DNA of 64,000 nt, taken from the NCBI GenBank assembly GCA_013298125.1, contig JAAFJP010000025.1:1-64000 (forward strand), in the 5' to 3' direction. Positions 1 through 64,000 of this stretch are shown in pieces; the stretch's first letter is position 1, and each line of letters begins with the position of its first letter. The DNA comes from Cytophagales bacterium. Lineage in GTDB: Bacteria > Bacteroidota > Bacteroidia > Cytophagales > Spirosomataceae. Position numbers and translations under genes: made by a program. Below the pieces are notes generated by a model. The model ran no database searches. It saw only the letters and a list, made by a program, of their open reading frames with translations, and had not been told where the DNA came from.

Positions 1-318
1 ATTCTTAATATCAAAATAATCTTCTTCTCCACTCCAAAATGGAGCAATTGCCATGTATATTTCATTGCCTCCGTCCAGAGTCAAGATTTCGATTTCATTG
101 GCAAAACGCTCCTCAATTTCATAATTCTTGAAATATTCCAGTACCTCTACAATGGGTTCATCTCCCTCTTTGTCGATGTTTATTTTTCGCTTTTTGTAGG
201 TTTTTACAAATTGCTCTAACTCAAAAGTGGGCAATAGTGCTTTTTCGTACATCAAGACTTGTATTACCGCCAATTTGAAATTTATATCCTTAAAAGTGAG
301 CATTTTATGTTTAGTCAT
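1..318 (-). CDS. DUF6892-like protein, N-terminal part (partial)
   Basis: The minus strand is open from an ATG at 318 to the window edge, giving 106 residues with no stop. It starts MTKHKMLTFKDINFKLAVIQ and carries acidic stretches such as EVLEYF and DGGNEIYMAIAPFW. From memory this pattern (FKD-N-KLAVIQ-LMYE near the start, then GGNEIYM-I-PFW) resembles the DUF6892 family, whose function is unknown; no search was possible. An alternative start is the ATG at 303. The C-terminal part lies outside the window. It is transcribed away from the ferredoxin operon, so 319-480 is a divergent promoter region. Confidence 0.6.
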   Translation of the reverse strand, partial: MTKHKMLTFKDINFKLAVIQVLMYEKALLPTFELEQFVKTYKKRKINIDKEGDEPIVEVLEYFKNYEIEERFANEIEILTLDGGNEIYMAIAPFWSGEEDYFDIKN

Positions 319-480
319 TTTAGAAAAATAAAGGGTTTACGCTATTTCAACGCTCATTTTTACGAATTGTTTGTGGGTATTAGTAAACGGTTTTTGAGTG
401 AATTTAGTAAACGGTGTCGAACAATTGAAGCAAATTGTAGTTTTTTGAATGAAATCAGAATTTAAAACTACTGTTGCTAT

Positions 481-849
481 ATGTTTAAAGTAACCTTAAT
501 TGATGAATCACAGCAAAAAGAAACAGTCCTTGACGTAGCCAACGATGAAATCATTTTGGATGTAGTCCTTCGACAAGGTTACTCCGAAAAAGATTTGACT
601 TACATAGAGGATGATGGGACTGAGGTGAAATTTGCCACTGAAAACGAAATCGGTTGTATTTGGAGTTGCAGGGCAGGAGCGTGTACTTCTTGTGCCGTTA
701 GAGTAATTGAAGGTTCGGTTACGCCTTTGAAAGAATCCTTCTTTTTGGATAAAGACCAATTAAAGAAAGGATACACGCTTTTATGCGAAATAAGTCCACA
801 ATCCGACTGTAAAATTTTATTGAAAAAAGAAGATGATTTGTACGAATGA
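481..849 (+). CDS. [2Fe-2S] ferredoxin, plant type
   Basis: A 122-aa protein with the plant-type ferredoxin cluster motif: SCRAGACTSC (C-X4-C-X2-C) near residues 62-71 and a fourth cysteine in LLCEI near residue 101. These four cysteines hold a [2Fe-2S] cluster, so it should act as a small soluble electron carrier in the cytoplasm. The redox partner cannot be read from the sequence. It is the first gene of a tight plus-strand group: its TGA overlaps the next start codon (ATGA), and the third gene follows within a few bases. Length and motif spacing are normal for the family. Confidence 0.9.
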   Translation: MFKVTLIDESQQKETVLDVANDEIILDVVLRQGYSEKDLTYIEDDGTEVKFATENEIGCIWSCRAGACTSCAVRVIEGSVTPLKESFFLDKDQLKKGYTLLCEISPQSDCKILLKKEDDLYE

Positions 850-1202
850 TGAACATTAAAGAACTAACAAAACATCTTGCGAGTGGTCAAGAAAAGACCT
901 TTATCATCAAAAAATTTGAATTATATCGAGACTTTTTTGAAGATAAAGAAAACACTCAGGCTTTTACGGTAATAGTCGAAAACGAAGAGGATAAAAAATA
1001 TGGGTTAATAACTTTTGCTATCGAAAAAGAGACCTATTATCAATTGTGTTTTCTTGAAAAAGAGGGAGAGAAAGGTAAAATCTATTGCTACCATATCGAA
1101 GATTTATACGATAATGAATCCGAGGGAAATGACCCTACGAGGTCTGTACGCCCGATTTTTAGTAACATAGACTCTTTTTTGGAAAATATTTTAATTCAAT
1201 AA
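846..1202 (+). CDS. Hypothetical acidic protein, 118 aa
   Basis: An open frame starting at tandem ATG codons (846 and 849), overlapping the stop of the ferredoxin gene, which suggests translational coupling. The protein is acidic, has no signal peptide or membrane segment, and ends in a pattern (PIFSNIDSFLENIL) that loosely recalls the C-termini of SUKH/SMI1-type proteins. That likeness is weak and should not be taken as an assignment. Position in the ferredoxin operon supports it being a real gene; its role is unknown. Confidence 0.7.
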   Translation: MMNIKELTKHLASGQEKTFIIKKFELYRDFFEDKENTQAFTVIVENEEDKKYGLITFAIEKETYYQLCFLEKEGEKGKIYCYHIEDLYDNESEGNDPTRSVRPIFSNIDSFLENILIQ

Positions 1203-1204
1203 CC

Positions 1205-1942
1205 ATGAACAAACTAAAACTAATTTTTCTTTCTATTTTTTTTACCCAATTTATCAATGCTCAGAATATCACTCAGCGGGTCTATGAGGGAAATATCAAT
1301 GGTAAATATCCTATAAAAATTGACCTAAGTGTAGATGCTAAAACTGCCTTTGGTTCAGTTACTTACACTAAGAAAAATAAAACTTTTCAATTGGTAGGAC
1401 ATCAGAACGAAGACGGTTCTATTGCTCTGTCTGAGTTATTACCCACAGGACAATTAACAGGGACTTATTATCTGAAAGAATCTGCCACTGGTCTGACGGG
1501 TAGTTGGCTCGTAAAAACGGGCAAAGACCTGACTGTAACTGCCAAAAAACTAACAGAAAAGAGCATTCCGAAGGCTATTCCCAAGAACGTAACGGGGACT
1601 TATTCTTATTTTTCTGAGGGCGAGATGGGAGCTTCGGGGACATTACAGGTGCAACAATCAAGCACCAATAAAATCACGATAGCATTTGACTGTCAGGGTG
1701 GAGGAACGGCTGCCAACATGGCGATTGTTTCAAAAACTCAAATTATCCTCAAAGGTAACGAAGCTATATACACCAATAAAACTATGGGTGATTGTCGTAT
1801 AAAAATTATATTTACAGAAAAAGGAGCTAACGTACAATACCTAACCCCAGACAGCAATAATTGTGATTTTGGCAATCGTGCCTCAGTAGTGGGTCATTAT
1901 GTTAAAAATGATAGCAAAGCACCTGAATTTATTGATTATTAG
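1205..1942 (+). CDS. Secreted hypothetical protein, 245 aa
   Basis: Starts two bases after the preceding stop. Residues 1-20 form a signal peptide (hydrophobic core FLSIFFTQF, then NAQ), so the protein is exported. The rest is rich in short beta-strand-like stretches (for example VYEGNINGKYPIKIDLSV, and LTGTYYL) and ends hydrophilic. No cysteine pair or catalytic motif was recognised. It is probably the last gene of the ferredoxin operon, with a weak hairpin about 40 bases downstream. Function unknown. Confidence 0.75.
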   Translation: MNKLKLIFLSIFFTQFINAQNITQRVYEGNINGKYPIKIDLSVDAKTAFGSVTYTKKNKTFQLVGHQNEDGSIALSELLPTGQLTGTYYLKESATGLTGSWLVKTGKDLTVTAKKLTEKSIPKAIPKNVTGTYSYFSEGEMGASGTLQVQQSSTNKITIAFDCQGGGTAANMAIVSKTQIILKGNEAIYTNKTMGDCRIKIIFTEKGANVQYLTPDSNNCDFGNRASVVGHYVKNDSKAPEFIDY

Positions 1943-1979
1943 GGGGTTACAGTATTCCTAAAACTCTTCAAGTCTATAT

Positions 1980-2016
1980 GTTAAGGTGTTTGAGAATTAG
2001 TTTCAAATACCTTAAC
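1980..2016 (+). terminator. Possible hairpin after the ferredoxin operon
   Basis: GTTAAGG and CCTTAAC arms with a second inner pairing (TTTGA/TCAAA) form a stem-loop 37 bases after the stop of the secreted protein gene. There is no clean T-run, so it may be a weak terminator or an mRNA-stabilising hairpin. Confidence 0.3.
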
Positions 2017-2063
2017 TCCTCATTTCAATAGCATCTATGTTTCTCTTAACCTATTAAACGGTA

Positions 2064-2093
2064 TTGTTTTCTGCATTTTTTTTACCAACTTTG
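2064..2093 (+). promoter_or_regulatory. Bacteroidota-type promoter before a small ORF
   Basis: TTG at 2064-2066 and CAACTTTG at 2086-2093 (one base from TAnnTTTG) are 19 bp apart, as expected for a Bacteroidota housekeeping promoter. The predicted transcript start is near 2100, about 25 bases before the ATG of the 44-aa ORF. Confidence 0.45.
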
Positions 2094-2125
2094 CAGTCCC
2101 AATTCATCAAAACTTATCTCTGATC

Positions 2126-2260
2126 ATGCAATTCATCAAGAATTTATCGGATTATATTTCTCAAATTTCAACGCCCTCATTTACTTCCCCTCAAAAAACA
2201 AGAGAAGTTCGTGGACCTTTGGCGTATCTTTCAGTCATTATCCAACAAACTGTTAGTTAA
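2126..2260 (+). CDS. Possible small protein, 44 aa
   Basis: A short ORF (ATG 2126, TAA 2258-2260) encodes 44 residues beginning MQFIKNLSDYISQIS and ending SVIIQQTVS. It lies just downstream of a good promoter match and ends inside the last 8 bases of the convergent murE gene. A second small ORF in this window (35423-35575) has the same upstream signal, CCAACTTTGCA. No family is recognised. Placement relative to the promoter is the main support; it could be a chance ORF in a 3' antisense RNA to murE. Confidence 0.35.
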   Translation: MQFIKNLSDYISQISTPSFTSPQKTREVRGPLAYLSVIIQQTVS

Positions 2261-3716
2261 TTCCAAACGCTTCCGCCAGCATTTCTTTATCGTCAAAGTG
2301 ATGTTTAATGCCTTTGATGTCTTGGTAGTTTTCGTGTCCCTTTCCAGCTACTAAAATTATATCTCCTTCTTGTGCTAATTCTCTGACTGCCAAAAAGATA
2401 GCCTCTTTTCGGTCTTCTATGATTTTGGTTTTTTTGAAATCAATCGGAGGGACTCCTTTACGCATTTGTTCCAAAATATCGGCAGGGTCTTCGTTTCTTG
2501 GATTATCAGAAGTTAAAACTACTTTATTCGATAATTCACAAGCTATTTTTGCCATAATCGGGCGTTTGGTCGCATCACGATTTCCACCACAACCTACCAC
2601 CGTAATCACTTGCTGATTACCATCTTTGATTTGATTGATGGTCTTCAAAACGTTCTCCAAAGCATCGGGGGTATGAGCATAGTCCACGATTCCGACTTTT
2701 TGGTCTTTGATAGAAACTACTTGCTCAAAACGTCCTGGGGCAGTTTTTAAGCCTGACATTTGTACTAAAACTTCATCTTTATCTTCGCCCAAAAGTACGG
2801 CAGCTCCATAAATCGCCATCAGATTATAGGCATTAAAAGTTCCAATCAACTGAAAATGAATTTCCCGATTATCAATTTCCATTTGTAGCCCATAAATACT
2901 GTCTGAAATAATGCGTCCTTTCACCGTCGCAAGGGTTTCTAAGGAATAGGTATTGATGCTTGCCTTGGTGTTTTGCAACATCACACCACCACGTCTGTCG
3001 TCAATATTAGTGAGAGCAAAAGCCGTTTTTGGAAGGGCATCGAAGAAACCTTTTTTGGCTTTGATGTAATTATCAAAAGTCCCATGAAAATCAAGATGGT
3101 CGTGGGTGATATTCGAGAAAATCGCTCCCGTGAAGCTCACGCCCGTAATACGATGCTGCACCACAGCGTGCGAACTTACCTCCATAAATGCGTGTGTACA
3201 GCCTGCCTGAGCTATTTTTGCTAATAATTGATTGAGACTCACTGCATCGGGTGTAGTATGCGTAGAAGGAATCACATCCTCATCAATTTGATTCTGAACC
3301 GTAGAAATCAATCCGCAACGATAGCCCAAATTTCTGAATAAACGGAACAGTAACATCACCGTAGTCGTCTTACCATTCGTACCCGTGATACCGACTAATT
3401 TTAGTTTTTTAGAAGGATTATCATAAAATTCAGCCGCCAAATACCCCAAAGCCTCAGCCGCATCTGGTACTTGCAAAAAGGTAACGTTATCAGGCTGATT
3501 TTCAGGCAAATCTTCACAAAGAATGGACGTAGCACCCATGTCAATTGCCTTCTGGATAAACGTATGACCATCCACCTGCGTACCTTTCAAAGCCACAAAC
3601 ATTGAGCCTTCGGTAACTTTTCGAGAATCAATAATGAGTTCAGAAACCGTAACATCAGCATTCCCGATGATATTTTGTTTTTTTAATATTTTGGAGATTT
3701 GAGATAGTGTTTTCAT
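2253..3716 (-). CDS. murE: UDP-N-acetylmuramoyl-tripeptide synthetase (meso-DAP adding)
   Basis: A 487-aa Mur ligase that adds the third peptide residue to UDP-MurNAc-L-Ala-D-Glu in the cytoplasm, using ATP. The N-terminal UDP-binding domain is followed by the ATP-binding loop GITGTNGKTT (about residues 109-118), the central motif FSNITHDHLDFHGT and the C-terminal domain. DNPRNEDP carries the DNPR signature of enzymes that add meso-diaminopimelate, so the peptidoglycan should be DAP-type. It is the last division/cell-wall gene here: the usual partners mraY, murD, ftsW and murG do not follow, and a toxin-antitoxin pair plus a terminator separate it from ftsI. Confidence 0.96.
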   Translation of the reverse strand: MKTLSQISKILKKQNIIGNADVTVSELIIDSRKVTEGSMFVALKGTQVDGHTFIQKAIDMGATSILCEDLPENQPDNVTFLQVPDAAEALGYLAAEFYDNPSKKLKLVGITGTNGKTTTVMLLFRLFRNLGYRCGLISTVQNQIDEDVIPSTHTTPDAVSLNQLLAKIAQAGCTHAFMEVSSHAVVQHRITGVSFTGAIFSNITHDHLDFHGTFDNYIKAKKGFFDALPKTAFALTNIDDRRGGVMLQNTKASINTYSLETLATVKGRIISDSIYGLQMEIDNREIHFQLIGTFNAYNLMAIYGAAVLLGEDKDEVLVQMSGLKTAPGRFEQVVSIKDQKVGIVDYAHTPDALENVLKTINQIKDGNQQVITVVGCGGNRDATKRPIMAKIACELSNKVVLTSDNPRNEDPADILEQMRKGVPPIDFKKTKIIEDRKEAIFLAVRELAQEGDIILVAGKGHENYQDIKGIKHHFDDKEMLAEAFGIN

Positions 3717-3729
3717 GTCGTATAAATAG

Positions 3730-3756
3730 AAACCCCCGATGGTTTTTCGGGGGTTT
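3730..3756 (-). terminator. Terminator between antitoxin gene and murE
   Basis: A 10-bp perfect stem (AAACCCCCGA / TCGGGGGTTT) with a 7-nt loop lies after the antitoxin stop and 13 bases before the murE start. Arms flanked by A/T runs make it work in principle on either strand. It implies that murE has its own promoter or depends on read-through. Confidence 0.75.
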
Positions 3757-3770
3757 TTGTAATGATATTG

Positions 3771-4166
3771 TTATGATGTTATTAATTCGCCACGAGCGTA
3801 AAATCGCTCAACGGCACTTTGAACTTCTTTCATTAAAAATGCTTTGAGTGCATCTCCTTCAAATTGGACAGGTTCTTTTCTTGGGCTACTGACTAATAAT
3901 TGAATATTCAAAACTCGTTCGATTTCCCAAAGTGTTTCTGTTGTGAAGTTATGCGTACCACTTAACCAACGACTAATTTCAGATGGTTTTTTACCCATCA
4001 TAAAAGCAAATTCTTGATTTGTCAAGCCTCTTGCTTGCAAAACATCATCTATTCGTGCAGCCAAACTCATGCGTCGATTTATAGACTCTTTCATGGTTTG
4101 CGGTATCCGACTTTTCAATTCTTTGATAAGCGGACTACTATGTTTTCTCGCTTTATTCATCGTCAT
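3771..4166 (-). CDS. HigA-like XRE-family antitoxin
   Basis: About 131 aa with a Cro/C1-type helix-turn-helix in the middle (residues ~36-90: DDVLQARGLTNQEFAFMMGK, then PSEISRWLSG). This pattern is typical of HigA antitoxins, which bind the toxin and the operon promoter. The gene overlaps the 3' end of the upstream gene by about 14 bases, the usual coupling of a toxin-first higBA pair. A TTG one codon upstream and ATG codons at 4166 and 4160 are all possible starts. The family assignment rests on the HTH and the context. Confidence 0.8.
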   Translation of the reverse strand: MTMNKARKHSSPLIKELKSRIPQTMKESINRRMSLAARIDDVLQARGLTNQEFAFMMGKKPSEISRWLSGTHNFTTETLWEIERVLNIQLLVSSPRKEPVQFEGDALKAFLMKEVQSAVERFYARGELITS

Positions 4167-4644
4167 CAATTATTAAATTTCCTCCTAATTCATAATCATT
4201 TACCCAAAAAATTTCTCCTTCTTTCATCTTTAACCCAAGTCGTTTTGAGACTTCTCTAAGCAAATAATTCTCTTGTGTTAGTTTTGGGTCTTCTTGTAAT
4301 GCTCTGATTGTCTTTGGCTTATATCCTCCACCACCAAGAATGATTACTGCACTTCCCATTCTGATACAATACAATCTTAGGTTGGCGTTTGGACTATCGT
4401 ATAAAGCACATATTAAATCTCCTAAACCACCCTCATTCTCTTTAAAATATCTTCTTCTTGCTCCATGTTCAAATCCAATCAAATCAATTCTTTCGAGAAT
4501 ATCATAAATTTCTAATTCAAACTTATCTTTATTTTCAGCCAAGAATTTTTCAAATAATGTATCTGCATCATCATTTACTTTGACCGAATAAATACTTGCT
4601 TGCGGACCTGAAAAGTCTTCTAATTCAACTATCTCAAATTTCAT
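4153..4644 (-). CDS. HigB/RelE-like toxin, 163 aa
   Basis: Located directly upstream of the HTH antitoxin and overlapping it. The region RLYCIRMGSAVIILGGGGYK followed by PKTIRALQEDP resembles the central strand and Lys-Thr-rich segment of phage-derived HigB/Gp49-type RelE toxins, which cleave mRNA at the ribosome. It is longer than most HigB proteins, with about 50 extra residues at the N-terminus. Toxin activity is an inference from gene order and this weak motif. The pair sits between ftsI and murE in the division cluster. Confidence 0.65.
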   Translation of the reverse strand: MKFEIVELEDFSGPQASIYSVKVNDDADTLFEKFLAENKDKFELEIYDILERIDLIGFEHGARRRYFKENEGGLGDLICALYDSPNANLRLYCIRMGSAVIILGGGGYKPKTIRALQEDPKLTQENYLLREVSKRLGLKMKEGEIFWVNDYELGGNLIIDDDE

Positions 4645-4718
4645 CTATTTTAAAGAAGGATATTTTTGAATAAAATTAACTTTATTTTTCTTGCAATACA
4701 ATTAAAGTTAATATTTTA

Positions 4719-5723
4719 TCAATAAACCTGTTTCGCCTTCAAATCAGTTATTAGTTTTGAATCAATCAAGAAAGTATGTTTTTCGCCTAAACCTGCCTTG
4801 ATGTAGAAGTTTACCTTCAAAGGCGTATCAAATGACCCCTTTTGAATTCTGATACTCATAGGCCTATCCACACCGCTTTTTTCTGATTGTTTTTCGATGT
4901 TTTCGATGTCTGCTTTGGTGAATTCTTTTTTACCTACAACGGCACTGTTCGGCAATGTCAGTTCCGCAATGAGTTTTTCGTTACTCTGTAATTTTCTACT
5001 CAATGAATAAAAAATACCCATCTCTGAGATGTCTTTTTTGTTTTTAGAGTCTGATAATTCGTTATCTGCATCATCAAAACCATTTGAATAAAAGCCTACA
5101 TTCGTAACGGTTACGTGGATTTTATTATCCAAAATATTCAACACATCGTCTGTTTCTCTCAATTCACCTTGCAATTCGTTTACCTCCGCTTTTTTGATGG
5201 CTACGGTACTTTCCAATTCCTGAATCGTGTTTTTTTGATAGGCAATTAAGCTATCTTTTTCTTGTAAAATCTTCTGAAAATTTGAAATTCTCACTTCATA
5301 TTCGCCAATGGTTTTGGTCATTTGGGCTTGTAGACGAGTTTTATCTACCGTCAATTGGGCAATTTGTTTTTTCAACAAAGCCATCATTGTTTCAGCCTCA
5401 CGGTCTGTTCTGGTGTTTTGTTCAGAAGAAACTCGCTCCAATTTTGCTTGAAGGGCATCAATTTTTTTCTGTTTTTCCTGAATATTCGTGCGGTTATCTT
5501 TGATGTCATCTCTGAGGCGTTGAAGGTCAGTATTGATAGCCTTGATTTCCTCAGAATTCATCTGAATCTGACTCACCTGCAAATCAGTTTTCTTGTTTTG
5601 ACCAAATTGCGTGTAAAATAAATAAAGCACTCCCATTAATAAAGCACCAAGCAAACCATTACGCAACCAAGATTGCTTTGAAGTATCTGAACCATTGTCA
5701 GACGAATTTTGAAACAACGACAT
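4719..5723 (-). CDS. Membrane-anchored coiled-coil protein, 334 aa
   Basis: One membrane segment near residues 22-42 (LLGALLMGVLYLFYTQF) is followed by a long heptad-rich coiled coil (about residues 55-195) and a beta-rich C-terminal domain of about 130 aa. The N-terminus lacks a cleavable signal, so the coiled coil and C-terminal domain probably project into the periplasm. It follows ftsI on the same strand and could serve in division or envelope organisation, but that is only inference from position. No known family was recognised. Confidence 0.75.
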   Translation of the reverse strand: MSLFQNSSDNGSDTSKQSWLRNGLLGALLMGVLYLFYTQFGQNKKTDLQVSQIQMNSEEIKAINTDLQRLRDDIKDNRTNIQEKQKKIDALQAKLERVSSEQNTRTDREAETMMALLKKQIAQLTVDKTRLQAQMTKTIGEYEVRISNFQKILQEKDSLIAYQKNTIQELESTVAIKKAEVNELQGELRETDDVLNILDNKIHVTVTNVGFYSNGFDDADNELSDSKNKKDISEMGIFYSLSRKLQSNEKLIAELTLPNSAVVGKKEFTKADIENIEKQSEKSGVDRPMSIRIQKGSFDTPLKVNFYIKAGLGEKHTFLIDSKLITDLKAKQVY

Positions 5724-5747
5724 TGTAATTAGGGGTTAAGATTTTTT

Positions 5748-5852
5748 ATTGGCTTTCGGCTGTCAGCTTTCGGCAATCAGCTTTTGGCAAAAATACTCAA
5801 AAAAATAATATAGTTGATTGCCGACAGCCGATAGCTGACTGCCGACAGCCAA
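5748..5852. repeat. Imperfect inverted repeat, GGCTGTCGGC family
   Basis: Copies of a GGCTTTCGGCTGTCAGC-like unit on the left are mirrored by GCCGACAGCCGATAGC-like units on the right, filling the gap between ftsI and the coiled-coil gene. It abuts the ftsI stop codon. A related copy lies at 55999-56040, so this is a dispersed repeat family in the genome. Confidence 0.7.
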
Positions 5853-7961
5853 TTATTGCAAAAGTAAACTAATATTTTTATTTCTAACACTAACAGCCCC
5901 AGGCGGAACGGATTGACTCAGCACTTTTCCAATTCCCTTGAACGAGACCTTAAATCCTTTATTTTCAAGGACATACATAGCATTTTTTAGGGTCATTCCT
6001 CTTGTGTCAGGCACACGACTCTTAGGGTTTTGGTGGGTTTGATATTCCAAAATACCACCATCTCCTCGTACCACAGACCAGCCTTCGTTAGTTGGGATTT
6101 TTTCTATTTCAAATTCTTCACAAATCTTTTTGATGTCGCCTGTATGTGCTACTTGTTTTTTGGTGGCAAATTGTCTTGCTCCTGCACTTTTGGCATCTAA
6201 TAATTTGTGCATTCTAATGTCGCAAGCGTAAATTTTATCCGCAATTTCCTTGAAAACTGGTGCAGATGCCTCCGCCGCAAAAAGGGCTTCTTGCTTCACG
6301 CCACGAGGGTTATCAATCATCACCACAATACTGTATTTGGGTGCATCGGCAGGGAAATATCCGATGAAAGAAGTATAGTACATTCCTTCACGATATTTAC
6401 CATTTATCAACTTGCGAGACGTTCCCGTTTTACCCGCAATTTTATACATTTCGTTCTTGATATTGCTTGCTGTACCTCTTTCTACGACACCCTCCAACAT
6501 TTTTCTGACCTTCGCCAAAGTCTCTTTACTACACAAAGGGTCTTCGTATTTCACTTGCGAAATCTGATAATCGTCTTCAATTCTATCCGCAATTTTGGTA
6601 TGTTTTACGATAATTGGTTGAACCCATTTTCCATCATTAGCAATGGCATTATAGAAAGCCAACATCTGCAAAGGGGTCAATAACGTTCCGTAACCAATTG
6701 AATTCCAAGGCATTGCTGTAATATCACCTAATCTTGGCGTATTTATGACGGGTTTTGCATCTGGACGTAACTGAAATCTTAAAGGTTCGTCCAAATGAAA
6801 TTCGTGGAGCTTCTTATAATACTCACTTTCACGTCCTTTAAAATACTTCAACATCAACCTTGCTGTACCCACGTTTGAGGATGTCTCAAAAACTTCTTGG
6901 GCTGAAATAGTACCGTGAACTTTGGTATCTTTCAGCGTTTTATTGCCAATCGTGAGTGTACCATCGCCTGTGTGTACCCATTCTTCATTGGTGAGTCCGC
7001 CCATTTCCATCATCGCCACCATCGACGGTAATTTAAAAACTGAGCCAGGGTCAGAGAGTCCCAAAACAGCATGATTATAAGTTTCGGCAAATGCCAAAGT
7101 ATCTTTCAAACGAGTGAGGTTAGTCATAGCCTTGATTTCGCCCGTGGCTACTTCCATTACGACCACACAACCTTTGTCAGCACTCAATTGACGGAGGTGC
7201 TTCATCAAAGAAGTCTCCGCAACGTCTTGAATATTGACATCAATTGTCGTGTGAATATCCACACCCGCAACGGGGATAGATTCTTCTCCACCTTCGATAG
7301 GTCGCCAGCTTCCGCCTACAATTTTTTCAAAAATACCTTTTCCATTTGTACCAGCTAATTGAGCATCAAAACTATTTTCGATACCTACTTTTTCAGTTTC
7401 TTTCTTGTACCCAATCGTTCTGAAACCCATTTTCCCGAAAGGATTATAGCGTTCATTGGATTTCTCAAAAACGACTCCGCCCTTAAATTTTCCGTATCGA
7501 AAAATGGGCCAAGTTTTCATGGCTTTTACTTGTTGAAAATCTAATTTACGCTCATTGAGGCGAATGTAACTTACCTTGTCATGGCGGGCTAATTCTATCA
7601 TTGCTAAATAATCTCTCCAATCTTTATCACCATAAAAATTAGCCAAAAGATGACAAAGCGAGTCGATTCCTTTCTCATAAATATCACCATTTTTGGTATT
7701 CCCAAGCCCAACCATTGGGTCGAAACCTAATTTGTATTTGGGAAGAGACGTTGCCAATAAACTACCATCCGCCGCATAAATATTGCCCCTGACAGCCTCC
7801 ACGGTGCGTTTTTTCACATATACACGCTTAGCTTTCTCACGCCATTCTTTTCCCTCAATGGTTTGTAATTTAAAAATACGCCAGACAATCCCTCCTGCAA
7901 AAAGAAGGATGAACAAAAACATAATCCGAACCCGTAGTATGATGTCTTTTTTGATGTTCAT
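5853..7961 (-). CDS. ftsI: Division-specific transpeptidase with PASTA domain (FtsI/PBP3)
   Basis: A 702-aa class B penicillin-binding protein that crosslinks septal peptidoglycan. It has an N-terminal membrane anchor (residues ~12-30), a dimerisation region, and transpeptidase motifs: SVFK (active-site serine, in SDPGSVFKLPS), SSN (in ETSSNVGTARL) and KTGTS (in IAGKTGTSRKL). The last ~65 residues (SRVPDTRGMTLKNAMYVLE and onward) form a PASTA-type domain. It follows an ftsL-like gene by 9 bases, and rsmH lies upstream, the usual division-cluster order. Its stop codon is immediately followed by a dispersed inverted repeat. Confidence 0.95.
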   Translation of the reverse strand: MNIKKDIILRVRIMFLFILLFAGGIVWRIFKLQTIEGKEWREKAKRVYVKKRTVEAVRGNIYAADGSLLATSLPKYKLGFDPMVGLGNTKNGDIYEKGIDSLCHLLANFYGDKDWRDYLAMIELARHDKVSYIRLNERKLDFQQVKAMKTWPIFRYGKFKGGVVFEKSNERYNPFGKMGFRTIGYKKETEKVGIENSFDAQLAGTNGKGIFEKIVGGSWRPIEGGEESIPVAGVDIHTTIDVNIQDVAETSLMKHLRQLSADKGCVVVMEVATGEIKAMTNLTRLKDTLAFAETYNHAVLGLSDPGSVFKLPSMVAMMEMGGLTNEEWVHTGDGTLTIGNKTLKDTKVHGTISAQEVFETSSNVGTARLMLKYFKGRESEYYKKLHEFHLDEPLRFQLRPDAKPVINTPRLGDITAMPWNSIGYGTLLTPLQMLAFYNAIANDGKWVQPIIVKHTKIADRIEDDYQISQVKYEDPLCSKETLAKVRKMLEGVVERGTASNIKNEMYKIAGKTGTSRKLINGKYREGMYYTSFIGYFPADAPKYSIVVMIDNPRGVKQEALFAAEASAPVFKEIADKIYACDIRMHKLLDAKSAGARQFATKKQVAHTGDIKKICEEFEIEKIPTNEGWSVVRGDGGILEYQTHQNPKSRVPDTRGMTLKNAMYVLENKGFKVSFKGIGKVLSQSVPPGAVSVRNKNISLLLQ

Positions 7962-7970
7962 TTTTTTGAA

Positions 7971-8348
7971 TTATTCTTTAACAACAATCTTAGTAGGAGG
8001 TGTTTTATTCTCCTGCAAGCCCATTGGTTCTACTCTTTTGATGATTTCGGATTGCTTACCAGCTTTCATGAAATCGGCTTTTTGGGTAGTATAATCGGCT
8101 CTTTTTTCTTCTACTTCGGCTTTCATTTTGTCAATGCGGTGAATGAGGTTTTCGGCATTGAGGGATGAAATAATATAAATCACAATCAATCCAGAAATCC
8201 AGACTACGTAACGTAACTGCGAGGCAGGAAATTTGCCCCCCAAAATCCTATCCATGTTAAAAACACGGTCAAAGAAGGCAAATATCCCACGACTCGGACG
8301 ATACGTCGAGGAACTTCTGTTTTGATTTTTTGATACGTTTTTTGCCAT
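7971..8348 (-). CDS. FtsL-like division protein
   Basis: A 125-aa bitopic membrane protein: basic N-terminal tail of about 45 residues, one membrane helix (YVVWISGLIVIYIISSL, residues ~47-63), then a short heptad-like stretch (IDKMKAEVEEKRADYTTQK). Size, topology and position between rsmH and ftsI match the FtsL-like proteins of Bacteroidota, which help recruit and activate the septal synthase. Sequence conservation in this family is low, so the name rests mainly on context. Confidence 0.85.
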   Translation of the reverse strand: MAKNVSKNQNRSSSTYRPSRGIFAFFDRVFNMDRILGGKFPASQLRYVVWISGLIVIYIISSLNAENLIHRIDKMKAEVEEKRADYTTQKADFMKAGKQSEIIKRVEPMGLQENKTPPTKIVVKE

Positions 8349-8354
8349 ATTTTT

Positions 8355-8441
8355 GAGTTGTTAAGTTTCTAAATTTTAAGTTGTTAAGCAAAATCCACTC
8401 AAACGTTAGCAACTTAGTAACTTGAAACTTAACAACTTAAA
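8355..8441. repeat. Inverted repeat supplying the rsmH stop
   Basis: Direct copies of a TTGTTAAGTTTCTAA-like unit on the left are mirrored by CAACTTAGTAACTTGAAACT-like sequence on the right. The right arm runs into the 3' end of rsmH, so the last codons of rsmH (L-S-C-stop) are made of repeat sequence. Confidence 0.65.
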
Positions 8442-9358
8442 GTCGCTATTCTCAACTTTGCACTTCTACTTCTATTATTATGTGATAATTCTTCGGGGGA
8501 TGCTTCAATGGGTTTTCTACTGATGCCTTCCAAGGGTTTTGTTACCGTTCCAAAAACGATGTCTCTGTCCATTTCCCCTTTGAAATTTCCCGCTTTGATA
8601 TAATTTTTTACTAATCTATCTTCCAATGAATGGAAGGTCATAATACACAGCCGACTGTCTGTATCTCTCAGTAAATCAGGGGTTTGCTCTAAAAATTCTT
8701 GAATAACCTCCAACTCCTGATTGACTTCGATGCGGATTGCCTGAAAGACTTGGGCAAAATATTTGAACTCCTTAAACTTGGGAGCAAATCGTTCTAAAAC
8801 TGCCTTAAACTCGCTCGTAGTCTTGATAGGAGTATTCATGCGGGCGGTACAAATGCCGTTGGCGAGCGTCTTAGCATTTTTGACTTCGCCATACATTCCC
8901 AAAATTTTATGAAGTTGAGCTTCTGAATATTCGTTGATAACCGTGTAGGCAGAAACCTCCGCTTTTTGATTCATCCGCATATCCAAATCTCCCTCAAAAC
9001 GAGTTGAAAATCCACGAGTGGGTTCATCAATTTGGTGTGATGAAATCCCGAAATCTGCCAAAATTCCGTCCACTTTTTTGAAACCATACAAACGAAGATA
9101 TTTTTTAATATTTCTGAAATTAGCTTCTATGAAAGTGAAGCGTTTATCATCCGAGAAAGCAAGAGAATTTTGTTTAGCATCGGGGTCTTGGTCGAAGGCG
9201 ATGAGTTTGCCGTTTTCGCCCAAGCGTTCGAGGATCGCTTTTGAGTGACCACCACCCCCAAAAGTTACGTCCACATAAACACCATCAGGGCGAATATTCA
9301 ACCCTTCAAGGCATTCTTGAAGCATAACGGGAAGATGATACAACTTTTCAGCGGTCAT
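8429..9358 (-). CDS. rsmH: 16S rRNA (cytosine1402-N4)-methyltransferase
   Basis: A 309-aa RsmH/MraW protein that uses SAM to methylate C1402 in the decoding centre of 16S rRNA. The SAM site is YVDVTFGGGGHSKAILE (residues ~28-44), followed by GILADFGISSHQID and the conserved ending HNNRSRSAKLRIA. It opens the minus-strand division cluster, but no mraZ gene lies upstream; the neighbour there is an unrelated surface protein. The final residues TLSC and the stop come from a dispersed repeat that overlaps the 3' end. Confidence 0.96.
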   Translation of the reverse strand: MTAEKLYHLPVMLQECLEGLNIRPDGVYVDVTFGGGGHSKAILERLGENGKLIAFDQDPDAKQNSLAFSDDKRFTFIEANFRNIKKYLRLYGFKKVDGILADFGISSHQIDEPTRGFSTRFEGDLDMRMNQKAEVSAYTVINEYSEAQLHKILGMYGEVKNAKTLANGICTARMNTPIKTTSEFKAVLERFAPKFKEFKYFAQVFQAIRIEVNQELEVIQEFLEQTPDLLRDTDSRLCIMTFHSLEDRLVKNYIKAGNFKGEMDRDIVFGTVTKPLEGISRKPIEASPEELSHNNRSRSAKLRIATLSC

Positions 9359-9463
9359 TTGGGGGGATTTTTTTGAGTAAGGATATAGTACAAATTTATG
9401 GATAATTTCCTAAAAATGTGATAGGTTTTTGAAAATTGTAATAGTTAGGGATTTAAAATAAAG

Positions 9464-9502
9464 AAAGCCGAGTTTAATCTACAAAGAATTAACTCGGCTT
9501 TT
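9464..9502 (-). terminator. Terminator of the 1704-aa surface protein gene
   Basis: An 11-bp perfect stem (AAAGCCGAGTT / AACTCGGCTTT) with a 16-nt loop lies 20 bases beyond the stop codon. On the minus strand it is followed by a T-rich tract. Confidence 0.85.
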
Positions 9503-9522
9503 GGAAAATATAGTAACAATTA

Positions 9523-12500
9523 TCAGTTAGTCCTTGATTTTAATAAAGCATTTGTACCATACTGCAAAGACCCGTTGAGTTGTAAATCTTTCATAAATCC
9601 TGTGTAATTATTGGGTACGGTTACGGTATGACCTTTGTTGATTAAAATATCTTCCGTTATGACAGGCACAGTACCACACGACCAAGTAGAGACATCATTC
9701 CAGTTGAAGGTTTTGATGCTTTGTTGTTTATCGCCGATATTGATGACGAGTGGGTCGGAGGTGGCGGAGCAATTATTTTGAGATACCGTGACGGTGTAAG
9801 CCCCTGATTGTGAAATATTTAACGAATTTGTATAAGGGTTTAGTGGAATAGTTTGACCGTTTAATTTCCACTCATAATTAACAAACGGATAATAAGTTGA
9901 TTGTAAGTTCGTGTAGGTATTACCACAAACTATCTTTCCACTTGTTGAAGTTAATTGAGGCTTCACTATCTGACTATTTGCTATCACCGTAACATCTTGT
10001 GAATATCCTACACAAGAACCGTTTGTAACTTTCAGTTTATAAGTTCCTACATTATACATTTCATAAGAGGAATTGTTTGCTCCACTTATCAATGTATTAT
10101 TCCTATACCACTCGTAAGAGCTTGTACTTGATGAAGAGTTATTCAAATAGTAATAACCGTATGGTATGCAGGTTGAATTACTGGAACTGGAACCAGAACT
10201 AATCGAAAATGTTGGCGAGTTACTGATAACTACATTAATTACATTTGAGTAACTAATGACTCCATTTTCATTAATTTTTAATCTATAATTTCCTGATTGA
10301 GTTGCAACATAATAATCATTCGTTCCAGATGTAGTAATATCAACGCCGTCTTTTTGCCATTGATACGATGCACAATTCAGTCCATTCAGTTGTAATAAGA
10401 CATTACTACCTGTGCAATTCTGAGTTCCATAAGGTGCTATAATAGTTTTAGAAGTTACTCCGTTCCTTTTCAGGTAGATATTTCGAGAAACACTACTACA
10501 ATTACCCTGAGTAATTTTCAAAGAATATAGCCCTTCTGTGAAAGCATACATATAGTATCTGTTTTCATTCGATATTGTATTACCGTCTCTCAACCACTGG
10601 TATGTATAAATTGAATTGTTTTCACTTCCAGAATTATGAGATATATAAGTTGAATAGTAGGGACAACTTATCAAGGTGTCTTTCCCAACATTGTTAAGAC
10701 CTGTCGGAATAATATTCCCAAATGTAAGAATTCTTGTACTTGAACTTCCTCCTTGCGTACAATTAGCGTCTGTTATTGCTAAATTATAACTACCTGATTG
10801 ATTAACATTTAGGATATTGGCAGGGGTAGGATTATTAATAACTACGCCATCTTTTCTCCAAACATAAACAGCATTTTCAGAATCATAATTTGCTTTTAAC
10901 GCAACTACACTACCCGCACATTGGTACTGGTCGATATAATTGTAAAAACCATCTGGGTAAGTTGTTGAATAAAAAGTGAACCCAGTAGAAGTTGCTATTC
11001 CACAACCTGATTTAGTTGCTTTAACCGTATAATTACCTGTCTGATTGCTTACATATGTTGTACCTGTTACTCCATTGATTACATTCCCATCCTTTTTCCA
11101 TTCATAAGCAACATCATTGTTATCTGGAAAATTTAATTTTGCATACATTTTTAAGGAACTTCCAGCACAAACACCTGAATAAGTTTTACCAACTATTGTT
11201 TCCACAGAAGCCGTCAAAGCATTAAAATAAATTACCGCACTTGGAGCTGATACATTCGCAATATCATCCAAATCAACGACTCTCAAAACATACGTACTGG
11301 TTGTTCCAGAACTATATCCAGAAGGTGTAGTGAAGGTAATTGTGCTGTTTTGACTCGTTCCAATGATGGTTGGGGATGTTCCAAAACTTCCATTACTATC
11401 TGAAATCTGAACTGCATAATTGTGTCCAGCAATCACGGGAGAGAAACTAATCGTTCCAGCACCACCTGCACAGAAAGTGGTGTTTGACAAATTCGACAAT
11501 GTAATGTTCGCCACAAGCACATTGGTTGATGCAACTGCTTGACCCACACAGCCTTGTCCATTGTCCACCGAAACCGTATAGGCTCCTCCATTATTCACGG
11601 AAGTACTCGGAAGAACTGGATATTGGAGATTTGACGTAAAACCATTAGGTCCTTGCCAAGCGTAGGTTACATTGCTTGCATAAGAACTAACCGTTAATTG
11701 TAACGCTGAACCAACATAAACAGGATTGGTTGCGGTGGCAAACGTAGGAACGTTATTGATAGGTTTCAACAAAGCATTATTGGATAAAACTGTTCCGCAA
11801 GTACCTGTAATTTGTACGGAATAATTACCCATATCAACGGTTTTTAAATTACTGATTACGTAGCTTGAATTTGTTGCTCCACTAATATTTTGTCCGTCTT
11901 TTTTCCATTGATAAGTCAATATCCCACCACCTGTGGCTACTGTCGAGAAAGTTACTGATGAACCTGTGCATTTGGTTTGTGAAAGTGGTTGAGTGGTAAT
12001 TGTTGTTGGTGTTGCACAAGTCCCAATCGTTACAATTCCACTACCCGAAACTGTACCTGTACCACATGAACCTACAACGGATGTAAGAGCGTATGTGGTT
12101 GATGTGGTGGGCGTTACGTTATGCACGTATGGATTGTTTGATGTCGTGATGGTATTTCCATCTGATAAAGTAAAAGTCCAAGGGGCTGAACCTGTGAGGG
12201 TTACATAAACCTTTGCCGTTCCACCCGAAGCCATTGTGGTATTGCCACTTATGAAAGCCGTGGTGGGTTCATTAATTTTGATATTGACAGGTTCTGATTC
12301 TGTGAAACAACTTCCTTGCTGAACTGATGCTGTGTAAACTCCAGATTCGAGAACGTTAAAAGGTGTTGAGCCGCAAGTAGTTAAAGTAACTCCATCTTTT
12401 TTCCATGTGGTACAATAATAGGGATAAATACCTTTGTTTAAATAATCTAACTTGACAATATTATTTCCACAAACATTTGGACTTTGAGGCGTGACGTTTA

Positions 12501-14637
12501 AAGTAAATTTGGGGTAAGTATTTTCTACAAATACGGATTTTGAATTAATTACACATGAACTGGTTGTTATTTTTACATAATAACTTCCTCTCTGTGAAAC
12601 GTTATAATTTGAAGAAGTCGCTCCACTAATTGCCACACCGTCTTTAAACCACTGAAAACTACCAGAAGGATAATTGTAAATAAACATGGTGAAAGAAGCA
12701 TCTGTACAAGCATAAACAGTGTCTTTGTGAATACTACTATTGACACTACCCGACATATACAAGGTCGGGATGTAATTATTGGTGTTCAATGTTACTGTTG
12801 AAGGTTTTGAGGTCGTTACACAATTTCCCTGAGCAACTGTTAAAGTATAGTCACCGCTTGTTGTTGTAAAATAACTATTTGATAAACTTAACGTTACTCC
12901 ATTTTTAACCCAGTTATAAATCACATTTCCAAGACTACTGTATGGCGTTGTCAGATTCGCATAATTTGGTGAACATGAAGTGGGAATTTCTTGAAGTATC
13001 TTAACAGAATCCAAAGTTGTTGAGGTTTTTACTTCCATCCCTTGCGATGTTGCTGTGCATCCGCCTTGGGTTACTTCTGCATTATATACACCTGCTTGCG
13101 TTGCAGTATAAAAACTATTATTTGCCCCACTGATATTCTGCCCGTTTCGTTTCCATTGATAGTTATTTGATAAATTTGGGCTGTAAGAAGGAGAGATACT
13201 CAAAGTCGTTTGCCCACCCGTTGAGCAAATCGTTGGAGAAAACGATGAATTGGTCAAACTGATAGAAGAACCAAAAGTTAGAGCATCTGAAGTTGCTGTT
13301 ATTGAACAACTTCCATCCACAACTCTCACAGAATAAGTACCTGTTTGAGTAGCTGTATAGGTTCTGGTATTCGCTCCACTAATACTCTGCCCATTCTTTT
13401 GCCATTGATAGGTTTGATTATCACTCCAATAAGGTATTGTTAATATGGCAGAACCGCCAGTACATTGAATAACATCACCACTACGGTTTAGGGAAGTGGT
13501 TGTACCTCCTGTAAGACCATAAATATAAACCTGAGCTGATGTTACGGTTGGGCAAGTTCCTTGGGTTACAGATAGGGTGTAATTTCCACTTGTTGAGACA
13601 GTATATTTAGAATAAGTACCACTTGGTGTAACATTAACCCCATTCTTTTTCCATTGAAAGGTCATTCCTGTAGTATCAGCCAATGCCGTTTTAATAGTTG
13701 CAGCACTTCCTGTACATAAATTGAGGCTATTATATGAATAGGTAACAGATGAATTAAATCTATTCCAAATATCAGGGTCACTAACTGTTCCAATAGTCAT
13801 GGCTACACTTTCACTACTTACAGCTATGGGGCTATATGAAAATAATCTAATTTTATAGTTTGTCCCAAATATTAAATTAGCTGGTAATTGTACGATAATT
13901 GTACCAGAGTTATTACTTAGTGACGTTCCACTGACCAGAGTTGGATTAGCAAAACTTCCATTTTTATCAGATAGTTCTACAAATGTATTTCCTGAAAAAT
14001 AGTTGTTATTGACATAAAAATAGTTACTATTAAAATTTCCAGAGCGAGTGTAATTAATCGTTACTGTTCTATTACTTCCACAAAACGTAGGTGTAGCGTT
14101 GATACTCGTCAATGTTAAAGTTGCTGTATTAGAAGACGGAACAGAAATATTATAAACAATAGATTCAGCAAAATCATTAACATCATTTTTGTTAACAGCT
14201 TTAATCGAAATAGCATAACTACGTCCTGCAACGAGATTCTGAACACCAAATGAAGAATTATCACCTGCATTAGTATAATTATACAGAGGAGTCAAGGTAG
14301 TTAAATCAACTACTCTTACCAAATAATCACACGTGCCATTGCTATTGTTTTTATTCCAGTAAAGCCCAACAGAAGTACCATTGATTGTACTATAATTTGT
14401 TGGAAAAACTAATGTGGGTGCATTGTTTGACCCTAATAGATTTGTGGTGATTGAACCAATATTTTTAACGAATTTCTGATTTTGCCAACCTTCGGGAGGA
14501 GCAATAACAGAGTCCCGCTCGGGCTTTACGATAGTGTCTCGCTTAATTCTGATGAGTGAATCCGTAGGATAGTTTTTTGCGAAAGAATGAGACAAGAATA
14601 GACAAATAAATGCAAGAGTGGTAAAAATTCTTTTCAT
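9523..14637 (-). CDS. Giant secreted Ig-like repeat surface protein, 1704 aa
   Basis: A signal peptide (ITTLAF-like core, cleavage after SHSFA near residue 20) is followed by more than ten Ig-like units of about 80-110 aa. Each has a cysteine, a core such as YQWKKDGQNISGATNSSY, and a G-x-Y-x-V-x-V ending, as in Bacteroidota adhesins. A short fibronectin-like region precedes them. The C-terminal ~65 residues (NWNDVSTWSCGTVP, then GHTVTVPNNY) form a module also found at the end of the 1236-aa protein at 48917-52627. Likely exported and exposed on the cell surface; the ligand is unknown. A perfect TACATTTG promoter element lies 35 bases before the start. Confidence 0.85.
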   Translation of the reverse strand: MKRIFTTLAFICLFLSHSFAKNYPTDSLIRIKRDTIVKPERDSVIAPPEGWQNQKFVKNIGSITTNLLGSNNAPTLVFPTNYSTINGTSVGLYWNKNNSNGTCDYLVRVVDLTTLTPLYNYTNAGDNSSFGVQNLVAGRSYAISIKAVNKNDVNDFAESIVYNISVPSSNTATLTLTSINATPTFCGSNRTVTINYTRSGNFNSNYFYVNNNYFSGNTFVELSDKNGSFANPTLVSGTSLSNNSGTIIVQLPANLIFGTNYKIRLFSYSPIAVSSESVAMTIGTVSDPDIWNRFNSSVTYSYNSLNLCTGSAATIKTALADTTGMTFQWKKNGVNVTPSGTYSKYTVSTSGNYTLSVTQGTCPTVTSAQVYIYGLTGGTTTSLNRSGDVIQCTGGSAILTIPYWSDNQTYQWQKNGQSISGANTRTYTATQTGTYSVRVVDGSCSITATSDALTFGSSISLTNSSFSPTICSTGGQTTLSISPSYSPNLSNNYQWKRNGQNISGANNSFYTATQAGVYNAEVTQGGCTATSQGMEVKTSTTLDSVKILQEIPTSCSPNYANLTTPYSSLGNVIYNWVKNGVTLSLSNSYFTTTSGDYTLTVAQGNCVTTSKPSTVTLNTNNYIPTLYMSGSVNSSIHKDTVYACTDASFTMFIYNYPSGSFQWFKDGVAISGATSSNYNVSQRGSYYVKITTSSCVINSKSVFVENTYPKFTLNVTPQSPNVCGNNIVKLDYLNKGIYPYYCTTWKKDGVTLTTCGSTPFNVLESGVYTASVQQGSCFTESEPVNIKINEPTTAFISGNTTMASGGTAKVYVTLTGSAPWTFTLSDGNTITTSNNPYVHNVTPTTSTTYALTSVVGSCGTGTVSGSGIVTIGTCATPTTITTQPLSQTKCTGSSVTFSTVATGGGILTYQWKKDGQNISGATNSSYVISNLKTVDMGNYSVQITGTCGTVLSNNALLKPINNVPTFATATNPVYVGSALQLTVSSYASNVTYAWQGPNGFTSNLQYPVLPSTSVNNGGAYTVSVDNGQGCVGQAVASTNVLVANITLSNLSNTTFCAGGAGTISFSPVIAGHNYAVQISDSNGSFGTSPTIIGTSQNSTITFTTPSGYSSGTTSTYVLRVVDLDDIANVSAPSAVIYFNALTASVETIVGKTYSGVCAGSSLKMYAKLNFPDNNDVAYEWKKDGNVINGVTGTTYVSNQTGNYTVKATKSGCGIATSTGFTFYSTTYPDGFYNYIDQYQCAGSVVALKANYDSENAVYVWRKDGVVINNPTPANILNVNQSGSYNLAITDANCTQGGSSSTRILTFGNIIPTGLNNVGKDTLISCPYYSTYISHNSGSENNSIYTYQWLRDGNTISNENRYYMYAFTEGLYSLKITQGNCSSVSRNIYLKRNGVTSKTIIAPYGTQNCTGSNVLLQLNGLNCASYQWQKDGVDITTSGTNDYYVATQSGNYRLKINENGVISYSNVINVVISNSPTFSISSGSSSSNSTCIPYGYYYLNNSSSSTSSYEWYRNNTLISGANNSSYEMYNVGTYKLKVTNGSCVGYSQDVTVIANSQIVKPQLTSTSGKIVCGNTYTNLQSTYYPFVNYEWKLNGQTIPLNPYTNSLNISQSGAYTVTVSQNNCSATSDPLVINIGDKQQSIKTFNWNDVSTWSCGTVPVITEDILINKGHTVTVPNNYTGFMKDLQLNGSLQYGTNALLKSRTN

Positions 14638-14671
14638 GAGATGATATTGATATATTTTTTGGAAAATATAC

Positions 14672-14679
14672 CAAATGTA
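14672..14679 (-). promoter_or_regulatory. -7 promoter element for the surface protein
   Basis: TACATTTG on the minus strand matches the Bacteroidota TAnnTTTG element exactly, 35 bases before the start codon. The upstream -33 TTG is imperfect. Confidence 0.5.
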
Positions 14680-14747
14680 GAAATTTTATTTTGAAGTTGG
14701 TGTTTCGTATTTATCAAACGGTAAGTATGATTTAGAAAACTCAGTTT

Positions 14748-15530
14748 TTAAATCATCCCAATAGAAAGAGCAATCTGTAGCAAGGCAGTTACGTCCTTCA
14801 TGCCCGTACGGGCGAGCATATTTTTGCGGTGGGTGTGAATGGTGGCGAGGCTCAAAAATAGTGTTTCTGCAATCTCAGGCGAGTCCATACCTTGATTGAT
14901 TAATCTCAAAATATCCTTTTCACGGTCTGAGAGTATGTCTCCATCAAAAGTTTTTCCCGTTGATGAATGATAGTATTTGATGTTCTCATTATTTTCTCCC
15001 GAACTAAATCGCATCCACCAAAAATCATCCTTCATAAAATGACTGATGTCTTGAATGGTATTGATGACGTTTACAGGATTTCTATCAGCGTCTTCGTCTA
15101 AGTGTGAGCAATGAATACAAGTACGATTAGTTTTGCCAAAACGAGTCTTAAATTTTACACCAACAAAAATCACTTTTTGATTAATTTTCTCTTCAAAGCT
15201 GAGCGATTTTACACATTTTACGTACCATCTACCCGCAATCAGTGGAAATAAGGCGTGGTCGAAGGTAATCATTTTGATGTATTGTAAAATCCCAATGATA
15301 GGATTAGTTTGATGTGAGTAGCCCCATATTTTTTCGACATTACTACTGATATAAAGTTCTTTATAACTTTTTAAATTAACAATAGCAATGACAGAATTTG
15401 AATTTTGAGATAATAAATCCAAGGAGTTTTCATCGTATGATTTAACCTCCGAATTATCAGAATGACCTTTGGTTATATCTTCCCAAATGTTCCGTGCCTG
15501 TGAAATTATGTCGTCTTGATTTATATTCAT
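14748..15530 (-). CDS. PAS-like/LuxR-type transcription regulator
   Basis: A 260-aa protein with an N-terminal PAS-like sensor region (AIVNLKSYKELYISSNVEKI, then WGY, residues ~48-70) and a C-terminal LuxR/GerE helix-turn-helix: LSDREKDILRLINQGMDSPE, then IAETLFLSLATIHTHRKNML (residues ~195-240). It lacks a receiver domain, so it probably senses a ligand directly. The upstream region (15531-15640) has a perfect -7 element and a palindrome overlapping a second, divergent promoter, which suggests self-regulation. Target genes are not evident. Confidence 0.85.
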   Translation of the reverse strand: MNINQDDIISQARNIWEDITKGHSDNSEVKSYDENSLDLLSQNSNSVIAIVNLKSYKELYISSNVEKIWGYSHQTNPIIGILQYIKMITFDHALFPLIAGRWYVKCVKSLSFEEKINQKVIFVGVKFKTRFGKTNRTCIHCSHLDEDADRNPVNVINTIQDISHFMKDDFWWMRFSSGENNENIKYYHSSTGKTFDGDILSDREKDILRLINQGMDSPEIAETLFLSLATIHTHRKNMLARTGMKDVTALLQIALSIGMI

Positions 15531-15575
15531 GCCTTAAAACCTATTTTTGTAGGTAAAAAATCAGTTTTGATAGGA

Positions 15576-15583
15576 CAAATATA
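15576..15583 (-). promoter_or_regulatory. -7 promoter element of the LuxR-type gene
   Basis: TATATTTG on the minus strand is an exact TAnnTTTG match, 46 bases before the start codon. No clear TTG is seen at -33, where a palindrome lies instead, consistent with a promoter that needs an activator. Confidence 0.5.
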
Positions 15584-15586
15584 CAA

Positions 15587-15605
15587 AATACCTATCTTAG
15601 GTATT
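15587..15605. promoter_or_regulatory. Palindromic operator candidate
   Basis: AATACCT-N5-AGGTATT is a perfect 7-bp inverted repeat. It sits just upstream of the minus-strand -7 element and overlaps the -33 TTG of a divergent plus-strand promoter, so one bound dimer could control both. The LuxR-type regulator next door is the obvious candidate binder. Confidence 0.45.
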
Positions 15606-15635
15606 GTATAAACTGTTCTGTTTGGTGTACATTTG
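15604..15635 (+). promoter_or_regulatory. Promoter for a candidate small RNA
   Basis: TTG (15604-15606), 21-bp spacer and TACATTTG (15628-15635) form an excellent Bacteroidota promoter on the plus strand. No protein gene follows it; a strong terminator lies about 110 bases further. Confidence 0.6.
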
Positions 15636-15641
15636 ATTAAT

Positions 15642-15786
15642 AAATTATAAGACTAAATACTTAACTGCGTACCTTTTTATAATTTATTCATTTGTTCGCA
15701 TGGAACATTCTTTATTTTGAAGACCGCCATTTCAATTTAAGCAACAAAATCCTTTTAATTTCAACAATTGAAAGGATTTTTTGTTT
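15642..15786 (+). ncRNA. Candidate small RNA divergent from the LuxR gene
   Basis: A strong promoter match ending at 15635 and a hairpin followed by two T-runs (15747-15786) frame about 145 bases with no ORF longer than 6 codons. A small regulatory RNA is therefore the simplest reading. It shares a palindromic control site with the divergent LuxR-type gene. No homology to a known RNA family is recognised. Confidence 0.45.
15747..15786 (+). terminator. Strong terminator, plus strand
   Basis: AAAATCCTTT / AAAGGATTTT, a 10-bp perfect stem with a 14-nt loop, is followed by TTTTGTTTTTT-like sequence. It ends the candidate small RNA and may also serve the convergent LysE-type gene on the minus strand. 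Confidence 0.8.
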
Positions 15787-15810
15787 TTTATGACCAAAAA
15801 TTTAATATTA

Positions 15811-16431
15811 CTAAAACACTAATTTTACTATCTGTAAAAGTCCCATTCCTACAAACGTCCATCCAATTATTTGTTCAAAACGATTTTGATTTAGGTATTT
15901 AAAAATCTTCTCTCGCTGTGTGTGAGCGATGTACGCATATACGTAATTGAGTGCAAATGCACCTGTACTTGTACCTAATACGAAGAAGACTTTGTCAGAT
16001 AAATCTCTGATTCTGAGGAACTCATAGTTTTGATAATTGATGAGAATAACAATCCAGTAGGGGAGGAGTTGGGGATTGAAAAGGGAAAGGAAGAAACCTT
16101 TTATAGCTCCATTTGGAAGAACTAAATCAGACGAATTAATTTCCTTTTTAGGTTTTTTAGAAGCGATAATTTGTTGTATCCCTAAGAACAATAAAATCGG
16201 TACAACTGCCCATTGCATGATTTGAAAAACGATTGGGTATTTCTCAAAAACCATCACGCCCTCCACCGCCAAATATCCATAGATTATCTCTGGAATTACC
16301 CCACCCAAAGCCATCAAAAGGGCTGAGGAGAGACTTTTTTGTAGGGTGGTTTGGATAACCGACAGGTTCAAAGGTCCAGGGTGAATTGAACCTACGAAGC
16401 TGATGAAGAATGTGATGAGGAAAATTAGCAT
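15811..16431 (-). CDS. LysE/RhtB-family amino-acid exporter
   Basis: A 206-aa inner-membrane protein with about six hydrophobic segments. The N-terminus (FLITFFISFVGSIHPGPLNL) carries the conserved small/proline pattern of LysE-type exporters (G-x-x-x-PGP). These proteins export amino acids or related metabolites using the proton gradient. Length is normal. The substrate cannot be told. It stands alone between the LuxR region and a divergent lipoprotein gene. Confidence 0.8.
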   Translation of the reverse strand: MLIFLITFFISFVGSIHPGPLNLSVIQTTLQKSLSSALLMALGGVIPEIIYGYLAVEGVMVFEKYPIVFQIMQWAVVPILLFLGIQQIIASKKPKKEINSSDLVLPNGAIKGFFLSLFNPQLLPYWIVILINYQNYEFLRIRDLSDKVFFVLGTSTGAFALNYVYAYIAHTQREKIFKYLNQNRFEQIIGWTFVGMGLLQIVKLVF

Positions 16432-16508
16432 TCTATAAATAGATTACGTGCAACCATTTTCCCTTTATTTTCGTCTATTATTTTGAACGTTAATCATAAT
16501 CAAAATCT

Positions 16509-16961
16509 ATGAAAAATCTAATAATGTTGCTTTTGATCGGGTTTTGTGTCGCACTTAATTCGTGTGATAAATGCAAAGGTGTTGATTGTTTTACACCCGT
16601 TAATACTTTCATGTTCAAAATCGTGAATCAGGATTCAAAAAACATTTCTAATAAAGTTGATTCAGTTAGATTTGTCTATGTTGAAAATGGAGTTAGTAAA
16701 ATTATTACGCCCCAAAAAGTAACAAATGCCACTAATGAAACTTTATTTGCAAGTAATGATATAGGATGGATAGCAATAGAGAAATTGGTTAGTTTTGACT
16801 TACAAATTAAACAGGTTTCAAAGGGGAATCTAACAATGAAACATATCAAGGTCAATAAAGATTGTTGTACTTATTTTGAAATGGAGACATTAACATTCAA
16901 AGAAAAATCTATTCTGAAAACGGTGGACAAAGATTATTGTTTCCTTTTGACTATTGATTAA
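16509..16961 (+). CDS. Lipoprotein of unknown function, 150 aa
   Basis: Residues 1-20 form a lipoprotein signal with lipobox ALNSC, so Cys-19 should be lipidated and the protein anchored in the outer or inner membrane. Several further cysteines (CDKCKGVDC near the N-terminus; DCC and YC near the C-terminus) could form disulfides. The body looks beta-rich. It converges on the next gene with a 4-base overlap. No family is recognised. Confidence 0.75.
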   Translation: MKNLIMLLLIGFCVALNSCDKCKGVDCFTPVNTFMFKIVNQDSKNISNKVDSVRFVYVENGVSKIITPQKVTNATNETLFASNDIGWIAIEKLVSFDLQIKQVSKGNLTMKHIKVNKDCCTYFEMETLTFKEKSILKTVDKDYCFLLTID

Positions 16962-18865
16962 AACTTCATCACCACCTGTGCTTTATCAAATTTCGCTATT
17001 TTTTTATAAAAATCAATCATTTCTACATAAGCCGTTGCAGGGAATTTTCCACGATTTCTGACGAATTTTCTGATGTATAATAATTTGCCGTCTTTTATCT
17101 GATTATCAGCGTAATAGCTTCCAAATTTACTCTCAAATTTAACCATTTCGGGCTTGAATTCTACGGTGATATTTTTGGGTAAAACATAGCTGACGGTATC
17201 AACCTCTGAGTACGCATTTCTGAGTTCGACTTCTTGGGTACGAGGCTTGTCGGAGGCGGGTGGAATGCTGTTTTCTACCGACATTAAGTTCGGACTCAAA
17301 AACATTCTTGTACCACTTTTTGAAGCACATTTTCTCACTGCCAAAGACATCTTGACCGTTGCCGATGGAATCCGTTTTTTCTCTTCTTGAATGCTGTAAT
17401 TATTCAATTCAAAACTTGGAATCTCTATGCGTTTGTACAATGCTTTCTTTTGGTCTTCGGGACTGAGTTGGGTTTTGATGTCAGCATAATCATCGTGTAA
17501 TGTTCCTGTGAAAATGTTAGTAGCTTCGGCGGTGGCGTTTCCATCGTCCGCAAGATTGACTTCTATTTTTCTAATTTGTTGATTATCAGAGGCTTTGTAG
17601 GCGGGAGTTCTGACTAATTTACCACCTTCGGGCGTTGCTAAAAGAGCATATCTATCACTCGTAAAATTGCCTTGATACCCAAACGGATTGTCCTGAGAGG
17701 TACATTCTAACCATAGGGTATCGTTCTTGACAGGCACGCAAAGCATGGCGTGATTGAACTGTTGTGAAGGAAAATCTGGTTGTACTTCACGTTGTCCGCT
17801 ACCCCCACGTATGGAGGCATAGTGTGATGGAATGCCAACGCTTTTCAAAAGGGCTTGGGTATAATTTGAGAGTGCTTTGCAGTCGCCGTAGCCTTTTTCT
17901 GCCACTTGTTTTGCTTCGAAAGGTTGCCAACCACCAATACCCAACTGAATACTGATATAACGAGTTTTAGCTTGGAGATATTCATAAATTTTCTTGGTTT
18001 TCTGTACAGGGTCAGTCATTCCTGCGACTAAATTCTGCACTTCTTCCTTGACGTTTTCGGGTAAAATATCTCGGTTTTTTGCTAAGAGATTATCAAAATC
18101 ACCTAACTCTTTCCAGGTTTTGGCACTGCCTTTATAGCCTTCGGTCTCGAAGTCTGAAGGGGCTGTCAAAACACCCATGCCGACTTTTACCCATTGCGGA
18201 GCGTAAGGTTCATTTTCATAAACTTTCATGCCCTTCATTGCCCATGTGTAGGTCTTGCCACCTTCCACATCTTCGACGTTTGGCTTGGTCATACCGTTGA
18301 GCAATTTGTAGCGTAATTCCATGCCAGCGGGCATTTTCACTTTAAAAAGCGAAGATTCTACGGTTACATTTTCTTCATCTTCTTGCGGAATCCAAGTAGG
18401 GTAGAAGAGCATATTTTTGTTGGTCGTTTCGTAGTTAAATTCTATCGTAAATGGAAAGATAGCATACTTAAATTCCGCATATTTGTACCGATTATCCGAG
18501 AATAAAGTCCCCTCCGAATTGGCACTTCCATCTTTAATATCATCATTTTTTAATCGCTTGACTTTCTCGCCTTTGGCATCGTACAAAACACCTTCAAAAT
18601 CATTGATTTTTTGGAGTTTGTTATAAAAAACTATTTGGTGGGCGTGGTCTAAACCTTGCTCATCCAAAATGGTGATTACGTAGTGAACTTTCTCAGTAGC
18701 TTCTCCAATGTTTTTTACGGTAAAAAAAGTCTCGCTCGTACGTATAACCGCATGAGCTTTTTCTTTTAATTCCGCAGGGATTTTATCGGCTGCCCATTGG
18801 TTTTGGGCAAAAGAGTTCGTCAGGATTGACGTTAGAAATGATAGGGTGGAAATTAATTTTTTCAT
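16958..18865 (-). CDS. DUF3857/transglutaminase-like secreted protein, 635 aa
   Basis: A signal peptide (residues 1-20) precedes a DUF3857 domain (about residues 50-210), a transglutaminase-like domain and a C-terminal DUF2569/DUF3858-like beta region. The catalytic cysteine is in EKGYGDCKALSNY (~residue 330), the histidine in SQQFNHAMLCVPV and the acidic partner in the following LWLECTSQD. The family is common in Bacteroidota, is predicted periplasmic and its substrate is unknown. A paralogue (18964-20958) lies directly upstream, separated by a palindromic repeat; the two probably arose by duplication. Confidence 0.85.
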   Translation of the reverse strand: MKKLISTLSFLTSILTNSFAQNQWAADKIPAELKEKAHAVIRTSETFFTVKNIGEATEKVHYVITILDEQGLDHAHQIVFYNKLQKINDFEGVLYDAKGEKVKRLKNDDIKDGSANSEGTLFSDNRYKYAEFKYAIFPFTIEFNYETTNKNMLFYPTWIPQEDEENVTVESSLFKVKMPAGMELRYKLLNGMTKPNVEDVEGGKTYTWAMKGMKVYENEPYAPQWVKVGMGVLTAPSDFETEGYKGSAKTWKELGDFDNLLAKNRDILPENVKEEVQNLVAGMTDPVQKTKKIYEYLQAKTRYISIQLGIGGWQPFEAKQVAEKGYGDCKALSNYTQALLKSVGIPSHYASIRGGSGQREVQPDFPSQQFNHAMLCVPVKNDTLWLECTSQDNPFGYQGNFTSDRYALLATPEGGKLVRTPAYKASDNQQIRKIEVNLADDGNATAEATNIFTGTLHDDYADIKTQLSPEDQKKALYKRIEIPSFELNNYSIQEEKKRIPSATVKMSLAVRKCASKSGTRMFLSPNLMSVENSIPPASDKPRTQEVELRNAYSEVDTVSYVLPKNITVEFKPEMVKFESKFGSYYADNQIKDGKLLYIRKFVRNRGKFPATAYVEMIDFYKKIAKFDKAQVVMKF

Positions 18866-18883
18866 TGAAAATGATTGAAAATT

Positions 18884-18945
18884 GTAGGGGCGTATCGCAT
18901 ACGCCCGTTTGGGTATGAGAAAGGGCGTATGCGATACGCCCCTAC
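18884..18945. repeat. Palindromic repeat, GTAGGGGCG family
   Basis: Two perfect 23-base inverted arms (18884-18906 and 18923-18945; starting GTAGGGGCGTATCGC) with a 16-base loop. The same family with other cores occurs at 30785-30813 and 32391-32487, all beginning GTAGRGRC. It lies between the two DUF3857 genes. Confidence 0.85.
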
Positions 18946-18963
18946 ATTATATCAACTTAAAAA

Positions 18964-20958
18964 CTACTTCTTCTTCAAAACAATCTGTTCTGCGTGTTTT
19001 TGGACGATTTGGTCATAAAATTTTCTTAGCCCTTCATATTCTTCGGCAAAATACATGGTTTTTTTCATCATGATTTTACTGGAAATAGTTATTTTACCTT
19101 CTTCTGGAGTTCCGATAAGATAGGTGAATTTTCCGCCATCGTCTGGTAAACTAACTCTTGCACTTTTGGGTATTTCTTCCACTACATAGCCTTGTGGGAT
19201 GGTGTAAGAAGCAATAAAATTCTCTTCCATTAACGCTCCAAAATCGACAGGAAATTTACGTTCAACGGAAGTAAAAGGGTTCTTTTCTTCGCCTTCTCCC
19301 AGCATTGGGCTAAAATAAATTCTATCTCCTGCCACGTTTGATTTTTCGTTGATAGTAGTCTCAAATTTTGTAACTAAGGTAGATGATAAATCCTCATTTC
19401 CTTCAATTTCTGTCTTTGTAATTTCCCAACTTGGGTGTGATTTTTTGAAGTTTTCTGTAAATTTATCTTTCCCTTCTTTTTTGATTCTCGAACGATAATT
19501 TTGACCATAATATCCTAAAAATGAGACATTTAATTCTCCTTTTACTTGACCTTCTGGGCTAATTGTCATATTTGAAATGAGTGTTTTAGCCATTTTTTCG
19601 GTTGTTTTTAGAGGAATCCAGTCGCCCGTGTTTTCGAGAATTAGTCTTCCACTTCCATTGATACATCTTACTGGCAAAACGCCCATGCGTAATAATGGGT
19701 CAGTAGCATCAATGAGCATACTCTTGTCACCTACTCGTGTGTAAGCTATCACATAATTGAATTTTTTTTCTAATACATAATTGGATAAAATACGTCCGTT
19801 TTCACGGGTACTCAACACGACTGGGTAAGATTCAAGACCTAATTCTCTGAGTAAAACTATCAGCATTAAATTTATGTCAGCACAATTCCCCGTTTTAGCT
19901 TCATGAGCTTTTTTGAGGGTTGAACTGGCAAAGAATGACTCTTGACCGTTCCAAGTCATTGCCTTAGAAACATAATCATAAGCCGCTTGAATTTTGCTGA
20001 GGGTGTCTTTGGTATTCAGTTTAATATTATTGGCAATATCTTTCAAGAAACCACCTTTTTTCAGTTGCCCTCCAAAATTTTCGTAACCACTAAGAGATGC
20101 TGAAAAATCGTTCCATGACAAAGAAAAGTTTTTGTGCATTCCATTTGACGGTGTATATGCCGCTATTTCAAATTCAATTCTTGCCGTATAATCATCAATG
20201 GTTGTCATATAGGGTTCTGTACGAATGGCAGGAATATCTTTCATTGCCCAGCGGTAACTTTTACCCATTTCTGCCTGAATGCCAACTCCCAAGGAAATAC
20301 TCTCACTTTTGATTTCACTCACAACAAAGGGTTCATAACCTTGTGAAATAATTTGGAATTTATAGAAATCAGGAATTTTGACTCGATATTCACTCCAAAC
20401 CGTTGGAATACTTTTCTGAAAATCCCAAGCCCTGATTTCAGTATCAAAATCTGAGGTAATACTATAAGAATATTCAATGATTGAGCCTTCTTTTACGTTA
20501 GGCAGCGTAATTTTTTTCTGTGAACGATAATCAGAGACTTTTTCATCGAAGATAGATTCTTTGGAGAGTTTGTCAGCAACAATTTTACCATCAACCAAAT
20601 TATAAGTCGCACCTTTTACACTTCCAATAAATTCCTTAGAACCTGATTTGGAATTTGCAGCAATAATTGCGTGGGTAGCCCATTCATAACCTGATTTTTT
20701 AAGGATTTTGATTCGGCGGTGACGCTCAAAAACCATTTGTAAGCCACTGCCACTGCTATAACGATGATAGCTTTCTGCATAATCACACAGGATGACCGCT
20801 TCCGCAGAAGTATCTTTCGGATAAACTTTCATTTGAAGATCTGCAATGTCGATTTTGCCAAATTTTATCGGAGCATCTTGGGCAGTGGTTGTGAGACACA
20901 AAATAGTAGAAAACACGCATAATAACGTGTATCTGAGGGTACTGAGGGGTAAACGCAT
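18964..20958 (-). CDS. DUF3857/transglutaminase-like secreted protein, 664 aa
   Basis: Paralogue of the 635-aa protein downstream. A signal peptide (cleavage after TTAQD, ~residue 27) is followed by DUF3857 (residues ~60-225) and a transglutaminase-like core with the catalytic cysteine in AKTGNCADINLML, the following segment YPVVLSTRENGR and the conserved acidic LIDATDP. The C-terminal beta domain follows. Predicted to act in the periplasm on an unknown protein or peptide. Both copies keep the cysteine, so both may be active. Confidence 0.85.
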   Translation of the reverse strand: MRLPLSTLRYTLLCVFSTILCLTTTAQDAPIKFGKIDIADLQMKVYPKDTSAEAVILCDYAESYHRYSSGSGLQMVFERHRRIKILKKSGYEWATHAIIAANSKSGSKEFIGSVKGATYNLVDGKIVADKLSKESIFDEKVSDYRSQKKITLPNVKEGSIIEYSYSITSDFDTEIRAWDFQKSIPTVWSEYRVKIPDFYKFQIISQGYEPFVVSEIKSESISLGVGIQAEMGKSYRWAMKDIPAIRTEPYMTTIDDYTARIEFEIAAYTPSNGMHKNFSLSWNDFSASLSGYENFGGQLKKGGFLKDIANNIKLNTKDTLSKIQAAYDYVSKAMTWNGQESFFASSTLKKAHEAKTGNCADINLMLIVLLRELGLESYPVVLSTRENGRILSNYVLEKKFNYVIAYTRVGDKSMLIDATDPLLRMGVLPVRCINGSGRLILENTGDWIPLKTTEKMAKTLISNMTISPEGQVKGELNVSFLGYYGQNYRSRIKKEGKDKFTENFKKSHPSWEITKTEIEGNEDLSSTLVTKFETTINEKSNVAGDRIYFSPMLGEGEEKNPFTSVERKFPVDFGALMEENFIASYTIPQGYVVEEIPKSARVSLPDDGGKFTYLIGTPEEGKITISSKIMMKKTMYFAEEYEGLRKFYDQIVQKHAEQIVLKKK

Positions 20959-20990
20959 TGTGTAGGAGTTTTAAGGGTTGATTAAATAAT

Positions 20991-21108
20991 GTTGGGGATT
21001 AGGGATTAGGTAATTTGGGATTAGATAACTGTTTTATATATACTCAACTGAATATCGTACAATTTCCTAATCCCAATTTACCCAATCCATAATTATCCAA
21101 TCCCTAAC
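20991..21108. repeat. Inverted repeat, GGGATTAGG family
   Basis: Tandem GGGATTAGG/TAATTTGGGATTAG units on the left are mirrored by CTAATCCCAATTTACCCAAT-like units on the right, with a 40-base centre. A second copy of the family is at 29141-29246. Confidence 0.7.
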
Positions 21109-21156
21109 ACCTCTATTTGCGAGCAAATATCGTGCAGAAATATAGTGGAATATTTT

Positions 21157-22188
21157 TTATGAAACAAAATGTCCTTTCACAACCTTCCACAAAATACCGA
21201 AAGGAATGGGTTGTATGCCTCGGCGTTGTTGTTGGATGGATATATCGGCAATAATTTTCCAGTGACGAGCCAGATCTCGGTAAGCTGCCCAGAGGGTGTT
21301 TTTAGGGTCGTAGATGTGTCCAGGTTCTGAACTTACGCCGTTCAATTCCATGATTCGGATATTTTTGCCTTCGTATAGGTCTTCGATTGACTTTACTTTC
21401 ATGTCAAACCGTCCGTAATGAAAGCCCTCGATGGGTAAGGCGATTTTGTCAAAAACTGAATCTAAGGTACTGTTTAACAGATGGTTATCGTCTAAAAATT
21501 TTGTGCCTCTACAATGATTTCCGATGGGTTCGAGGATTCTTTTTTCTCCCGCTTTGATGACTTCGTTCATGCCCATATCACCTATACGATTACGCATGGA
21601 ATCAAGCTGAAATCTGGCTCTGGTGCTTTGTTGCATCAATTGCTCAACGGTTGATTTTCCATCTCCCAAAACCGATAGAAATTCTTTACGAGTCACGGAA
21701 GTAACTTTTCCCGTTGGCGAATCTGGATAGCGATAATACAAAACGCCCAGTTCGATGTCGTAAGTGATGAACTCTTGGACGATAAAATCCTCTTGGACAT
21801 TGCCCAAATATGCTACTAAATCATAATTGCTGTACAGTTTTTCGACCTGAGTACCTCGCTCGCCCACGTTGGGTTTGCAGATGATGGGATAGACCAAATC
21901 CTCTTGGATAAGTTTATCAACGACACCTTTCAGGTCTGTTCCTTTTTCGATAAAAATGGTCTTAGGGAGATATTCAGCGGGTATTTGACGGAGAATATCC
22001 ATTTTCGATTCTCCAAAAAAACCACCATAATCTATGCAAGGGTCGGCATTGGTAAAGAAAGTCAGCGAACGTGTGCGGACAGCCTGAAAAAGCCAGTAGG
22101 GGAGGAGGGGGACGTAAAACATCCACCAAGTCCAGTATTCAAATTGGGTTAATTTGATGAACCAAAGGGGCAAGCGTAATTTATTCAT
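21157..22188 (-). CDS. ATP-grasp domain protein
   Basis: A 343-aa protein with a hydrophobic N-terminal region (WTWWMFYVPLLPYWLFQ, residues ~20-36) followed by an ATP-grasp fold: YPIICKPNVGERGTQVEKL (nucleotide-binding loop, ~residue 100), VQEFITYDIELGVLYYR, and the metal-binding RIMELNGVSSEPGH (~residue 280). It resembles D-alanine-D-alanine ligase-like ATP-grasp proteins, which join an acid to an amine with ATP, but the substrate is unknown. It stands alone, flanked by two repeat blocks. Confidence 0.8.
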   Translation of the reverse strand: MNKLRLPLWFIKLTQFEYWTWWMFYVPLLPYWLFQAVRTRSLTFFTNADPCIDYGGFFGESKMDILRQIPAEYLPKTIFIEKGTDLKGVVDKLIQEDLVYPIICKPNVGERGTQVEKLYSNYDLVAYLGNVQEDFIVQEFITYDIELGVLYYRYPDSPTGKVTSVTRKEFLSVLGDGKSTVEQLMQQSTRARFQLDSMRNRIGDMGMNEVIKAGEKRILEPIGNHCRGTKFLDDNHLLNSTLDSVFDKIALPIEGFHYGRFDMKVKSIEDLYEGKNIRIMELNGVSSEPGHIYDPKNTLWAAYRDLARHWKIIADISIQQQRRGIQPIPFGILWKVVKGHFVS

Positions 22189-22348
22189 GTGGTAAAATTA
22201 CGGAGAAAAGGGGATTTGCGGATGTCGGGGAGAGGACAGTTTTTTGAGTTTTTTTGATAATTTTCAATGGATAGGTAATGTTGAAGTTTTTTGATAATTT
22301 TCAATATCCAATGCTCAATTTTCAATGTTAAAGTGAAAAAAATATGTA

Positions 22349-22463
22349 AATGGCTGTCATTGCGAGCGAAGCGAAGCAATCTGTTGGATTGATGGAAAAG
22401 AGTTTGAAAGCCTCTGCCCATAAGCCAACAGATTGCTTCACTGCGTTCGCAATGACAGCCATT
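22349..22463. repeat. Inverted repeat, TCATTGCGAGCGAAGCG family
   Basis: Arms of about 37 bases (TGGCTGTCATTGCGAGCG... and its mirror ending CGCAATGACAGCCA), few mismatches, 41-base centre. It fills most of the 296-base gap between the ATP-grasp gene and the molybdopterin oxidoreductase gene. Repeats of this general type occur in many bacterial genomes. Confidence 0.75.
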
Positions 22464-22484
22464 TATGTTTTTTTATTTTTTAAA

Positions 22485-24650
22485 TCATCTCAAAATCCTA
22501 ACAGGCACACCCGAAAATGCAGAATTCCCCGTCAATTCATCAATCAATAAATCATCGGTCAAATCATTCAAACTCACCCCTGCATGAGCTACTGCAACGT
22601 CCAATTGTACACCTTTGCGAGCGTGTCCGAAACCGTGTGGAATACTCACTACATCTGGCATAATTTCGTCCGTGATTTCTACGGCAATTTCTACCTTTCC
22701 GACTCGTGATTCAATTTGTACTTTTTCCAGATTGACGATACCACGATTTGCCGCCGTTTCAGGGTGAATCATGAGTGTACAACGGTCTCTCCCTTTTACT
22801 AATCTTTCTGTATTGTGCATCCATGAATTGTTGCTACGGAGATGTCTTCTTCCGATTAATTGTAGGTCAAACTTAGTATTTTCTGAATCTTTCAATAATT
22901 TCTGAAAGTTTAAATTTACTCTTTCTAAATCATTCAAGAGTAGGTCTGGAATGATGTTAATTTCTTGATTATCAGTTAATAACTTTTCTTTCAAACATGG
23001 TCGCAAAGCTCCTAAATCTTCTCCGTGTGGGTTGTCTTTGAGTTTTTGGAGGGTTAATCCGTCTTTTCCGTAAGGTCCAAACTGCATTGCCATTGCTAAT
23101 TTCTCTTCGGGATTTTTAGGTGTTGGTATTTCTGCCCCTTCCTCCGAAGTTAAACGATTCTTTATCTCCTCAAAAATCTCCCAATCGTGACGTTGATTAT
23201 TGTCTTTTTCAAATAATGGCACTGAATATTTAGCGGTATTTCGGATGCCTAAATTATGAAAAGCTAAGTCGTAGTGAGCAATTTCTAAACCCGTAGTGGG
23301 AGGTAAAATAATATTGGCGTGACGGGTGGTTTCATTGATAAAAATATCCACCGAAACCATGAAGTCCAAACCTTCCAGAGCGGTGTCTAATTGTGTGCCG
23401 TTGGAGGTACTCAACACAGGATTTCCACAGACCGTAAAAAGGGCTTTGATGCCTCCTGCCAAAATATCTTCGCCCATTGCCGAGACGGGTAATTCGCCAT
23501 CAAATTCGGGTAATTTTCTGACGGCAGATTGGTAACGGTTAAAATAATTTTCGCCTTTTTTGGCACGTCCCCAAAGGTCAAAAGCGGGTTGTGAGAACAT
23601 CGCCCCACCCTCAGCATCCATGTTGCCCGTGAAGATATTGATACAATTTATCAACCACTGACACACGCCTCCGAAGGCTTGTACACTCACACCCATACGT
23701 CCATACACAACGGCACTTTTTGCGGTCAGGATGTCGTTTGCGAGGTTTTTGATGGTTTCTGACGGTATTCCTGTGATGCTTGCAACGGCTTCTGGGGTGT
23801 AGGATTTGATGGCGGATTTGAGTTGGGAAACGACCTCACCCCCGACCCCTCTCCTACTGAGAGGGGAGAGTTCGTCCGAGTGAGTAGCCCCCCTCTCAGT
23901 AGGAGAGGGGCTGGGGGTGAGGGTTAATATTTCATTCAAAATCGCCAACAACAAATACACATCCGTAGCGGGTTTGATAAAAATATGTTGGTCGGCTATT
24001 TTGGCGGTTTCGGTTTTTCTTGGGTCGATTACTACAAATTTACCGCCTCTTTTTTGAATAGCTTTCAAACGATTTGCCACATCGGGAACGGTCATCATTG
24101 AGCCGTTGGAAGCCAAAGGATTTCCTCCCATAATCAACATAAAATCAGTACGGTCAATGTCTGGAACGGGTAACAAAAGCGGATGCCCAAACATCAACGA
24201 CGACACGAAATGATGAGGTAGCTGGTCGGCTGAGGTGGCAGAAAAGCGGTTTTTTGTTCCCAAAACCCTCAAAAAGGCAGGGGCAGACAAAAGCGTGCCA
24301 GAATTATGGACAGAAGGATTGCCTTGATAAACGCCCACGGCATCTTTGCCATGTTGGGCTTGGATAGATTTTAGTTTTGAGGCTACTTCATCAAATGCCT
24401 CATTCCAAGAGATGGTTTCCCAACCTGATTCAGTTCGTCTGACGGGTTGTTTTAATCGGTTTTTGTCTAAGTAAATATCTTTGAGACCCACGGCTTTTGG
24501 ACAAATGTGTCCACGAGAAAAAGGGTCTTTTTCATCGCCTTTAATAGTCAGGATTTCGTTATCTTCATTGACCGTAATTTCTAAACCGCAGATGGCTTCG
24601 CAGAGATTACAGGCACGGTAGTGTGTACGGATATTTGTTGATGAATTCAT
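22485..24650 (-). CDS. Molybdopterin oxidoreductase (formate dehydrogenase/BisC-like)
   Basis: A 721-aa enzyme of the DMSO-reductase superfamily. The N-terminus binds a [4Fe-4S] cluster (CNLCEAICGLEIT, then RGHICPKA; C-X2-C-X3-C-Xn-C) and is followed by the molybdopterin domains and a C-terminal dinucleotide-binding domain (MIHPETAANRGI, GFGHARKGVQ). There is no twin-arginine signal, so it should be cytoplasmic. The substrate is not evident. Residues ~240-275 (LTLTPSPSPTERG to SRRGVGGEVV) are not enzyme sequence but a translated palindromic repeat inserted in frame. No maturation or partner subunit gene is adjacent. Confidence 0.85.
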   Translation of the reverse strand: MNSSTNIRTHYRACNLCEAICGLEITVNEDNEILTIKGDEKDPFSRGHICPKAVGLKDIYLDKNRLKQPVRRTESGWETISWNEAFDEVASKLKSIQAQHGKDAVGVYQGNPSVHNSGTLLSAPAFLRVLGTKNRFSATSADQLPHHFVSSLMFGHPLLLPVPDIDRTDFMLIMGGNPLASNGSMMTVPDVANRLKAIQKRGGKFVVIDPRKTETAKIADQHIFIKPATDVYLLLAILNEILTLTPSPSPTERGATHSDELSPLSRRGVGGEVVSQLKSAIKSYTPEAVASITGIPSETIKNLANDILTAKSAVVYGRMGVSVQAFGGVCQWLINCINIFTGNMDAEGGAMFSQPAFDLWGRAKKGENYFNRYQSAVRKLPEFDGELPVSAMGEDILAGGIKALFTVCGNPVLSTSNGTQLDTALEGLDFMVSVDIFINETTRHANIILPPTTGLEIAHYDLAFHNLGIRNTAKYSVPLFEKDNNQRHDWEIFEEIKNRLTSEEGAEIPTPKNPEEKLAMAMQFGPYGKDGLTLQKLKDNPHGEDLGALRPCLKEKLLTDNQEINIIPDLLLNDLERVNLNFQKLLKDSENTKFDLQLIGRRHLRSNNSWMHNTERLVKGRDRCTLMIHPETAANRGIVNLEKVQIESRVGKVEIAVEITDEIMPDVVSIPHGFGHARKGVQLDVAVAHAGVSLNDLTDDLLIDELTGNSAFSGVPVRILR
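23835..23921. repeat. Palindromic repeat inserted in frame in a coding gene
   Basis: Inverted arms beginning CTCACCCCCGACCCCTCTCC and mirrored at the right, within the oxidoreductase gene. The frame stays open through it and yields TPSPSPTERG and its mirror SPLSRRGVGGE. The same family is in the kinase gene at 57562-57598 and at 61467-61606. Confidence 0.85.
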
Positions 24651-24847
24651 ATTTTTTGATGGAATAATTCAAAATGAGCTTGAAATTACAGAAAAATATT
24701 GGGATAAGGAAATGATGAATCAGGAACGGTTTGCGGTAGCGATGATGAATCATGAACAACCAATTATTTGATTTTCAATATCCAAAATCTTATAACTTCG
24801 TGTAGATATATCTGTATTTCCAGGCGTTGTATTTGTGCGTTCTACCA

Positions 24848-25060
24848 ATGATAAAAATCCAAGAAGGAATCAATTTCAAAACCTTAGAAAAAGGCCACTC
24901 TGAATCGAGCTTAATGGTAGATAATTTATACCGAAAAAGGTTTATGAAATTGTTTTACCTCGGGGCAGGAATTGGTGCTTTCAGAAGATGGGTAGCGAAC
25001 GAATTACCGAATAGTCAGGATAATTGGGCGTATCGCTTGGTTTGGAAGGTATGGTTTTAG
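24848..25060 (+). CDS. Doubtful small ORF, 70 aa
   Basis: An ATG at 24848 opens a 70-codon frame (MIKIQEGINFKTLEKGHSES..., ending WAYRLVWKVWF) in the 578-base gap between the oxidoreductase and gpmI genes. The rest of the gap holds no recognised gene. No family, signal or clear promoter is seen. It may be the remnant of a larger gene. Confidence 0.25.
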   Translation: MIKIQEGINFKTLEKGHSESSLMVDNLYRKRFMKLFYLGAGIGAFRRWVANELPNSQDNWAYRLVWKVWF

Positions 25061-25067
25061 TATGGGG

Positions 25068-25219
25068 TTGTGTAAAAAGTCAAAAGTTCATGAGTGACCA
25101 TCGCTCGGTTAAAAGTTTTCAATAGAAATAATACCTCTAAAATAAAATTTTAACGACTATTTCGGAATGTTATTCGGCGTGAAATACTTTAAACTTTAAA
25201 CCTTACACTTTTTACACAA
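25068..25219. repeat. Inverted repeat flanking a 126-base core
   Basis: Perfect 13-bp arms TTGTGTAAAAAGT / ACTTTTTACACAA bound a core that carries further partial mirror copies (AAAGTTCA, AACTTTAAACC). It ends 10 bases from the gpmI stop, so it may also act as its terminator. Confidence 0.55.
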
Positions 25220-25228
25220 TCCCAAAAT

Positions 25229-26755
25229 CTACACTAAACTCACCCCCGTCATAATCGCAGGTTTTTCGATACCCATCAGTTCTAAAACCGTTGGGGCGAT
25301 GTCTCCTAATTTACCGTTTTTGATAGCTTTTTTATCTTTATCAATCAAAATACACGGCACCAGATTCAGACTGTGTTGTGTATTTGGCGAACCGTCATCA
25401 TTAATCATATAATCAGCATTTCCGTGGTCTGCCAGTACGATTACTGAATAACCGTGTTCGATTCCTGTGCTTACTACGACATTGAGAGACTCATCAACTG
25501 CCTCACAAGCCTTCACAACTGCCTGAAAATCACCTGTATGTCCTACCATATCGGGGTTGGCGAAGTTCAAACATACAAAATCCGCTTCCTCCGATTGAAG
25601 GGCTGGGACTAAATTATCTCTGACATCATAAACCGACATTTCTGGTTGTAAATCGTAAGTTGCTACCTTCGGAGAATTTGACAACAAACGAGTTTCGCCT
25701 TCAAAAGTTTCGTTTCGTCCACCCGAAAAGAAGAACGTTACGTGAGGGAACTTCTCAGTTTCTGCAATTCTGATTTGCTTTTTACCTGCATTCGCCAAAA
25801 CTTCGCCCAAGGTTGAGGGCAAATTACTATCATCAAAAATCACATTTACGCCCGTGAATGATTTGTTGTAATTGGTCATCGTCAGATAACGAATGTCCAA
25901 TTTTTTCATGCCATTTTCTGGGAAATCTTCTTGGGTCAATGCCTTCGTAATTTCCTGTGGTCGGTCTGTACGATAGTTGAAACAAAGCACTACATCACCC
26001 TCTTGGATTTTACCGATGGGTTCGTTGCCTTTTGTGACCACAATCGGTTTGATAAACTCATCGGTAACGCCCGCCGCATACGACTCTTGCATCAATGCCA
26101 CGATGCCTTCCGCACATACAGGTACGCCTTCGCCCTTGACCATTACGTCATACGCCTCCTCGATTCGCTCCCAACGGTTGTCTCTATCCATCGCATAATA
26201 ACGACCCGTTACGCTCGCAATTTTACCGACTGATGTTCTCAAAAACGACTGTAAATCAGTGATAAAACCCGTGCCAGATTTTGGGTCGCAGTCACGTCCG
26301 TCTGTGAAGGCGTGGATGAATACTTTGTTTAAACTATTGTCTTTCAGTACGTTACAAAGAGCCTTTAAGTGGCTGATATGTGCGTGTACGCCTCCGTCAG
26401 ACACTAAACCAATTAAGTGAACGGGTTTGTCATGCTCTTGGGCATATTTGATGGCATCCACCAAAACGGGTTCGTGACGAAGCATATCCGTTTCGATAGA
26501 TTCATTCAAACGCACCAAAGATTGCTTGACGGTACGCCCTGCCCCAAGGTTCATGTGTCCGACCTCCGAATTACCGAATTGACCTTCGGGTAGCCCCACT
26601 TCTGGACCAAAAGTTACGAGTGTACTATGGGGATAATTCTCAATTAAGGAATCATAAAAAGGCGTTTTGGCGGCAATAATCGCCGAACGGTCTTCGTAAC
26701 CTTTTTCAGCTATTCCCCAACCATCTAAAATGACTAAAATTACTTTTTTGCTCAC
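25229..26755 (-). CDS. gpmI: 2,3-bisphosphoglycerate-independent phosphoglycerate mutase
   Basis: A 508-aa GpmI that interconverts 3- and 2-phosphoglycerate in glycolysis and gluconeogenesis, using two Mn2+ ions. The metal-binding start LVILDGWG, the phosphoserine motif GNSEVGHMNLGAGR (serine ~residue 64), HAFTDGRDCDP, and the C-terminal metal motifs NFANPDMVGHTG and LADHGNADYM are all intact. Length is normal for the family. It is monocistronic or possibly last in a group with the two genes upstream. Confidence 0.97.
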   Translation of the reverse strand: MSKKVILVILDGWGIAEKGYEDRSAIIAAKTPFYDSLIENYPHSTLVTFGPEVGLPEGQFGNSEVGHMNLGAGRTVKQSLVRLNESIETDMLRHEPVLVDAIKYAQEHDKPVHLIGLVSDGGVHAHISHLKALCNVLKDNSLNKVFIHAFTDGRDCDPKSGTGFITDLQSFLRTSVGKIASVTGRYYAMDRDNRWERIEEAYDVMVKGEGVPVCAEGIVALMQESYAAGVTDEFIKPIVVTKGNEPIGKIQEGDVVLCFNYRTDRPQEITKALTQEDFPENGMKKLDIRYLTMTNYNKSFTGVNVIFDDSNLPSTLGEVLANAGKKQIRIAETEKFPHVTFFFSGGRNETFEGETRLLSNSPKVATYDLQPEMSVYDVRDNLVPALQSEEADFVCLNFANPDMVGHTGDFQAVVKACEAVDESLNVVVSTGIEHGYSVIVLADHGNADYMINDDGSPNTQHSLNLVPCILIDKDKKAIKNGKLGDIAPTVLELMGIEKPAIMTGVSLV

Positions 26756-26782
26756 GTGTTTTATTTTTTGCTTGATTTAGTT

Positions 26783-27265
26783 TTACTTATCATAAGGCAT
26801 TTCTTCTGGACGTTTGCAAGCCAAAGCCTGAAACTTAGGAAAGGTTAAAAGGTCATTTACAAAGGCATCATCAATACTCAAAGCGTATTTTCTGTGAGAT
26901 AATAAAACTACTGGAATATGCTCTCTATCTTCTTGATTACAAGACAGTTTTCTCTCTATTTTCTTCGTGAAATGTTCTTCTTTAAAATCCTTTATTTCTT
27001 GATTTTTAACGAAAATTAAACGACCTTGTTTCTGTAAACGACTGATAATGGCAGTGATATTTTGCCCTTCTTTGTTGTTATAATTTGAACGATTATATTC
27101 ACCCAATAATTTTTGAGAAACCACCAAATGAGCGTTTGTATCTTCCTCACCTTCTTTGATTTCACGAAACAAAACTAACCAATCTCTCAATTTGATATAC
27201 TCAGGGTCGGCAGGATTTTTGAAACGACTGGCGATGTTATTGTCAATAAAAATATCTTTTTTCAT
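26783..27265 (-). CDS. PIN-like putative nuclease paired with an ATPase
   Basis: 160 aa with features of the PIN nuclease fold: an N-terminal acidic motif (IFIDNNIASRF, D~7), a mid-protein glutamate (SQKLLGEYNRS) and a late acidic pair after a hydrophobic helix (EHIPVVLLSHRKYALSIDDA). PIN proteins cut RNA and often serve as toxins. Its ATG shares one base with the stop of the upstream ATPase gene (TAATG), implying coupled translation. The match was made by eye; no domain search was run. Confidence 0.55.
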   Translation of the reverse strand: MKKDIFIDNNIASRFKNPADPEYIKLRDWLVLFREIKEGEEDTNAHLVVSQKLLGEYNRSNYNNKEGQNITAIISRLQKQGRLIFVKNQEIKDFKEEHFTKKIERKLSCNQEDREHIPVVLLSHRKYALSIDDAFVNDLLTFPKFQALACKRPEEMPYDK

Positions 27266-28605
27266 TAGGCAGAAGCGTATAGTGCAATGTCCATCACATC
27301 CATTTCGTAGGTATCAAAAAAGCCTTGTGGAGCATTTTTAATTTGTCCGTCTGTGGTGAGTTCAATAGCGTAAGTAGTGGTTTTTATTCCGTCGTTTTCC
27401 ATGTAATACAACTTCACATCTTCGGGTTTTAGCTCGCCTTTCACAATCAACAAACGCATCCGATTAATGAGATATTCGCTATGGGTTTCTACGATGTATT
27501 GTTTATCAATCTCTATATCGAAAAGAATATTTCCAGATTCCTCAGCAATCTCATTTACCTTTTTACAAAGATAATCAGCGAATGATGCTTGAATTTTAGG
27601 ATGTAAGTGGATTTCGGGTTGTGATATAACGAAACAAGATTCAAAATACATTTGTAAATCAGCTACAATAATTGGTAAAAACTGGCTAATACCAAATCCT
27701 ACGTCTGTTAAAGAAGCCAATTCACTATTTTCATTTACTTGTACATTTAATTCAAATCGCCCCCCTTTCATTTTGTTAGCTTGAACAGATTTGAAAAGCC
27801 CTATCTCAGTAACTGTCTTTATTAATTCATCAAACATTTCTCTGTCAGATTCCTCCCATTCAATAATTTGGTCTATATATCCTTCACCATTTACACCAAC
27901 TTTTCCAGCTTTGGGCTTCTGATAATAAGTTCTTACGGGAGGTAAACGAAATGAACCGATGTAGTTAAAATTTATGTCATTATACTCATTATCAAGATTA
28001 AAGAATATAAACCTCTTATTAAAAATTGAAAGACAACGATTAAAAAAATGTTCAAATGGTTCATCAATTACACCTGTAATTTCAATTGTTTTCTTAACAT
28101 CTTTATAACTCTCAATAACGATGTCTTTATTATTTTCTTTTAATTCTAAAATATCTTTTGTTGGATATGTACTATATTCACCAATTGTCTCAATGATATC
28201 AACATGATGTTTTCCATTTTCTAACCATATTTTGAAATTTTTAAAATATTCCCCAAATATTTTAATTTCGTTTAGCATTGGCAAATCCGAATCCTTTTTT
28301 TGAATCCAAGAAGTTGAAACAGTTACATTACGAGAATTTTCTAACTTAAATACGATTTCCACATTAAAATTCTCACTCTCCGCCTTCTTCCTCAAAACCT
28401 CATCAAATCCACCCATATTTATCAACTCTCCATTCAAGGCAAAATATTGAGGGAAATATTTACTTTGCATAATGCCCAACAAGGCATAAATCAAGGAGCT
28501 TTTGCCACTACTGTTTGCACCTGTCAGTAGGGTAATTTTTCCGAAATCTATATCCACTTGCTCAAAGCACTTGAAATCTTTTAATGAGAGTGATTTTATT
28601 AGCAT
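27265..28605 (-). CDS. AAA ATPase, DUF3696-like
   Basis: A 446-aa ATPase of the OLD/ABC-like AAA group. It starts MLIKSLSLKDFKCFEQVDID, then Walker A TGANSSGKSS (~residues 29-38). The signature region LTDVGFGISQFLP is followed by Walker B in VISQPEIHLHPKIQ (~residue 335) and the YIVETHSEYLINRM motif typical of DUF3696 proteins. ATPases of this type often gate a nuclease partner in anti-phage systems, and here a PIN-like gene follows with a one-base overlap. Function as a defence module is inferred, not shown. Confidence 0.85.
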   Translation of the reverse strand: MLIKSLSLKDFKCFEQVDIDFGKITLLTGANSSGKSSLIYALLGIMQSKYFPQYFALNGELINMGGFDEVLRKKAESENFNVEIVFKLENSRNVTVSTSWIQKKDSDLPMLNEIKIFGEYFKNFKIWLENGKHHVDIIETIGEYSTYPTKDILELKENNKDIVIESYKDVKKTIEITGVIDEPFEHFFNRCLSIFNKRFIFFNLDNEYNDINFNYIGSFRLPPVRTYYQKPKAGKVGVNGEGYIDQIIEWEESDREMFDELIKTVTEIGLFKSVQANKMKGGRFELNVQVNENSELASLTDVGFGISQFLPIIVADLQMYFESCFVISQPEIHLHPKIQASFADYLCKKVNEIAEESGNILFDIEIDKQYIVETHSEYLINRMRLLIVKGELKPEDVKLYYMENDGIKTTTYAIELTTDGQIKNAPQGFFDTYEMDVMDIALYASA

Positions 28606-28627
28606 TTTTCTATTTTTTTAAACAAAT

Positions 28628-29137
28628 CTACAACCGATATTTCTCCACCAACCAATCCAAAAACCCCTCAGCACAACGACTCACAATTTGGTAAACTTCC
28701 TCAAAATCAGCCGTTTCACCATAATAAGGGTCTGGCACTTCTAAAATAGTTCCCCCTCTGGGGGTTAGGGGGCTTGGATTATCAAATCTCCGATACAAAA
28801 AACAAGTTTCTTCGGGTTGTGTAATGCCTACGGAACGATTACTGATGGATTGGATATTTTCCATGTTATAATTGTCCATCGCCACTACATAATCAAATAC
28901 TGAAAAGTCCTCACCATTGAGTTTTCTACACTTGTGCGTAAGCGTAAGCCCATGTGAATCAGCGTTTTGGCGTGTACGTCTGTCGGGTAAGTCGCCTATG
29001 TGATAAGCGTGTGTAGCGGCAGAATCGCATTGAATTTCTCTTTGTAAATTTCTCAACTTGACCGCACGGCGAAATGTCTCCTCCGCAATTGGCGAGCGAC
29101 AAATGTTTCCAGTACAGACGAATAAGATTTTTAGCAT
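28628..29137 (-). CDS. Low-molecular-weight protein tyrosine phosphatase
   Basis: 169 aa. The N-terminal P-loop VCTGNICRSP (C-X5-R) and the late general acid in DPYYGE are intact, so it should be an active LMW-PTP, removing phosphate from tyrosine in small proteins. Between FDN and ILEVPDPYYG lies an unusual insertion, PSPLTPRGGT, encoded by a palindrome rich in C and G. This is another translated repeat, here just ahead of the acid loop. Length without it is normal. Confidence 0.9.
   Translation of the reverse strand: MLKILFVCTGNICRSPIAEETFRRAVKLRNLQREIQCDSAATHAYHIGDLPDRRTRQNADSHGLTLTHKCRKLNGEDFSVFDYVVAMDNYNMENIQSISNRSVGITQPEETCFLYRRFDNPSPLTPRGGTILEVPDPYYGETADFEEVYQIVSRCAEGFLDWLVEKYRL
28752..28776. 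repeat. Short palindromic repeat inside the phosphatase gene
   Basis: CCCCCTCTGGGGGTTAGGGGG encloses CCCCC/GGGGG complementary tracts; it is translated as SPLTPRGG. It resembles the C-rich TPSPSPTERG repeat family by composition and protein product. Confidence 0.55.
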
Positions 29138-29140
29138 TTT

Positions 29141-29246
29141 AGGGATTGGGTAATTAGGGATTGGGTAATTGGGGATTAGTCAGTAAGGATGTATATTGTC
29201 TTTACACTCAATCCCTAATTACCTAATCCCCAATTACTCAATCCCT
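29141..29246. repeat. Inverted repeat, GGGATTAGG family, second copy
   Basis: AGGGATTGGGTAATTAGGG-type units are mirrored by CCTAATCCCCAATTACTCAA-type units. It fills the gap between the FtsB-like gene and the phosphatase gene. Same family as 20991-21108. Confidence 0.7.
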
Positions 29247-29553
29247 ATTTCTCCAAAGGTTGATTATCCTCATCCACAATCACAAAAATCTCTTCTTGTG
29301 GTTTTTTCATGAGGTATTTTTCACGGGCGAATTTTTCTACTAATTTCTTATTTCCCATCACCTCAATTCGCTCTTTTTCTACTTCTTTTATTTTCTGGAC
29401 GTAATACTTTTTCTCATCCTCTAAACGCCCCAATTCACGATACATTTTGATTTGCGTCCAGACATCATTGACATCAAAAAACAACATCCACACCAACAAA
29501 CCTGTGAAAGTGAGGGTATAAAAACGGTATTTGTGCAAGAGTAGGTCTTTCAT
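29245..29553 (-). CDS. FtsB/DivIC-family septum protein
   Basis: A 102-aa bitopic protein: a membrane helix (FYTLTFTGLLVWMLFF, residues ~11-26), a coiled coil (ELGRLEDEKKYYVQKIKEVE) and the conserved C-terminal pattern FAREKYLMKKPQEEIFVI. This layout is typical of FtsB/DivIC proteins, which join FtsL and FtsI at the septum. It is encoded about 20 kb from the ftsL/ftsI group. Its last bases overlap a dispersed repeat. Confidence 0.88.
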   Translation of the reverse strand: MKDLLLHKYRFYTLTFTGLLVWMLFFDVNDVWTQIKMYRELGRLEDEKKYYVQKIKEVEKERIEVMGNKKLVEKFAREKYLMKKPQEEIFVIVDEDNQPLEK

Positions 29554-29942
29554 TGTGATTAATTTATATAGGACAAATATAGTGGATTTTAGCCGTTTTT
29601 TATCAATTGTTTTAACGAGTTTTTTGATGACGATTCTCCGTAGTAGAGGACACTTAGACTTATCGTGTATTCATCGGTAAATGCTTGAAGAACATGACTT
29701 GATGGTTAAAGATAACAGGCTATAAAGCCCAACGTTATATTTCTTATCGGGGTCGCCCGTACGGTTCAATTAGCAAGAGTTTTGGATAGTGTTGATTATG
29801 AAGAGTTTAACAAGTTAAATGATTCTTCTGAATCTAAATAAAAAATAGAAGATTTAAAGAAGGAGAGTCAGTACTTGTTGTCACAATTTAGTAGAGAAGA
29901 AAAGGAAATAAATTTGAATCCAAATTAGACATCATTAAAAAT

Positions 29943-30152
29943 CGACAAACGACCATGGGAATAGAAGAATTTGTATTAGACCGTGAAAGACGGGTTGGAA
30001 GGAAAGAAGGCATGGAAGAAGTAAAAAATGAACGAAATATATTTTATATAACCAACCTCTTAACTCAAACTGATTGTTCTGATGAAAAAATAGCTTCGTT
30101 AATGGATATAGATATTGAATTTGTAAGAAAGATAAAAGCAACATTATCCTAA
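29943..30152 (+). pseudogene. Remnant of an Rpn-like PD-(D/E)XK nuclease gene
   Basis: The 65 residues from 29955 (GIEEFVLDRERR, then EGMEEV, TDCSDEKIASLMDIDIEFVR) match the C-terminal end of the intact nuclease at 41906-42850 (GLEEFVLDRAKR, FSDEKIATLVGVDVSFVK). The nuclease core is absent. Bases 29760-29842 also hold a short coding-like stretch (VQLARVLDSVDYEEFNKLND, then a stop) from an unrecognised source. The 390 bases upstream contain no intact gene, so this gap looks like eroded former gene sequence. Confidence 0.65.
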
Positions 30153-30197
30153 ATATTTAAAGGGTGCTTATCATTTCATAAACACCCCTTAAATATT
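30152..30197. terminator. Bidirectional terminator
   Basis: AATATTTAA-GGGTG mirrored by CACCC-TTAAATATT forms an A/T-flanked hairpin between the convergent nuclease remnant and the DinB-like gene. Confidence 0.65.
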
Positions 30198-30198
30198 A

Positions 30199-30765
30199 CT
30201 AATCCTCATAAAACTCCCCCTCAATCTTCTCCATCTGTATCGAATGCCTTGTAATGTGCATGGCTAAGAAATAGATATATTGATACACATCTATTTTTCC
30301 TAACTGATTGACAGTCATTGTTATTTTGTACAAAACACCTTCTCCATTTGGCATTTCGTCCAAATAATTTAGGCACTGATTTTTCTGGAAATTTAGATTT
30401 TCTGATATTTCATTTAAACTCATTACCCCCGTAGGTATCATGTGTTCAGGACGATTCCAAATGAATGATTTATGCTTTCCAATTCCTTTTAAATTTTCAT
30501 TCATAAAATCATAATTCTTTAATTCTGATTCCAAATCAAGGTTATTGATGTTTTTTAAGGCTTTTTGATAACCTTTTTCAATCAATTTTAGAAGGAAATG
30601 ATTGGTTAAATAAATATGTTCTAAGATTTCAAAAATCGTCCAGCCATCATTTTGAGGACGATAGTTTTGTAAATGGGTATCTTTTTCTAACCACCTTTCA
30701 GTATTTGAAAATGACTGATTTATTTCTTCTCGGATTGAGTTTATTTGTACATAAATGTTGTTCAT
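30199..30765 (-). CDS. DinB-superfamily protein
   Basis: 188 aa with the four-helix DinB pattern: WTIFEILEHIYLTNHFLLKL in the second helix (His ~residue 50) and YFLAMHITRHSIQMEKIE near the C-terminus, supplying further histidines of the metal site. DinB-like proteins bind a divalent metal and include thiol-dependent transferases; the reaction of this one is unknown. It stands 3' of the Ro60 gene on the same strand, separated by a palindromic repeat. Confidence 0.75.
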   Translation of the reverse strand: MNNIYVQINSIREEINQSFSNTERWLEKDTHLQNYRPQNDGWTIFEILEHIYLTNHFLLKLIEKGYQKALKNINNLDLESELKNYDFMNENLKGIGKHKSFIWNRPEHMIPTGVMSLNEISENLNFQKNQCLNYLDEMPNGEGVLYKITMTVNQLGKIDVYQYIYFLAMHITRHSIQMEKIEGEFYED

Positions 30766-30784
30766 TTTATTTATTTGGAAATGA

Positions 30785-30813
30785 GTAGAGACAAGGCAAT
30801 GCCTTGTCTCTAC
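30785..30813. repeat. Palindromic repeat, GTAGRGRC family
   Basis: GTAGAGACAAGGCA and its perfect mirror meet around one central base. It lies in the gap between the Ro60 gene and the DinB-like gene. Confidence 0.8.
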
Positions 30814-30824
30814 GGATTCGGTTA

Positions 30825-32345
30825 CTAAACCTCCATCCCCTCAATCACCCCAACGGCATTACTCCCATCTTCAATGGCTGAGAGAATATCAAAAACTTTG
30901 TCTGACCATCCTGCAATCAAGAAAACGCTTTGGTTTTCGACTACGTTGATGGGCGTTGTGCCATAACCTGCCAAGTCGAACAAGTACAATTTGGCGTTTG
31001 GATTGATGGCTTGATATTGCCTCCAGACGGTCTGTATCGAGTTTCCGCCTTGACTATTCCACAATTGACAGTCGGTAAAAATCATAATTTTATCTACTTC
31101 CTGACGACGGTTTATCAAATTTTGTATCACCAAATGTCCGTTGGTCGAGTAGCCCACTTCGCCCTCACGACGGCGATATTCTTCGACATTGGACAAAATA
31201 TTGCTCTTCGGCATATTGATAATTTTCCAAGTATCGCCAAACATCCCCGTTACCACATTATCGCAACGGTTTTGAAGCAACATCGCCAACATCAAGCCAA
31301 TATCGAAGTTTTGGACTACGCTTTTTGGAGAAATATTGGTCTGCATCGAACCCGAAACGTCAGTCGCAATCACGACCCGAGTTTGAGTATCGAATCCACG
31401 AATATTGGCGGCTGAATGTTGTACTGCCAACTCCAAAGCACTCAAAATATTACCCACACGTCCGCTGTTCAAACGCTTTACTTCACGGTATGCCGACAAA
31501 AATCGGAAAGGGAATTGTTTTGAATTGGCAACGGCACGGGCGTTGCTCAATGTGGCACAAACCTTCTCGATGGCTTCTTGGCTCACGTTGGCTTCGATGA
31601 TGTTACGCAGGTTTCGCAACATTGCCATATAACCCAATTTGCCATCCATAATCAAACTTTCCCAAGCCTGCGTTTTGGCTTCGATTTTACCATTTTCATT
31701 CTCAAAATCGTTTTGCCCAACCGCTGACAAAGTAGTTTCCCACGTTTCGGCAGTTTTCAATTCGTCTTTGGCTATCTTGTTGAAAATCAATTGTTGAGCC
31801 TCATCTTTTGCCTTTGGGTGTACCAAAAACAAAGCATCTTTCAACTTTACTGCCGTGTTTGGGCGGTTGTATTTCGAGAATTGGTATTCGTCAAAACGGT
31901 TGAAGGCATCGCCCAAACCTTTCTGAATTTGTTTCGACAAACGGTTCAATTTTTTGACTTCTTTTCGTTGATTTGCCAATTGATAATACGCCAATAACTC
32001 AGTGATTTCGTCGGCACGTTGTACCACACGACCTACGGCACGACTCACCAAATTGTCCCCTTGGTGGATTTTGGCAAGTTCCGTCACCAAGACCAAAGGC
32101 ATCGAACGCATATACATACGCTCACGGGCATACACCGCCAATTTTGCCACAAATTGTGGGTCATTTTTACGGATTAATTCCTGAATACGAACCAATCGGG
32201 CATCTGTTTTTTCGTAAAAAGTATCTGACAATGAACTCGTTACGACAGAAGTGTATAATTCTAAGGCGGATGTCATACGAAAGGCTGTTGCTCCTTCGTA
32301 GTTTTTTACTTCTGATTTTTGTTTGTTAAAGATGTTGAATTTCAT
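30825..32345 (-). CDS. Ro60/Rsr RNA-binding protein (TROVE and vWA domains)
   Basis: 506 aa from the ATG at 32345. Residues ~20-310 form the TROVE HEAT-repeat ring and residues ~323-500 a vWA domain with the MIDAS motif DVSGS (329-333). Bacterial Ro60/Rsr binds Y RNAs, which tether it to partners such as PNPase or control access to its central hole, for RNA quality control. The open frame continues 35 codons upstream, but those codons translate a palindromic repeat, so the internal start is chosen. An array of tRNAs and five Y-like RNAs lies upstream on the same strand, giving unusually strong context. Confidence 0.93.
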   Translation of the reverse strand: MKFNIFNKQKSEVKNYEGATAFRMTSALELYTSVVTSSLSDTFYEKTDARLVRIQELIRKNDPQFVAKLAVYARERMYMRSMPLVLVTELAKIHQGDNLVSRAVGRVVQRADEITELLAYYQLANQRKEVKKLNRLSKQIQKGLGDAFNRFDEYQFSKYNRPNTAVKLKDALFLVHPKAKDEAQQLIFNKIAKDELKTAETWETTLSAVGQNDFENENGKIEAKTQAWESLIMDGKLGYMAMLRNLRNIIEANVSQEAIEKVCATLSNARAVANSKQFPFRFLSAYREVKRLNSGRVGNILSALELAVQHSAANIRGFDTQTRVVIATDVSGSMQTNISPKSVVQNFDIGLMLAMLLQNRCDNVVTGMFGDTWKIINMPKSNILSNVEEYRRREGEVGYSTNGHLVIQNLINRRQEVDKIMIFTDCQLWNSQGGNSIQTVWRQYQAINPNAKLYLFDLAGYGTTPINVVENQSVFLIAGWSDKVFDILSAIEDGSNAVGVIEGMEV

Positions 32346-32390
32346 GGTTGAAAATTTGTTTATGGAAATTGTAAGGTTAAGTTTGGGTAT

Positions 32391-32487
32391 GTAGGGACGA
32401 ATAGTATTCGTCCATCGCTGTACTGTTGTGGACGAATAGCATTCGTCCATCGCTGTACTGTTGTGGACGAATGCTATTCGTCCCTAC
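32391..32487. repeat. Tandem palindromic repeat before the Ro60 gene
   Basis: GGACGAATAGTATTCGTCC palindromes recur with a 35-base period (starts at 32395, 32430, 32465) joined by ATCGCTGTACTGTTGT. The block begins GTAGGGAC and ends GTCCCTAC, like the GTAGRGRC family. It lies between the start of the Ro60 gene and tRNA-Asn. Confidence 0.85.
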
Positions 32488-32565
32488 TAATACATCTTTT
32501 ACAAATTCCTTTCACTACGCCATCTTGAAGATATTTCAAGAGGAAAATTTAGGTATCAAATTTTG

Positions 32566-32637
32566 AGGACTGAGGTGGTATCGAACCACCGACCAACTCG
32601 TTAACAGCGAGTCGCTCTACCTCTGAGCTATCAGTCC
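32566..32637 (-). tRNA. tRNA-Asn(GTT)
   Basis: A full cloverleaf: acceptor GGACTGA/TCAGTCC, D arm GCTC-AGAGGTA-GAGC, anticodon stem ACTCG with loop CTGTTAA, T arm GGTGG-TTCGATA-CCACC. No CCA is encoded. It is the last RNA of the array before the Ro60 gene. Confidence 0.9.
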
Positions 32638-32646
32638 ACGGTTACA

Positions 32647-32765
32647 GGGCAAAAAACGATGAGAGAAATGATGCTCTATCCACTTGAGCTACTCTGTTTT
32701 AGAGGTAGGATTCGAACCTACAACCTTCCGATTAAAAGTCGAAGTATCTCTCATCTACGGCACCC
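32647..32765 (-). ncRNA. Y-RNA-like RNA 5 with permuted tRNA-Lys-like body
   Basis: Read on the minus strand: outer stem GGG/CCC, internal loop UGCCGUA opposite GUUUUUUG, and inner stem GAUGAGAG/CUCUCAUC (32748-32755 with 32658-32665). The body carries tRNA arms in permuted order: anticodon arm UUCGA-CUUUUAA-UCGGA (anticodon UUU), T arm GUAGG-UUCGAAU-CCUAC, a short acceptor hairpin CUCU-AAAAC-AGAG, then D arm GCUC-AAGUGGAUA-GAGC. The tRNA is thus opened between D and anticodon arms and its acceptor is closed. The scaffold is shared by five units here, and a Ro60 gene follows, which supports a YrlA-type Y RNA. Confidence 0.75.
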
Positions 32766-32769
32766 GCAG

Positions 32770-32842
32770 TTTCCCCAGAAGGACTCGAACCTTCGACTTT
32801 CACATTAAAAGTGTGAAGCTCTACCAACTGAGCTATGAGGAA
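32770..32842 (-). tRNA. tRNA-Lys(TTT)
   Basis: Complete fold: acceptor TTCCTCA/TGGGGAA with one wobble, D arm GCTC-AGTTGGTA-GAGC, anticodon stem TCACA with loop CTTTTAA, T arm GAAGG-TTCGAGT-CCTTC. It lies between Y-like RNAs 4 and 5, with gaps of 10 and 4 bases. Confidence 0.92.
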
Positions 32843-32852
32843 ATATAAAAAA

Positions 32853-32972
32853 TAAGGGTTAAAATCGAAAAGAGTACAAAAAACGGAAGGACTCGAACCT
32901 TCTACCTTCAAGTTATTAGCCTGACATTCTAACCAGATGAATTACGAAGTAACTCTGTTCTACGACACCTCA
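32853..32972 (-). ncRNA. Y-RNA-like RNA 4 carrying tRNA-Ile(AAT) in normal order
   Basis: The scaffold (outer UGAGG/CCUUA, inner GAACAGAG/CUCUUUUC with one mismatch, loop GUCGUA opposite GAUUUUAA) continues into UUACUUCG. The body has the arms in ordinary order: D arm AUUC-AUCUGGUUA-GAAU, anticodon arm UCAGG-CUAAUAA-CUUGA (AAU), T arm GAAGG-UUCGAGU-CCUUC. A GAGU(U)AC/GUACUC pairing replaces the normal acceptor, so the Y stem grows out of the acceptor position. An AAU anticodon is unusual for a bacterial tRNA-Ile (normally GAU), favouring a mimic over a working tRNA. Confidence 0.65.
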
Positions 32973-32977
32973 TTTAG

Positions 32978-33049
32978 TAACCAAGAATGGACTCGAACCA
33001 TTATCCTCAGAATCAAAGTCTGGCATCCTAACCTTTGGACGACTTGGCA
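32978..33049 (-). tRNA. tRNA-Gln(TTG)
   Basis: Acceptor TGCCAAG/CTTGGTT (six pairs), D arm with GTCC...GGAT, anticodon loop CTTTGAT on a short CAGA/TCTG stem, T arm ATGG-TTCGAGT-CCAT. The first acceptor pair is a mismatch. It sits between Y-like RNAs 3 and 4. Confidence 0.85.
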
Positions 33050-33064
33050 ATTTTGGTAAAATAA

Positions 33065-33196
33065 TCAAGGTAAAAATCGATAAGAGTAACGGGGCAAGTC
33101 ATTGCCAGAATCGAACGGGATAGCCTTACCGATTTTACGATTTCGCTATTCCTCCCCTAAATTGTTGACGAAGTATCTCTCATCTACGGCACTTGA
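33065..33196 (-). ncRNA. Y-RNA-like RNA 3, degenerate tRNA-like body
   Basis: The shared scaffold is clear: outer UCAAG/CUUGA, inner GAUGAGAG/CUCUUAUC (a G-U in place of G-C, compensatory against unit 5), loop UGCCGUA opposite GAUUUUUAC, then AUACUUCG. The body shows a hairpin GGCAA-UGAC-UUGCC in acceptor position, a T-loop-like UUCGAUU and an AUAGC/GCUAU stem, but D and anticodon arms cannot be assigned with confidence. It is most likely a diverged tRNA mimic. Confidence 0.6.
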
Positions 33197-33201
33197 AATT
33201 G

Positions 33202-33276
33202 TCTGGGTAGAGAGATTCGAACTCCCGAAAACGTGTATCCAAAACACGCCCGTATATCCATCTGCGGAACACCCAG
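33202..33276 (-). tRNA. tRNA-Pro(TGG), copy 2
   Basis: Acceptor CTGGGTG/TACCCAG, anticodon stem CGTGT/ACACG with loop TTTGGAT, T arm GGGAG-TTCGAAT-CTCTC. It is identical to copy 1 except for one base that makes the anticodon stem fully paired here. The two copies and their flanks look like a local duplication. Confidence 0.88.
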
Positions 33277-33284
33277 TTTAAAAT

Positions 33285-33512
33285 AATCAAGGCTAAAAGC
33301 GAGAAAAGAAATGCTCTTTTTGAGCGTCGTTCTTATCCGTTTTGGACGGACAGTGAACCGATAATTCGACATCTCAGAGAGACTTGCATTCTGAAAATCA
33401 GAACATTTTACCCTGTTGGTTTTTAACCCAACTTCACTTGCTCAGTCGCCTGAGTTACGCTACCTTAGGACCGTTATATTTACGAAGTATCTCTTCTCTA
33501 CGGCACTTGATT
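33285..33512 (-). ncRNA. Y-RNA-like RNA 2 with a 23S rRNA helix-69-like insert
   Basis: At 228 nt it is the largest unit. Scaffold: outer AAUCAAG/CUUGAUU (7 bp), inner GAGAAGAG/CUUUUCUC (covaries with the other units), loop UGCCGUA opposite GCUUUUAGC. After AUACUU, positions 33484-33458 match the 23S rRNA helix 69 and its 3' flank at 26 of 27 bases, with an exact core UAACGGUCCUAAGGUAGCG. A row of short hairpins follows (CUCAG-GCGA-CUGAG, GUUGG/CCAAC, UCCGU-CCAAA-ACGGA, GCUC-AAAAA-GAGC). The last two resemble a closed acceptor and a reduced D arm. Confidence 0.65.
33458..33484 (-). other. 23S rRNA helix 69-like segment
   Basis: The minus-strand 27-mer starts CGTAAATATAACGG and ends in GGTAGCG. 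It differs from the E. coli-type 23S sequence (recalled, not searched) only at the base equivalent to C1914. This universally conserved segment contacts tRNA and the 30S decoding region in ribosomes. It lies inside a Y-RNA-like unit, with no rRNA gene around it. Confidence 0.85.
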
Positions 33513-33516
33513 ATTG

Positions 33517-33591
33517 TCTGGGTAGAGAGATTCGAACTCCCGAAAACGTATATCCAAAACACGCCCGTATATCCATCTGCGGAACACCCAG
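33517..33591 (-). tRNA. tRNA-Pro(TGG), copy 1
   Basis: As copy 2, with one G-U in the anticodon stem (CGTGT/ATACG). Discriminator A, no encoded CCA. It lies 4 bases ahead of Y-like RNA 2. Confidence 0.88.
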
Positions 33592-33603
33592 TTTGAAAAA
33601 ATG

Positions 33604-33675
33604 CGGAACATACGGGACTTGAACCCGTTTCGCTACCGTGACAGGGCAGCATAATAACCCATATACCAATGTTCC
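33604..33675 (-). tRNA. tRNA-Asp(GTC)
   Basis: Acceptor GGAACAT/ATGTTCC is perfect. The anticodon stem CTGCC/GGTAG has loop CTGTCAC, and the T arm is ACGGG-TTCAAGT-CCCGT. The D arm is A/T-rich and weak. Discriminator G, as expected for Asp. Confidence 0.9.
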
Positions 33676-33689
33676 ATTTAATTGATGAT

Positions 33690-33746
33690 ACAAATTTCAA
33701 AACGCATTACGCAGTCTATTTGCGTAGTGATAAATGTTTTGAAATT
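33690..33746. repeat. Inverted repeat with ACGCAG/TGCGTAG core
   Basis: ATTTCAAAAC and its mirror GTTTTGAAAT enclose a second palindrome, TTACGCA-GTCTATT-TGCGTAG. The core recurs at 35620-35647 near the small ORF upstream of this locus. It interrupts the tRNA array. Confidence 0.7.
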
Positions 33747-33780
33747 ATTTTGTAATCATCTGACTATAAAATAGTTATAG

Positions 33781-33864
33781 CGGAGAGCAGTGAACACGAT
33801 TCACATACTTTTACAGTACGAACTTCTTAGCAGGAAGCCCCATGCCCTGCATGGTTTACTCTCC
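33781..33864 (-). tRNA. tRNA-Ser(GCT), odd T-loop
   Basis: Acceptor GGAGAGT/GCTCTCC, anticodon loop CTGCTAA on GCTTC/GAAGT, and a class II variable arm (GTACT...AGTAT). The T stem GTGAA/TTCAC is sound, but the loop is only TCGTG (5 nt), lacking the TTCRANY pattern. That may prevent normal D-T loop contact. Confidence 0.75.
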
Positions 33865-33870
33865 AAATTG

Positions 33871-33944
33871 TAGCCCCTGTAAGATTCGAACTTACACTAT
33901 CTTGTTTCTAAGACAAGTGCCTCTGCCGATTGGGCTAAGGGGTT
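33871..33944 (-). tRNA. tRNA with TAG anticodon (Leu by anticodon, class I shape)
   Basis: Acceptor AACCCCT/AGGGGCT with one mismatch, D arm GCCC...GAGGC, anticodon stem CTTGT/ACAAG with loop CTTAGAA, T arm GTAAG-TTCGAAT-CTTAC. Anticodon UAG reads Leu CUN codons, yet the variable loop is only 5 nt, whereas true tRNA-Leu is class II. The amino-acid identity is therefore uncertain. Confidence 0.75.
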
Positions 33945-33961
33945 ATGTGTGGGGAATATTT

Positions 33962-34070
33962 CTGAATCAGGATTTAAGGATTAGAGGAAAAAAAGATTTG
34001 ATTATCCAATAATATTCCAATTCAATTATCATCTTGAAAATCCTAACATCCTCAAATCCTGATTTAGATA
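33962..34070. repeat. Inverted repeat, CAGGATTT family
   Basis: TCTGAATCAGGATTTAAGG on the left is mirrored by CCTCAAATCCTGATTTAG on the right, with a 65-base centre. It is inserted between two tRNAs of the array. Related blocks are at 52835-52916 and 59905-60003. Confidence 0.7.
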
Positions 34071-34074
34071 AATG

Positions 34075-34157
34075 TGGGGAATGACGGAATCGAACCGCCT
34101 GAGCATAAAGCATTCGATTTACAGTCGAACCCGCTACCAATTACGGAATACTTCCCC
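34075..34157 (-). tRNA. tRNA-Tyr(GTA)
   Basis: Acceptor GGGGAA/TTCCCC, anticodon stem TTCGA/TCGAA with loop CTGTAAA, class II variable arm (TGC...GCA-type), T arm GGCGG-TTCGATT-CCGTC. Discriminator A. All arms are present. Confidence 0.9.
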
Positions 34158-34168
34158 TTGTTTTTGAG

Positions 34169-34241
34169 TGGAGGAAATAGGACTCGAACCTATATCTACT
34201 GATTTTCAGTCAGTCGCCTTGACCATCTCGGCTATTCCTCC
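34169..34241 (-). tRNA. tRNA-Phe(GAA)
   Basis: Perfect acceptor GGAGGAA/TTCCTCC, D arm with AGCC...GGC, anticodon stem ACTGA/TCAGT with loop CTGAAAA, T arm ATAGG-TTCGAGT-CCTAT. It lies 9 bases downstream of Y-like RNA 1. Confidence 0.92.
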
Positions 34242-34250
34242 AAAATAAAA

Positions 34251-34389
34251 GAAGGCAAAAAACGATGAGAGTTTTTATTCCACCTTACTGACCAAAGTCA
34301 GCATCAGGATTTGAACCTGAATGAGCTTTTCGCTCGTAAGTTTTTAAGACTTATGTGTAAACCGAAGTATCTCTCTTCTACGGCACTTC
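34251..34389 (-). ncRNA. Y-RNA-like RNA 1 carrying a circularly permuted tRNA-Leu(TAA)
   Basis: Scaffold: outer GAAG/CUUC, inner GAAGAGAG/CUCUCAUC (one mismatch), loop UGCCGUA opposite GUUUUUUG, then AUACUUCG. The body is a complete class II tRNA-Leu in permuted order. It holds the 3' part of the D-loop with CAC, anticodon arm UAAGU-CUUAAAA-ACUUA, variable arm GAGC/GCUC, T arm UCAGG-UUCAAAU-CCUGA, acceptor hairpin UGCUGAC-UUUG-GUCAGUA (34286-34303), and the 5' part of the D arm with GUG. GUG pairs with CAC, so the Y stem is inserted in the D-loop and the acceptor has no free end. This is the clearest tRNA mimic of the set. Confidence 0.8.
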
Positions 34390-34395
34390 TTTTTG

Positions 34396-34480
34396 CGGAG
34401 GCAGAGAGAATCGAACTCCCAAGTCAGTTTCCCGACCAACAGTTTTCAAGACTGTGCCCTCGTCCATTCGGACTACCTCC
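34396..34480 (-). tRNA. tRNA-Ser(TGA)
   Basis: Acceptor GGAGGTA/TGCCTCC, anticodon stem ACAGT/ACTGT with loop CTTGAAA, class II variable arm with GTC...GAC, T arm GGGAG-TTCGATT-CTCTC. Discriminator G. It lies 6 bases ahead of Y-like RNA 1. Confidence 0.93.
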
Positions 34481-34485
34481 AATTG

Positions 34486-34574
34486 TACCGCCAGCAGGAT
34501 TTGAATCGCTACGGCGAACCGTCTACACGTTCCACCTTATGAGAGTGGCATCCTACCAATTAGATTATGGCGGC
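34486..34574 (-). tRNA. tRNA-Met-like (CAT) with disrupted T arm
   Basis: Acceptor GCCGCCA/TGGCGGT, D arm ATCT...GGAT and anticodon stem CCACT/GGTGG with loop CTCATAA are normal. The 5' T strand GTAG is separated from TTCAAATCCTGC by about 17 extra bases containing a small hairpin ACGG-TTCG-CCGT. Removing them would restore a standard T arm. It is first in the array, 7 bases after the basic protein gene. It could be elongator Met, Ile2 or non-functional. Confidence 0.65.
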
Positions 34575-34581
34575 AAATTCA

Positions 34582-35325
34582 TTAACATTCTTCCAAAATT
34601 CGATGTAAACTCTTGTTCCTCAGAGGATTATCGTATTTCTGTTTCTCCGTATCGCCCCAATGGTCATATCCCCAATCTCTGAGTTTTGACAATCGGGCAT
34701 AATTGAGTTTGTTTCTATAAACCTTATGATTGAGTTCTGCCAGACGTTGTTCCAATTCCTCATCGTGGGTTTTTACTTTATCAATCATATTCGGTCTGAT
34801 CCTCAAAACATATCTCCACGGTTCAGTCATTTCAAAATATTGTCTCTGATAAATTTTCTTAAACTTTACTTCAATTTTGATTTTGAAAGTGAAGCAAAGC
34901 ATTTCTTGCGGAGTCAATTTTAGTTTATTGATTTCGTAGGGATAAATTACCTTCAATTCTTGATTTCTCTCCTCGTAAATTCTACGTCCCAATCTTTTCT
35001 TTTTCTTCTTAAATTCTTTCGTTGGACTGTACTGAGTCGTATTGATTTTACGTAAAAGATTTTCGTAAAAAACTCCTTGTTTACTTCGTCTAACGTCCTC
35101 TCTCACAATGAAGTAGCGTTTATATCCTCGCTGAATCGGAGGGACTAAATCAATCATAGGGAGTTCTCGGTGACGTTTTCTGAGTTCTCGGTCTTCTCTG
35201 AAAAGGCGAATCAGTTTTTTGTCTTGTCCTTCGATGATGTCACGCTTTCTACGTCTCTTCGAGCGGATTCTAATTTGGTCTTCCCAATTATTAAAAATGT
35301 ATTCTTCTGTTGTGGCAAAGCCCAT
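34582..35325 (-). CDS. Very basic hypothetical protein, 247 aa
   Basis: Extremely rich in Lys and Arg (for example RIRSKRRRKRDIIEGQDKKL, and KKKKKRLGRRIYEERNQ), with no signal peptide or membrane segment, so RNA binding in the cytoplasm is plausible. It ends 7 bases before the first tRNA of the tRNA/Y-RNA array and is on the same strand, so the three parts could form one transcript. No known family was recognised. A palindrome (CTGATTA/TAATCAG, 35332-35354) lies just before its start. Confidence 0.75.
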   Translation of the reverse strand: MGFATTEEYIFNNWEDQIRIRSKRRRKRDIIEGQDKKLIRLFREDRELRKRHRELPMIDLVPPIQRGYKRYFIVREDVRRSKQGVFYENLLRKINTTQYSPTKEFKKKKKRLGRRIYEERNQELKVIYPYEINKLKLTPQEMLCFTFKIKIEVKFKKIYQRQYFEMTEPWRYVLRIRPNMIDKVKTHDEELEQRLAELNHKVYRNKLNYARLSKLRDWGYDHWGDTEKQKYDNPLRNKSLHRILEEC

Positions 35326-35331
35326 AATATG

Positions 35332-35354
35332 CTGATTATTAATTTGTTAATCAG
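35332..35354. promoter_or_regulatory. Palindrome before the basic protein gene
   Basis: CTGATTA and TAATCAG, 7-bp arms 9 bases apart, lie 7 bases upstream of the start codon. It may be an operator or a leader hairpin that masks the start. Confidence 0.35.
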
Positions 35355-35369
35355 TCGGGCGAAAACAAA

Positions 35370-35403
35370 AAAGCCCGACCTCGTGGATTTGAGGTCGGGC
35401 TTG
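35370..35403 (-). terminator. Terminator of the 50-aa small gene
   Basis: AAGCCCGACCTC / GAGGTCGGGCTT, a 12-bp perfect stem with an 8-nt loop, is followed by a T-run on the minus strand. It ends a transcript that begins upstream of 35575, which supports the small ORF there. Confidence 0.85.
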
Positions 35404-35422
35404 GGTATAGAGGTATTCCTAT

Positions 35423-35575
35423 TTACTTCGGAAATCTTATTTCTATAAACCTGTTGCACAACCTAAGATTGTCATAAAAATCCTTCTTAAAATTCTTATA
35501 CGAAAGCCCAGACGGTAGCATTGAATAGCTATCGTTAAATTTCTGAGCGTTTTGTATTTGACTAAATTGTAACAT
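35423..35575 (-). CDS. Small protein, 50 aa
   Basis: ATG at 35575 to TAA at 35423 encodes 50 residues (MLQFSQIQNAQKFNDSYSML..., ending RFIEIRFPK), basic toward the C-terminus. A CCAACTTTGCATC promoter-like element lies about 30 bases upstream and a strong terminator 20 bases downstream, so it has the layout of a complete small gene. No family is recognised. A dispersed ACGCAG palindrome lies just upstream of the promoter. Confidence 0.5.
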   Translation of the reverse strand: MLQFSQIQNAQKFNDSYSMLPSGLSYKNFKKDFYDNLRLCNRFIEIRFPK

Positions 35576-35710
35576 GATTTCTGATTTTTGTTGTTTGATG
35601 ATGCAAAGTTGGGAGGTCAGTACGCAGCCTATCTGCGTAGATAAAATATTTTTTGATTTTTTTTTGAAAATAATTGAGAGTGAACATTTCGCACATCAAA
35701 AACTGGAAAC

Positions 35711-35750
35711 AAAAAAGGATAGCATCGCTCAGAGCAATGCTATCCTTTTA
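35711..35750 (-). terminator. Terminator after the 177-aa lipoprotein gene
   Basis: AAGGATAGCAT / ATGCTATCCTT, an 11-bp stem, is followed by a T-run on the minus strand, about 20 bases past the stop codon. Confidence 0.85.
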
Positions 35751-35770
35751 TCACTTAATGACTTAACAAC

Positions 35771-36304
35771 TTACTTAACCTTATTCCCTTTCATCTTACG
35801 GACTTTAATTTTTAAGTTATTCAATACACTTTTAGAAAGCATAATTCTTACACGAGGTTTTTTATAAATTACCAGATATTTATTACCTTCATAATCTAAA
35901 CGGGAGAAAGACGTATTACCCTGAGAATCAACTAATTGATAAAAGAATTCTCCTTTTTCACCCGCAACAGGTCCAAAGTGTAAGGAATTATCCTCTTTAC
36001 TTTTCTCAAAAGACAACATCAAATGACCTGCATTTTTTTTCTGTAACATTCCAGGCGTTCCTTTTTCCAAAGAAATACGATTAATATAACGACCATTTTT
36101 GAAGATTACCTTTCCAGATTTGATATTAGCATCCGACGAAGGCACTTCACGTTCAAGATAAAGGGGATTATCATTATAATATTGAATTCGAGTCAAATCG
36201 AGTTCATTTTCTTGGAGTTGGTGCATCAACGAACCCGTCAGATACACATTTTTTTGGCAGCTTGCCAGCGACAAAACGCTGAGGATGAGCAAGATTTTTT
36301 TCAT
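35771..36304 (-). CDS. Lipoprotein of unknown function, 177 aa
   Basis: A lipoprotein signal with lipobox LASC (Cys-16) is followed by an asparagine- and lysine-rich domain with likely beta strands and a very basic C-terminus (VRIMLSKSVLNNLKIKVRKM). Predicted to be membrane-anchored. It has its own terminator and stands alone. No family is recognised. Confidence 0.75.
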   Translation of the reverse strand: MKKILLILSVLSLASCQKNVYLTGSLMHQLQENELDLTRIQYYNDNPLYLEREVPSSDANIKSGKVIFKNGRYINRISLEKGTPGMLQKKNAGHLMLSFEKSKEDNSLHFGPVAGEKGEFFYQLVDSQGNTSFSRLDYEGNKYLVIYKKPRVRIMLSKSVLNNLKIKVRKMKGNKVK

Positions 36305-36677
36305 TATTTTTCAAGTAAGGATTTGGGAGTATTTCAATCAAAAATAAGCATTGTAATTGTAAATCAACGACTTAGCATTTATTAACTGAAATATTTAACG
36401 ATAAAAATACTCAAAAGATATATCAAATTCCAAATTTTAAGCACTTTATCATCAGCTAAGTACAATAATTTCTCTAAAAATACACCTTTTGATACTTATA
36501 ACATAGTCAATCAAAGGTTACAATGATACTTATTATCTTGGTAGAGTATAAAACCTCGTAACATAGTAACCTTATAATTTTCAACATACGTAAGCCAAAG
36601 ACTGTGCCAATTTCATTTATTAACTCAACATTCAAAAATTCATAAAATTATCTTATTGATATAATTATTATAAAAAT

Positions 36678-36699
36678 ACTTTCAAAATATTTTGAAAGT
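36678..36699. promoter_or_regulatory. Palindromic operator at the gbsR-like promoter
   Basis: A perfect 22-bp palindrome with core TTTCAAAATATTTTGAAA. The -33 TTTG of the promoter lies inside it (36691-36694), so a bound dimer would block transcription of the regulator gene that follows. Confidence 0.7.
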
Positions 36700-36721
36700 T
36701 CAAAACTATTACATAAATTTG
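36691..36721 (+). promoter_or_regulatory. Promoter of the GbsR-like regulator
   Basis: TTTG (36691-36694), a 19-bp spacer and TAAATTTG (36714-36721), a full Bacteroidota consensus match, 46 bases before the start codon. Confidence 0.65.
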
Positions 36722-36767
36722 TTTCATAAAGCAATCGCCGCAAATAAAACTATTTAAAACTTAATAT

Positions 36768-37274
36768 ATGACGCTTGATGAAGCAAAGCAACATCTCATC
36801 CAAGCATGGGGAACGTTAGGGTCAAGTTGGGGTGTTAGCCGAACAATGGCACAAGTACACGCACTCCTGTTAGTATCTCCTGTACCCATGACTACTGAGG
36901 ATATAATGGAAGCCTTGCAGATTTCGAGAGGAAATGTTAATATGAATGTGCGAGATTTGATGGACTGGGGAATTGTGAGAAAAGTGTTGAAGCCAGGCGA
37001 AAGAAAAGAGTTTTTTGAGGCAGAGAAAGACGTTTGGAAGATAGGAATGCAAATCGCAAAAGAACGCAAGAAACGTGAATTAGAGCCAATTATCAGAGCA
37101 TTAGACCAAGTATCAACCATCGAAGCCGATATTACTGACCCTGATGTAAAACAGTTTGCAGAGACCGTAGAGAACCTTAAAAAATTCGCTAATAATACCA
37201 ATAATACATTAGAAACTATTATAAAAGCTGAAGAAAGTATGTTCTGGGGAAGTTTCTTTAAATTATTCAAATGA
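36768..37274 (+). CDS. GbsR/MarR-family transcription regulator
   Basis: 168 aa with a winged helix: LLVSPVPMTTEDIMEALQIS (residues ~40-59) then RGNVNMNVRDLMDWGIVRKV and a basic wing with PGERKEFFEAEKDVW. This is the GbsR subgroup, which in other bacteria controls osmoprotectant or membrane-related genes. The C-terminal part is helical, for dimerisation. Perfect palindromes sharing the TTTCAAAATATTTTGAAA core occur upstream (over its own promoter) and 370 bases downstream, so it is probably autoregulated. The inducer is unknown. Confidence 0.85.
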   Translation: MTLDEAKQHLIQAWGTLGSSWGVSRTMAQVHALLLVSPVPMTTEDIMEALQISRGNVNMNVRDLMDWGIVRKVLKPGERKEFFEAEKDVWKIGMQIAKERKKRELEPIIRALDQVSTIEADITDPDVKQFAETVENLKKFANNTNNTLETIIKAEESMFWGSFFKLFK

Positions 37275-37351
37275 CAATGGTATTTCCTGAAAAAGGAAAA
37301 TGATATATACCCATTACCACTATTAAATTAATCCTTACTTTGTGACGTATC

Positions 37352-37381
37352 AAATAAAAGACTCAATTGGGTCTTTTATTT
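37352..37381 (+). terminator. Terminator after the GbsR-like gene
   Basis: AAATAAAAGAC / GTCTTTTATTT, an 11-bp stem with an 8-nt loop, lies 77 bases beyond the stop and is followed by more T. Confidence 0.8.
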
Positions 37382-37645
37382 ATGTTTTAAATTTTCATTA
37401 ATTATTGAAAATATTATTTTAATTATAAATATATTTATTTTTATAATTATAGTAACTAAAAATTCATTTCAAAATATTTCTTTTATTTATTATACAAATA
37501 CTTCTCAATAACGGCTCATTGTTAAAATACAATTCACACTATTCAGTAATCCATTGATAGTAAGTATCTTAATCAATTTATCATTAGATTATTAAGCATT
37601 ATTTTTTCTTTTACTTCTTATAAGTTCTTGACATATTTTGAAAGA

Positions 37646-37685
37646 AATAATTATAATTTCAAAATATTTTGAAATTATAATTATT
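37646..37685. promoter_or_regulatory. 40-bp palindrome with the GbsR-type core
   Basis: A perfect 40-bp palindrome centred on AAAATATTTT, containing TTTCAAAATATTTTGAAA. Half-sites (ATTTTGAAAG at 37635-37644 and ATTTCAAAATATTT at 37467-37480) lie nearby. The surrounding 607-base gap is otherwise very AT-rich with no ORF. It could be a distal operator for the kinase operon or the regulator itself. Confidence 0.6.
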
Positions 37686-37835
37686 ATTATATTTATAATT
37701 TTATAAAGACATTTATGCGTTAAACCAAGGTTGGAATATCCTCATAATATAACCTTTTTAAAAACCCCTTATTGATAAAATCTGTCGTTAAAGGAATAAA
37801 TTAGTAGAAAAATATCGCATTTTCGCTCGTTATTG

Positions 37836-37843
37836 TATCTTTG
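37836..37843 (+). promoter_or_regulatory. -7 element of the LytS-type kinase gene
   Basis: TATCTTTG matches TAnnTTTG exactly, 38 bases before the start codon. The -33 region lacks a clear TTG. Confidence 0.45.
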
Positions 37844-37881
37844 AATGAATTATTAAACATCTTATCACTCAACCGCCATTC

Positions 37882-38925
37882 ATGTCACGCACAAAACTCT
37901 ACTGGACACTACAAATCTCGTGCTGGGGAATTTACCTAATTTATATGTTAATTGGTATTCTCCATTTTCACCTACCACTGTACGAAGTAATATTTGGTAG
38001 TTTAGCAAATTTCTTTCTCTGCGTTTTTGTTTCTCATTTTTATAGATTAATAGTCAAACCATTAAAAATCGAGGATATGCGATGGTACATATTTCTAATG
38101 TACCCCAGTTTTGGTAATTTTATTATGTCTGGTCTCATTTTGCTACTCAATACATACGTCATTAGAGTTCAAGATATTTTAACCCCTTATCATCAAGAAA
38201 ATAAGTTTTTTGATTATTTGTTTATGGTACTTGATACGTACAGATTTTCAATGCCTTGGTTTATTTTTTATCATGGAATAAGATTTGCGGAAAGAGCTAT
38301 TCAGAGTGAGCGGGCAAGAGTAGAAGCACAGATGCAATTGAAAGTGGCGGAATTAGATAATTTAAGAAATCAACTTAACCCACACTTTCTCTTTAATTCT
38401 TTGAATAGCATTCGTTCATTGACCCTGACTGACCCTAAAATGGCTCGTGAAGCTACCACAAAGTTGTCAGATTTATTACGTATATCGCTGACATACAAAG
38501 ACTTACAAGACATTCCATTTGAAGAGGAATTGAATTTAGTGAAGGATTATCTATCGCTTGAAAAAATCAGATTTGAAGACCGTTTGAGCTATAAATTTGA
38601 CGTGAGTCGAAGTATTCTGAGATCTCTTGTACCCCCGATGTCTTTACAACTATTAGCTGAAAATGCAGTAAAGCATGGAATTAGCAAGTTAAAGAATGGA
38701 GGTGAAATAATTATATTTGCTAAGAAATGTGAGAATAATTTAATATTTGGTGTAAAAAATACAGGCACAATAAACAACTCTGAAAAAGGAAAAAGAAAGG
38801 GGATTGGTTTAGAAAACCTCAGAAAACGTTTGTCGTTGAATTATGAAATAGAAGATAGTTTTCAGATTAATTCGTCTGAAAATATGGTTACAGCCGAAAT
38901 TTCTATTCCTCTAAAAATTAAGTAG
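37882..38925 (+). CDS. LytS-type sensor histidine kinase
   Basis: 347 aa: four membrane segments in the first ~140 residues, a short coiled linker (SERARVEAQMQLKVAELDNL), then the HisK_5-type phosphorylation site QLNPHFLFNSLNSIRSL (His ~residue 172) and an ATP-binding region with the N-box LQLLAENAVKHGISKL and G-box GIGLENLRKRL. It should phosphorylate the LytTR regulator encoded 200 bases downstream. The signal is unknown. Confidence 0.9.
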   Translation: MSRTKLYWTLQISCWGIYLIYMLIGILHFHLPLYEVIFGSLANFFLCVFVSHFYRLIVKPLKIEDMRWYIFLMYPSFGNFIMSGLILLLNTYVIRVQDILTPYHQENKFFDYLFMVLDTYRFSMPWFIFYHGIRFAERAIQSERARVEAQMQLKVAELDNLRNQLNPHFLFNSLNSIRSLTLTDPKMAREATTKLSDLLRISLTYKDLQDIPFEEELNLVKDYLSLEKIRFEDRLSYKFDVSRSILRSLVPPMSLQLLAENAVKHGISKLKNGGEIIIFAKKCENNLIFGVKNTGTINNSEKGKRKGIGLENLRKRLSLNYEIEDSFQINSSENMVTAEISIPLKIK

Positions 38926-39126
38926 ATAACGCATAATTTTTGTTTTATAGTTAGTGAATTAATCGTTGGAGGTCTAATTATTCAAAAAAGACAGTTTAAT
39001 TGAAATAATTTGATAAAAATGGCTTGGAATTTGTTATATTAACGAAGAAATATTATTAACTTAGATATTATTTTTGTCAGACAAAAAACTGTTTGGTAAA
39101 AATACCATCCCCTGATTGGTTCACAG

Positions 39127-39981
39127 GTGTTGAATCACATTTTTAAACATTTGAAAAACAAAAGTTACGCAGATATGGCAAATAGAAAACCCTATTCTCC
39201 TCGAGCTGGTAACCGCCACTATCAAGACTTGTCCCCTGTAAAGCAAATGAGTAAGAAAATTAAAGCAATCTTGGTGGATGACGAGAGGTTAGCCCGCCAG
39301 GAACTAAAGTATTTGTTGCAAGAATATCCTGATATTCAGATTATTGACGAAGCCGAAAACGTAGATGAGGCTTTGGAAAAAATCCACCGTTTGCAACCAG
39401 ATTTAATTTTTCTTGACATTGAAATGCCAGAGAAGAATGGTTTTGATTTGATTAGCGAGCTCGAATATGTACCAAAGGTAGTATTTGTGACAGCTTATAA
39501 CCAGTATGCAATTCAGGCTTTTGAGTCTGAAGCGATGGATTATTTGTTGAAACCAATGAAATCTGAGCGTTTGGCAAGAACAGTTGAGAAAGTACGTTCA
39601 GACATTCACCAAAGTCGTCTTACAGAGGCAGTTTCGTCTGGAAGACTTCCAGCAGACAAACGCATATTTTTGAAGGATGGCGAAAAGTGTTATTTCGTTA
39701 GCTTAAAAGACATTTACATGATTGAGTCGGTTGGTAATTATTGTCGTTTCCATTTTGGAAGTGAGCGTCCAATGATTCACCGTTCTTTGAATAAGATTCA
39801 GGAACGTTTAGACCCTCATACTTTTTTCCGTGCCAATCGTCAGCAAATAATCAATACTGAATATATTGCTCACATTGAATCGTATTACAAAGGAGGAATG
39901 AAAGTGATTCTTAATAATGATATTGAATTAGAGATTTCGACTCGTAATTCCGTTGCTTTCAAAGAAATGATGGGAATGTAA
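39127..39981 (+). CDS. LytTR-family response regulator
   Basis: A CheY-like receiver (AILVDDERLARQELKYLLQE, phosphoacceptor in DLIFLDIEMPEKNGF, then VFVTAYNQYAIQAF) is followed by a LytTR DNA-binding domain (DKRIFLKDGEKCYFV... HTFFRANRQQIINTEYI). It is the partner of the LytS-type kinase upstream. The 284-aa frame may be too long: ATG codons at 39175 and 39247 (MSKKIKAILVDDE) are possible starts, the last giving the usual length. The region 38926-39126 holds no gene. Confidence 0.88.
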   Translation: MLNHIFKHLKNKSYADMANRKPYSPRAGNRHYQDLSPVKQMSKKIKAILVDDERLARQELKYLLQEYPDIQIIDEAENVDEALEKIHRLQPDLIFLDIEMPEKNGFDLISELEYVPKVVFVTAYNQYAIQAFESEAMDYLLKPMKSERLARTVEKVRSDIHQSRLTEAVSSGRLPADKRIFLKDGEKCYFVSLKDIYMIESVGNYCRFHFGSERPMIHRSLNKIQERLDPHTFFRANRQQIINTEYIAHIESYYKGGMKVILNNDIELEISTRNSVAFKEMMGM

Positions 39982-40002
39982 TTTTCGAGATATTTACAAT
40001 AG

Positions 40003-40039
40003 AAAAGGTGTTTTGATGTATATCGAAACACCTTTTTTT
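40003..40039 (+). terminator. Terminator after the LytTR regulator gene
   Basis: AAAAGGTGTTT / AAACACCTTTT with a 12-nt loop and a T-run, 22 bases past the stop codon. Confidence 0.85.
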
Positions 40040-40260
40040 GTTGATTTTGTTTAACATTTGACAGCTAAAAGGTACTTATTTGTGAAACAAAACAATTCAA
40101 AATAAAAAAATAGTCTCTAAGATGCTATTTATCATGTAGTTTCAGCAAATATGTAGTATCTGTTGGAATCTTATCATAAGATAACTATTTTTGATAAAGA
40201 AAATATCTGCACAGATATTCTTTATAGACTTAACAGTGGCGGCTGTTAAGTCTTTTTTTG
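40040..40260 (+). ncRNA. Possible small RNA between two terminators
   Basis: About 220 bases without an ORF lie between the terminator at 40003-40039 and a second complete terminator at 40226-40260. A second terminator implies a transcript starting in between. A perfect ATATCTG-CA-CAGATAT palindrome lies at 40203-40218. No exact promoter match was found, so this is tentative. Confidence 0.3.
40226..40260 (+). terminator. Second terminator
   Basis: AGACTTAACAG / CTGTTAAGTCT, 11-bp stem with a 6-nt loop and seven T. The T-run merges into the -33 TTG of the plsC promoter. Confidence 0.85.
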
Positions 40261-40287
40261 TACCTATTTTAGAAAATATTATCTTTG
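40258..40287 (+). promoter_or_regulatory. Promoter of plsC, close to the start codon
   Basis: TTG (40258-40260), 19-bp spacer and TATCTTTG (40280-40287): a full consensus match. The predicted transcript start is within a few bases of the ATG at 40292, implying a leaderless or nearly leaderless mRNA. Confidence 0.7.
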
Positions 40288-40291
40288 CTCC

Positions 40292-41032
40292 ATGCGTATC
40301 CTAATCTTCCTTTATACTCTCTGGGCAACCTTTTGGTTTGTTTTCCTTTTTTTATTGTTGTTTCCGTTGTTTTGGTTATTTCTTCAAAAACCCGAATGGA
40401 AACCCAAAGCTCATTACCTCAATCGGTTTTGGGGTAAGATTTTCTTTCCTATCATTGGGATTCGTTTTGACATCAAATACGAATTTGAACCTGATGTAAA
40501 CAAGACGTATGTCTTCTGTGCAAACCATTTTTCGTATGTGGATATTGCCGTGATGGGGGTGGTTATCAAGAACTATTTTGCTTTTGTGGGTAAAGCGTCC
40601 CTGAAAGGCATACCCCTGTTTGGGTATATGTTCACGAAACTACATATACAGGTGGATAGGAGCGATAAAAATAGTCGAGCTACGTCATTGGCTCGTTCTA
40701 TCAAAGCCCTGCAAAGTGGACGTAGTATCATGATTTTTCCAGAGGGAGGAATATGGTCGAAGGATTTTAAGAAAATGTCTTCACCCTTGAAAGATGGCGG
40801 TTTTTTGATGGCAATTCAACAGCAAGTTCCGATTGTTCCAATTACGCTTTTGAATAATCATAAAGTTATGGAGGACGGTAAATTTGCCGTTCACCCTCAA
40901 ACGATTAGAGCCATTGTGCATAAACCTATTGAGACTATTGGTTTAACTCAGGATGATATAGAAGACTTGAAAATACAGTTTCACGATGTCGTACAAGGGG
41001 CTTTGGATAGTTATTATTCAACCGTTCAATAG
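40292..41032 (+). CDS. plsC: 1-acyl-sn-glycerol-3-phosphate acyltransferase
   Basis: 246 aa with a hydrophobic N-terminal anchor (residues ~4-31) and PlsC motifs: NHFSYVD (NHX4D catalytic site, ~residue 78), a substrate-binding region near GKASLKGIPLFGYMF, and FPEGGIW (~residue 152). It adds the second acyl chain to make phosphatidic acid on the cytoplasmic face of the inner membrane. No internal Met could replace the start without losing the catalytic part, so the very short leader is real if the promoter is right. Confidence 0.9.
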   Translation: MRILIFLYTLWATFWFVFLFLLLFPLFWLFLQKPEWKPKAHYLNRFWGKIFFPIIGIRFDIKYEFEPDVNKTYVFCANHFSYVDIAVMGVVIKNYFAFVGKASLKGIPLFGYMFTKLHIQVDRSDKNSRATSLARSIKALQSGRSIMIFPEGGIWSKDFKKMSSPLKDGGFLMAIQQQVPIVPITLLNNHKVMEDGKFAVHPQTIRAIVHKPIETIGLTQDDIEDLKIQFHDVVQGALDSYYSTVQ

Positions 41033-41115
41033 ATATTCCAACCAATCAACGATTTATTGTTTTTAGATTGAACGATTGCCCATTAATTTGTAGAAAATTT
41101 TAAACTGAAAAAAAC

Positions 41116-41895
41116 ATGAACTCACACGAAATTGATTACAAAATTATTGGCGAGGATATTCAACTCGTAGAAATTGAACTTGACCCTAACGAAACGGTGA
41201 TTGCTGAGGCGGGGTCGATGTGTTATATGGAAGATGGTATCACCTTCGAGACTCGGATGGGCGATGGCTCAAATGCTGACAACTCGGTGATGGGTAAATT
41301 ATTCCAAGCGGGTTCTCGCTTATTGACGGGTGAATCTCTGTTTATGACTCACTTCACCAATCGTGGCGTAGGGAAGCGTAAAGTGGCTTTTGCTGCCCCT
41401 TATCCTGGAACGATTATTCCGATAAATTTGGCGAATTTGCCAGGCAATACATTAATTGCTCAGAAAGACAGTTTCTTGTGTGCGGCATTAGGAACAAAGG
41501 TTTCTATTACGTTCAATAAAAAAATTGGGGCTGGATTCTTTGGAGGAGAAGGTTTCATTTTAGAAAAATTACAGGGTGATGGATTGGCTTTCGTACACGC
41601 AGGAGGAACGATTATTGAGAAACAATTGAACAACGAAACACTCAGGATTGATACGGGTTGTGTAGTGGCATTTGAGCAAACGTTGAGTTATGATATCCAA
41701 AGAGCTGGAAACCTGAAATCAATGATTTTTGGCGGAGAAGGTATTTTCTTAGCAACGATGCAAGGTACTGGGAAAGTCTGGATTCAGTCAATGCCGATTT
41801 CTAAATTGATTCGTGCGGTGAGTCCTTACAGTGGAAATGCTACAAAAGAGAGTGGTTCGGTTTTGGGAACTTTGGGCAATTTATTGGGGGATTAG
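41116..41895 (+). CDS. AIM24/TIGR00266-family protein
   Basis: 259 aa with the typical features of this beta-rich family: [18 protein letters not shown] near the start, glycine-rich stretches ([19 protein letters not shown]) and [20 protein letters not shown] near the C-terminus. Its biochemical role is unknown; family members associate with membranes. The glycine- and threonine-rich sequence is complete. It is followed within 10 bases by a nuclease-like gene. Confidence 0.85.
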
Positions 41896-41905
41896 AAAAA
41901 ATGAT

Positions 41906-42850
41906 ATGAAAAGAGACGATGCCCTCTGGAAGGGACTGATTGAAGATTTAGTAGATGATTTTCTACGATTTTATTTTCCTGAAGCGGACGAAATATTGAA
42001 TTTCAAGCGGAAGATTTCCTTTTTAGATAAGGAATTGGAACAGCTATTTCCAAATACCCAAGACGAATTTAATCCCAAGTACGTCGATAAATTAATCAAG
42101 GTTTTTACAAAATCTGGAACAGAAGAATGGATTTTGATTCATGTAGAGGTTCAGGGGAGTACGGATAAAAATTTTGCCAAAAGAATGTTTACTTACTACA
42201 CACGGATTTTCAATAAATACGATAAGGAAATTACGGCTTTGGCGATTTTGACAGACAAAAATAAATCGTTCCGTCCGTCGTTTTATAAGAGTGAGTTTAT
42301 GAAAACTTCTGTACTCTACGAATTTAACTCATACAAAATATTAGATATTCCTCCTGATACGTTAGAGCAAAGTAATAATCCTTTTGCGAAAGTCGTAGAA
42401 GTTGTACAGACAGCCCTAAAAAAAGGACGAAACCCTGACGCAAAACTCTTTGATTTAAAGATAGAATTAGTCCGAAAGCTATTGAAAAGCAATATTGACA
42501 AAGATAAAATTAGGGTACTATTGCGGTTTTTGAAATTGTATATTCGTTTTGAAAAGCAAGAATATAATCATAAATTTGAACAGAAATTAGAAGAAATAAC
42601 TAATAAAACAACGACTATGGGCTTAGAAGAATTTGTATTGGACAGAGCCAAAAGAATGGGCTTGAAAGAAGGTAGAGAGCAAGGCATTGAACAAGGCATT
42701 GAACAAGGGAAAGACCTTAAAGAGCAAGAGAAAAACTATAATTTCACGAAAGCCTTATTATTAGACACTGATTTTTCGGATGAAAAAATAGCGACTTTGG
42801 TGGGTGTAGATGTGAGTTTTGTCAAAGAAGTAAAAGCTTCGTTAAAATAA
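41906..42850 (+). CDS. Rpn-like PD-(D/E)XK nuclease/transposase-associated protein
   Basis: 314 aa from ATG 41906; the frame extends upstream into the previous gene but the start MKRDDALWKGLIEDLVDDF is typical. Core features: DFLRFYFPEA near residue 20 and WILIHVEVQGSTD (nuclease E-V-Q motif, ~residue 75) then RMFTYYTRIFNKYDKEITALAILTD. The C-terminus has GREQGIEQG repeats and a short helical tail. Rpn proteins cut DNA and promote recombination. A remnant of a relative lies at 29943-30152. Confidence 0.82.
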   Translation: MKRDDALWKGLIEDLVDDFLRFYFPEADEILNFKRKISFLDKELEQLFPNTQDEFNPKYVDKLIKVFTKSGTEEWILIHVEVQGSTDKNFAKRMFTYYTRIFNKYDKEITALAILTDKNKSFRPSFYKSEFMKTSVLYEFNSYKILDIPPDTLEQSNNPFAKVVEVVQTALKKGRNPDAKLFDLKIELVRKLLKSNIDKDKIRVLLRFLKLYIRFEKQEYNHKFEQKLEEITNKTTTMGLEEFVLDRAKRMGLKEGREQGIEQGIEQGKDLKEQEKNYNFTKALLLDTDFSDEKIATLVGVDVSFVKEVKASLK

Positions 42851-42855
42851 TTTAT

Positions 42856-43455
42856 ATGAGACTTCTTAGTCGTTTAGGGTTTTTAATAGTTTTACTTATC
42901 TCGTTATTTAGCTGTCGCAAAAAAGCCGACTCAGGAGATTTTGTGCCTAAGCCAAAAGGCTATAATCGCATAGATTTAGCTGAGACTAAATATCAGCAAA
43001 TGTCTGAGAGCCACCCGTTTAGCTTTCAATATTCTACTCAGGCAGTCCTGAAACCTGATACCGTTCGTTGGGCAGAACCGCATTGGATGTATGTGTATTA
43101 TCCCGAATTAAAAGCGATGATTCAATTGACTTATAAGCCTTTGGGAGGAGATAAAAAGAAGTTGATAAAACTCATTGATGATGCTCATAAATTGGCAGCG
43201 AGGCACGGGCAAAAGGCGTATTCGATTCAAGATTTAGTGATGAAAACACCTTCTGGGAAATCGGCAATGTTGATGGAATTGGAGGGTGAAGTACCAACGT
43301 ATTTACAATTTTATACAACTGATTCAACCAGACATTATCTCAGAGGTGCATTATATTTTAACACTGCCTTAAAAAGCGATTCTCTCGCTCCTGTGATTGA
43401 TTATTTGAAAAAAGATGTTATTCATTTGTTGAATACTTTGGAGTGGAAGAAGTAA
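42856..43455 (+). CDS. gldD: Gliding motility lipoprotein GldD
   Basis: 199 aa with lipobox SLFSC (Cys-20) and the GldD pattern: PKGYNRIDLAE, HPFSFQYSTQAV, then FYTTDSTRHYLRGALYFNTA and LAPVIDYLKKDVIHLLNTLEW at the C-terminus. GldD is a periplasmic/membrane lipoprotein required for gliding and linked to type IX secretion in Bacteroidota. It starts 5 bases after the nuclease gene, so they may share a transcript. Other gld genes are not in the window. Confidence 0.93.
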   Translation: MRLLSRLGFLIVLLISLFSCRKKADSGDFVPKPKGYNRIDLAETKYQQMSESHPFSFQYSTQAVLKPDTVRWAEPHWMYVYYPELKAMIQLTYKPLGGDKKKLIKLIDDAHKLAARHGQKAYSIQDLVMKTPSGKSAMLMELEGEVPTYLQFYTTDSTRHYLRGALYFNTALKSDSLAPVIDYLKKDVIHLLNTLEWKK

Positions 43456-43477
43456 GTTTACAAACGATAAAATAATG

Positions 43478-43510
43478 AAAGTCAGAGGCTTAAAAACTTC
43501 TGACTTTTTT
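43478..43510 (+). terminator. Terminator after gldD
   Basis: AAAGTCAGA and its mirror TCTGACTTT form a stem followed by six T, 23 bases past the gldD stop codon. Confidence 0.8.
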
Positions 43511-43554
43511 ATTTTTTAGAGCGTTTCAGAACTAAACCTTCACTTTTAAAATTA

Positions 43555-43562
43555 TACCTTTG
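43555..43562 (+). promoter_or_regulatory. -7 element of the TlpA-like gene
   Basis: TACCTTTG matches TAnnTTTG, 18 bases before the start codon, directly after the gldD terminator. Confidence 0.45.
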
Positions 43563-43580
43563 TAATCATTCACAACAAAC

Positions 43581-44795
43581 ATGAAAAAACTACTTTTTAT
43601 TTTACTCATCTTTCAGTATTCATTCATCCAAGCACAAACTACTCGTTGGCGAGCGGCTATTAAAGTGGATGGTGGTTTTTCCTTACCTTTTGGTTTGGAG
43701 ATGCAGAAAAAAACGGAAACCTCATTTCAAGTATATATTCTCAATGGTATAGAACGCTTCCAGACGGATGATGCCACTATCATTGGAGATTCTCTCACGA
43801 TACCGATTTCACTTTTTGATGCAGAGTTAGTAGCTAAGATGTCTGATAAAAAATTGACGGGTGTTTATCGAAAAAATAAGGGTCGGAAATCATTTATTCA
43901 AACGCCTTTCAATGCTACGTTAGGTTATGATTATAGATTTGTGCCTATTCAGAAAATTGCTTCCAAAGTGAAATTACAAGGAAAATGGGCTACGAAGTTT
44001 ATCAATGCTACTTCCAAAAAAGTGAGTGAGGTAGTTGGTATTTTTCAACAAAAAGGGAACATTGTCACGGGTTCATTTCTAACTACTACGGGTGATTATC
44101 GCTTTTTGGATGGTAACATGGTCGGCGATAGTTTATTCCTTTCAACCTTCGATGGTTCGCACGCTGTGTTGGTCAGAGCCAAAATTAAGGGTAATAAAAT
44201 GACGGGGATTTTTAAGGATGATGTGTTGGGATATAAAATGATTGAGGCTCAAAAAGATGATAAAGTCGAACTGGCAGATGTAACCAAAATTACGTATTTG
44301 AAAGAAGGTTTTGACAAATTAAATTTTACCTTTCCGAATGAAAAAGGGGAGAAAATTTCGCTTTCGGATGATGCTTTTAAGGGTAAAGTTATCGTTGTTC
44401 AAATCCTTGGTTCATGGTGTCCGAATTGTATGGATGAAACCACTTACCTTGCTCCATTTTACAAAAAAAATAAAAATAAAGGTCTGGAAATCATTGGTTT
44501 AGCTTACGAAAAAAACTTGGACAGTTTATTTTTCAAAACAAAAATGAAACTAATTCGACAACGTTTTGGCGTAGAATATACCCTTTTGCAAGGAGGTATA
44601 AACAGTTCTGATAGTGCCACTGACAGTTTGCCGATGTTGAATAAAGTTATCGGTTTCCCGACTACGATTGTGATTGATAAACGAGGCAAAATTCGTGAGA
44701 CGCATACAGGTTTTTCAGGACCTGGAACGGGGAAATATTATACCGAATTTGTAAATGATTTTGAGCGTTTGATTGATAAGTTGTTGGGGGAGTAG
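43581..44795 (+). CDS. TlpA-like periplasmic thiol-disulfide oxidoreductase
   Basis: 404 aa: a signal peptide (cleavage near QYSFIQAQ, residue ~19), a beta-rich N-terminal domain of about 230 residues, and a C-terminal thioredoxin-like domain with VVQILGSWCPNCMDETTYLA (C-P-N-C active site, ~residue 276) and a cis-Pro region near IGFPTTIVID. It probably reduces disulfides in exported proteins. The extra N-terminal domain is common in Bacteroidota TlpA-like proteins; its ligand is unknown. Confidence 0.88.
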   Translation: MKKLLFILLIFQYSFIQAQTTRWRAAIKVDGGFSLPFGLEMQKKTETSFQVYILNGIERFQTDDATIIGDSLTIPISLFDAELVAKMSDKKLTGVYRKNKGRKSFIQTPFNATLGYDYRFVPIQKIASKVKLQGKWATKFINATSKKVSEVVGIFQQKGNIVTGSFLTTTGDYRFLDGNMVGDSLFLSTFDGSHAVLVRAKIKGNKMTGIFKDDVLGYKMIEAQKDDKVELADVTKITYLKEGFDKLNFTFPNEKGEKISLSDDAFKGKVIVVQILGSWCPNCMDETTYLAPFYKKNKNKGLEIIGLAYEKNLDSLFFKTKMKLIRQRFGVEYTLLQGGINSSDSATDSLPMLNKVIGFPTTIVIDKRGKIRETHTGFSGPGTGKYYTEFVNDFERLIDKLLGE

Positions 44796-44796
44796 T

Positions 44797-44928
44797 TATT
44801 GGTTTATTGGTTACTGGTTTTTAACACAGTTTTTCCCAAATAAACAGTAGCGGTACGCCGCCCGACGGTACGCCGCCCGACCAATCTCCAATCAACCAGT
44901 AAACCAATCAACCAGTAACAAATAACCA
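44797..44928. repeat. Inverted repeat with tandem GGTACGCCGCCCGAC units
   Basis: TGGTTTATTGGTTACTGG-type units are mirrored by CCAGTAAACCAATCAACC-type units around a core with two copies of GGTACGCCGCCCGAC. It fills the gap before the MFS gene. Confidence 0.7.
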
Positions 44929-44934
44929 CCCCAC

Positions 44935-46131
44935 ATGACCAAAGACCAAAAACTTATCCTTTACCTGTTAGCTTGCGTGCAGTTTACCAACATCATGGAT
45001 TTTATGATTATGATGCCGATGGGTCCAATCTTGATGAAGGCGTTTAGTATTACTGCCCGTGAATACAGCTTTCTTGTTTCTGCCTACTCAATCAGTGCGG
45101 GCGTTTGTGGGTTTATTGCTGCTTTTTTCGTGGATAAATTTGACCGTAAAAATGTACTTACGATTGCCTACGTAGGTTTTTTGATAGGAACATTCGCCTG
45201 TGCGATTGCCCCTACCTACACGATGCTGATGCTTGCACGTATAGTTGCGGGCGTGTTTGGAGGTGTATTAGGCTCGCAAGTAATTGCTATTGTAGGCGAT
45301 ACCATTTCTTATGAACATCGTGCTGAGGGTATGGCAATCATTATGGCAGCCTTCTCAACGGCTTCTGTTTTGGGTGTTCCGCTTGGAATGTACTTAGCTT
45401 CAAAAATCAGTTGGCATATACCTTTTTATTTTGTGGTGGTAATAGGTTTTGTGAATTTATTACTGATTTACAGATACTTACCGAGTTTAAGGAGTCACAT
45501 TAGCACTTCTTTAATTAAGCCCAGTCCTTTTGCTGTTTTGACAAATATCAGTAAAGATGCTAATCAAATGAGAGCCTTAGCTTTGTCAGTGATTATCATG
45601 TTTGGGCATTTTTGTACAATACCATCATTGAGTCCATATTTGACTTTGAATGTCGGAATGTCGGTTGATAACATCTCGTTAATATATTTAGTAGGCGGAG
45701 CAATCACCATTTTTAGTGCAAGGATTGTGGGAAGAATTGCTGACCAAAAAGGTAAATATCTCATCTTTGCAACTTGTGGAATATTGTTTTTGATTCCTGT
45801 TTATTTAATGACAAATCTACATGCTGGGGCAAGTTTGAGCATGATTTTGTTCATTACGTCGATGTTCTTTTTATTTGCCAATGGTCGTACAATTACGATG
45901 CAAGCGATGGTGTCGGGTGTGGTGAATAATGAACAACGGGGAGGATTTACGAGTATCAATTCTTCGATGATACAATTAGGCTCTGGGGCAGCATCTTTTG
46001 TGGGTGGTTTGATGGTAGAAAAAGCGGCAAACGGAACGCTATTGCACTATGAATTAGTGGGTTATATGTCTATGTTTTTTATGATTTTAGGAATTATTCT
46101 CGCAAAATATGTCAAACCCGTAAGTGCTTAA
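44935..46131 (+). CDS. MFS transporter
   Basis: 398 aa with about 12 membrane segments and the MFS loop motif (AAFFVDKFDRKNVLTIAYVG) after the second helix. The start CVQFTNIMDFMIMMPMGPIL resembles the drug-efflux/sugar-efflux MFS group. The substrate is unknown. The 276 bases downstream hold no recognised gene. Confidence 0.9.
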   Translation: MTKDQKLILYLLACVQFTNIMDFMIMMPMGPILMKAFSITAREYSFLVSAYSISAGVCGFIAAFFVDKFDRKNVLTIAYVGFLIGTFACAIAPTYTMLMLARIVAGVFGGVLGSQVIAIVGDTISYEHRAEGMAIIMAAFSTASVLGVPLGMYLASKISWHIPFYFVVVIGFVNLLLIYRYLPSLRSHISTSLIKPSPFAVLTNISKDANQMRALALSVIIMFGHFCTIPSLSPYLTLNVGMSVDNISLIYLVGGAITIFSARIVGRIADQKGKYLIFATCGILFLIPVYLMTNLHAGASLSMILFITSMFFLFANGRTITMQAMVSGVVNNEQRGGFTSINSSMIQLGSGAASFVGGLMVEKAANGTLLHYELVGYMSMFFMILGIILAKYVKPVSA

Positions 46132-46407
46132 AAAGAGATGAGTATTTACAATTGTCAGATTTTCTTCGTTCAGGTAAAAAAGATAATACATAAAGACTTG
46201 TCTTCTTAAAAAAAGAAAAATAACCCTTATTTTTACCGTAAAATAAAACTAATGTAACTATTCCGCAAAAAGTTTATATTTTTACGTAATAGGTTTTTTG
46301 AGACACATTACCAACGCCTCAATTTATTTTATCCGCCAACCAAGTAAATTGATTTTTGTTAGCTTTTTATAATTCATTACTTTAAAAACTTAAAACAAGC
46401 CATTCTC

Positions 46408-47049
46408 ATGAAAAAATTTCTGAATATTGCTGTGGCGGCGGTTCTTTACATATTTATAACGAACACATCAAACGCCCAAAATACTAAAATCCGTTCAAAT
46501 AAAGAGATTTTGATGGAGGTCTCTATTAACACTGATAATAGGGCTGTGATAAAATGGATTAGTCAGTCCGACCATCAGTCCACTCGATTTATTGTCCAAC
46601 GAAGTAGAGATAATGAATTATTTTTTGATGTTCGAGAAATTGAGGTTAAAAGGGAAAATATAGAATCAGGACAGCAATTACAATTTGCTTTTACAGATGC
46701 TAAATTGCTCAGGAACGTTGAATACTATCGAATTATGGAATACGAAACAGACGGGGTATCTCATATTTATTCTTCAACCATGATAAAACCAAATAGCCCA
46801 GTATCAATTGTGCGAAATGGAGATATTAGTATGGTGAGAGTTATGGTTGAAGATAGTAAAAATTTGACAGCTTTGGTTACAACAGAAACGGGTTTGGGAG
46901 TGCCTTGCGAATTTGAACTTTCTGATACGAATGACGTTCTTTTGAAACCTGCTTATTCGTTAAATGGTGGAAGTTATTTAGTGAAATTGCGTTCTTCTAC
47001 TGGTGAGAGACAATATAAATTTACGGTTAGAGGAGATGATGTTTTGTAG
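46408..47049 (+). CDS. Secreted hypothetical protein, 213 aa
   Basis: A signal peptide (cleavage after SNAQ, residue ~24) is followed by a fibronectin-III-like stretch (VIKWISQSDHQSTRFIVQRS, then VEYYRIMEYETDG) and a second beta-rich half ending near QYKFTVRGDDVL, which recalls the sorting-type C-termini of Bacteroidota surface proteins. Exact function unknown. Confidence 0.75.
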   Translation: MKKFLNIAVAAVLYIFITNTSNAQNTKIRSNKEILMEVSINTDNRAVIKWISQSDHQSTRFIVQRSRDNELFFDVREIEVKRENIESGQQLQFAFTDAKLLRNVEYYRIMEYETDGVSHIYSSTMIKPNSPVSIVRNGDISMVRVMVEDSKNLTALVTTETGLGVPCEFELSDTNDVLLKPAYSLNGGSYLVKLRSSTGERQYKFTVRGDDVL

Positions 47050-47113
47050 TGAATAGGTATTGGGGTTTAGGTGTTTGGTGTCAGTACAATCAATCATAAT
47101 CTAAAACAATTGT

Positions 47114-47152
47114 ACAAAAAGCCCTTTTCTGATTCAGGAAAGAGCTTTTTGT
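47114..47152 (+). terminator. Terminator after the secreted protein gene
   Basis: CAAAAAGC...TTTC mirrored by GAAA...GCTTTTTG, followed by TATTT. A clear stem with a small internal loop, 65 bases beyond the stop. Confidence 0.7.
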
Positions 47153-47183
47153 ATTTAATGAACCCATGTTATGCAGATTCTCA

Positions 47184-47340
47184 AGGTTAAGAATCTCCTA
47201 TGCTGAGACCTCCATTTTTATACTTTCTACAAAGGTTATACTTCTCCGAAGTAGTATAGATAGTATTACTTCGGAGAAGTATAGCCTTTGTAGAAAAGGT
47301 ATAAGAGAGCAAAAGAGCATCGGAGATGCTTAACCTTAAA
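47184..47340. repeat. Long inverted repeat, CTTCTCCGAAGTA family
   Basis: Nested arms: outer AAGGTTAAG...ATCTCC mirrored by GGAGATGCTTAACCTT; inner TTTCTACAAAGG and TACTTCTCCGAAGTA mirrored by their complements. It lies between the secreted protein gene and nhaD and overlaps no gene. Confidence 0.75.
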
Positions 47341-47355
47341 CTTTGCTTAACATCA

Positions 47356-48648
47356 TTAATGGAGTAAAGCAAAAATTGCTAAGTAAGCTATCACTCCCGC
47401 AAAATAACCAATTAAAGCCGTGAAGCTGATTTTTCGTAAATACCAAAGAAAGTCAATCTTTTCCATCCCCATCACGGCAACGCCCGCCGCCGAACCAATT
47501 ATCAAAATACTTCCTCCCGTACCTGCACAATAAGCCATGAATTCCCAGAGTTTTGAGTCAGGCGGGAAATTTGCTAAATCATACATTCCCATCGAAGCAG
47601 CCACCAAAGGAACGTTATCAATCACGGCAGAAGCCAAGCCAATTAAAACAACGATAATGTCTTGGTTTCCAACCGTTTTGTCCATCCACTGAGCCAATCC
47701 TGAAAGTAAATGGGTCGATTCTAATGCCCCGATAGCCACCAATATTCCTAAGAAAAACAGAATACTTGACGTATCAATTTTGCTCAAAGCATGAGCTACC
47801 GTGAAAGGGTGACGCTCTTCTTCATCTTTACCCGAATGCAATATTTCAGAAACTACCCACACAATGCCTAAGCCCAACAATATGCCCATGTACGGAGGTA
47901 GATGTGTAACGGTTTTGAAAATTGGGACGAATAATAAAGTACCAACACCCGTCAAAAGCATGATGACCGAATTTTGGGTTTTGATAACTAACTCGTGAGG
48001 TTCTTCTTGTGAATCTTCATCAACAGAATCTCGTTTAACAGAACCTTTGAGCTTGAAAGTCAGATAGATAAGTGGAATGATTAATGAAATTAGACTTGGA
48101 ATTAATAATGTTTTGATGATATTCACTGGTGTAATTTGTCCTCCAATCCAAAGCATGGTAGTCGTAACATCTCCAATCGGTGACCACGCCCCGCCCGCAT
48201 TGGCGGCAATGATAACGACCCCCGCAAAGAGTTTACGAGATTCGGGTTCTTTGATGAGTTTTCGTAAAACCGAAACCATCACAATTGCCGTAGTGAGGTT
48301 ATCCAAAATAGAGGATAAAAAGAAGGTAATCAAGGCAATAAGCCATAGAAGGGTAACTTTGTTACGACTCGTGATTCTGTCAGTAATCAATTTAAAACCT
48401 TGGTGAGCATCGATCAATTCGACGATGGTCATTGCCCCCAAAAGAAAGAAAAGGATTTCGGAAACATTGGCTAAATGATGAGATAATTCACCCAAAACTA
48501 CCTTATACTCATGTTCTGAAACGATATAAACCGTCCAGCATAATACGCCCGTGAGCAATGCTGTGGCTGTTTTATTGATTTTGATGGGGTGTTCAAGGGC
48601 AATGGCGAGATAGCCGATGATGAAGATTAGGATTAGGAGGGTTTGCAT
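47356..48648 (-). CDS. nhaD: NhaD-type Na+/H+ antiporter
   Basis: 430 aa with about 11-12 membrane segments, a conserved start (AIALEHPIKINKTATALLTG) and the ion-transporter patterns SSILDNLTTAIVMVSVLRKL and AGGAWSPIGDVTTTMLWIGG, plus AVIDNVPLVAASMGMY. NhaD proteins exchange Na+ or Li+ for protons at alkaline pH. All marked polar residues are intact. Confidence 0.92.
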   Translation of the reverse strand: MQTLLILIFIIGYLAIALEHPIKINKTATALLTGVLCWTVYIVSEHEYKVVLGELSHHLANVSEILFFLLGAMTIVELIDAHQGFKLITDRITSRNKVTLLWLIALITFFLSSILDNLTTAIVMVSVLRKLIKEPESRKLFAGVVIIAANAGGAWSPIGDVTTTMLWIGGQITPVNIIKTLLIPSLISLIIPLIYLTFKLKGSVKRDSVDEDSQEEPHELVIKTQNSVIMLLTGVGTLLFVPIFKTVTHLPPYMGILLGLGIVWVVSEILHSGKDEEERHPFTVAHALSKIDTSSILFFLGILVAIGALESTHLLSGLAQWMDKTVGNQDIIVVLIGLASAVIDNVPLVAASMGMYDLANFPPDSKLWEFMAYCAGTGGSILIIGSAAGVAVMGMEKIDFLWYLRKISFTALIGYFAGVIAYLAIFALLH

Positions 48649-48769
48649 GATTTGATTATTTGTTATCAGTTCTTAGGAAGACTAAATATCTCCCAAAACT
48701 AATAACAAATAACCTTAAATAATAACTGAGGGGGGATATAATTAAGGAAACGCTTAAATTGACGTTTTA

Positions 48770-48868
48770 CGGGGATTTGAGAATCCCACTGTCAGGTTTG
48801 AGAACCTGACAGCACGGTTGCGGTGTCGTCAGGTTCTCAAACCTGACGCTGGATTCTCAAATCCATTA
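48770..48868. repeat. Nested inverted repeat, GTCAGGTTTGAGAACCTGAC family
   Basis: GGATTTGAGAATCC and GTCAGGTTTGAGAACCTGAC palindromes are mirrored on the right by GTCAGGTTCTCAAACCTGAC and GGATTCTCAAATCC. It lies between nhaD and the second surface protein gene. Confidence 0.8.
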
Positions 48869-48916
48869 TTTAATTGTATCACCCTCTCTACTAATAACTG
48901 AGTCCGAAACTATTTC

Positions 48917-51900
48917 CTACTTTAACTTCATCGAACTCGGTGATTTCATATCGACCAATCCTTTCACAGTCAAATTTTTGAGTTTTCCTGTTTGGCTAAC
49001 TGGAATCGTAACGGTATGCCCTGTTTCAACGGTTACATTATCACACGAAGTTGGAATACAATTACACGACCACGTGGCGGCAACATTCCAGTTACCCGAA
49101 GCCAAACTACTGATGGTGAGTGGAACACCTGCACTAATAACAAGCGGTGGTGTTATGAAACCACAAGCAGCAGCGGGAATATTATTTACGGATAAAGTAT
49201 AAGTACCCGTTTGAGTAGCGGTGAAGGTGGCATTAGTAGCCCCTACAATATCATTACCATTTAACTTCCATTGATAATTGAGTCCTGAGAAGGTTGAAAC
49301 TGCTGTCAAATCTGTTGAGCCTCCTGGGCAAATGGTGGCAGGATTAGGCGTGATTTGTGTAAACAGATTAGGAGTATATGTTATTATGTTACTTGGATTT
49401 GTCTCGCAGGTATTTATTAAACAAGTTGCTCTAAATTGAGATACGATATTTGTTGAAGGATAATAGGGTGTTCCAGAACCGTCAAAATTCCATACATTGG
49501 CATTGGCTTGTTTATACCAACGGGTTTGTCCTGTACAACCCATGGAACTCAAAAATGCACCACAGCTTGGCGGAGTAACTGCACTGAATGTAGCCGTAGG
49601 TGGCAAGCCTACCTGTGTGAATGCGTATGGGGCAGATTGGTCATTACAATCAGTAGTGTAAATATTCGTCTCGACAGTATAATCACCTGCAATATTGCTC
49701 GAATAAGTATTGGTAGATTGACCTGCAATCACTGTACCATTTCGTCTCCAAACATACGTTAAACCAGCAAAAAGCGTAGTGGACATATTTGCAGTTTGAT
49801 TCCCACAACTACCTGTTAATGAAGCATTTAAAGATAAAATGGATGGTGTAACAGTATAAATATTTTTCAAGTCACTGGTATAAGTACAGCCATCTTTTGT
49901 AACCACAACTGTATATCCTCCCACCGTAGAAGCTGAGTAAGTCGAACTGGTTGCCCCAGGAATATCAACGCCATTTTTCTTCCATTGGTAAGTCATACCC
50001 GTAAAAGTTGAGGTAGCCGTAAGTAATAATGGCGTTGGCGGACCTACTCCGCAGAGATAATCTCGGATGGAGGTTACTTCCGTGAATAAATATGGCGTTA
50101 CAACTATGACATTACTCGGAGGACTATCACAAGACCCTGACACACATTTTGCTCTAAATGAAGATGCTACATTGGGTACTTGAATGGGTGTTGTGGTTGT
50201 TGTAAAAACTGTCCACCCTGCCCCTAAATCTTGCTCCCATTTCACTAAACTTGGGCAACTTGCCGCACTCAACGTTTGGATACAACTTGCGGGAGTAGGT
50301 GGGCTGAGTGTGATTGTGGGAGCGGTATTAATGAAAAAATTATACGGTAATGTAGTCGCTGTACAATTCCCATTGGTATAATCAAGTGTATAAATACCTT
50401 CTACGGAGGTTGTGTAACTAACGGATGTTGCTCCGCTTATGGCTATTCCATTGCGTTTCCATTGAAAAATTCCCAATGTTGGAAATGCTACTAATTGTAC
50501 ACTTGGATTTGCACAAGTACCTCCAAGAATTGGCGTAATGGTTGGAAAGGCAGAAGATACCGCAATGTTAGAAACTGCACTCGTAAAATCAGTACAATTA
50601 GCCTTTGTTACCCTTACCGAATATGCCCCCGACTGCGTAACAGCGTAACTCGTAGAGGTGGCACCAGGAATATCAATTCCATCTTTTATCCATTGATAAC
50701 TTGCTCCTGGATAAGTAAATCTGAGGGTTAGGGACGTTCCTGTACAAACCGAAGATGAGGCTGGTAATACTTCGGTGAATAAATTTGAATTTCCAACCAC
50801 AACATTACTCGGAGGGCTCACACAAGTACCATTTACACAAACGTAACGATATTCCCAAGCACTTTGAGATGAGATAGTGGCAAAAAGGGGTGAGACATTA
50901 AAAAAACCTGAACCTGTATTTCTCTGTAATTGAGGTCTTGATGAACCATCACAGGTACTTGATGAAAGAGTTGAGGAACAAGAAAATCCAACGGGGGGAT
51001 TTAAAGTTGCTACGGGTGCAGAGGGCGTTGTTTGAGTAAACACAAAGGGTGATGATGTAATCAACGAACAACCCGTAGGCGTAAAATCAGCGGTGTATGT
51101 TCCCGTTGTTGTGGCAGAATAAGTTGTATTAGTTGCTCCTGAAATTGCTATTCCGTTTAGTTTCCATTGATAAGTTCCTGGGGGAATTCCGAAAGGAGAA
51201 GACAATGATAAAACCACCGTCTGACTACCACACGCTCCTGAAAATGTGGGAGAAATTCCATACGTTGAAGGATTTATACTTACAGGAACAGATGCACTGG
51301 TATAACTACACGTTCCATTGGAAGTTACCACAGAATAATCACCGTTCTGTGTAGCGACATAAGTTGGTGAAGTAGCCCCTGGGATTTCATTTGAATATAA
51401 TTTCCATTGGTACATTACGGTTGCTGGTTGGGCAAGATTTGCCGTCAATAATACCGAACCACCCGCACAGGCTGTACCATTAGTGGGTGTTATACTGGAA
51501 TAAAAAGGTGGATATGCTGTAACAATATTACTTAAAACACTACAATTGCCTGCCCCCGATGTTGTATAATCAAATTGATAATCAGTAGGCGTTGGAGGAC
51601 CCAATAACCCATATTCGATAAAAGTTCCTTGTGTCAAGCTGTTAGTTGTCCAGACGGTTGTCCCAGCGGGTCTTGAAAGTACTCTCATTGAACCGTAAGA
51701 TGTGTTACACCCTGTACATTTCAATTCTGATAGACAGGATAATGAAACTTTTAAAGGAGTTTGGGAAATTATTGGGCTTGTATTGGCTTGGTTAAACGAG
51801 GTTGGAATAAGATAAAAACTCGTAGAACAGCCTGTGGGGCTATATTTCAAAACATATTGTCCATCAGTTGTTGTAGAATAACCAATACTGGTTGCTCCAC

Positions 51901-52627
51901 TAATTGCTGACCCATTTCTCATCCATTGATAAGTCCCTGCACTGGCTGGGGGCAACGGTGGACCAATTCCTGATTGTGCAAATGTCAATGTTTGATTTCC
52001 GCAAGTACCTGTATAATTTGCATATAGATAAGGTAAACTTGAAGGAGAGGAAACCGCTACTTTTCTTGATGAACTACAAGTCCCATTACTGGCAACTAAC
52101 TCATAAAGTCCCTCTGTTGTTGTGGAATAACTGGCATTGGTAGCTCCTGAGATATTCGCCCCACTGTTTTTCCATTGATAACTAAGTCCAGAAGTTGCTG
52201 AACTGGCATTGAGTGTGGTTATGTTTAAGTTTGCCAGAGAAGTACAACCCGATGGAGCGGTGGTAGTAATAATGTCGGTAGTAGTTGCTGAAAACACTTT
52301 ATAATCAGCACTATACGCATATTGATTAGTTTGAGGGTCATAACAAGCCGCTCGTAAAGTAACTGCTGTTTCACTGATAACAGTCAAAGGGTTAATATCT
52401 GCCAATAAAGTATAAATGCTATTATGTTTGGAATACCATTGTGTCCTTGCCGTCCCACAACCCGAAGCTGTAACGATGGAGTAACAATTAGCCCCCGACG
52501 GAGGCGTTACGACCACCACGGGCGTGGATGGGAGTAGTAAAGGTTTCGCCCAAATATTGCCTATCATCAATAAATAGATAAGGCTAAATAAGAAATAGCT
52601 CTTAATATTTGTAAATATATTTTTCAT
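48917..52627 (-). CDS. Giant secreted Ig-like repeat protein, 1236 aa
   Basis: A signal peptide (LFSLIYLLMIGNIWA, residues ~14-28) is followed by about nine Ig-like units with the core YQWKKNGVDIPGATSSTYSA and a cysteine each. Other segments (PPSGANCYS..., PPTPASCIQTL) contain SxC-type modules with paired cysteines. The last ~65 residues (GNWNVAATWSCNCIP, GHTVTIPVSQTG) match the terminal module of the 1704-aa protein. Both are probably anchored or released at the surface. Ligands are unknown. Confidence 0.85.
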   Translation of the reverse strand: MKNIFTNIKSYFLFSLIYLLMIGNIWAKPLLLPSTPVVVVTPPSGANCYSIVTASGCGTARTQWYSKHNSIYTLLADINPLTVISETAVTLRAACYDPQTNQYAYSADYKVFSATTTDIITTTAPSGCTSLANLNITTLNASSATSGLSYQWKNSGANISGATNASYSTTTEGLYELVASNGTCSSSRKVAVSSPSSLPYLYANYTGTCGNQTLTFAQSGIGPPLPPASAGTYQWMRNGSAISGATSIGYSTTTDGQYVLKYSPTGCSTSFYLIPTSFNQANTSPIISQTPLKVSLSCLSELKCTGCNTSYGSMRVLSRPAGTTVWTTNSLTQGTFIEYGLLGPPTPTDYQFDYTTSGAGNCSVLSNIVTAYPPFYSSITPTNGTACAGGSVLLTANLAQPATVMYQWKLYSNEIPGATSPTYVATQNGDYSVVTSNGTCSYTSASVPVSINPSTYGISPTFSGACGSQTVVLSLSSPFGIPPGTYQWKLNGIAISGATNTTYSATTTGTYTADFTPTGCSLITSSPFVFTQTTPSAPVATLNPPVGFSCSSTLSSSTCDGSSRPQLQRNTGSGFFNVSPLFATISSQSAWEYRYVCVNGTCVSPPSNVVVGNSNLFTEVLPASSSVCTGTSLTLRFTYPGASYQWIKDGIDIPGATSTSYAVTQSGAYSVRVTKANCTDFTSAVSNIAVSSAFPTITPILGGTCANPSVQLVAFPTLGIFQWKRNGIAISGATSVSYTTSVEGIYTLDYTNGNCTATTLPYNFFINTAPTITLSPPTPASCIQTLSAASCPSLVKWEQDLGAGWTVFTTTTTPIQVPNVASSFRAKCVSGSCDSPPSNVIVVTPYLFTEVTSIRDYLCGVGPPTPLLLTATSTFTGMTYQWKKNGVDIPGATSSTYSASTVGGYTVVVTKDGCTYTSDLKNIYTVTPSILSLNASLTGSCGNQTANMSTTLFAGLTYVWRRNGTVIAGQSTNTYSSNIAGDYTVETNIYTTDCNDQSAPYAFTQVGLPPTATFSAVTPPSCGAFLSSMGCTGQTRWYKQANANVWNFDGSGTPYYPSTNIVSQFRATCLINTCETNPSNIITYTPNLFTQITPNPATICPGGSTDLTAVSTFSGLNYQWKLNGNDIVGATNATFTATQTGTYTLSVNNIPAAACGFITPPLVISAGVPLTISSLASGNWNVAATWSCNCIPTSCDNVTVETGHTVTIPVSQTGKLKNLTVKGLVDMKSPSSMKLK

Positions 52628-52679
52628 AAAAATTTGCTTTTAAACCGCCAAAATAGCTGAGAATCAGACGATTAAAAAG

Positions 52680-52733
52680 CATAATTGAGAATACGGTAAA
52701 ATATTTCAAAAATTTACCGTATTCTCAATTATG
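52680..52733. repeat. 21-bp perfect inverted repeat
   Basis: Arms start CATAATTGAGAATACGG; the loop is 12 nt. It lies upstream of the 1236-aa protein start, in a 319-base gap that otherwise holds no gene. No T-run follows, so a regulatory or mobile role is as likely as termination. Confidence 0.65.
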
Positions 52734-52834
52734 AGTAATTTTCTTAGGAAATATTTATACATTACCGTTTTTTCAAGGCTGTAATTTTTACTAATTTCTG
52801 AAAAACAATAATTTGTTTGGGTAACCCCGTCGGA

Positions 52835-52916
52835 ACATGATTCTAAGATTTACAGGATTTAGAAGATTAATCTCAATAATCCTATTAATCTTAAAATCGT
52901 GTTCTAAACAATTGAT
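52835..52916. repeat. Inverted repeat, CAGGATTT family
   Basis: TTCTAAGATTTACAGGATTTAG-type units are mirrored by CCTATTAATCTTAAAATCG-type units. Related to 33962-34070 and 59905-60003. Confidence 0.55.
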
Positions 52917-52946
52917 AAAATAAATTAAAGTTTTTCAAACACTAAT

Positions 52947-55253
52947 ATGTTATCTAAAAATCTGAGTAGGGTTATCTATTCCCTTTTGCTATTAACCACA
53001 TTCACGCCCTTAGTTTTCCAGAAAAAACTATTCTATTCTTTCGATAGTGAAAAAGGATTATTCTTTCGATTAATCTTAGAAATCATGCTGGGACTTTGGC
53101 TGATTTTGATTTTGAAAGAACCTTCTTTCAGACCTAAGAAAACACCCGTCAATTTGGCTTTGGGATTTTTGAGCGGAGTCTTAATCATTGTGGATATATT
53201 GGGCGTGGATTGGTATTTGAGCGTTTTCTCTAATTTTGAACGGATGGCGGGGCTGATTACATACCTCTCTGTTTTTGCTTATTGTTTGATTGCCTCTTCC
53301 ATTATTAATTCTCCAAAGCGTTGGTTTATCGTAGGGCTTTTACTCTCGACGGTTGCTTTTATTGTTGCTTTGAAAGGTATCATTCAATTTTATCATCCCG
53401 AAGAAGTGGTTGTTGCCAACGAGCGTATCGTCTCGACCATCGGCAATGCCAATCAGTTGGCTTCTTACTTGATTTTGGGCTTTTTTATCGTCGCTTTGTT
53501 GGTAACAGAATGGATTTTACCGCTTAAAAAAACTAAATCTTTCTTATCAATTCTTTTATTAATCATAGCGTTCATCTATGTGTTCACGTATGCCTTTTGT
53601 CTTTTCAAAACCTCAACCAGAGGAGCATTGGCGGGCTTAGTTTTAGGAGCGGGTTTAATCACCATGTTAGCATTTTTCAAGACTAATCAACGAAATATAA
53701 AAGTGCTGACTTCAAGTATCTTAGTCATTGGCTTACTGTCAACGGGTGTGTTATTTTATTTCAGAAATACCTCTTTTGTACGGGAAAGTTATGCTCTCAA
53801 CAGAATCACAAGACTTACAGACAGAGACGGGTCAAATACCCTACAATCAAGACTTGAAGCCTACAAAATTGCCATCGAGGGCATCAAAGCCAAACCCTTT
53901 TTAGGATGGGGACAAGAGACTTTTCATTATACCTTCGCCCAACATTTTAATCCTAAACTATACGCTGACGCAACTTGGTATGACCGTCCACATAGTATTA
54001 TTTTAGAATGGCTCATCACAGGAGGAATTGTGGGCTTATTGTCTTATTTGAGCCTTTGGGGGGCAGTTTTGTATCAATTATGGAGAAAAAATAGTACAAT
54101 AAAGCTATCCATAAAAATCATTTTATCGGGTTTTTTGATGGCTTATTTTATCGGAAATTTGACACTGTTTGATAATCTTTTGAGTCTCTTAGCATTCATG
54201 AAAGTGATTGCTTTTATTGAGAATCATTCATCTGATTTTGAGAATACTCCCCCTTCAACTTCCCGAAAGTTTCAAGCTTTCGGGAAGTTGCTCCAATCCA
54301 AAGAAAGTTCGGATAAACCAATGAAGCCAATTGATAATAAAATATTTTGGGTGACTATTACTATGGTAGTTATTCTCACCATTTTTTTATTAAAATTCAC
54401 TTGCCAAAAAGCCTATCAAACCAATAAAATGATTACGAACGCCTACTCGGCGGGGTCATTGGATGAAGTCATAGACACCTACGCACAGGCATACCCAAAT
54501 GCCCTCATAGGCAGGCAAGAAATAGCTGAACAATTAGCCACCATGGCAAAAGATATCGCCAATAGTCCCGTTCCCGCAAATACTAAACAACGGTACTTTG
54601 ATACTGCCAGAAATGTGATGCAATCTGAAATTAATCAACATCCAGATTATGCTCGTTTGCAGATGATTTACGCCAATTTATTAGAGGCACAAGGAGACAA
54701 TGCGGAGGCTATCAAAGTATTAGAAACGGTCCAGAAATTAGCCCCTAAACGACAAAGTAGTTTAGCCCAATTAGCGATGCTGTATGCTAAGAACAGAGAA
54801 TTTGACAGAGCTAATAATCTCTTAGAGAATGCCTACAACTTAGATCGCAGAAACGAAGAAATGAAAGCCAATCAAGCCTTAGTAATGGCGATGAAAGGGG
54901 ATAGAGAAAATAGAGATAAAATCATTAATCAATTGTCAAACAAGGAGTTACCAAAACATATTAGCATCATTCAGCCCGCTTTTGCCTTGACGAATGACTT
55001 AAATATTTTTTTAGAAATCTGTAACAAACGCCTCGTAGGCAATGAGAATACCACATTGATAGCCTACAAAACATGGGCGATGACAGCTTATAATCTGAAA
55101 AATATCCGTGAAACTGCCACTGCCGTTTTTTGTTTCAGATTACATTTTACGCAAAGAAATGAATACGTTGATTCACGGGAAGCCTTGACAATTCGGCAAG
55201 ATGTTTTGGATGGTAAAAACCCTGAGTTTGCTTTTGTAAAATTGATAGAATAG
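52947..55253 (+). CDS. O-antigen-ligase-like membrane protein with TPR region
   Basis: 768 aa. The first ~430 residues contain about ten membrane segments and a large loop with the Wzy/WaaL pattern (LIGW-type GWGQETFHY, WYDRPHSIILEWLITGG, His as in ligases). It probably joins or polymerises surface glycans. Residues ~550-680 are helical TPR-like repeats (LLEAQGDNAEAIKVLETVQK), probably outside the membrane. Residues ~436-448 (TSRKFQAFGKLL) are encoded by a palindromic repeat inserted in frame between membrane segments. Confidence 0.82.
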   Translation: MLSKNLSRVIYSLLLLTTFTPLVFQKKLFYSFDSEKGLFFRLILEIMLGLWLILILKEPSFRPKKTPVNLALGFLSGVLIIVDILGVDWYLSVFSNFERMAGLITYLSVFAYCLIASSIINSPKRWFIVGLLLSTVAFIVALKGIIQFYHPEEVVVANERIVSTIGNANQLASYLILGFFIVALLVTEWILPLKKTKSFLSILLLIIAFIYVFTYAFCLFKTSTRGALAGLVLGAGLITMLAFFKTNQRNIKVLTSSILVIGLLSTGVLFYFRNTSFVRESYALNRITRLTDRDGSNTLQSRLEAYKIAIEGIKAKPFLGWGQETFHYTFAQHFNPKLYADATWYDRPHSIILEWLITGGIVGLLSYLSLWGAVLYQLWRKNSTIKLSIKIILSGFLMAYFIGNLTLFDNLLSLLAFMKVIAFIENHSSDFENTPPSTSRKFQAFGKLLQSKESSDKPMKPIDNKIFWVTITMVVILTIFLLKFTCQKAYQTNKMITNAYSAGSLDEVIDTYAQAYPNALIGRQEIAEQLATMAKDIANSPVPANTKQRYFDTARNVMQSEINQHPDYARLQMIYANLLEAQGDNAEAIKVLETVQKLAPKRQSSLAQLAMLYAKNREFDRANNLLENAYNLDRRNEEMKANQALVMAMKGDRENRDKIINQLSNKELPKHISIIQPAFALTNDLNIFLEICNKRLVGNENTTLIAYKTWAMTAYNLKNIRETATAVFCFRLHFTQRNEYVDSREALTIRQDVLDGKNPEFAFVKLIE
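54256..54290. repeat. In-frame palindrome in the ligase-like gene
   Basis: CAACTTCCCGAAAG / CTTTCGGGAAGTTG: 14-bp perfect arms with a 7-base loop, within coding sequence. Translated as TSRKFQAFGKL. Confidence 0.8.
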
Positions 55254-55254
55254 G

Positions 55255-55995
55255 CTACCCAATCCGACTCAAAACACTCTCAATTTTATCTGGCGAAATA
55301 CCAATCTCCTTACCTCCTATCAGTTTCAAATACCCACCATCTTGCTTGATATATGACACAATGAAGTGGGTATTGACAATGTAGGATTTATGACAACGTA
55401 CCAAAAAATCTATGCCTTCTACCAAAACTTCCAAGAATTTGAGATTACGGCTAATCAATAATTTTTCGTTGGTATTCAAAAATACTTCTGTGTATGCACC
55501 GTCTCCTTTGGCGTAGATGATATCTTCGCTGTCGATAAATCGAGTGCCGTTTGATTGTGGAATGGCGATTTTCTTCGATTTTTTACTTTCTAAATTATAT
55601 TTCAGAGCCATCAGGTTTTTTGCTTCTCGCTCCTGTTTTTGCTGGAATCTTTCGACGGATTCCTTCAATAAATCTAAATTGAGGGGTTTTAGCAAATAAT
55701 CAATCGCCGAAAGTCGGAAGGCTTGTATAGCGTATTGACTGTATGCCGTCGTGAAAATGACCTTGAAATTAATTTCGTTTTCATCAAAAAAATCCATCAG
55801 TTCCAATCCACTAAAATTGGGCATTTCGATGTCCAAGAAAATCAAATCGGGTTTGAGTTTTTTGATGGCTTTCACACCCGATGGTAAATCGTCGCAATCT
55901 GCCACAATTTCGAGGGTTGGGTCGCAGTCGTTCAACATTGCTTTCAACAACATTCTTGCCTTCTGCTCGTCGTCAATGATTATTACTTTTGCCAT
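55255..55995 (-). CDS. LytTR-family response regulator
   Basis: 246 aa: receiver domain (VIIDDEQKARMLLKAMLND; phosphoacceptor in DLIFLDIEMPNFSG; VIFTTAYSQYAIQAF) and LytTR DNA-binding domain (KIAIPQSNGTRFIDSEDIIY, FLVRCHKSYIVNTHFI). It is encoded directly after a propeller-type histidine kinase and is presumably its partner. It converges on the O-antigen-ligase-like gene with a one-base gap. Confidence 0.92.
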   Translation of the reverse strand: MAKVIIIDDEQKARMLLKAMLNDCDPTLEIVADCDDLPSGVKAIKKLKPDLIFLDIEMPNFSGLELMDFFDENEINFKVIFTTAYSQYAIQAFRLSAIDYLLKPLNLDLLKESVERFQQKQEREAKNLMALKYNLESKKSKKIAIPQSNGTRFIDSEDIIYAKGDGAYTEVFLNTNEKLLISRNLKFLEVLVEGIDFLVRCHKSYIVNTHFIVSYIKQDGGYLKLIGGKEIGISPDKIESVLSRIG

Positions 55996-55998
55996 GAT

Positions 55999-56040
55999 TT
56001 TAGTGGTAGCTTTTGGCTTTTGGCTGTCGGCTATCAGCTT
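55999..56040. repeat. Copy of the GGCTGTCGGC repeat
   Basis: GCTTTTGGCTTTTGGCTGTC followed by GGCTATCAGC in the gap between the kinase and regulator genes. Same family as 5748-5852. Confidence 0.6.
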
Positions 56041-56107
56041 TAAAGTTAGAAATATTATTGTGGTGTCAGAGGTTACACACCAATTGTTAATCGATTATTG
56101 CTAATTG

Positions 56108-59062
56108 TTAATTGTCTTCCTCCTCTTCTCTCTCCACAACCTTAATCGGGATTTGTAAAATTACTTTTGTGCCAATTGCCTGATCATCAGCATCAAACTT
56201 ATCAATAATATCAATTCCAATTTGTTCATGATGCCCGACGTTGAGTAATTCTAAACGTTTTTGGTTGGCTTTTGTCGCAAATGACTGATACCTGTTTGCC
56301 CGTTGCTGATTGATTTCGTTTGATTTTTTTCGCCCTACGCCATTATCATCAATTACAATTTGCAAACAACTTCCGTTCAGACTAAAATCTATTAATAGCG
56401 TACGGTCATTTTTCTTGTGCATCAAGCCGTGTTTCAAAGCATTTTCGATGTAGGGTTGAATCAACATCGAAGGTAAAAGTGTATGTTCCTGTGATAATTG
56501 TGGGTCAATCGAAAGCGTATAAACGAGCGTATCTTCAAAACGCATTTTCTCTAATTCTAAATACAATTTCACGGTCTTGATTTCGTCTTTGAGCGTGATA
56601 AACTCACTATTACTCATGTCCAAAATCATGCGGGTGAGTTCACTGAATTTCACCAAATAACTCGACGCATTTTGTTTATCGTTCAAATAGATATAAGACT
56701 GAATCGTATTAAGGGCATTAAAAATAAAATGCGGATTCATCTGCGACTTGATGGAGGTCAGAAGTGACTTCTGCAAGTCCTGTTCTAATACCAATTTTTC
56801 AGCATATAACTTCGTTTCTTTTGCCAAACGAGCCACTCTGTTTTGGTATAAAGTATAAACCCCAAGACCAAACAATAAAAGCCCCAAACCAATGAACCAG
56901 TAGGTTACCCAAAAGGGTTTTTTGATGGTAAAATTAATAACTGTCTCCTTACTTTCTTGCCCATCAGCATTGATAGCTTTCAACTTAACTATATAATTAT
57001 CAGGCGATAAGGAAGGCAAACTCAATATTCGAGTATTATTTTCCAGGGCTATCCATTCCTGATTATTGATTTTGTAAAATACCTTTAAAAATTCTAAACT
57101 TCGGTACGAAATTACTGAAAAATGAAGGTCAATATTATTTTGGTCGTAGTTAAAAGTAGCGTTTTCGTTTAAATTTTCTTCATGTTTATTACTGAAAAAA
57201 GCCGTTGAAATAATGCTTGGAATGTGGGAATCTTTATCTGATAAATTTTCTGGAAAATAGACCAAACCCGCTAACGTTGCCACATAAACTTTGTCATTCA
57301 GGAAGGCAATATCTTTTAAATCCGTATCGGGTAAGCCGTCTGTTTTGGTGTAGGTTTTGATAGTTTTTGTATTCAAATCATAGCTTTGCAATGCCTTTTC
57401 AGTAAGCCACCAAATATGATTTTTATGGACTTTAATCCTATAAACTCCATTGCTTTCTAAACCATCTTTTTCGGTCAGATGTCTTACGATTTTATTATTC
57501 TGAAAAATAAAAACTCCTTCTCCCGTACTTGCCGCTACGATGAGTGGGGAAGCATTTCTAACCTCACCCCCAGCCCCTCTCCCATTGAGAGGGGAGTTAT
57601 GGTTTTCAATAACCCCCAAATCTATAAACGAAAAACTATTATTTTTATCTTTAATCTCTACACTTTCACCTGACGATTTGTTCATCCAAAAACCTTTTGA
57701 GGTTGCTAAATAAGTGATTTTGTTTAGTTTATCAATTGCAATGGCACGGCATCTACTTGAACTATTTTTGAATTTTGCAATAGTATCTTGTTTGACCAAA
57801 TCTACAAGTCCTGCCAAGCCTGTTGCTGTATATGCAATTTTCTGATTAGCAAGAGGTTCGAGGTCTTTTACTGAGATAGGGATTGAGAAAGTTGGTTTAT
57901 TCTTTTGGATTCCGTAAAACTTATCAGAGCTAAAAAGATAAGTATTGGTAGGTACATCATGGTATAACGACAGTACCTCTGCATTGGTTATTCCTTTATA
58001 AATTGTGGTAGTTTTTTGTTGGGTAAAATCTAGTTTAGCTACTTCGTTCTCGGTTGTTCCGTACAAGATAGTATTCTGATTATCAATGGATTGCAGTCGA
58101 GTAAAGCCCTTTTTAGGGTCAATAATTTTCATGAATAAGGACGGGATAAACATTAGTCCGTTATTGATGGTAGAAATCCAAAAATTGCCCTCTTGGTCTT
58201 TGGTGAAAGAACTTACGTTTTTATCAGTAAATATTGGATTAACTGTTTTTTCATTCAATAAAATATCAATCAGATACAAACCTGACGAAGTAAAAAGCCC
58301 CAGGAAACGGTCATCAATTACTTTGACATTTTGGATAAAATTCTTTCTGCCTAACTGAATTTTTGAATAGCTACCATCTTGATTTCTTAGTCGAATTTCA
58401 GTAGCATCTACTTTCGGAATAAAGAAAAACCTGTCTTTGATAATGCCTGTATAAAAAGTATTGAAATCCTTTGGCGTATTGATAAAAATCATTTTCCCAG
58501 ACGAATTTACGCCTAAGATTTGCTTAGAATAATTATTAAAAAAATAAGCAAAATCTTTGTGAGCAAACGAGTAGGGCGTAAAATTATCAGCATTTCCCAA
58601 AGCCTTTGGATAGGCTATTTCTTTGACTTTTATATTTTGTAAATCAACAATTCTAATGGTATTTGTTCCGTGGCAAATGATATTTTTTTGATTAACCAAA
58701 GTCCCAGGGTAGAACGTGCCATTAGACTTAATTTCTGAACTCAGCAAAAGGCTATCTCCCTGATTATGAAAGTATTGACCCGAAAAATTTTGTCCCCAAA
58801 TTCTTCCAGAAGCATCTTCCATGAGGTTACTGATGGATTTATCGTTTTGCCCTGTGCTTGCGTAAGGCTTAAACGTAATGCCATCGTACCTGAAAAGTCC
58901 TTTGTCTGTCCCCAACCATATAAAACCGTGGTGGTCTTGGAGTAAATCGTATATGGTATTGGTGGGTAATCCACGGGCTTTGTCAATGCTTCGGAAACTC
59001 AAATTCTGAGCATCGGATAGCCATGACAAAACGGTGAAAATAGCAAGTAAAATGTACTTCAT
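56108..59062 (-). CDS. Hybrid-type sensor kinase: propeller, Y_Y_Y and LytS-like kinase
   Basis: 984 aa: a signal peptide (residues 1-19), periplasmic two-component propeller repeats (GLPTNTIYDLLQDHHGFIWL; GTDKGLFRYDG), a Y_Y_Y domain (~690-770), one membrane helix (TYWFIGLGLLLFGLGVYTLY) and a cytoplasmic His kinase of the LytS type (SQMNPHFIFNALNTIQSYIY; N-box PYIENALKHGLMHKK). It lacks the receiver and AraC parts of full hybrids; the LytTR regulator downstream replaces them. A translated repeat (SPLNGRGAGGEV) lies in the propeller region. Confidence 0.9.
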   Translation of the reverse strand: MKYILLAIFTVLSWLSDAQNLSFRSIDKARGLPTNTIYDLLQDHHGFIWLGTDKGLFRYDGITFKPYASTGQNDKSISNLMEDASGRIWGQNFSGQYFHNQGDSLLLSSEIKSNGTFYPGTLVNQKNIICHGTNTIRIVDLQNIKVKEIAYPKALGNADNFTPYSFAHKDFAYFFNNYSKQILGVNSSGKMIFINTPKDFNTFYTGIIKDRFFFIPKVDATEIRLRNQDGSYSKIQLGRKNFIQNVKVIDDRFLGLFTSSGLYLIDILLNEKTVNPIFTDKNVSSFTKDQEGNFWISTINNGLMFIPSLFMKIIDPKKGFTRLQSIDNQNTILYGTTENEVAKLDFTQQKTTTIYKGITNAEVLSLYHDVPTNTYLFSSDKFYGIQKNKPTFSIPISVKDLEPLANQKIAYTATGLAGLVDLVKQDTIAKFKNSSSRCRAIAIDKLNKITYLATSKGFWMNKSSGESVEIKDKNNSFSFIDLGVIENHNSPLNGRGAGGEVRNASPLIVAASTGEGVFIFQNNKIVRHLTEKDGLESNGVYRIKVHKNHIWWLTEKALQSYDLNTKTIKTYTKTDGLPDTDLKDIAFLNDKVYVATLAGLVYFPENLSDKDSHIPSIISTAFFSNKHEENLNENATFNYDQNNIDLHFSVISYRSLEFLKVFYKINNQEWIALENNTRILSLPSLSPDNYIVKLKAINADGQESKETVINFTIKKPFWVTYWFIGLGLLLFGLGVYTLYQNRVARLAKETKLYAEKLVLEQDLQKSLLTSIKSQMNPHFIFNALNTIQSYIYLNDKQNASSYLVKFSELTRMILDMSNSEFITLKDEIKTVKLYLELEKMRFEDTLVYTLSIDPQLSQEHTLLPSMLIQPYIENALKHGLMHKKNDRTLLIDFSLNGSCLQIVIDDNGVGRKKSNEINQQRANRYQSFATKANQKRLELLNVGHHEQIGIDIIDKFDADDQAIGTKVILQIPIKVVEREEEEDN
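57562..57598. repeat. In-frame palindromic repeat in the kinase gene
   Basis: CCTCACCCCCAGCCCCTCTC followed by CCATTGAGAGGGG, one half of the TPSPSPTERG family. It gives SPLNGRGAGGEV within the propeller domain. Confidence 0.8.
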
Positions 59063-59091
59063 TGATTTGGATAAATGGTTTTCTGACAGTT

Positions 59092-59190
59092 CCTTTGGAC
59101 ACAGAGTTTCACAGAGTTTTCACAGAGTATCACTAAGATTTTACCTTGTGTAACTTTGTGTAATACTTCGTGAGACTTTGTGTCCAGAAA
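59092..59190. repeat. Inverted repeat, CACAGAGTTTC family
   Basis: GACACAGAGTTTCACAGAG with further CACAGAG units on the left is mirrored by TTTGTGTAA...GACTTTGTGTCC on the right. It fills part of the 369-base gap upstream of the kinase gene. Confidence 0.65.
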
Positions 59191-59384
59191 AATGTCATAC
59201 AACCATATTAATTACAAACATTCCTTTCAAGGTTTTTCTAAACCCTGAGTTACTACAAAGATAAAAAATATTGGAATAGTAGGTAATTGGTGGGTCTGAT
59301 AGACAAACCGTTTCTCAAATTAACCATTTCAAGCTAAATGCACCGTTTTCATTTGACCAAATAGGCTTTTGGTTTGACGAAATA

Positions 59385-59415
59385 AAAAAACCTCTCGAAT
59401 TTGAGAGGCTTTTTA
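59385..59415 (-). terminator. Terminator after the 108-aa secreted protein gene
   Basis: A CCTCTC/GAGAGG stem flanked by A-rich and T-rich tracts, 17 bases beyond the stop codon; on the minus strand it ends in seven T. Confidence 0.8.
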
Positions 59416-59431
59416 CCAAAACAATGCTTTC

Positions 59432-59758
59432 TTATAATTTACTCAACATCTGTACTTTTCCGTCCATATCGGCAGAGGCTGTTAAGAGTAACGCTCCTTT
59501 TTTACCTCCTTGATAAGCGTATAGTTTATCGCCTTCGTCCATCGAAATAGCGGTTGTGGCACCTTTTGTGAGGTTATACGACCCTCCACTTCCTGCATTA
59601 TAAACCGTGAAAGAATCGTCGGTATCGTTCTTGATTTTGATTTTAATTTTAGCTCCGACAGTTACCTTTTTTACAGATAAATTTTTGGTACTGTGATTAG
59701 CTGATACTGAAACAGTTAGAAGGCTCAACAAGCAAAGGGCAATTGTTATTTTTTTCAT
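59432..59758 (-). CDS. Small secreted protein, 108 aa
   Basis: A signal peptide (cleavage after SVSA, residue ~20) is followed by an 88-residue domain rich in Lys, Gly and Thr: KNLSVKKVTVGAKIKIKIKN, then YNAGSGGSYNLTKG. It looks like a small exported beta protein. It has its own terminator. No family is recognised. Confidence 0.7.
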   Translation of the reverse strand: MKKITIALCLLSLLTVSVSANHSTKNLSVKKVTVGAKIKIKIKNDTDDSFTVYNAGSGGSYNLTKGATTAISMDEGDKLYAYQGGKKGALLLTASADMDGKVQMLSKL

Positions 59759-59904
59759 TTTGTTAAAAAATTATGTGTTTAAATTTCTCTTCAAAACTAC
59801 TGCACATTTCCCTTTCGATTTTGCCTCATTTTATGAAATAGCCTTCTGATTTGATGAAATGGGGGTTTTGGTTTACCGCAAGGCAATTTTGTCTTGGCAA
59901 TAAT

Positions 59905-60003
59905 TTCTAAATCAGGATTTGTTGGATTTTAGGATTTACAGGCTTTGATGTTGAGTATTAATCCTGTAAATCCTAAAATCTCTTAAATCCTGATTCAGAA
60001 ATT
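59905..60003. repeat. Inverted repeat, CAGGATTT family
   Basis: TTTCTAAATCAGGATTTG...AGGATTTACAGG mirrored by CCTGTAAATCCTAAAATCTC and AATCCTGATTCAG. It lies in the 371-base gap between the small secreted protein and the first fibre-like gene. Confidence 0.75.
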
Positions 60004-60088
60004 TCCCATCTCCTAAACTCAAATTACCATTTGGTAAAACCAAAAGCCCATTTGGTAAAACTACTCATATTGACTGTGTACTTGATTC

Positions 60089-60096
60089 TAATTTTG
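60089..60096 (+). promoter_or_regulatory. -7 element of the fibre-protein operon
   Basis: TAATTTTG matches TAnnTTTG, 33 bases before the start codon at 60130. A TTG at 60070-60072 is 16 bp upstream, slightly too close. Confidence 0.45.
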
Positions 60097-60129
60097 CATC
60101 ATCAAAAACAAAACATCCAATTTATAATC

Positions 60130-61068
60130 ATGAAAAAATTTACGTTTGTCTTACTTGCTTATTTCTCAGCCATCCAATTCATCAACGCTCAACAACCCAT
60201 GACCATCGCCCCTGGGCTTACGATTGATTCTCCCACAGCGGGTACGAGCGGCTTGAAATTCAACGACTTGAATTCTGGAACAACCGTCTCGACAACGCCC
60301 CTAAAAGTATTGTCATTGGATGCTTCGGGGAATGTAATTTTGGGAAATGCTCCTGGCACGGGAGGAGGAGGAGTACTTTGGTCAGTAAATGCCAGTAGTC
60401 GAATAGAAGCAAACGGAGGTTTTCCCAATGGTGTTGAGATGGGACGTTTTACTTCACAAATAAGCACCTCATTAGCAAGTCCTTTGATTAACACACTTGG
60501 GACGGCAAGTACATTTCTACGTTATGGTCGTTCATCTACAACCTCCGCAGTTTTTCAAGAATCAACTACGGGTTTTACTCGTGCAACTTCAAGTATATTT
60601 TGGAAATATTCAGATGAGTCAAATCCGCAAGTGATTACTAATTTGTTTGGTTTTACGGGTAGTACGAATACATTTTCAGTCAATGGTTTTACTCAGTTAG
60701 GTGAAGAAGCTACCACCACCACTTCGGGCGTTACGAGGTCTTCACCAGCCATCAAAACGATACTTTTAACAGGAACTATGCCCAATGCCGTAACAACAAT
60801 TATTGCTGTACCACATGGACTTACAGCAAGCAAAATTATTGAAGTAAGGGCTTTAATAACTGGGGCTGGTGGTCTTACCGTTTCTGATAACTATACGCCA
60901 ACGCTATCAGCTGGAGGTACAACCTATGGTTATCTGTTTAACACAAGTATAGATGCAACAAATATTAATATTACGAGAAATATCTCTACAACGACAAGTA
61001 GTACTGGTCTCATTTCGGCTGCGGGGGTTACTGCGACATATAAAATTTTTGTCACTTACATTCCATAA
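60130..61068 (+). CDS. Secreted fibre-like surface protein, 312 aa
   Basis: The start is taken at 60130 because the signal peptide (MKKFTFVLLAYFSAIQFINA) begins there; the open frame extends 33 codons further up. The mature N-terminus (QQPMTIAPGLTIDSPTAGTS, then KVLSLDASGNVILGN) is shared with the 555-aa protein downstream, and so is the C-terminus (TATYKIFVTYIP). The middle is threonine- and glycine-rich, as in tail-fibre-like Bacteroidota surface proteins. An orphan LytTR gene follows 24 bases after. Confidence 0.75.
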   Translation: MKKFTFVLLAYFSAIQFINAQQPMTIAPGLTIDSPTAGTSGLKFNDLNSGTTVSTTPLKVLSLDASGNVILGNAPGTGGGGVLWSVNASSRIEANGGFPNGVEMGRFTSQISTSLASPLINTLGTASTFLRYGRSSTTSAVFQESTTGFTRATSSIFWKYSDESNPQVITNLFGFTGSTNTFSVNGFTQLGEEATTTTSGVTRSSPAIKTILLTGTMPNAVTTIIAVPHGLTASKIIEVRALITGAGGLTVSDNYTPTLSAGGTTYGYLFNTSIDATNINITRNISTTTSSTGLISAAGVTATYKIFVTYIP

Positions 61069-61092
61069 CCACTAACACACTCATTTCAAATA

Positions 61093-61428
61093 ATGGAAAA
61101 TTTCAAAATACAAAAAGAAGACTTGCTAACAATTGACCAAAGACGTAAAAAAGTCATTGCTATCAACCAAATCATCATGATGAAAGGCATGACCAATTAT
61201 ACTTGCTTTTACCTCAAAAACGGCAAACAGCGTATCACCGCTCACACACTTAAATACTATGAACCACTCTTGGACGGCAAGGGCTTCCTGAGAGTCCACC
61301 GAGGGTTTATAGTCAATCAAACTTGTATTCTCAAACACGATTCAGATACGTCTTCGTTGTTTTTAGTGGATGGACATGAGGTAGAAATTTCGAGAAGAAG
61401 GAGACGGCAGTTTGTGGGGAGTTTTTAG
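61093..61428 (+). CDS. Orphan LytTR DNA-binding protein, 111 aa
   Basis: A stand-alone LytTR domain (IAINQIIMMKGMTNYTCFYL; TLKYYEPLLDGKGFLRVHRG; FIVNQTCI) without a receiver domain. It ends in a strongly basic tail (EISRRRRRQFVGSF). It probably binds DNA directly, and its place between two related surface genes suggests that it controls one or both. Confidence 0.88.
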   Translation: MENFKIQKEDLLTIDQRRKKVIAINQIIMMKGMTNYTCFYLKNGKQRITAHTLKYYEPLLDGKGFLRVHRGFIVNQTCILKHDSDTSSLFLVDGHEVEISRRRRRQFVGSF

Positions 61429-61466
61429 GGGAGTGTAAATTTAAAAACGGAACTATCTACTATTCG

Positions 61467-61606
61467 TCGCAGAACCTCACCCGAGCGTCGGTCGCCCCAG
61501 CCCCTCTCCGATGGAGAGGGGAGTAAAAAGAGGACGAATGCTCCCCTCTCCATCGGAGAGGGGCTGGGGCGACCGACGCTCGGGTGAGGTTTTATCGACT
61601 TGCGAC
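61467..61606. repeat. Very long hairpin, TPSPSPTERG repeat family
   Basis: Arms of about 50 bases, almost perfect, starting CCTCACCCGAGCGTCGGTCG and containing CCCCTCTCCGATGGAGAGGGG. The outer flanks GTCGCA/TGCGAC extend the pairing. It lies between the orphan LytTR gene and the second fibre-like gene and may stop transcription between them. Confidence 0.9.
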
Positions 61607-61666
61607 AAATAATAGACAATTCCGTTTAAAAATATCAACAGAGACAATTTCATAAGATTTAAAAAC

Positions 61667-63334
61667 ATGAAAAAAATATACATAGTAGCCTTATCGCTAT
61701 TATTTACTTCTAATCAATTATTGGCTCAACAACCCATGACCATCGCCCCAGGACTTAATATCAATGCTCCCACGGTTGGTACAAGTGGATTGAAATTTAA
61801 TAATTTGAATGTTAACACAACTGTCTCTACAACCCCCACAAAAGTATTATCATTAGATGCTTCGGGGAATGTTATTTTGGGGAATGCGACTTCTGGTGGC
61901 AGTAGTCAATGGACTACCTTAGGCAACAATATTCATTATGGCGTTGGTAATACTAATAACGTGGGTATCGGAACTACTACTCCTTTTTATCCATTAGTTG
62001 TTAGGCTGAGTAGTACAGGACCTGACCAACCCGCTTTTCAAATAGAAGGAATAAATAATTTAACGCCTTATCAAGATTTTCTTAAAATTGGTGGAACCGA
62101 AAGTTCACCCGCACCAATAACCGCTGGCGAAATTGGACTTATTACCTTTAGCGGTTCTACTAATACAAATTTTGGTAGCAGGCGAGCGGGAGCAGCAATT
62201 AGAGCAGTAGCCAAAGGAACGTTTAGCAACACAAATTCACCTGGGCAGTTAGAATTTGCCACAACACCTTCTAACAACAATGCTGCGTTGACTACTCGAA
62301 TGACTATAAATGAAGAAGGTAGAGTGGGTATCAATACACCAACACCAATGGCACTTTTAGACGTAAGTAGTACTCCATCTACTTTAAATACAAACCCATT
62401 AATCAATTTGATGAATGATGCCACCAACCCAATTACGATAAAATATACAAGAAATACGGGATCAAATTGGGCAGTTACTCAAGAGACCTCGCCTGGACAA
62501 ACAAACGCAACTACGAGCATTAACTGGAAGTTCATCAACACTGCGGGTTCACCCATTTCTCTGTTTGGCTACTCCGCTGGCGTATTTGATATCAATGGTG
62601 CGATTAATGCAAGTGGAAATAGTACAGTTGGTGGTAATAGTACGGTTACGGGTACAAGTACAGTTGGTGGGACAGGTTCTTTTGGTGGAAAATTGACCAT
62701 CGGAACGGCTTCGTCTATTACGGGTGTAGGAGTCGAAATTAGGTCATCGGCAGGAACAGATGCAAATCCCGATATTTATTTAAAAGGAACTACCAATGTG
62801 ATTAGGCTCGGAAACAATGTTGATGCCAATAGTTTGATTCAAACCTCAACTTCAAACAATACACCCGCTTTGGCAAACATCGCATGGAAGCACTTGAATA
62901 ATGGTATTAGTCCAGGTGTTTCAACACCGATGATGACCCTACAAGGTGATGGTGATTTGACTGTGAATGGTTTTACAAAATTAGGCTCTGGTGCTGATGT
63001 GCCTGACATTAAAACAAAAGTTTTGACAGGAACTATCACAGCAGGGGCTGCCACTGAAACCAATGCTTCGCTTACAACAATAGTCACTCATGGTTTAACT
63101 GCCGATAAAATTATTGATGTGAGAGTGTTTTTAAAGAATCCTAATGGAAATGTTGTGGGCGAAGGCTTTACGGATAACCGTCCAACGACACCTCTGGCTG
63201 GCTATCAATTCAGCACATCATTTGATGGAACAAATATCTACATCTTAAGGAATAATGGAAATAGCTCTAACCTTGCAAATACAACGGGTACTTTGAGAGC
63301 TACTTATAAGATTTACATCACTTATGTTCAATAA
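61667..63334 (+). CDS. Secreted fibre-like surface protein, 555 aa
   Basis: Paralogue of the 312-aa protein: the same signal region and start (LLAQQPMTIAPGLNINAPTV, KVLSLDASGNVILGN), then sections with VGIGTTTPFYPLVVRLSSTG and RVGINTPTPMALLDVSSTPS, motifs found in many Bacteroidota tail-fibre/S74-like proteins. The C-terminus (LRATYKIYITYVQ) is shared too. There is no recognisable peptidase end. Probably exported and displayed on the surface. Confidence 0.78.
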   Translation: MKKIYIVALSLLFTSNQLLAQQPMTIAPGLNINAPTVGTSGLKFNNLNVNTTVSTTPTKVLSLDASGNVILGNATSGGSSQWTTLGNNIHYGVGNTNNVGIGTTTPFYPLVVRLSSTGPDQPAFQIEGINNLTPYQDFLKIGGTESSPAPITAGEIGLITFSGSTNTNFGSRRAGAAIRAVAKGTFSNTNSPGQLEFATTPSNNNAALTTRMTINEEGRVGINTPTPMALLDVSSTPSTLNTNPLINLMNDATNPITIKYTRNTGSNWAVTQETSPGQTNATTSINWKFINTAGSPISLFGYSAGVFDINGAINASGNSTVGGNSTVTGTSTVGGTGSFGGKLTIGTASSITGVGVEIRSSAGTDANPDIYLKGTTNVIRLGNNVDANSLIQTSTSNNTPALANIAWKHLNNGISPGVSTPMMTLQGDGDLTVNGFTKLGSGADVPDIKTKVLTGTITAGAATETNASLTTIVTHGLTADKIIDVRVFLKNPNGNVVGEGFTDNRPTTPLAGYQFSTSFDGTNIYILRNNGNSSNLANTTGTLRATYKIYITYVQ

Positions 63335-63493
63335 CAAATAGCGATGATACACGTAGAAGGAAGAAAAAGCTGCCTGTCCATTTGATAGTCGATAGAGATG
63401 CTGATGTCAAAAGATTATCGTAGCGATGAGTTCGATGATACAAAATCTGATAGGTTTTTGGACGTAATTTTCATATTTTTACAAAAAAAGAAA

Positions 63494-64000
63494 ATGAAAT
63501 CATTTAGTCAGATAACGAGATTAGACCTTTTGAACGACTTTGGAATAAATATATTTCAAGGAATCTTTTTGCCTCATGTAGAACCTGTGCCTGTTCCTTC
63601 TTGGCTTCAACACGTTGTAAAAAGTCGTAGAGGAAGTTTGGCAACCATGCGTACTGAAAAATCAATTTCAGAAGCGTTTATTGCACCTGTCTTGATGGCA
63701 GTTGAGGATAAGTATAAAGATAAAATCAGGATTTTTTCTGGTGAGCCACTTGCAACAGAAGAATTATCAGGAGTGTGTGATTTTTTAATCACAAAAGACC
63801 CAATGGCTTTTGATCCACAAGGAGGCTATTTTGTGCTTGTAGAAGCTAAAAGGCAAGATTTACTTTCAGGTGTTCCTCAGTGTGTTGCAGAAATGTATGC
63901 CGCTCAAACTTTAAATGGAAATAATGACACAGTATATGGCTGTGTATCAATCGGTGTAGAATGGATTTTTATTAAATTAGAAGGAAAAATTGCCACCGCT
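63494..64000 (+). CDS. PD-(D/E)XK-like protein, N-terminal part (partial)
   Basis: 169 codons are open from ATG 63494 to the window edge. The segment VCDFLITKDPMAF followed by GGYFVLVEAKRQDL fits the D-...-E-x-K core of PD-(D/E)XK nucleases (Asp near residue 97, EAK near residue 120). The start MKSFSQITRLDLLNDFGINI is followed by a proline-rich stretch. The rest is outside the window. Could be a nuclease or a catalytically inactive relative. Confidence 0.65.
   Translation, partial: MKSFSQITRLDLLNDFGINIFQGIFLPHVEPVPVPSWLQHVVKSRRGSLATMRTEKSISEAFIAPVLMAVEDKYKDKIRIFSGEPLATEELSGVCDFLITKDPMAFDPQGGYFVLVEAKRQDLLSGVPQCVAEMYAAQTLNGNNDTVYGCVSIGVEWIFIKLEGKIATA

Follow-up and report, generated by a model that had tools for sequence, protein, structure and literature searches.

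The window, the whole stretch of 64,000 nucleotides that was analysed, comes from a Cytophagales bacterium, and its minus strand holds a Ro60 gene, 11 tRNA genes found by ARAGORN between 32565 and 34575, a degenerate tRNA-Ser-like element, five Y RNAs, and the gene of a basic orphan protein (Table 1). The original prediction for this locus rightly recognised the TROVE/vWA (Ro60/Rsr) gene, the basic protein gene on the same strand, and five different Y RNAs alternating with divergent tRNAs; its count of 13 tRNAs has to be replaced by 11 and the Ser-like element. The Ro60 reading frame matches Pfam TROVE PF05731 (E 6e-29, 101.9 bits, cut-off 23) and vWA_Ro60 PF25045 (E 5.9e-9, 36.5 bits, cut-off 27.7), contains the vWA motif DVSGS, and is the one TROVE gene of its assembly. 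Given that it scores 29.6 bits with the NCBIfam Rsr equivalog NF041674 (cut-off 900), we consider the protein a Ro60 relative outside that equivalog.

Table 1. Features of the Ro60 locus, in window coordinates.
Feature	Position	Strand	Basis
Ro60/Rsr gene (TROVE + vWA), 506 aa	30825..32345	-	Pfam
tRNA-Asn(GTT)	32565..32637	-	ARAGORN; discriminator T, unusual
Y1, YrlA-type permuted tRNA-like Y RNA (T-arm then D-arm)	32648..32763	-	Rfam RF02553, arm-order class
tRNA-Lys(TTT)	32769..32842	-	ARAGORN
Y2, unpermuted tRNA body inside Y stem, anticodon loop CUAAUAA	32857..32968	-	RF00005; ends by eye
tRNA-Gln(TTG)	32977..33049	-	ARAGORN
Y3, reduced tRNA-like cargo (GGGG..CCCC closing stem, long hairpin, UUCGAUUC)	33069..33192	-	by eye
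tRNA-Pro(TGG) copy a	33201..33276	-	ARAGORN
Y4, ~215-nt Y RNA with 23S rRNA h69-h71 segment	33291..33506	-	blastn, model R1, covariation
33-nt match to 23S rRNA helix 69-71, within Y4	33452..33484	-	blastn
tRNA-Pro(TGG) copy b	33516..33591	-	ARAGORN
tRNA-Asp(GTC)	33603..33675	-	ARAGORN
Degenerate tRNA-Ser(GCU)-like element	33781..33864	-	by eye
tRNA-Leu(TAG), short (class I) variable loop, 75 nt	33870..33944	-	ARAGORN
tRNA-Tyr(GTA)	34074..34156	-	ARAGORN
tRNA-Phe(GAA)	34168..34241	-	ARAGORN
Y5, tRNA-Leu(UAA)-like anticodon, variable and T arms, without D-arm	34254..34386	-	by eye and in fold
tRNA-Ser(TGA)	34395..34481	-	ARAGORN
CAT-anticodon tRNA, long variable arm, 91 nt	34485..34575	-	ARAGORN, as Met
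Basic orphan protein, 247 aa, pI 10.0	34582..35325	-	ORF

Identity of the array tRNAs to the genome's own housekeeping counterpart with matching anticodon is 55-74%. Nine of the 11 are nearer to tRNAs of other arrays, while for Lys and Met the tRNAs of other arrays are no nearer than the housekeeping ones. The two Pro(TGG) copies lie within a 90-nt repeat of 97% identity, and the Ser(GCU)-like element, which ARAGORN missed, displays by eye an acceptor stem of 7 bp and the anticodon loop CUGCUAA, with no canonical D- or T-loop (best identity 67.4%, to the genome's own housekeeping Ser(GCT)). Across 18 loci, the expected discriminator base is present in 132 of 145 parsed array tRNAs, a count that omits the 22 of 169 tRNAs left unparsed and two of unknown isotype. 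Because most of them keep this base, the array tRNAs look like spares rather than decoys; in the window, the Asn(GTT) discriminator is atypical and the CAT tRNA is among the unparsed. Two oddities of length fall outside this account: all array tRNA-Leu are short (9/9, 74-77 nt, with own housekeeping Leu genes of 83-85 nt), and the CAT tRNA is long. Arrays of at least four tRNAs occur at 17 of 81 Ro60 loci, and in 11 of these the Y RNAs have tRNA neighbours to either side, in several orders, with no interleaving in the other six (these counts omit seven ARAGORN tRNAs starting at a Y 5' end).

The Y RNAs share the signature GYGYCGTAG..TACTTCG, which at up to five mismatches has five matches in the window, none of them outside 30-36 kb, and none in the reversed window. 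We analysed 80 Bacteroidota Ro60 loci, picked from 277 confirmed Ro60 loci by similarity to the window Ro60, and found the signature at all 80 (360 matches; reversed control, one match at one locus), at least once at every locus and several times at most. The presence of multiple Y RNAs near Ro60, one part of the arrangement that the original prediction could not match to known examples, is thus common in this sample, and Chen and colleagues reportedly described multiple Y RNAs per species in 2014. The ends of the RNA pair, as indicated by the five signatures in the window and by covariation in relatives: among the 252 of 391 Y candidates that passed both filters, the terminal pairs were C-G (149), T-A (76), T-G (14), and C-A (9) at position 4, and G-C (171), A-T (62), G-T (17), and A-C (2) at position 1. 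The 391 candidates are what the core filter left of 516; they include chance matches, such as about 12 in opposite-strand coding sequence near Ro60, and lack a few real Y RNAs that the filter lost (L019 8775). Stricter filters were applied in searches spanning more than 40 genomes. Covariation holds when each locus contributes a single RNA (n=77), at respective p-values of 1.4e-10 and 1.5e-13 that are inflated by relatedness, so homologous loci do have the conserved stem that had been proposed as a check. Single-sequence folding gave z-scores of -1.78 (Y1), +1.18 (Y2), +0.10 (Y3), -2.37 (Y4), and -1.50 (Y5), with Y2 and Y3 folding no better than shuffles; this is weak support, and the case for the structure stands on covariation among relatives.

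Judging from sequence, most Y heads imitate tRNA and the head of Y4 imitates 23S rRNA helices 69-71. The expectation of five tRNA mimics is borne out by the permuted Y1, the reduced Y5, and, by eye, the reduced Y3; it fails for Y4, with its 23S segment, and Y2 is an unpermuted tRNA body. The suggested Rfam search matched Y1 to YrlA (RF02553) at 37.9 bits and E 3.7e-6, under the gathering score of 69, and Y2 to RF00005 (positions 6-65, 43.2 bits). A second RF02553 match (24.8 bits) lies at 32811-32910, no others were found at E up to 5, and Y5 has a sub-threshold RF00005 score of 18.2 bits. The permuted order is restricted to Y1 among the window Y RNAs, Y2 having tRNA order and Y4 neither. Y3 was called reduced tRNA-like from relatives retaining the T-arm; its own T-arm failed the strict arm test and it has no Rfam score, and the same type of cargo was seen by eye in L006 6725, L007 6375, L056 3358, and L064 9469. 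A T-arm is present in 260 of the 391 heads (shuffle mean 9.75), and the order T-arm then D-arm, found in 124 heads at 69 of 81 loci, is the commonest ordered class.

Y4 does not mimic a tRNA; it has instead a near-copy of 23S helix 69-71. The 33-nt segment is identical to 23S rRNA at 30 positions (blastn, E 5.7e-6) and corresponds to about 1909-1941 of E. coli 23S. The hairpin that follows resembles h71, with a GNRA loop, although it is shortened; beyond it lie about 130 nt of conserved structure unrelated to 23S, and the Y stem encloses the whole. The remainder of Y4 showed no more 23S similarity (nhmmer --max, five rRNA loci), and the Y4 region matched no Rfam family at E up to 5. The own assembly has no second copy of the 23S motif. 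The L075 head matches 23S at E 5.7e-8 (best shuffled value 0.006). For the Y4 RNA, 14 of 38 pairs in A1 have changed on both sides, which none of 500 shuffles matched; further pair types did not exceed shuffles (86/500). Within the mimic, CCUAAGGUAG and UAA are conserved, whereas 8 of 42 U-positions with known modification are not uniformly kept, U1939 being not conserved. When heads of at least 25 nt were compared by blastn with two rRNA operon loci, the 23S matches among the best 60 of 464 lines were all of the Y4 class, and the remaining ones fall on two places that are probably the operon tRNA genes; two Y4-class RNAs (L024, L052) lie outside these best 60.

The covariance model R1, which scores 130.9 bits on the window Y4 (a training member), places the rare 23S-headed Y RNA in 9 of 81 Ro60 genomes, three of them full-length matches from outside the training set: G575 (112.0 bits), G590 (109.7 bits), and G581 (55.2 and 43.5 bits, one RNA with an insertion). 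Among 395 class-wide genomes, the source genome is the only one to carry it. The segment occupies the same place in an RNA of about 215 nt, directly 3' of the Y 5' arm, in the nine genomes and in one virus record (L171, R1 37.0 bits). This virus record further encodes a TROVE protein and holds Y-like motifs besides a tRNA array. Several candidates were rejected: L044 (16.3 bits, noise); 20 phage records and one plasmid, in which only the 33-nt segment matched and which are annotated or evident 23S rRNA; and a match of G137 to ACTTCN{6,18}CCTAAGGTAGC among 395 genomes of the phylum, judged to be chance, with scattered matches in the reversed control too. A second virus record, L191, has a weak Y4-like motif.

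What bacteria gain from Ro60, and what function Y RNAs serve, are old questions. Ro60, Y RNAs near Ro60, and tRNA mimicry are already known, and the window shares with the Ro60/Rsr and YrlA-type systems of Deinococcus, Salmonella, and Mycobacterium the TROVE/vWA protein, adjoining Y RNAs, the end-pairing stem, and a permuted tRNA-like head (Y1). It differs from them in that its five Y RNAs each have a different head and are separated by tRNA genes, in the unpermuted Y2 and the 23S head of Y4, and in not reaching the Rfam YrlA gathering score. Compared with the Salmonella rsr-yrlBA-rtcBA RNA repair operon (PMC7790460), Ro60 and Y RNAs are together in both, while the window adds a tRNA array and more Y RNAs; RtcB adjoins Ro60 in 40 of 81 relatives. 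Tblastn with RtcB, RNA ligase, and Band_7 proteins of L007 found no relatives in the 64-kb window, so that the link to repair is drawn by analogy with relatives. Jumbo-phage tRNA arrays (PMC7824862) have in common with our locus the tRNA array and the TROVE protein, as well as the RNA ligases of the window's relatives. By contrast, the window lies on a bacterial contig, and its class of array tRNA-Leu (74-77 nt) is shorter than that of the virus record (84-88 nt). Further related literature includes PMC8394870, PMC13174449, PMC4726728, and PMC6181284. Among the matches listed, which cover the Ro60 literature in part, neither a 23S-headed Y RNA nor an interleaving of Y RNAs and tRNAs next to a Ro60 gene is described.

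We favour, with a probability of roughly 0.5, an accessory island for tRNA provision and RNA handling, in which Ro60 would be loaded with interchangeable adaptor RNAs whose heads resemble tRNA or 23S. By analogy with known Ro60-Y RNA biology, Ro60 would hold a family of Y RNAs by their common covarying stem, each ending in a different head. Most likely, the heads would bring tRNA- or 23S-recognising proteins (modification enzymes, or PNPase and other nucleases) to Ro60, or they would gate which RNAs enter it, with the outcome that Ro60 would handle damaged tRNA and 23S rRNA. The divergent array tRNAs most likely are spares replacing housekeeping tRNAs lost to damage, as suggested by their identity bases and by the RNA ligases beside relatives' arrays (PF09414-type at five of 81 loci, all of them array loci). 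The original prediction, a Ro60 system that handles, decoys, or checks tRNAs, is partly supported, tRNA handling being the best-supported theme. A broader formulation, to which we give somewhat less credence, is that Y RNAs form a modular adaptor or decoy family with a predicted constant Ro60-binding stem and swappable heads modelled on tRNA, in more than one layout, and on the core of 23S helix 69-71, which bacteria and viruses might use together with spare tRNAs to sustain translation when tRNA and rRNA are attacked. The architecture shared with the virus record suggests that such cassettes may pass between viruses and bacteria or crop up repeatedly in both.

The heads, tRNA-like and 23S-like, could instead act as lures for ribonuclease toxins, or for nucleases triggered by phage, which attack anticodon loops or the 23S region, Ro60 merely stabilising them and the tRNAs serving as replacements. 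Toxins cutting 23S near position 1940 exist, and the virus record would fit a conflict with host nucleases. Competition of YrlA's tRNA-like domain for the anticodon nuclease is put forward as a possibility by Hughes et al. (PMC7790460), and jumbo-phage tRNAs and ligases are interpreted in PMC7824862 as part of a nuclease conflict. However, only some heads (Y2, Y5) have an anticodon loop, which the 124 permuted heads lack, U1939 and the cleavable stretch near it fall outside what the mimic conserves, and there is no toxin gene among the eight proteins scanned beside the window array; we regard such a shield as rather unlikely.

Still less probable is that an ordinary mobile tRNA array, from a phage or other element, was inserted by chance at a Ro60-Y RNA locus, with no joint function. 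Ro60 is patchy (2/8 genomes of the genus, 18/395 of the class), many of its loci lack arrays, and in same-genus G002 Ro60 is accompanied by RtcB and a single Y RNA, with no tRNAs within 15 kb. Yet the 1.14 Mb of the 80 Ro60 loci contain 186 tRNAs where own-genome density predicts seven, Y RNAs recur between tRNAs in varied orders, and the virus record repeats the combination. As for the 23S-like segment of Y4, its shortness and its overlap with the I-CeuI homing site in 23S would suit rRNA-gene debris or a homing target, a reading we strongly disfavour given its fixed position across genomes and the covarying helices that flank it. Under the adaptor reading, a ribosomal head would make Y RNAs a general adaptor class beyond tRNA mimics, the binders of each head could be fished out using defined RNAs, and the interleaved spare tRNAs, together with the recurrence of the set in a virus record, would connect Ro60 with conflict around the translation machinery at a concrete, testable locus.

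The basic protein has no Pfam family above cut-off and no sequence match in the PDB. A Foldseek comparison of its AlphaFold model (pLDDT 78) with PDB and viral models gave nothing at E up to 0.001, and the best VIA hit (Z 5.7 across 57 residues) was not trusted. PADLOC placed no model over this protein or Ro60 and matched several models, with low specificity, to an AAA ATPase at 27265-28605. Relatives of the basic protein occur at five of 81 Ro60 loci.

The Y RNAs of these Ro60 loci combine a constant stem with varying heads, they are interleaved with tRNA genes, and in bacteria as well as in a virus record one of them carries a 23S rRNA-like head. In Y4 of the window, the first part of the head nearly copies 23S rRNA helix 69-71 (30/33 bases, E 5.7e-6); in E. 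coli numbering, we take it to run from the h69 loop through h70 and on into an h71-like hairpin that is shortened and capped by a GNRA loop. An HMM of six Y4-class members matches the same place of 23S rRNA in five of five rRNA loci (E 5.1e-5), and the head of one relative (L075) reaches E 5.7e-8 against 23S rRNA, with the best shuffled head at 0.006. Among nine members of the class, the run CCUAAGGUAG and the preceding UAA are invariant; U1939 is not conserved. The remainder of the ~215-nt RNA is conserved too: in 14 of the 38 pairs in the alignment both bases have changed, and pairing is kept in 95.5% of cells, which was matched by 0/500 shuffles, and one of five covariation measures, further pair types, was not above the shuffles (86/500). 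No Rfam family was found on Y4-class RNA, neither in the window nor in eight further loci.

A covariance model trained on six sequences (R1) finds the Y4 class in 8/80 Ro60 genomes besides the window's own, three of them outside the training set. Two of these matches, in Dysgonomonas sp. 521 (112.0 bits) and a Microscillaceae MAG (109.7 bits), lie at a contig place other than the examined Ro60 locus, and the third, in Microscilla, is a single RNA split by an insertion. Over 395 genomes drawn from the class, 18 of which contain TROVE, the window's genome was the sole match; the comparison of 8/80 Ro60 genomes with 0/394 class genomes gives p 4.9e-7, between sets that differ in sampling and filters.

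Comparative sequence evidence also shows that the Y RNAs of Ro60 loci are real. The 5' signature, GYGYCGTAG followed by a variable stem and TACTTCG, is present in 80/80 Bacteroidota Ro60 loci (360 matches at no more than 5 mismatches), compared with a single match in one of 80 loci for reversed sequences. The 3' end was picked by the inner stem alone, and the two outer terminal pairs were then checked for covariation. Both covary in 252 of 391 candidates, one as C-G 149, T-A 76, T-G 14 and C-A 9, the other as G-C 171, A-T 62, G-T 17 and A-C 2. The covariation holds within loci (176 vs 19 in 52 loci; 147 vs 11 in 44 loci) and when only one RNA is taken from each locus (n=77, p 1.4e-10 and 1.5e-13). 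A T-arm occurs in 260/391 heads, shuffles averaging 9.75; 124/391 heads, spread over 69/81 loci, show the permuted YrlA order, with a D-arm after the T-arm. By these head and signature counts, permuted tRNA mimicry and multiple Y RNAs per locus are ordinary for Ro60.

The window array holds 11 tRNAs (ARAGORN) and a twelfth, degenerate Ser(GCU)-like element recognized by eye. Each anticodon is also served by a housekeeping copy elsewhere in the 5.85 Mb source assembly, to which the array tRNAs are only 55-74% identical; 9/11, with Lys and Met as exceptions, are nearer to a tRNA from the array of a different species, in a comparison that takes the best of several array tRNAs against one or two housekeeping copies. 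Near Ro60, 186 tRNAs lie outside Y RNAs in 80 loci where 7 are expected, and 17 loci, the window among them, have at least four. Y RNAs that have a tRNA no more than 1.5 kb away on each side occur in 11 of these 17 array loci; in the other six no Y RNA is so placed. The expected discriminator is found in 132/145 parsed array tRNAs, two bases being accepted for some isotypes, and tRNA-His has C73 in 7/7 and G-1 in 5/7 cases; with these identity bases, most array tRNAs look chargeable. No tRNA-Ala was found among the 162 tRNAs of the 17 array loci. All nine array tRNA-Leu are 74-77 nt and lack a long variable arm, and the window CAT tRNA has a long arm; both remain odd.

Coordinates of features in the window and in related records
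Feature	Record	Coordinates	Strand	Remark
Basic protein	window	34582-35325	minus	first in reading order
tRNA + Y RNA run	window	34575-32565	minus	between basic protein and Ro60
Direct repeats	window	32391-32499		between Ro60 and array
Ro60	window	32345-30825	minus	last in reading order
AAA_15/DUF3696 ATPase and small partner gene	window	26783-28605		
Emticicia agri array locus	L007	585-4406		
MVP-like + TROVE protein region	L183 (IMGVR_UViG_3300013126_005437)	2756-5248 and 7299-9035		near tRNA array, Y-like RNAs
Tyr and Lys tRNAs, phage csAssE-Sib	L159	5657-5875		upstream of Ro60
Y-type signatures, Caulobacter phage CcrColossus	L161	4817-5795		upstream of TROVE gene

Ro60, adjacent Y RNAs and tRNA mimicry are already known. 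We found neither the 23S head nor the alternation of Y RNAs and tRNAs beside Ro60 described in the literature searched, whose coverage is incomplete. In published work, tRNA-like Y heads are substrates of tRNA-modifying enzymes. Modelled on these tRNA heads, which would do likewise for tRNA, the 23S head would bring Ro60 to enzymes acting on that region of 23S rRNA; alternatively, it would regulate the access of Ro60 to damaged 23S rRNA. The array tRNAs would serve as spares. The main rival explanation is that the Y heads act as decoys.

RtcB is encoded in 40/81 Ro60 loci, Band_7 proteins in 9/81 and PF09414 RNA ligases in 5/81, every one of the latter an array locus; none of the three lies within the window. 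In public genomes, the proteins nearest to the window's Ro60 come from Emticicia (79 and 78% identity; L006-L008). The Emticicia agri array locus encodes an RNA ligase, an ATP-grasp protein, an Endonuclease V-like protein, Band_7 and RtcB, and looks like an RNA repair island. Relatives of the basic protein occur in 5/81 Ro60 loci; the protein itself matched neither a known family nor a known fold.

A pattern search for the Y4 class in 2.9 million viral contigs returned one record (L171), which scores 37.0 bits (E 1.4e-5) against R1 and has four Y-like motifs, another beside TROVE, 14 tRNAs in the examined part, and one further tRNA called Pyl. The TROVE protein of the virus record scores 32.9 bits (cut-off 23), and the record also encodes a protein resembling Major Vault Protein (MVP_shoulder E 9.9e-28, Vault_3), of which no relative was found in the other loci searched. 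A TROVE domain is part of the animal vault protein TEP1, so a vault-like protein near TROVE could bear on vault origins. A looser pattern gave a second, weaker viral record (L191, IMGVR_UViG_3300045902_000666), with a Y-like 5' motif and then a weak CCTAAGGTAG match. In phage csAssE-Sib, the annotated Tyr and Lys tRNAs appear, by eye, to lie inside Y stems, and thus to be Y RNA heads rather than free tRNAs; CcrColossus has seven Y-type signatures (no more than 7 mismatches) in a row.

Next to Ro60 stand three direct repeats of 35 nt each, and strong inverted repeats are formed by them as well. The AAA_15/DUF3696 ATPase is matched by PADLOC profiles of several defence ATPases, best NsnB (E 2e-61). 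A 7.3 kb contig (G000:C70) carries Arg(ACG), Cys(GCA) and Arg(TCT) tRNAs and is perhaps another tRNA-bearing element.
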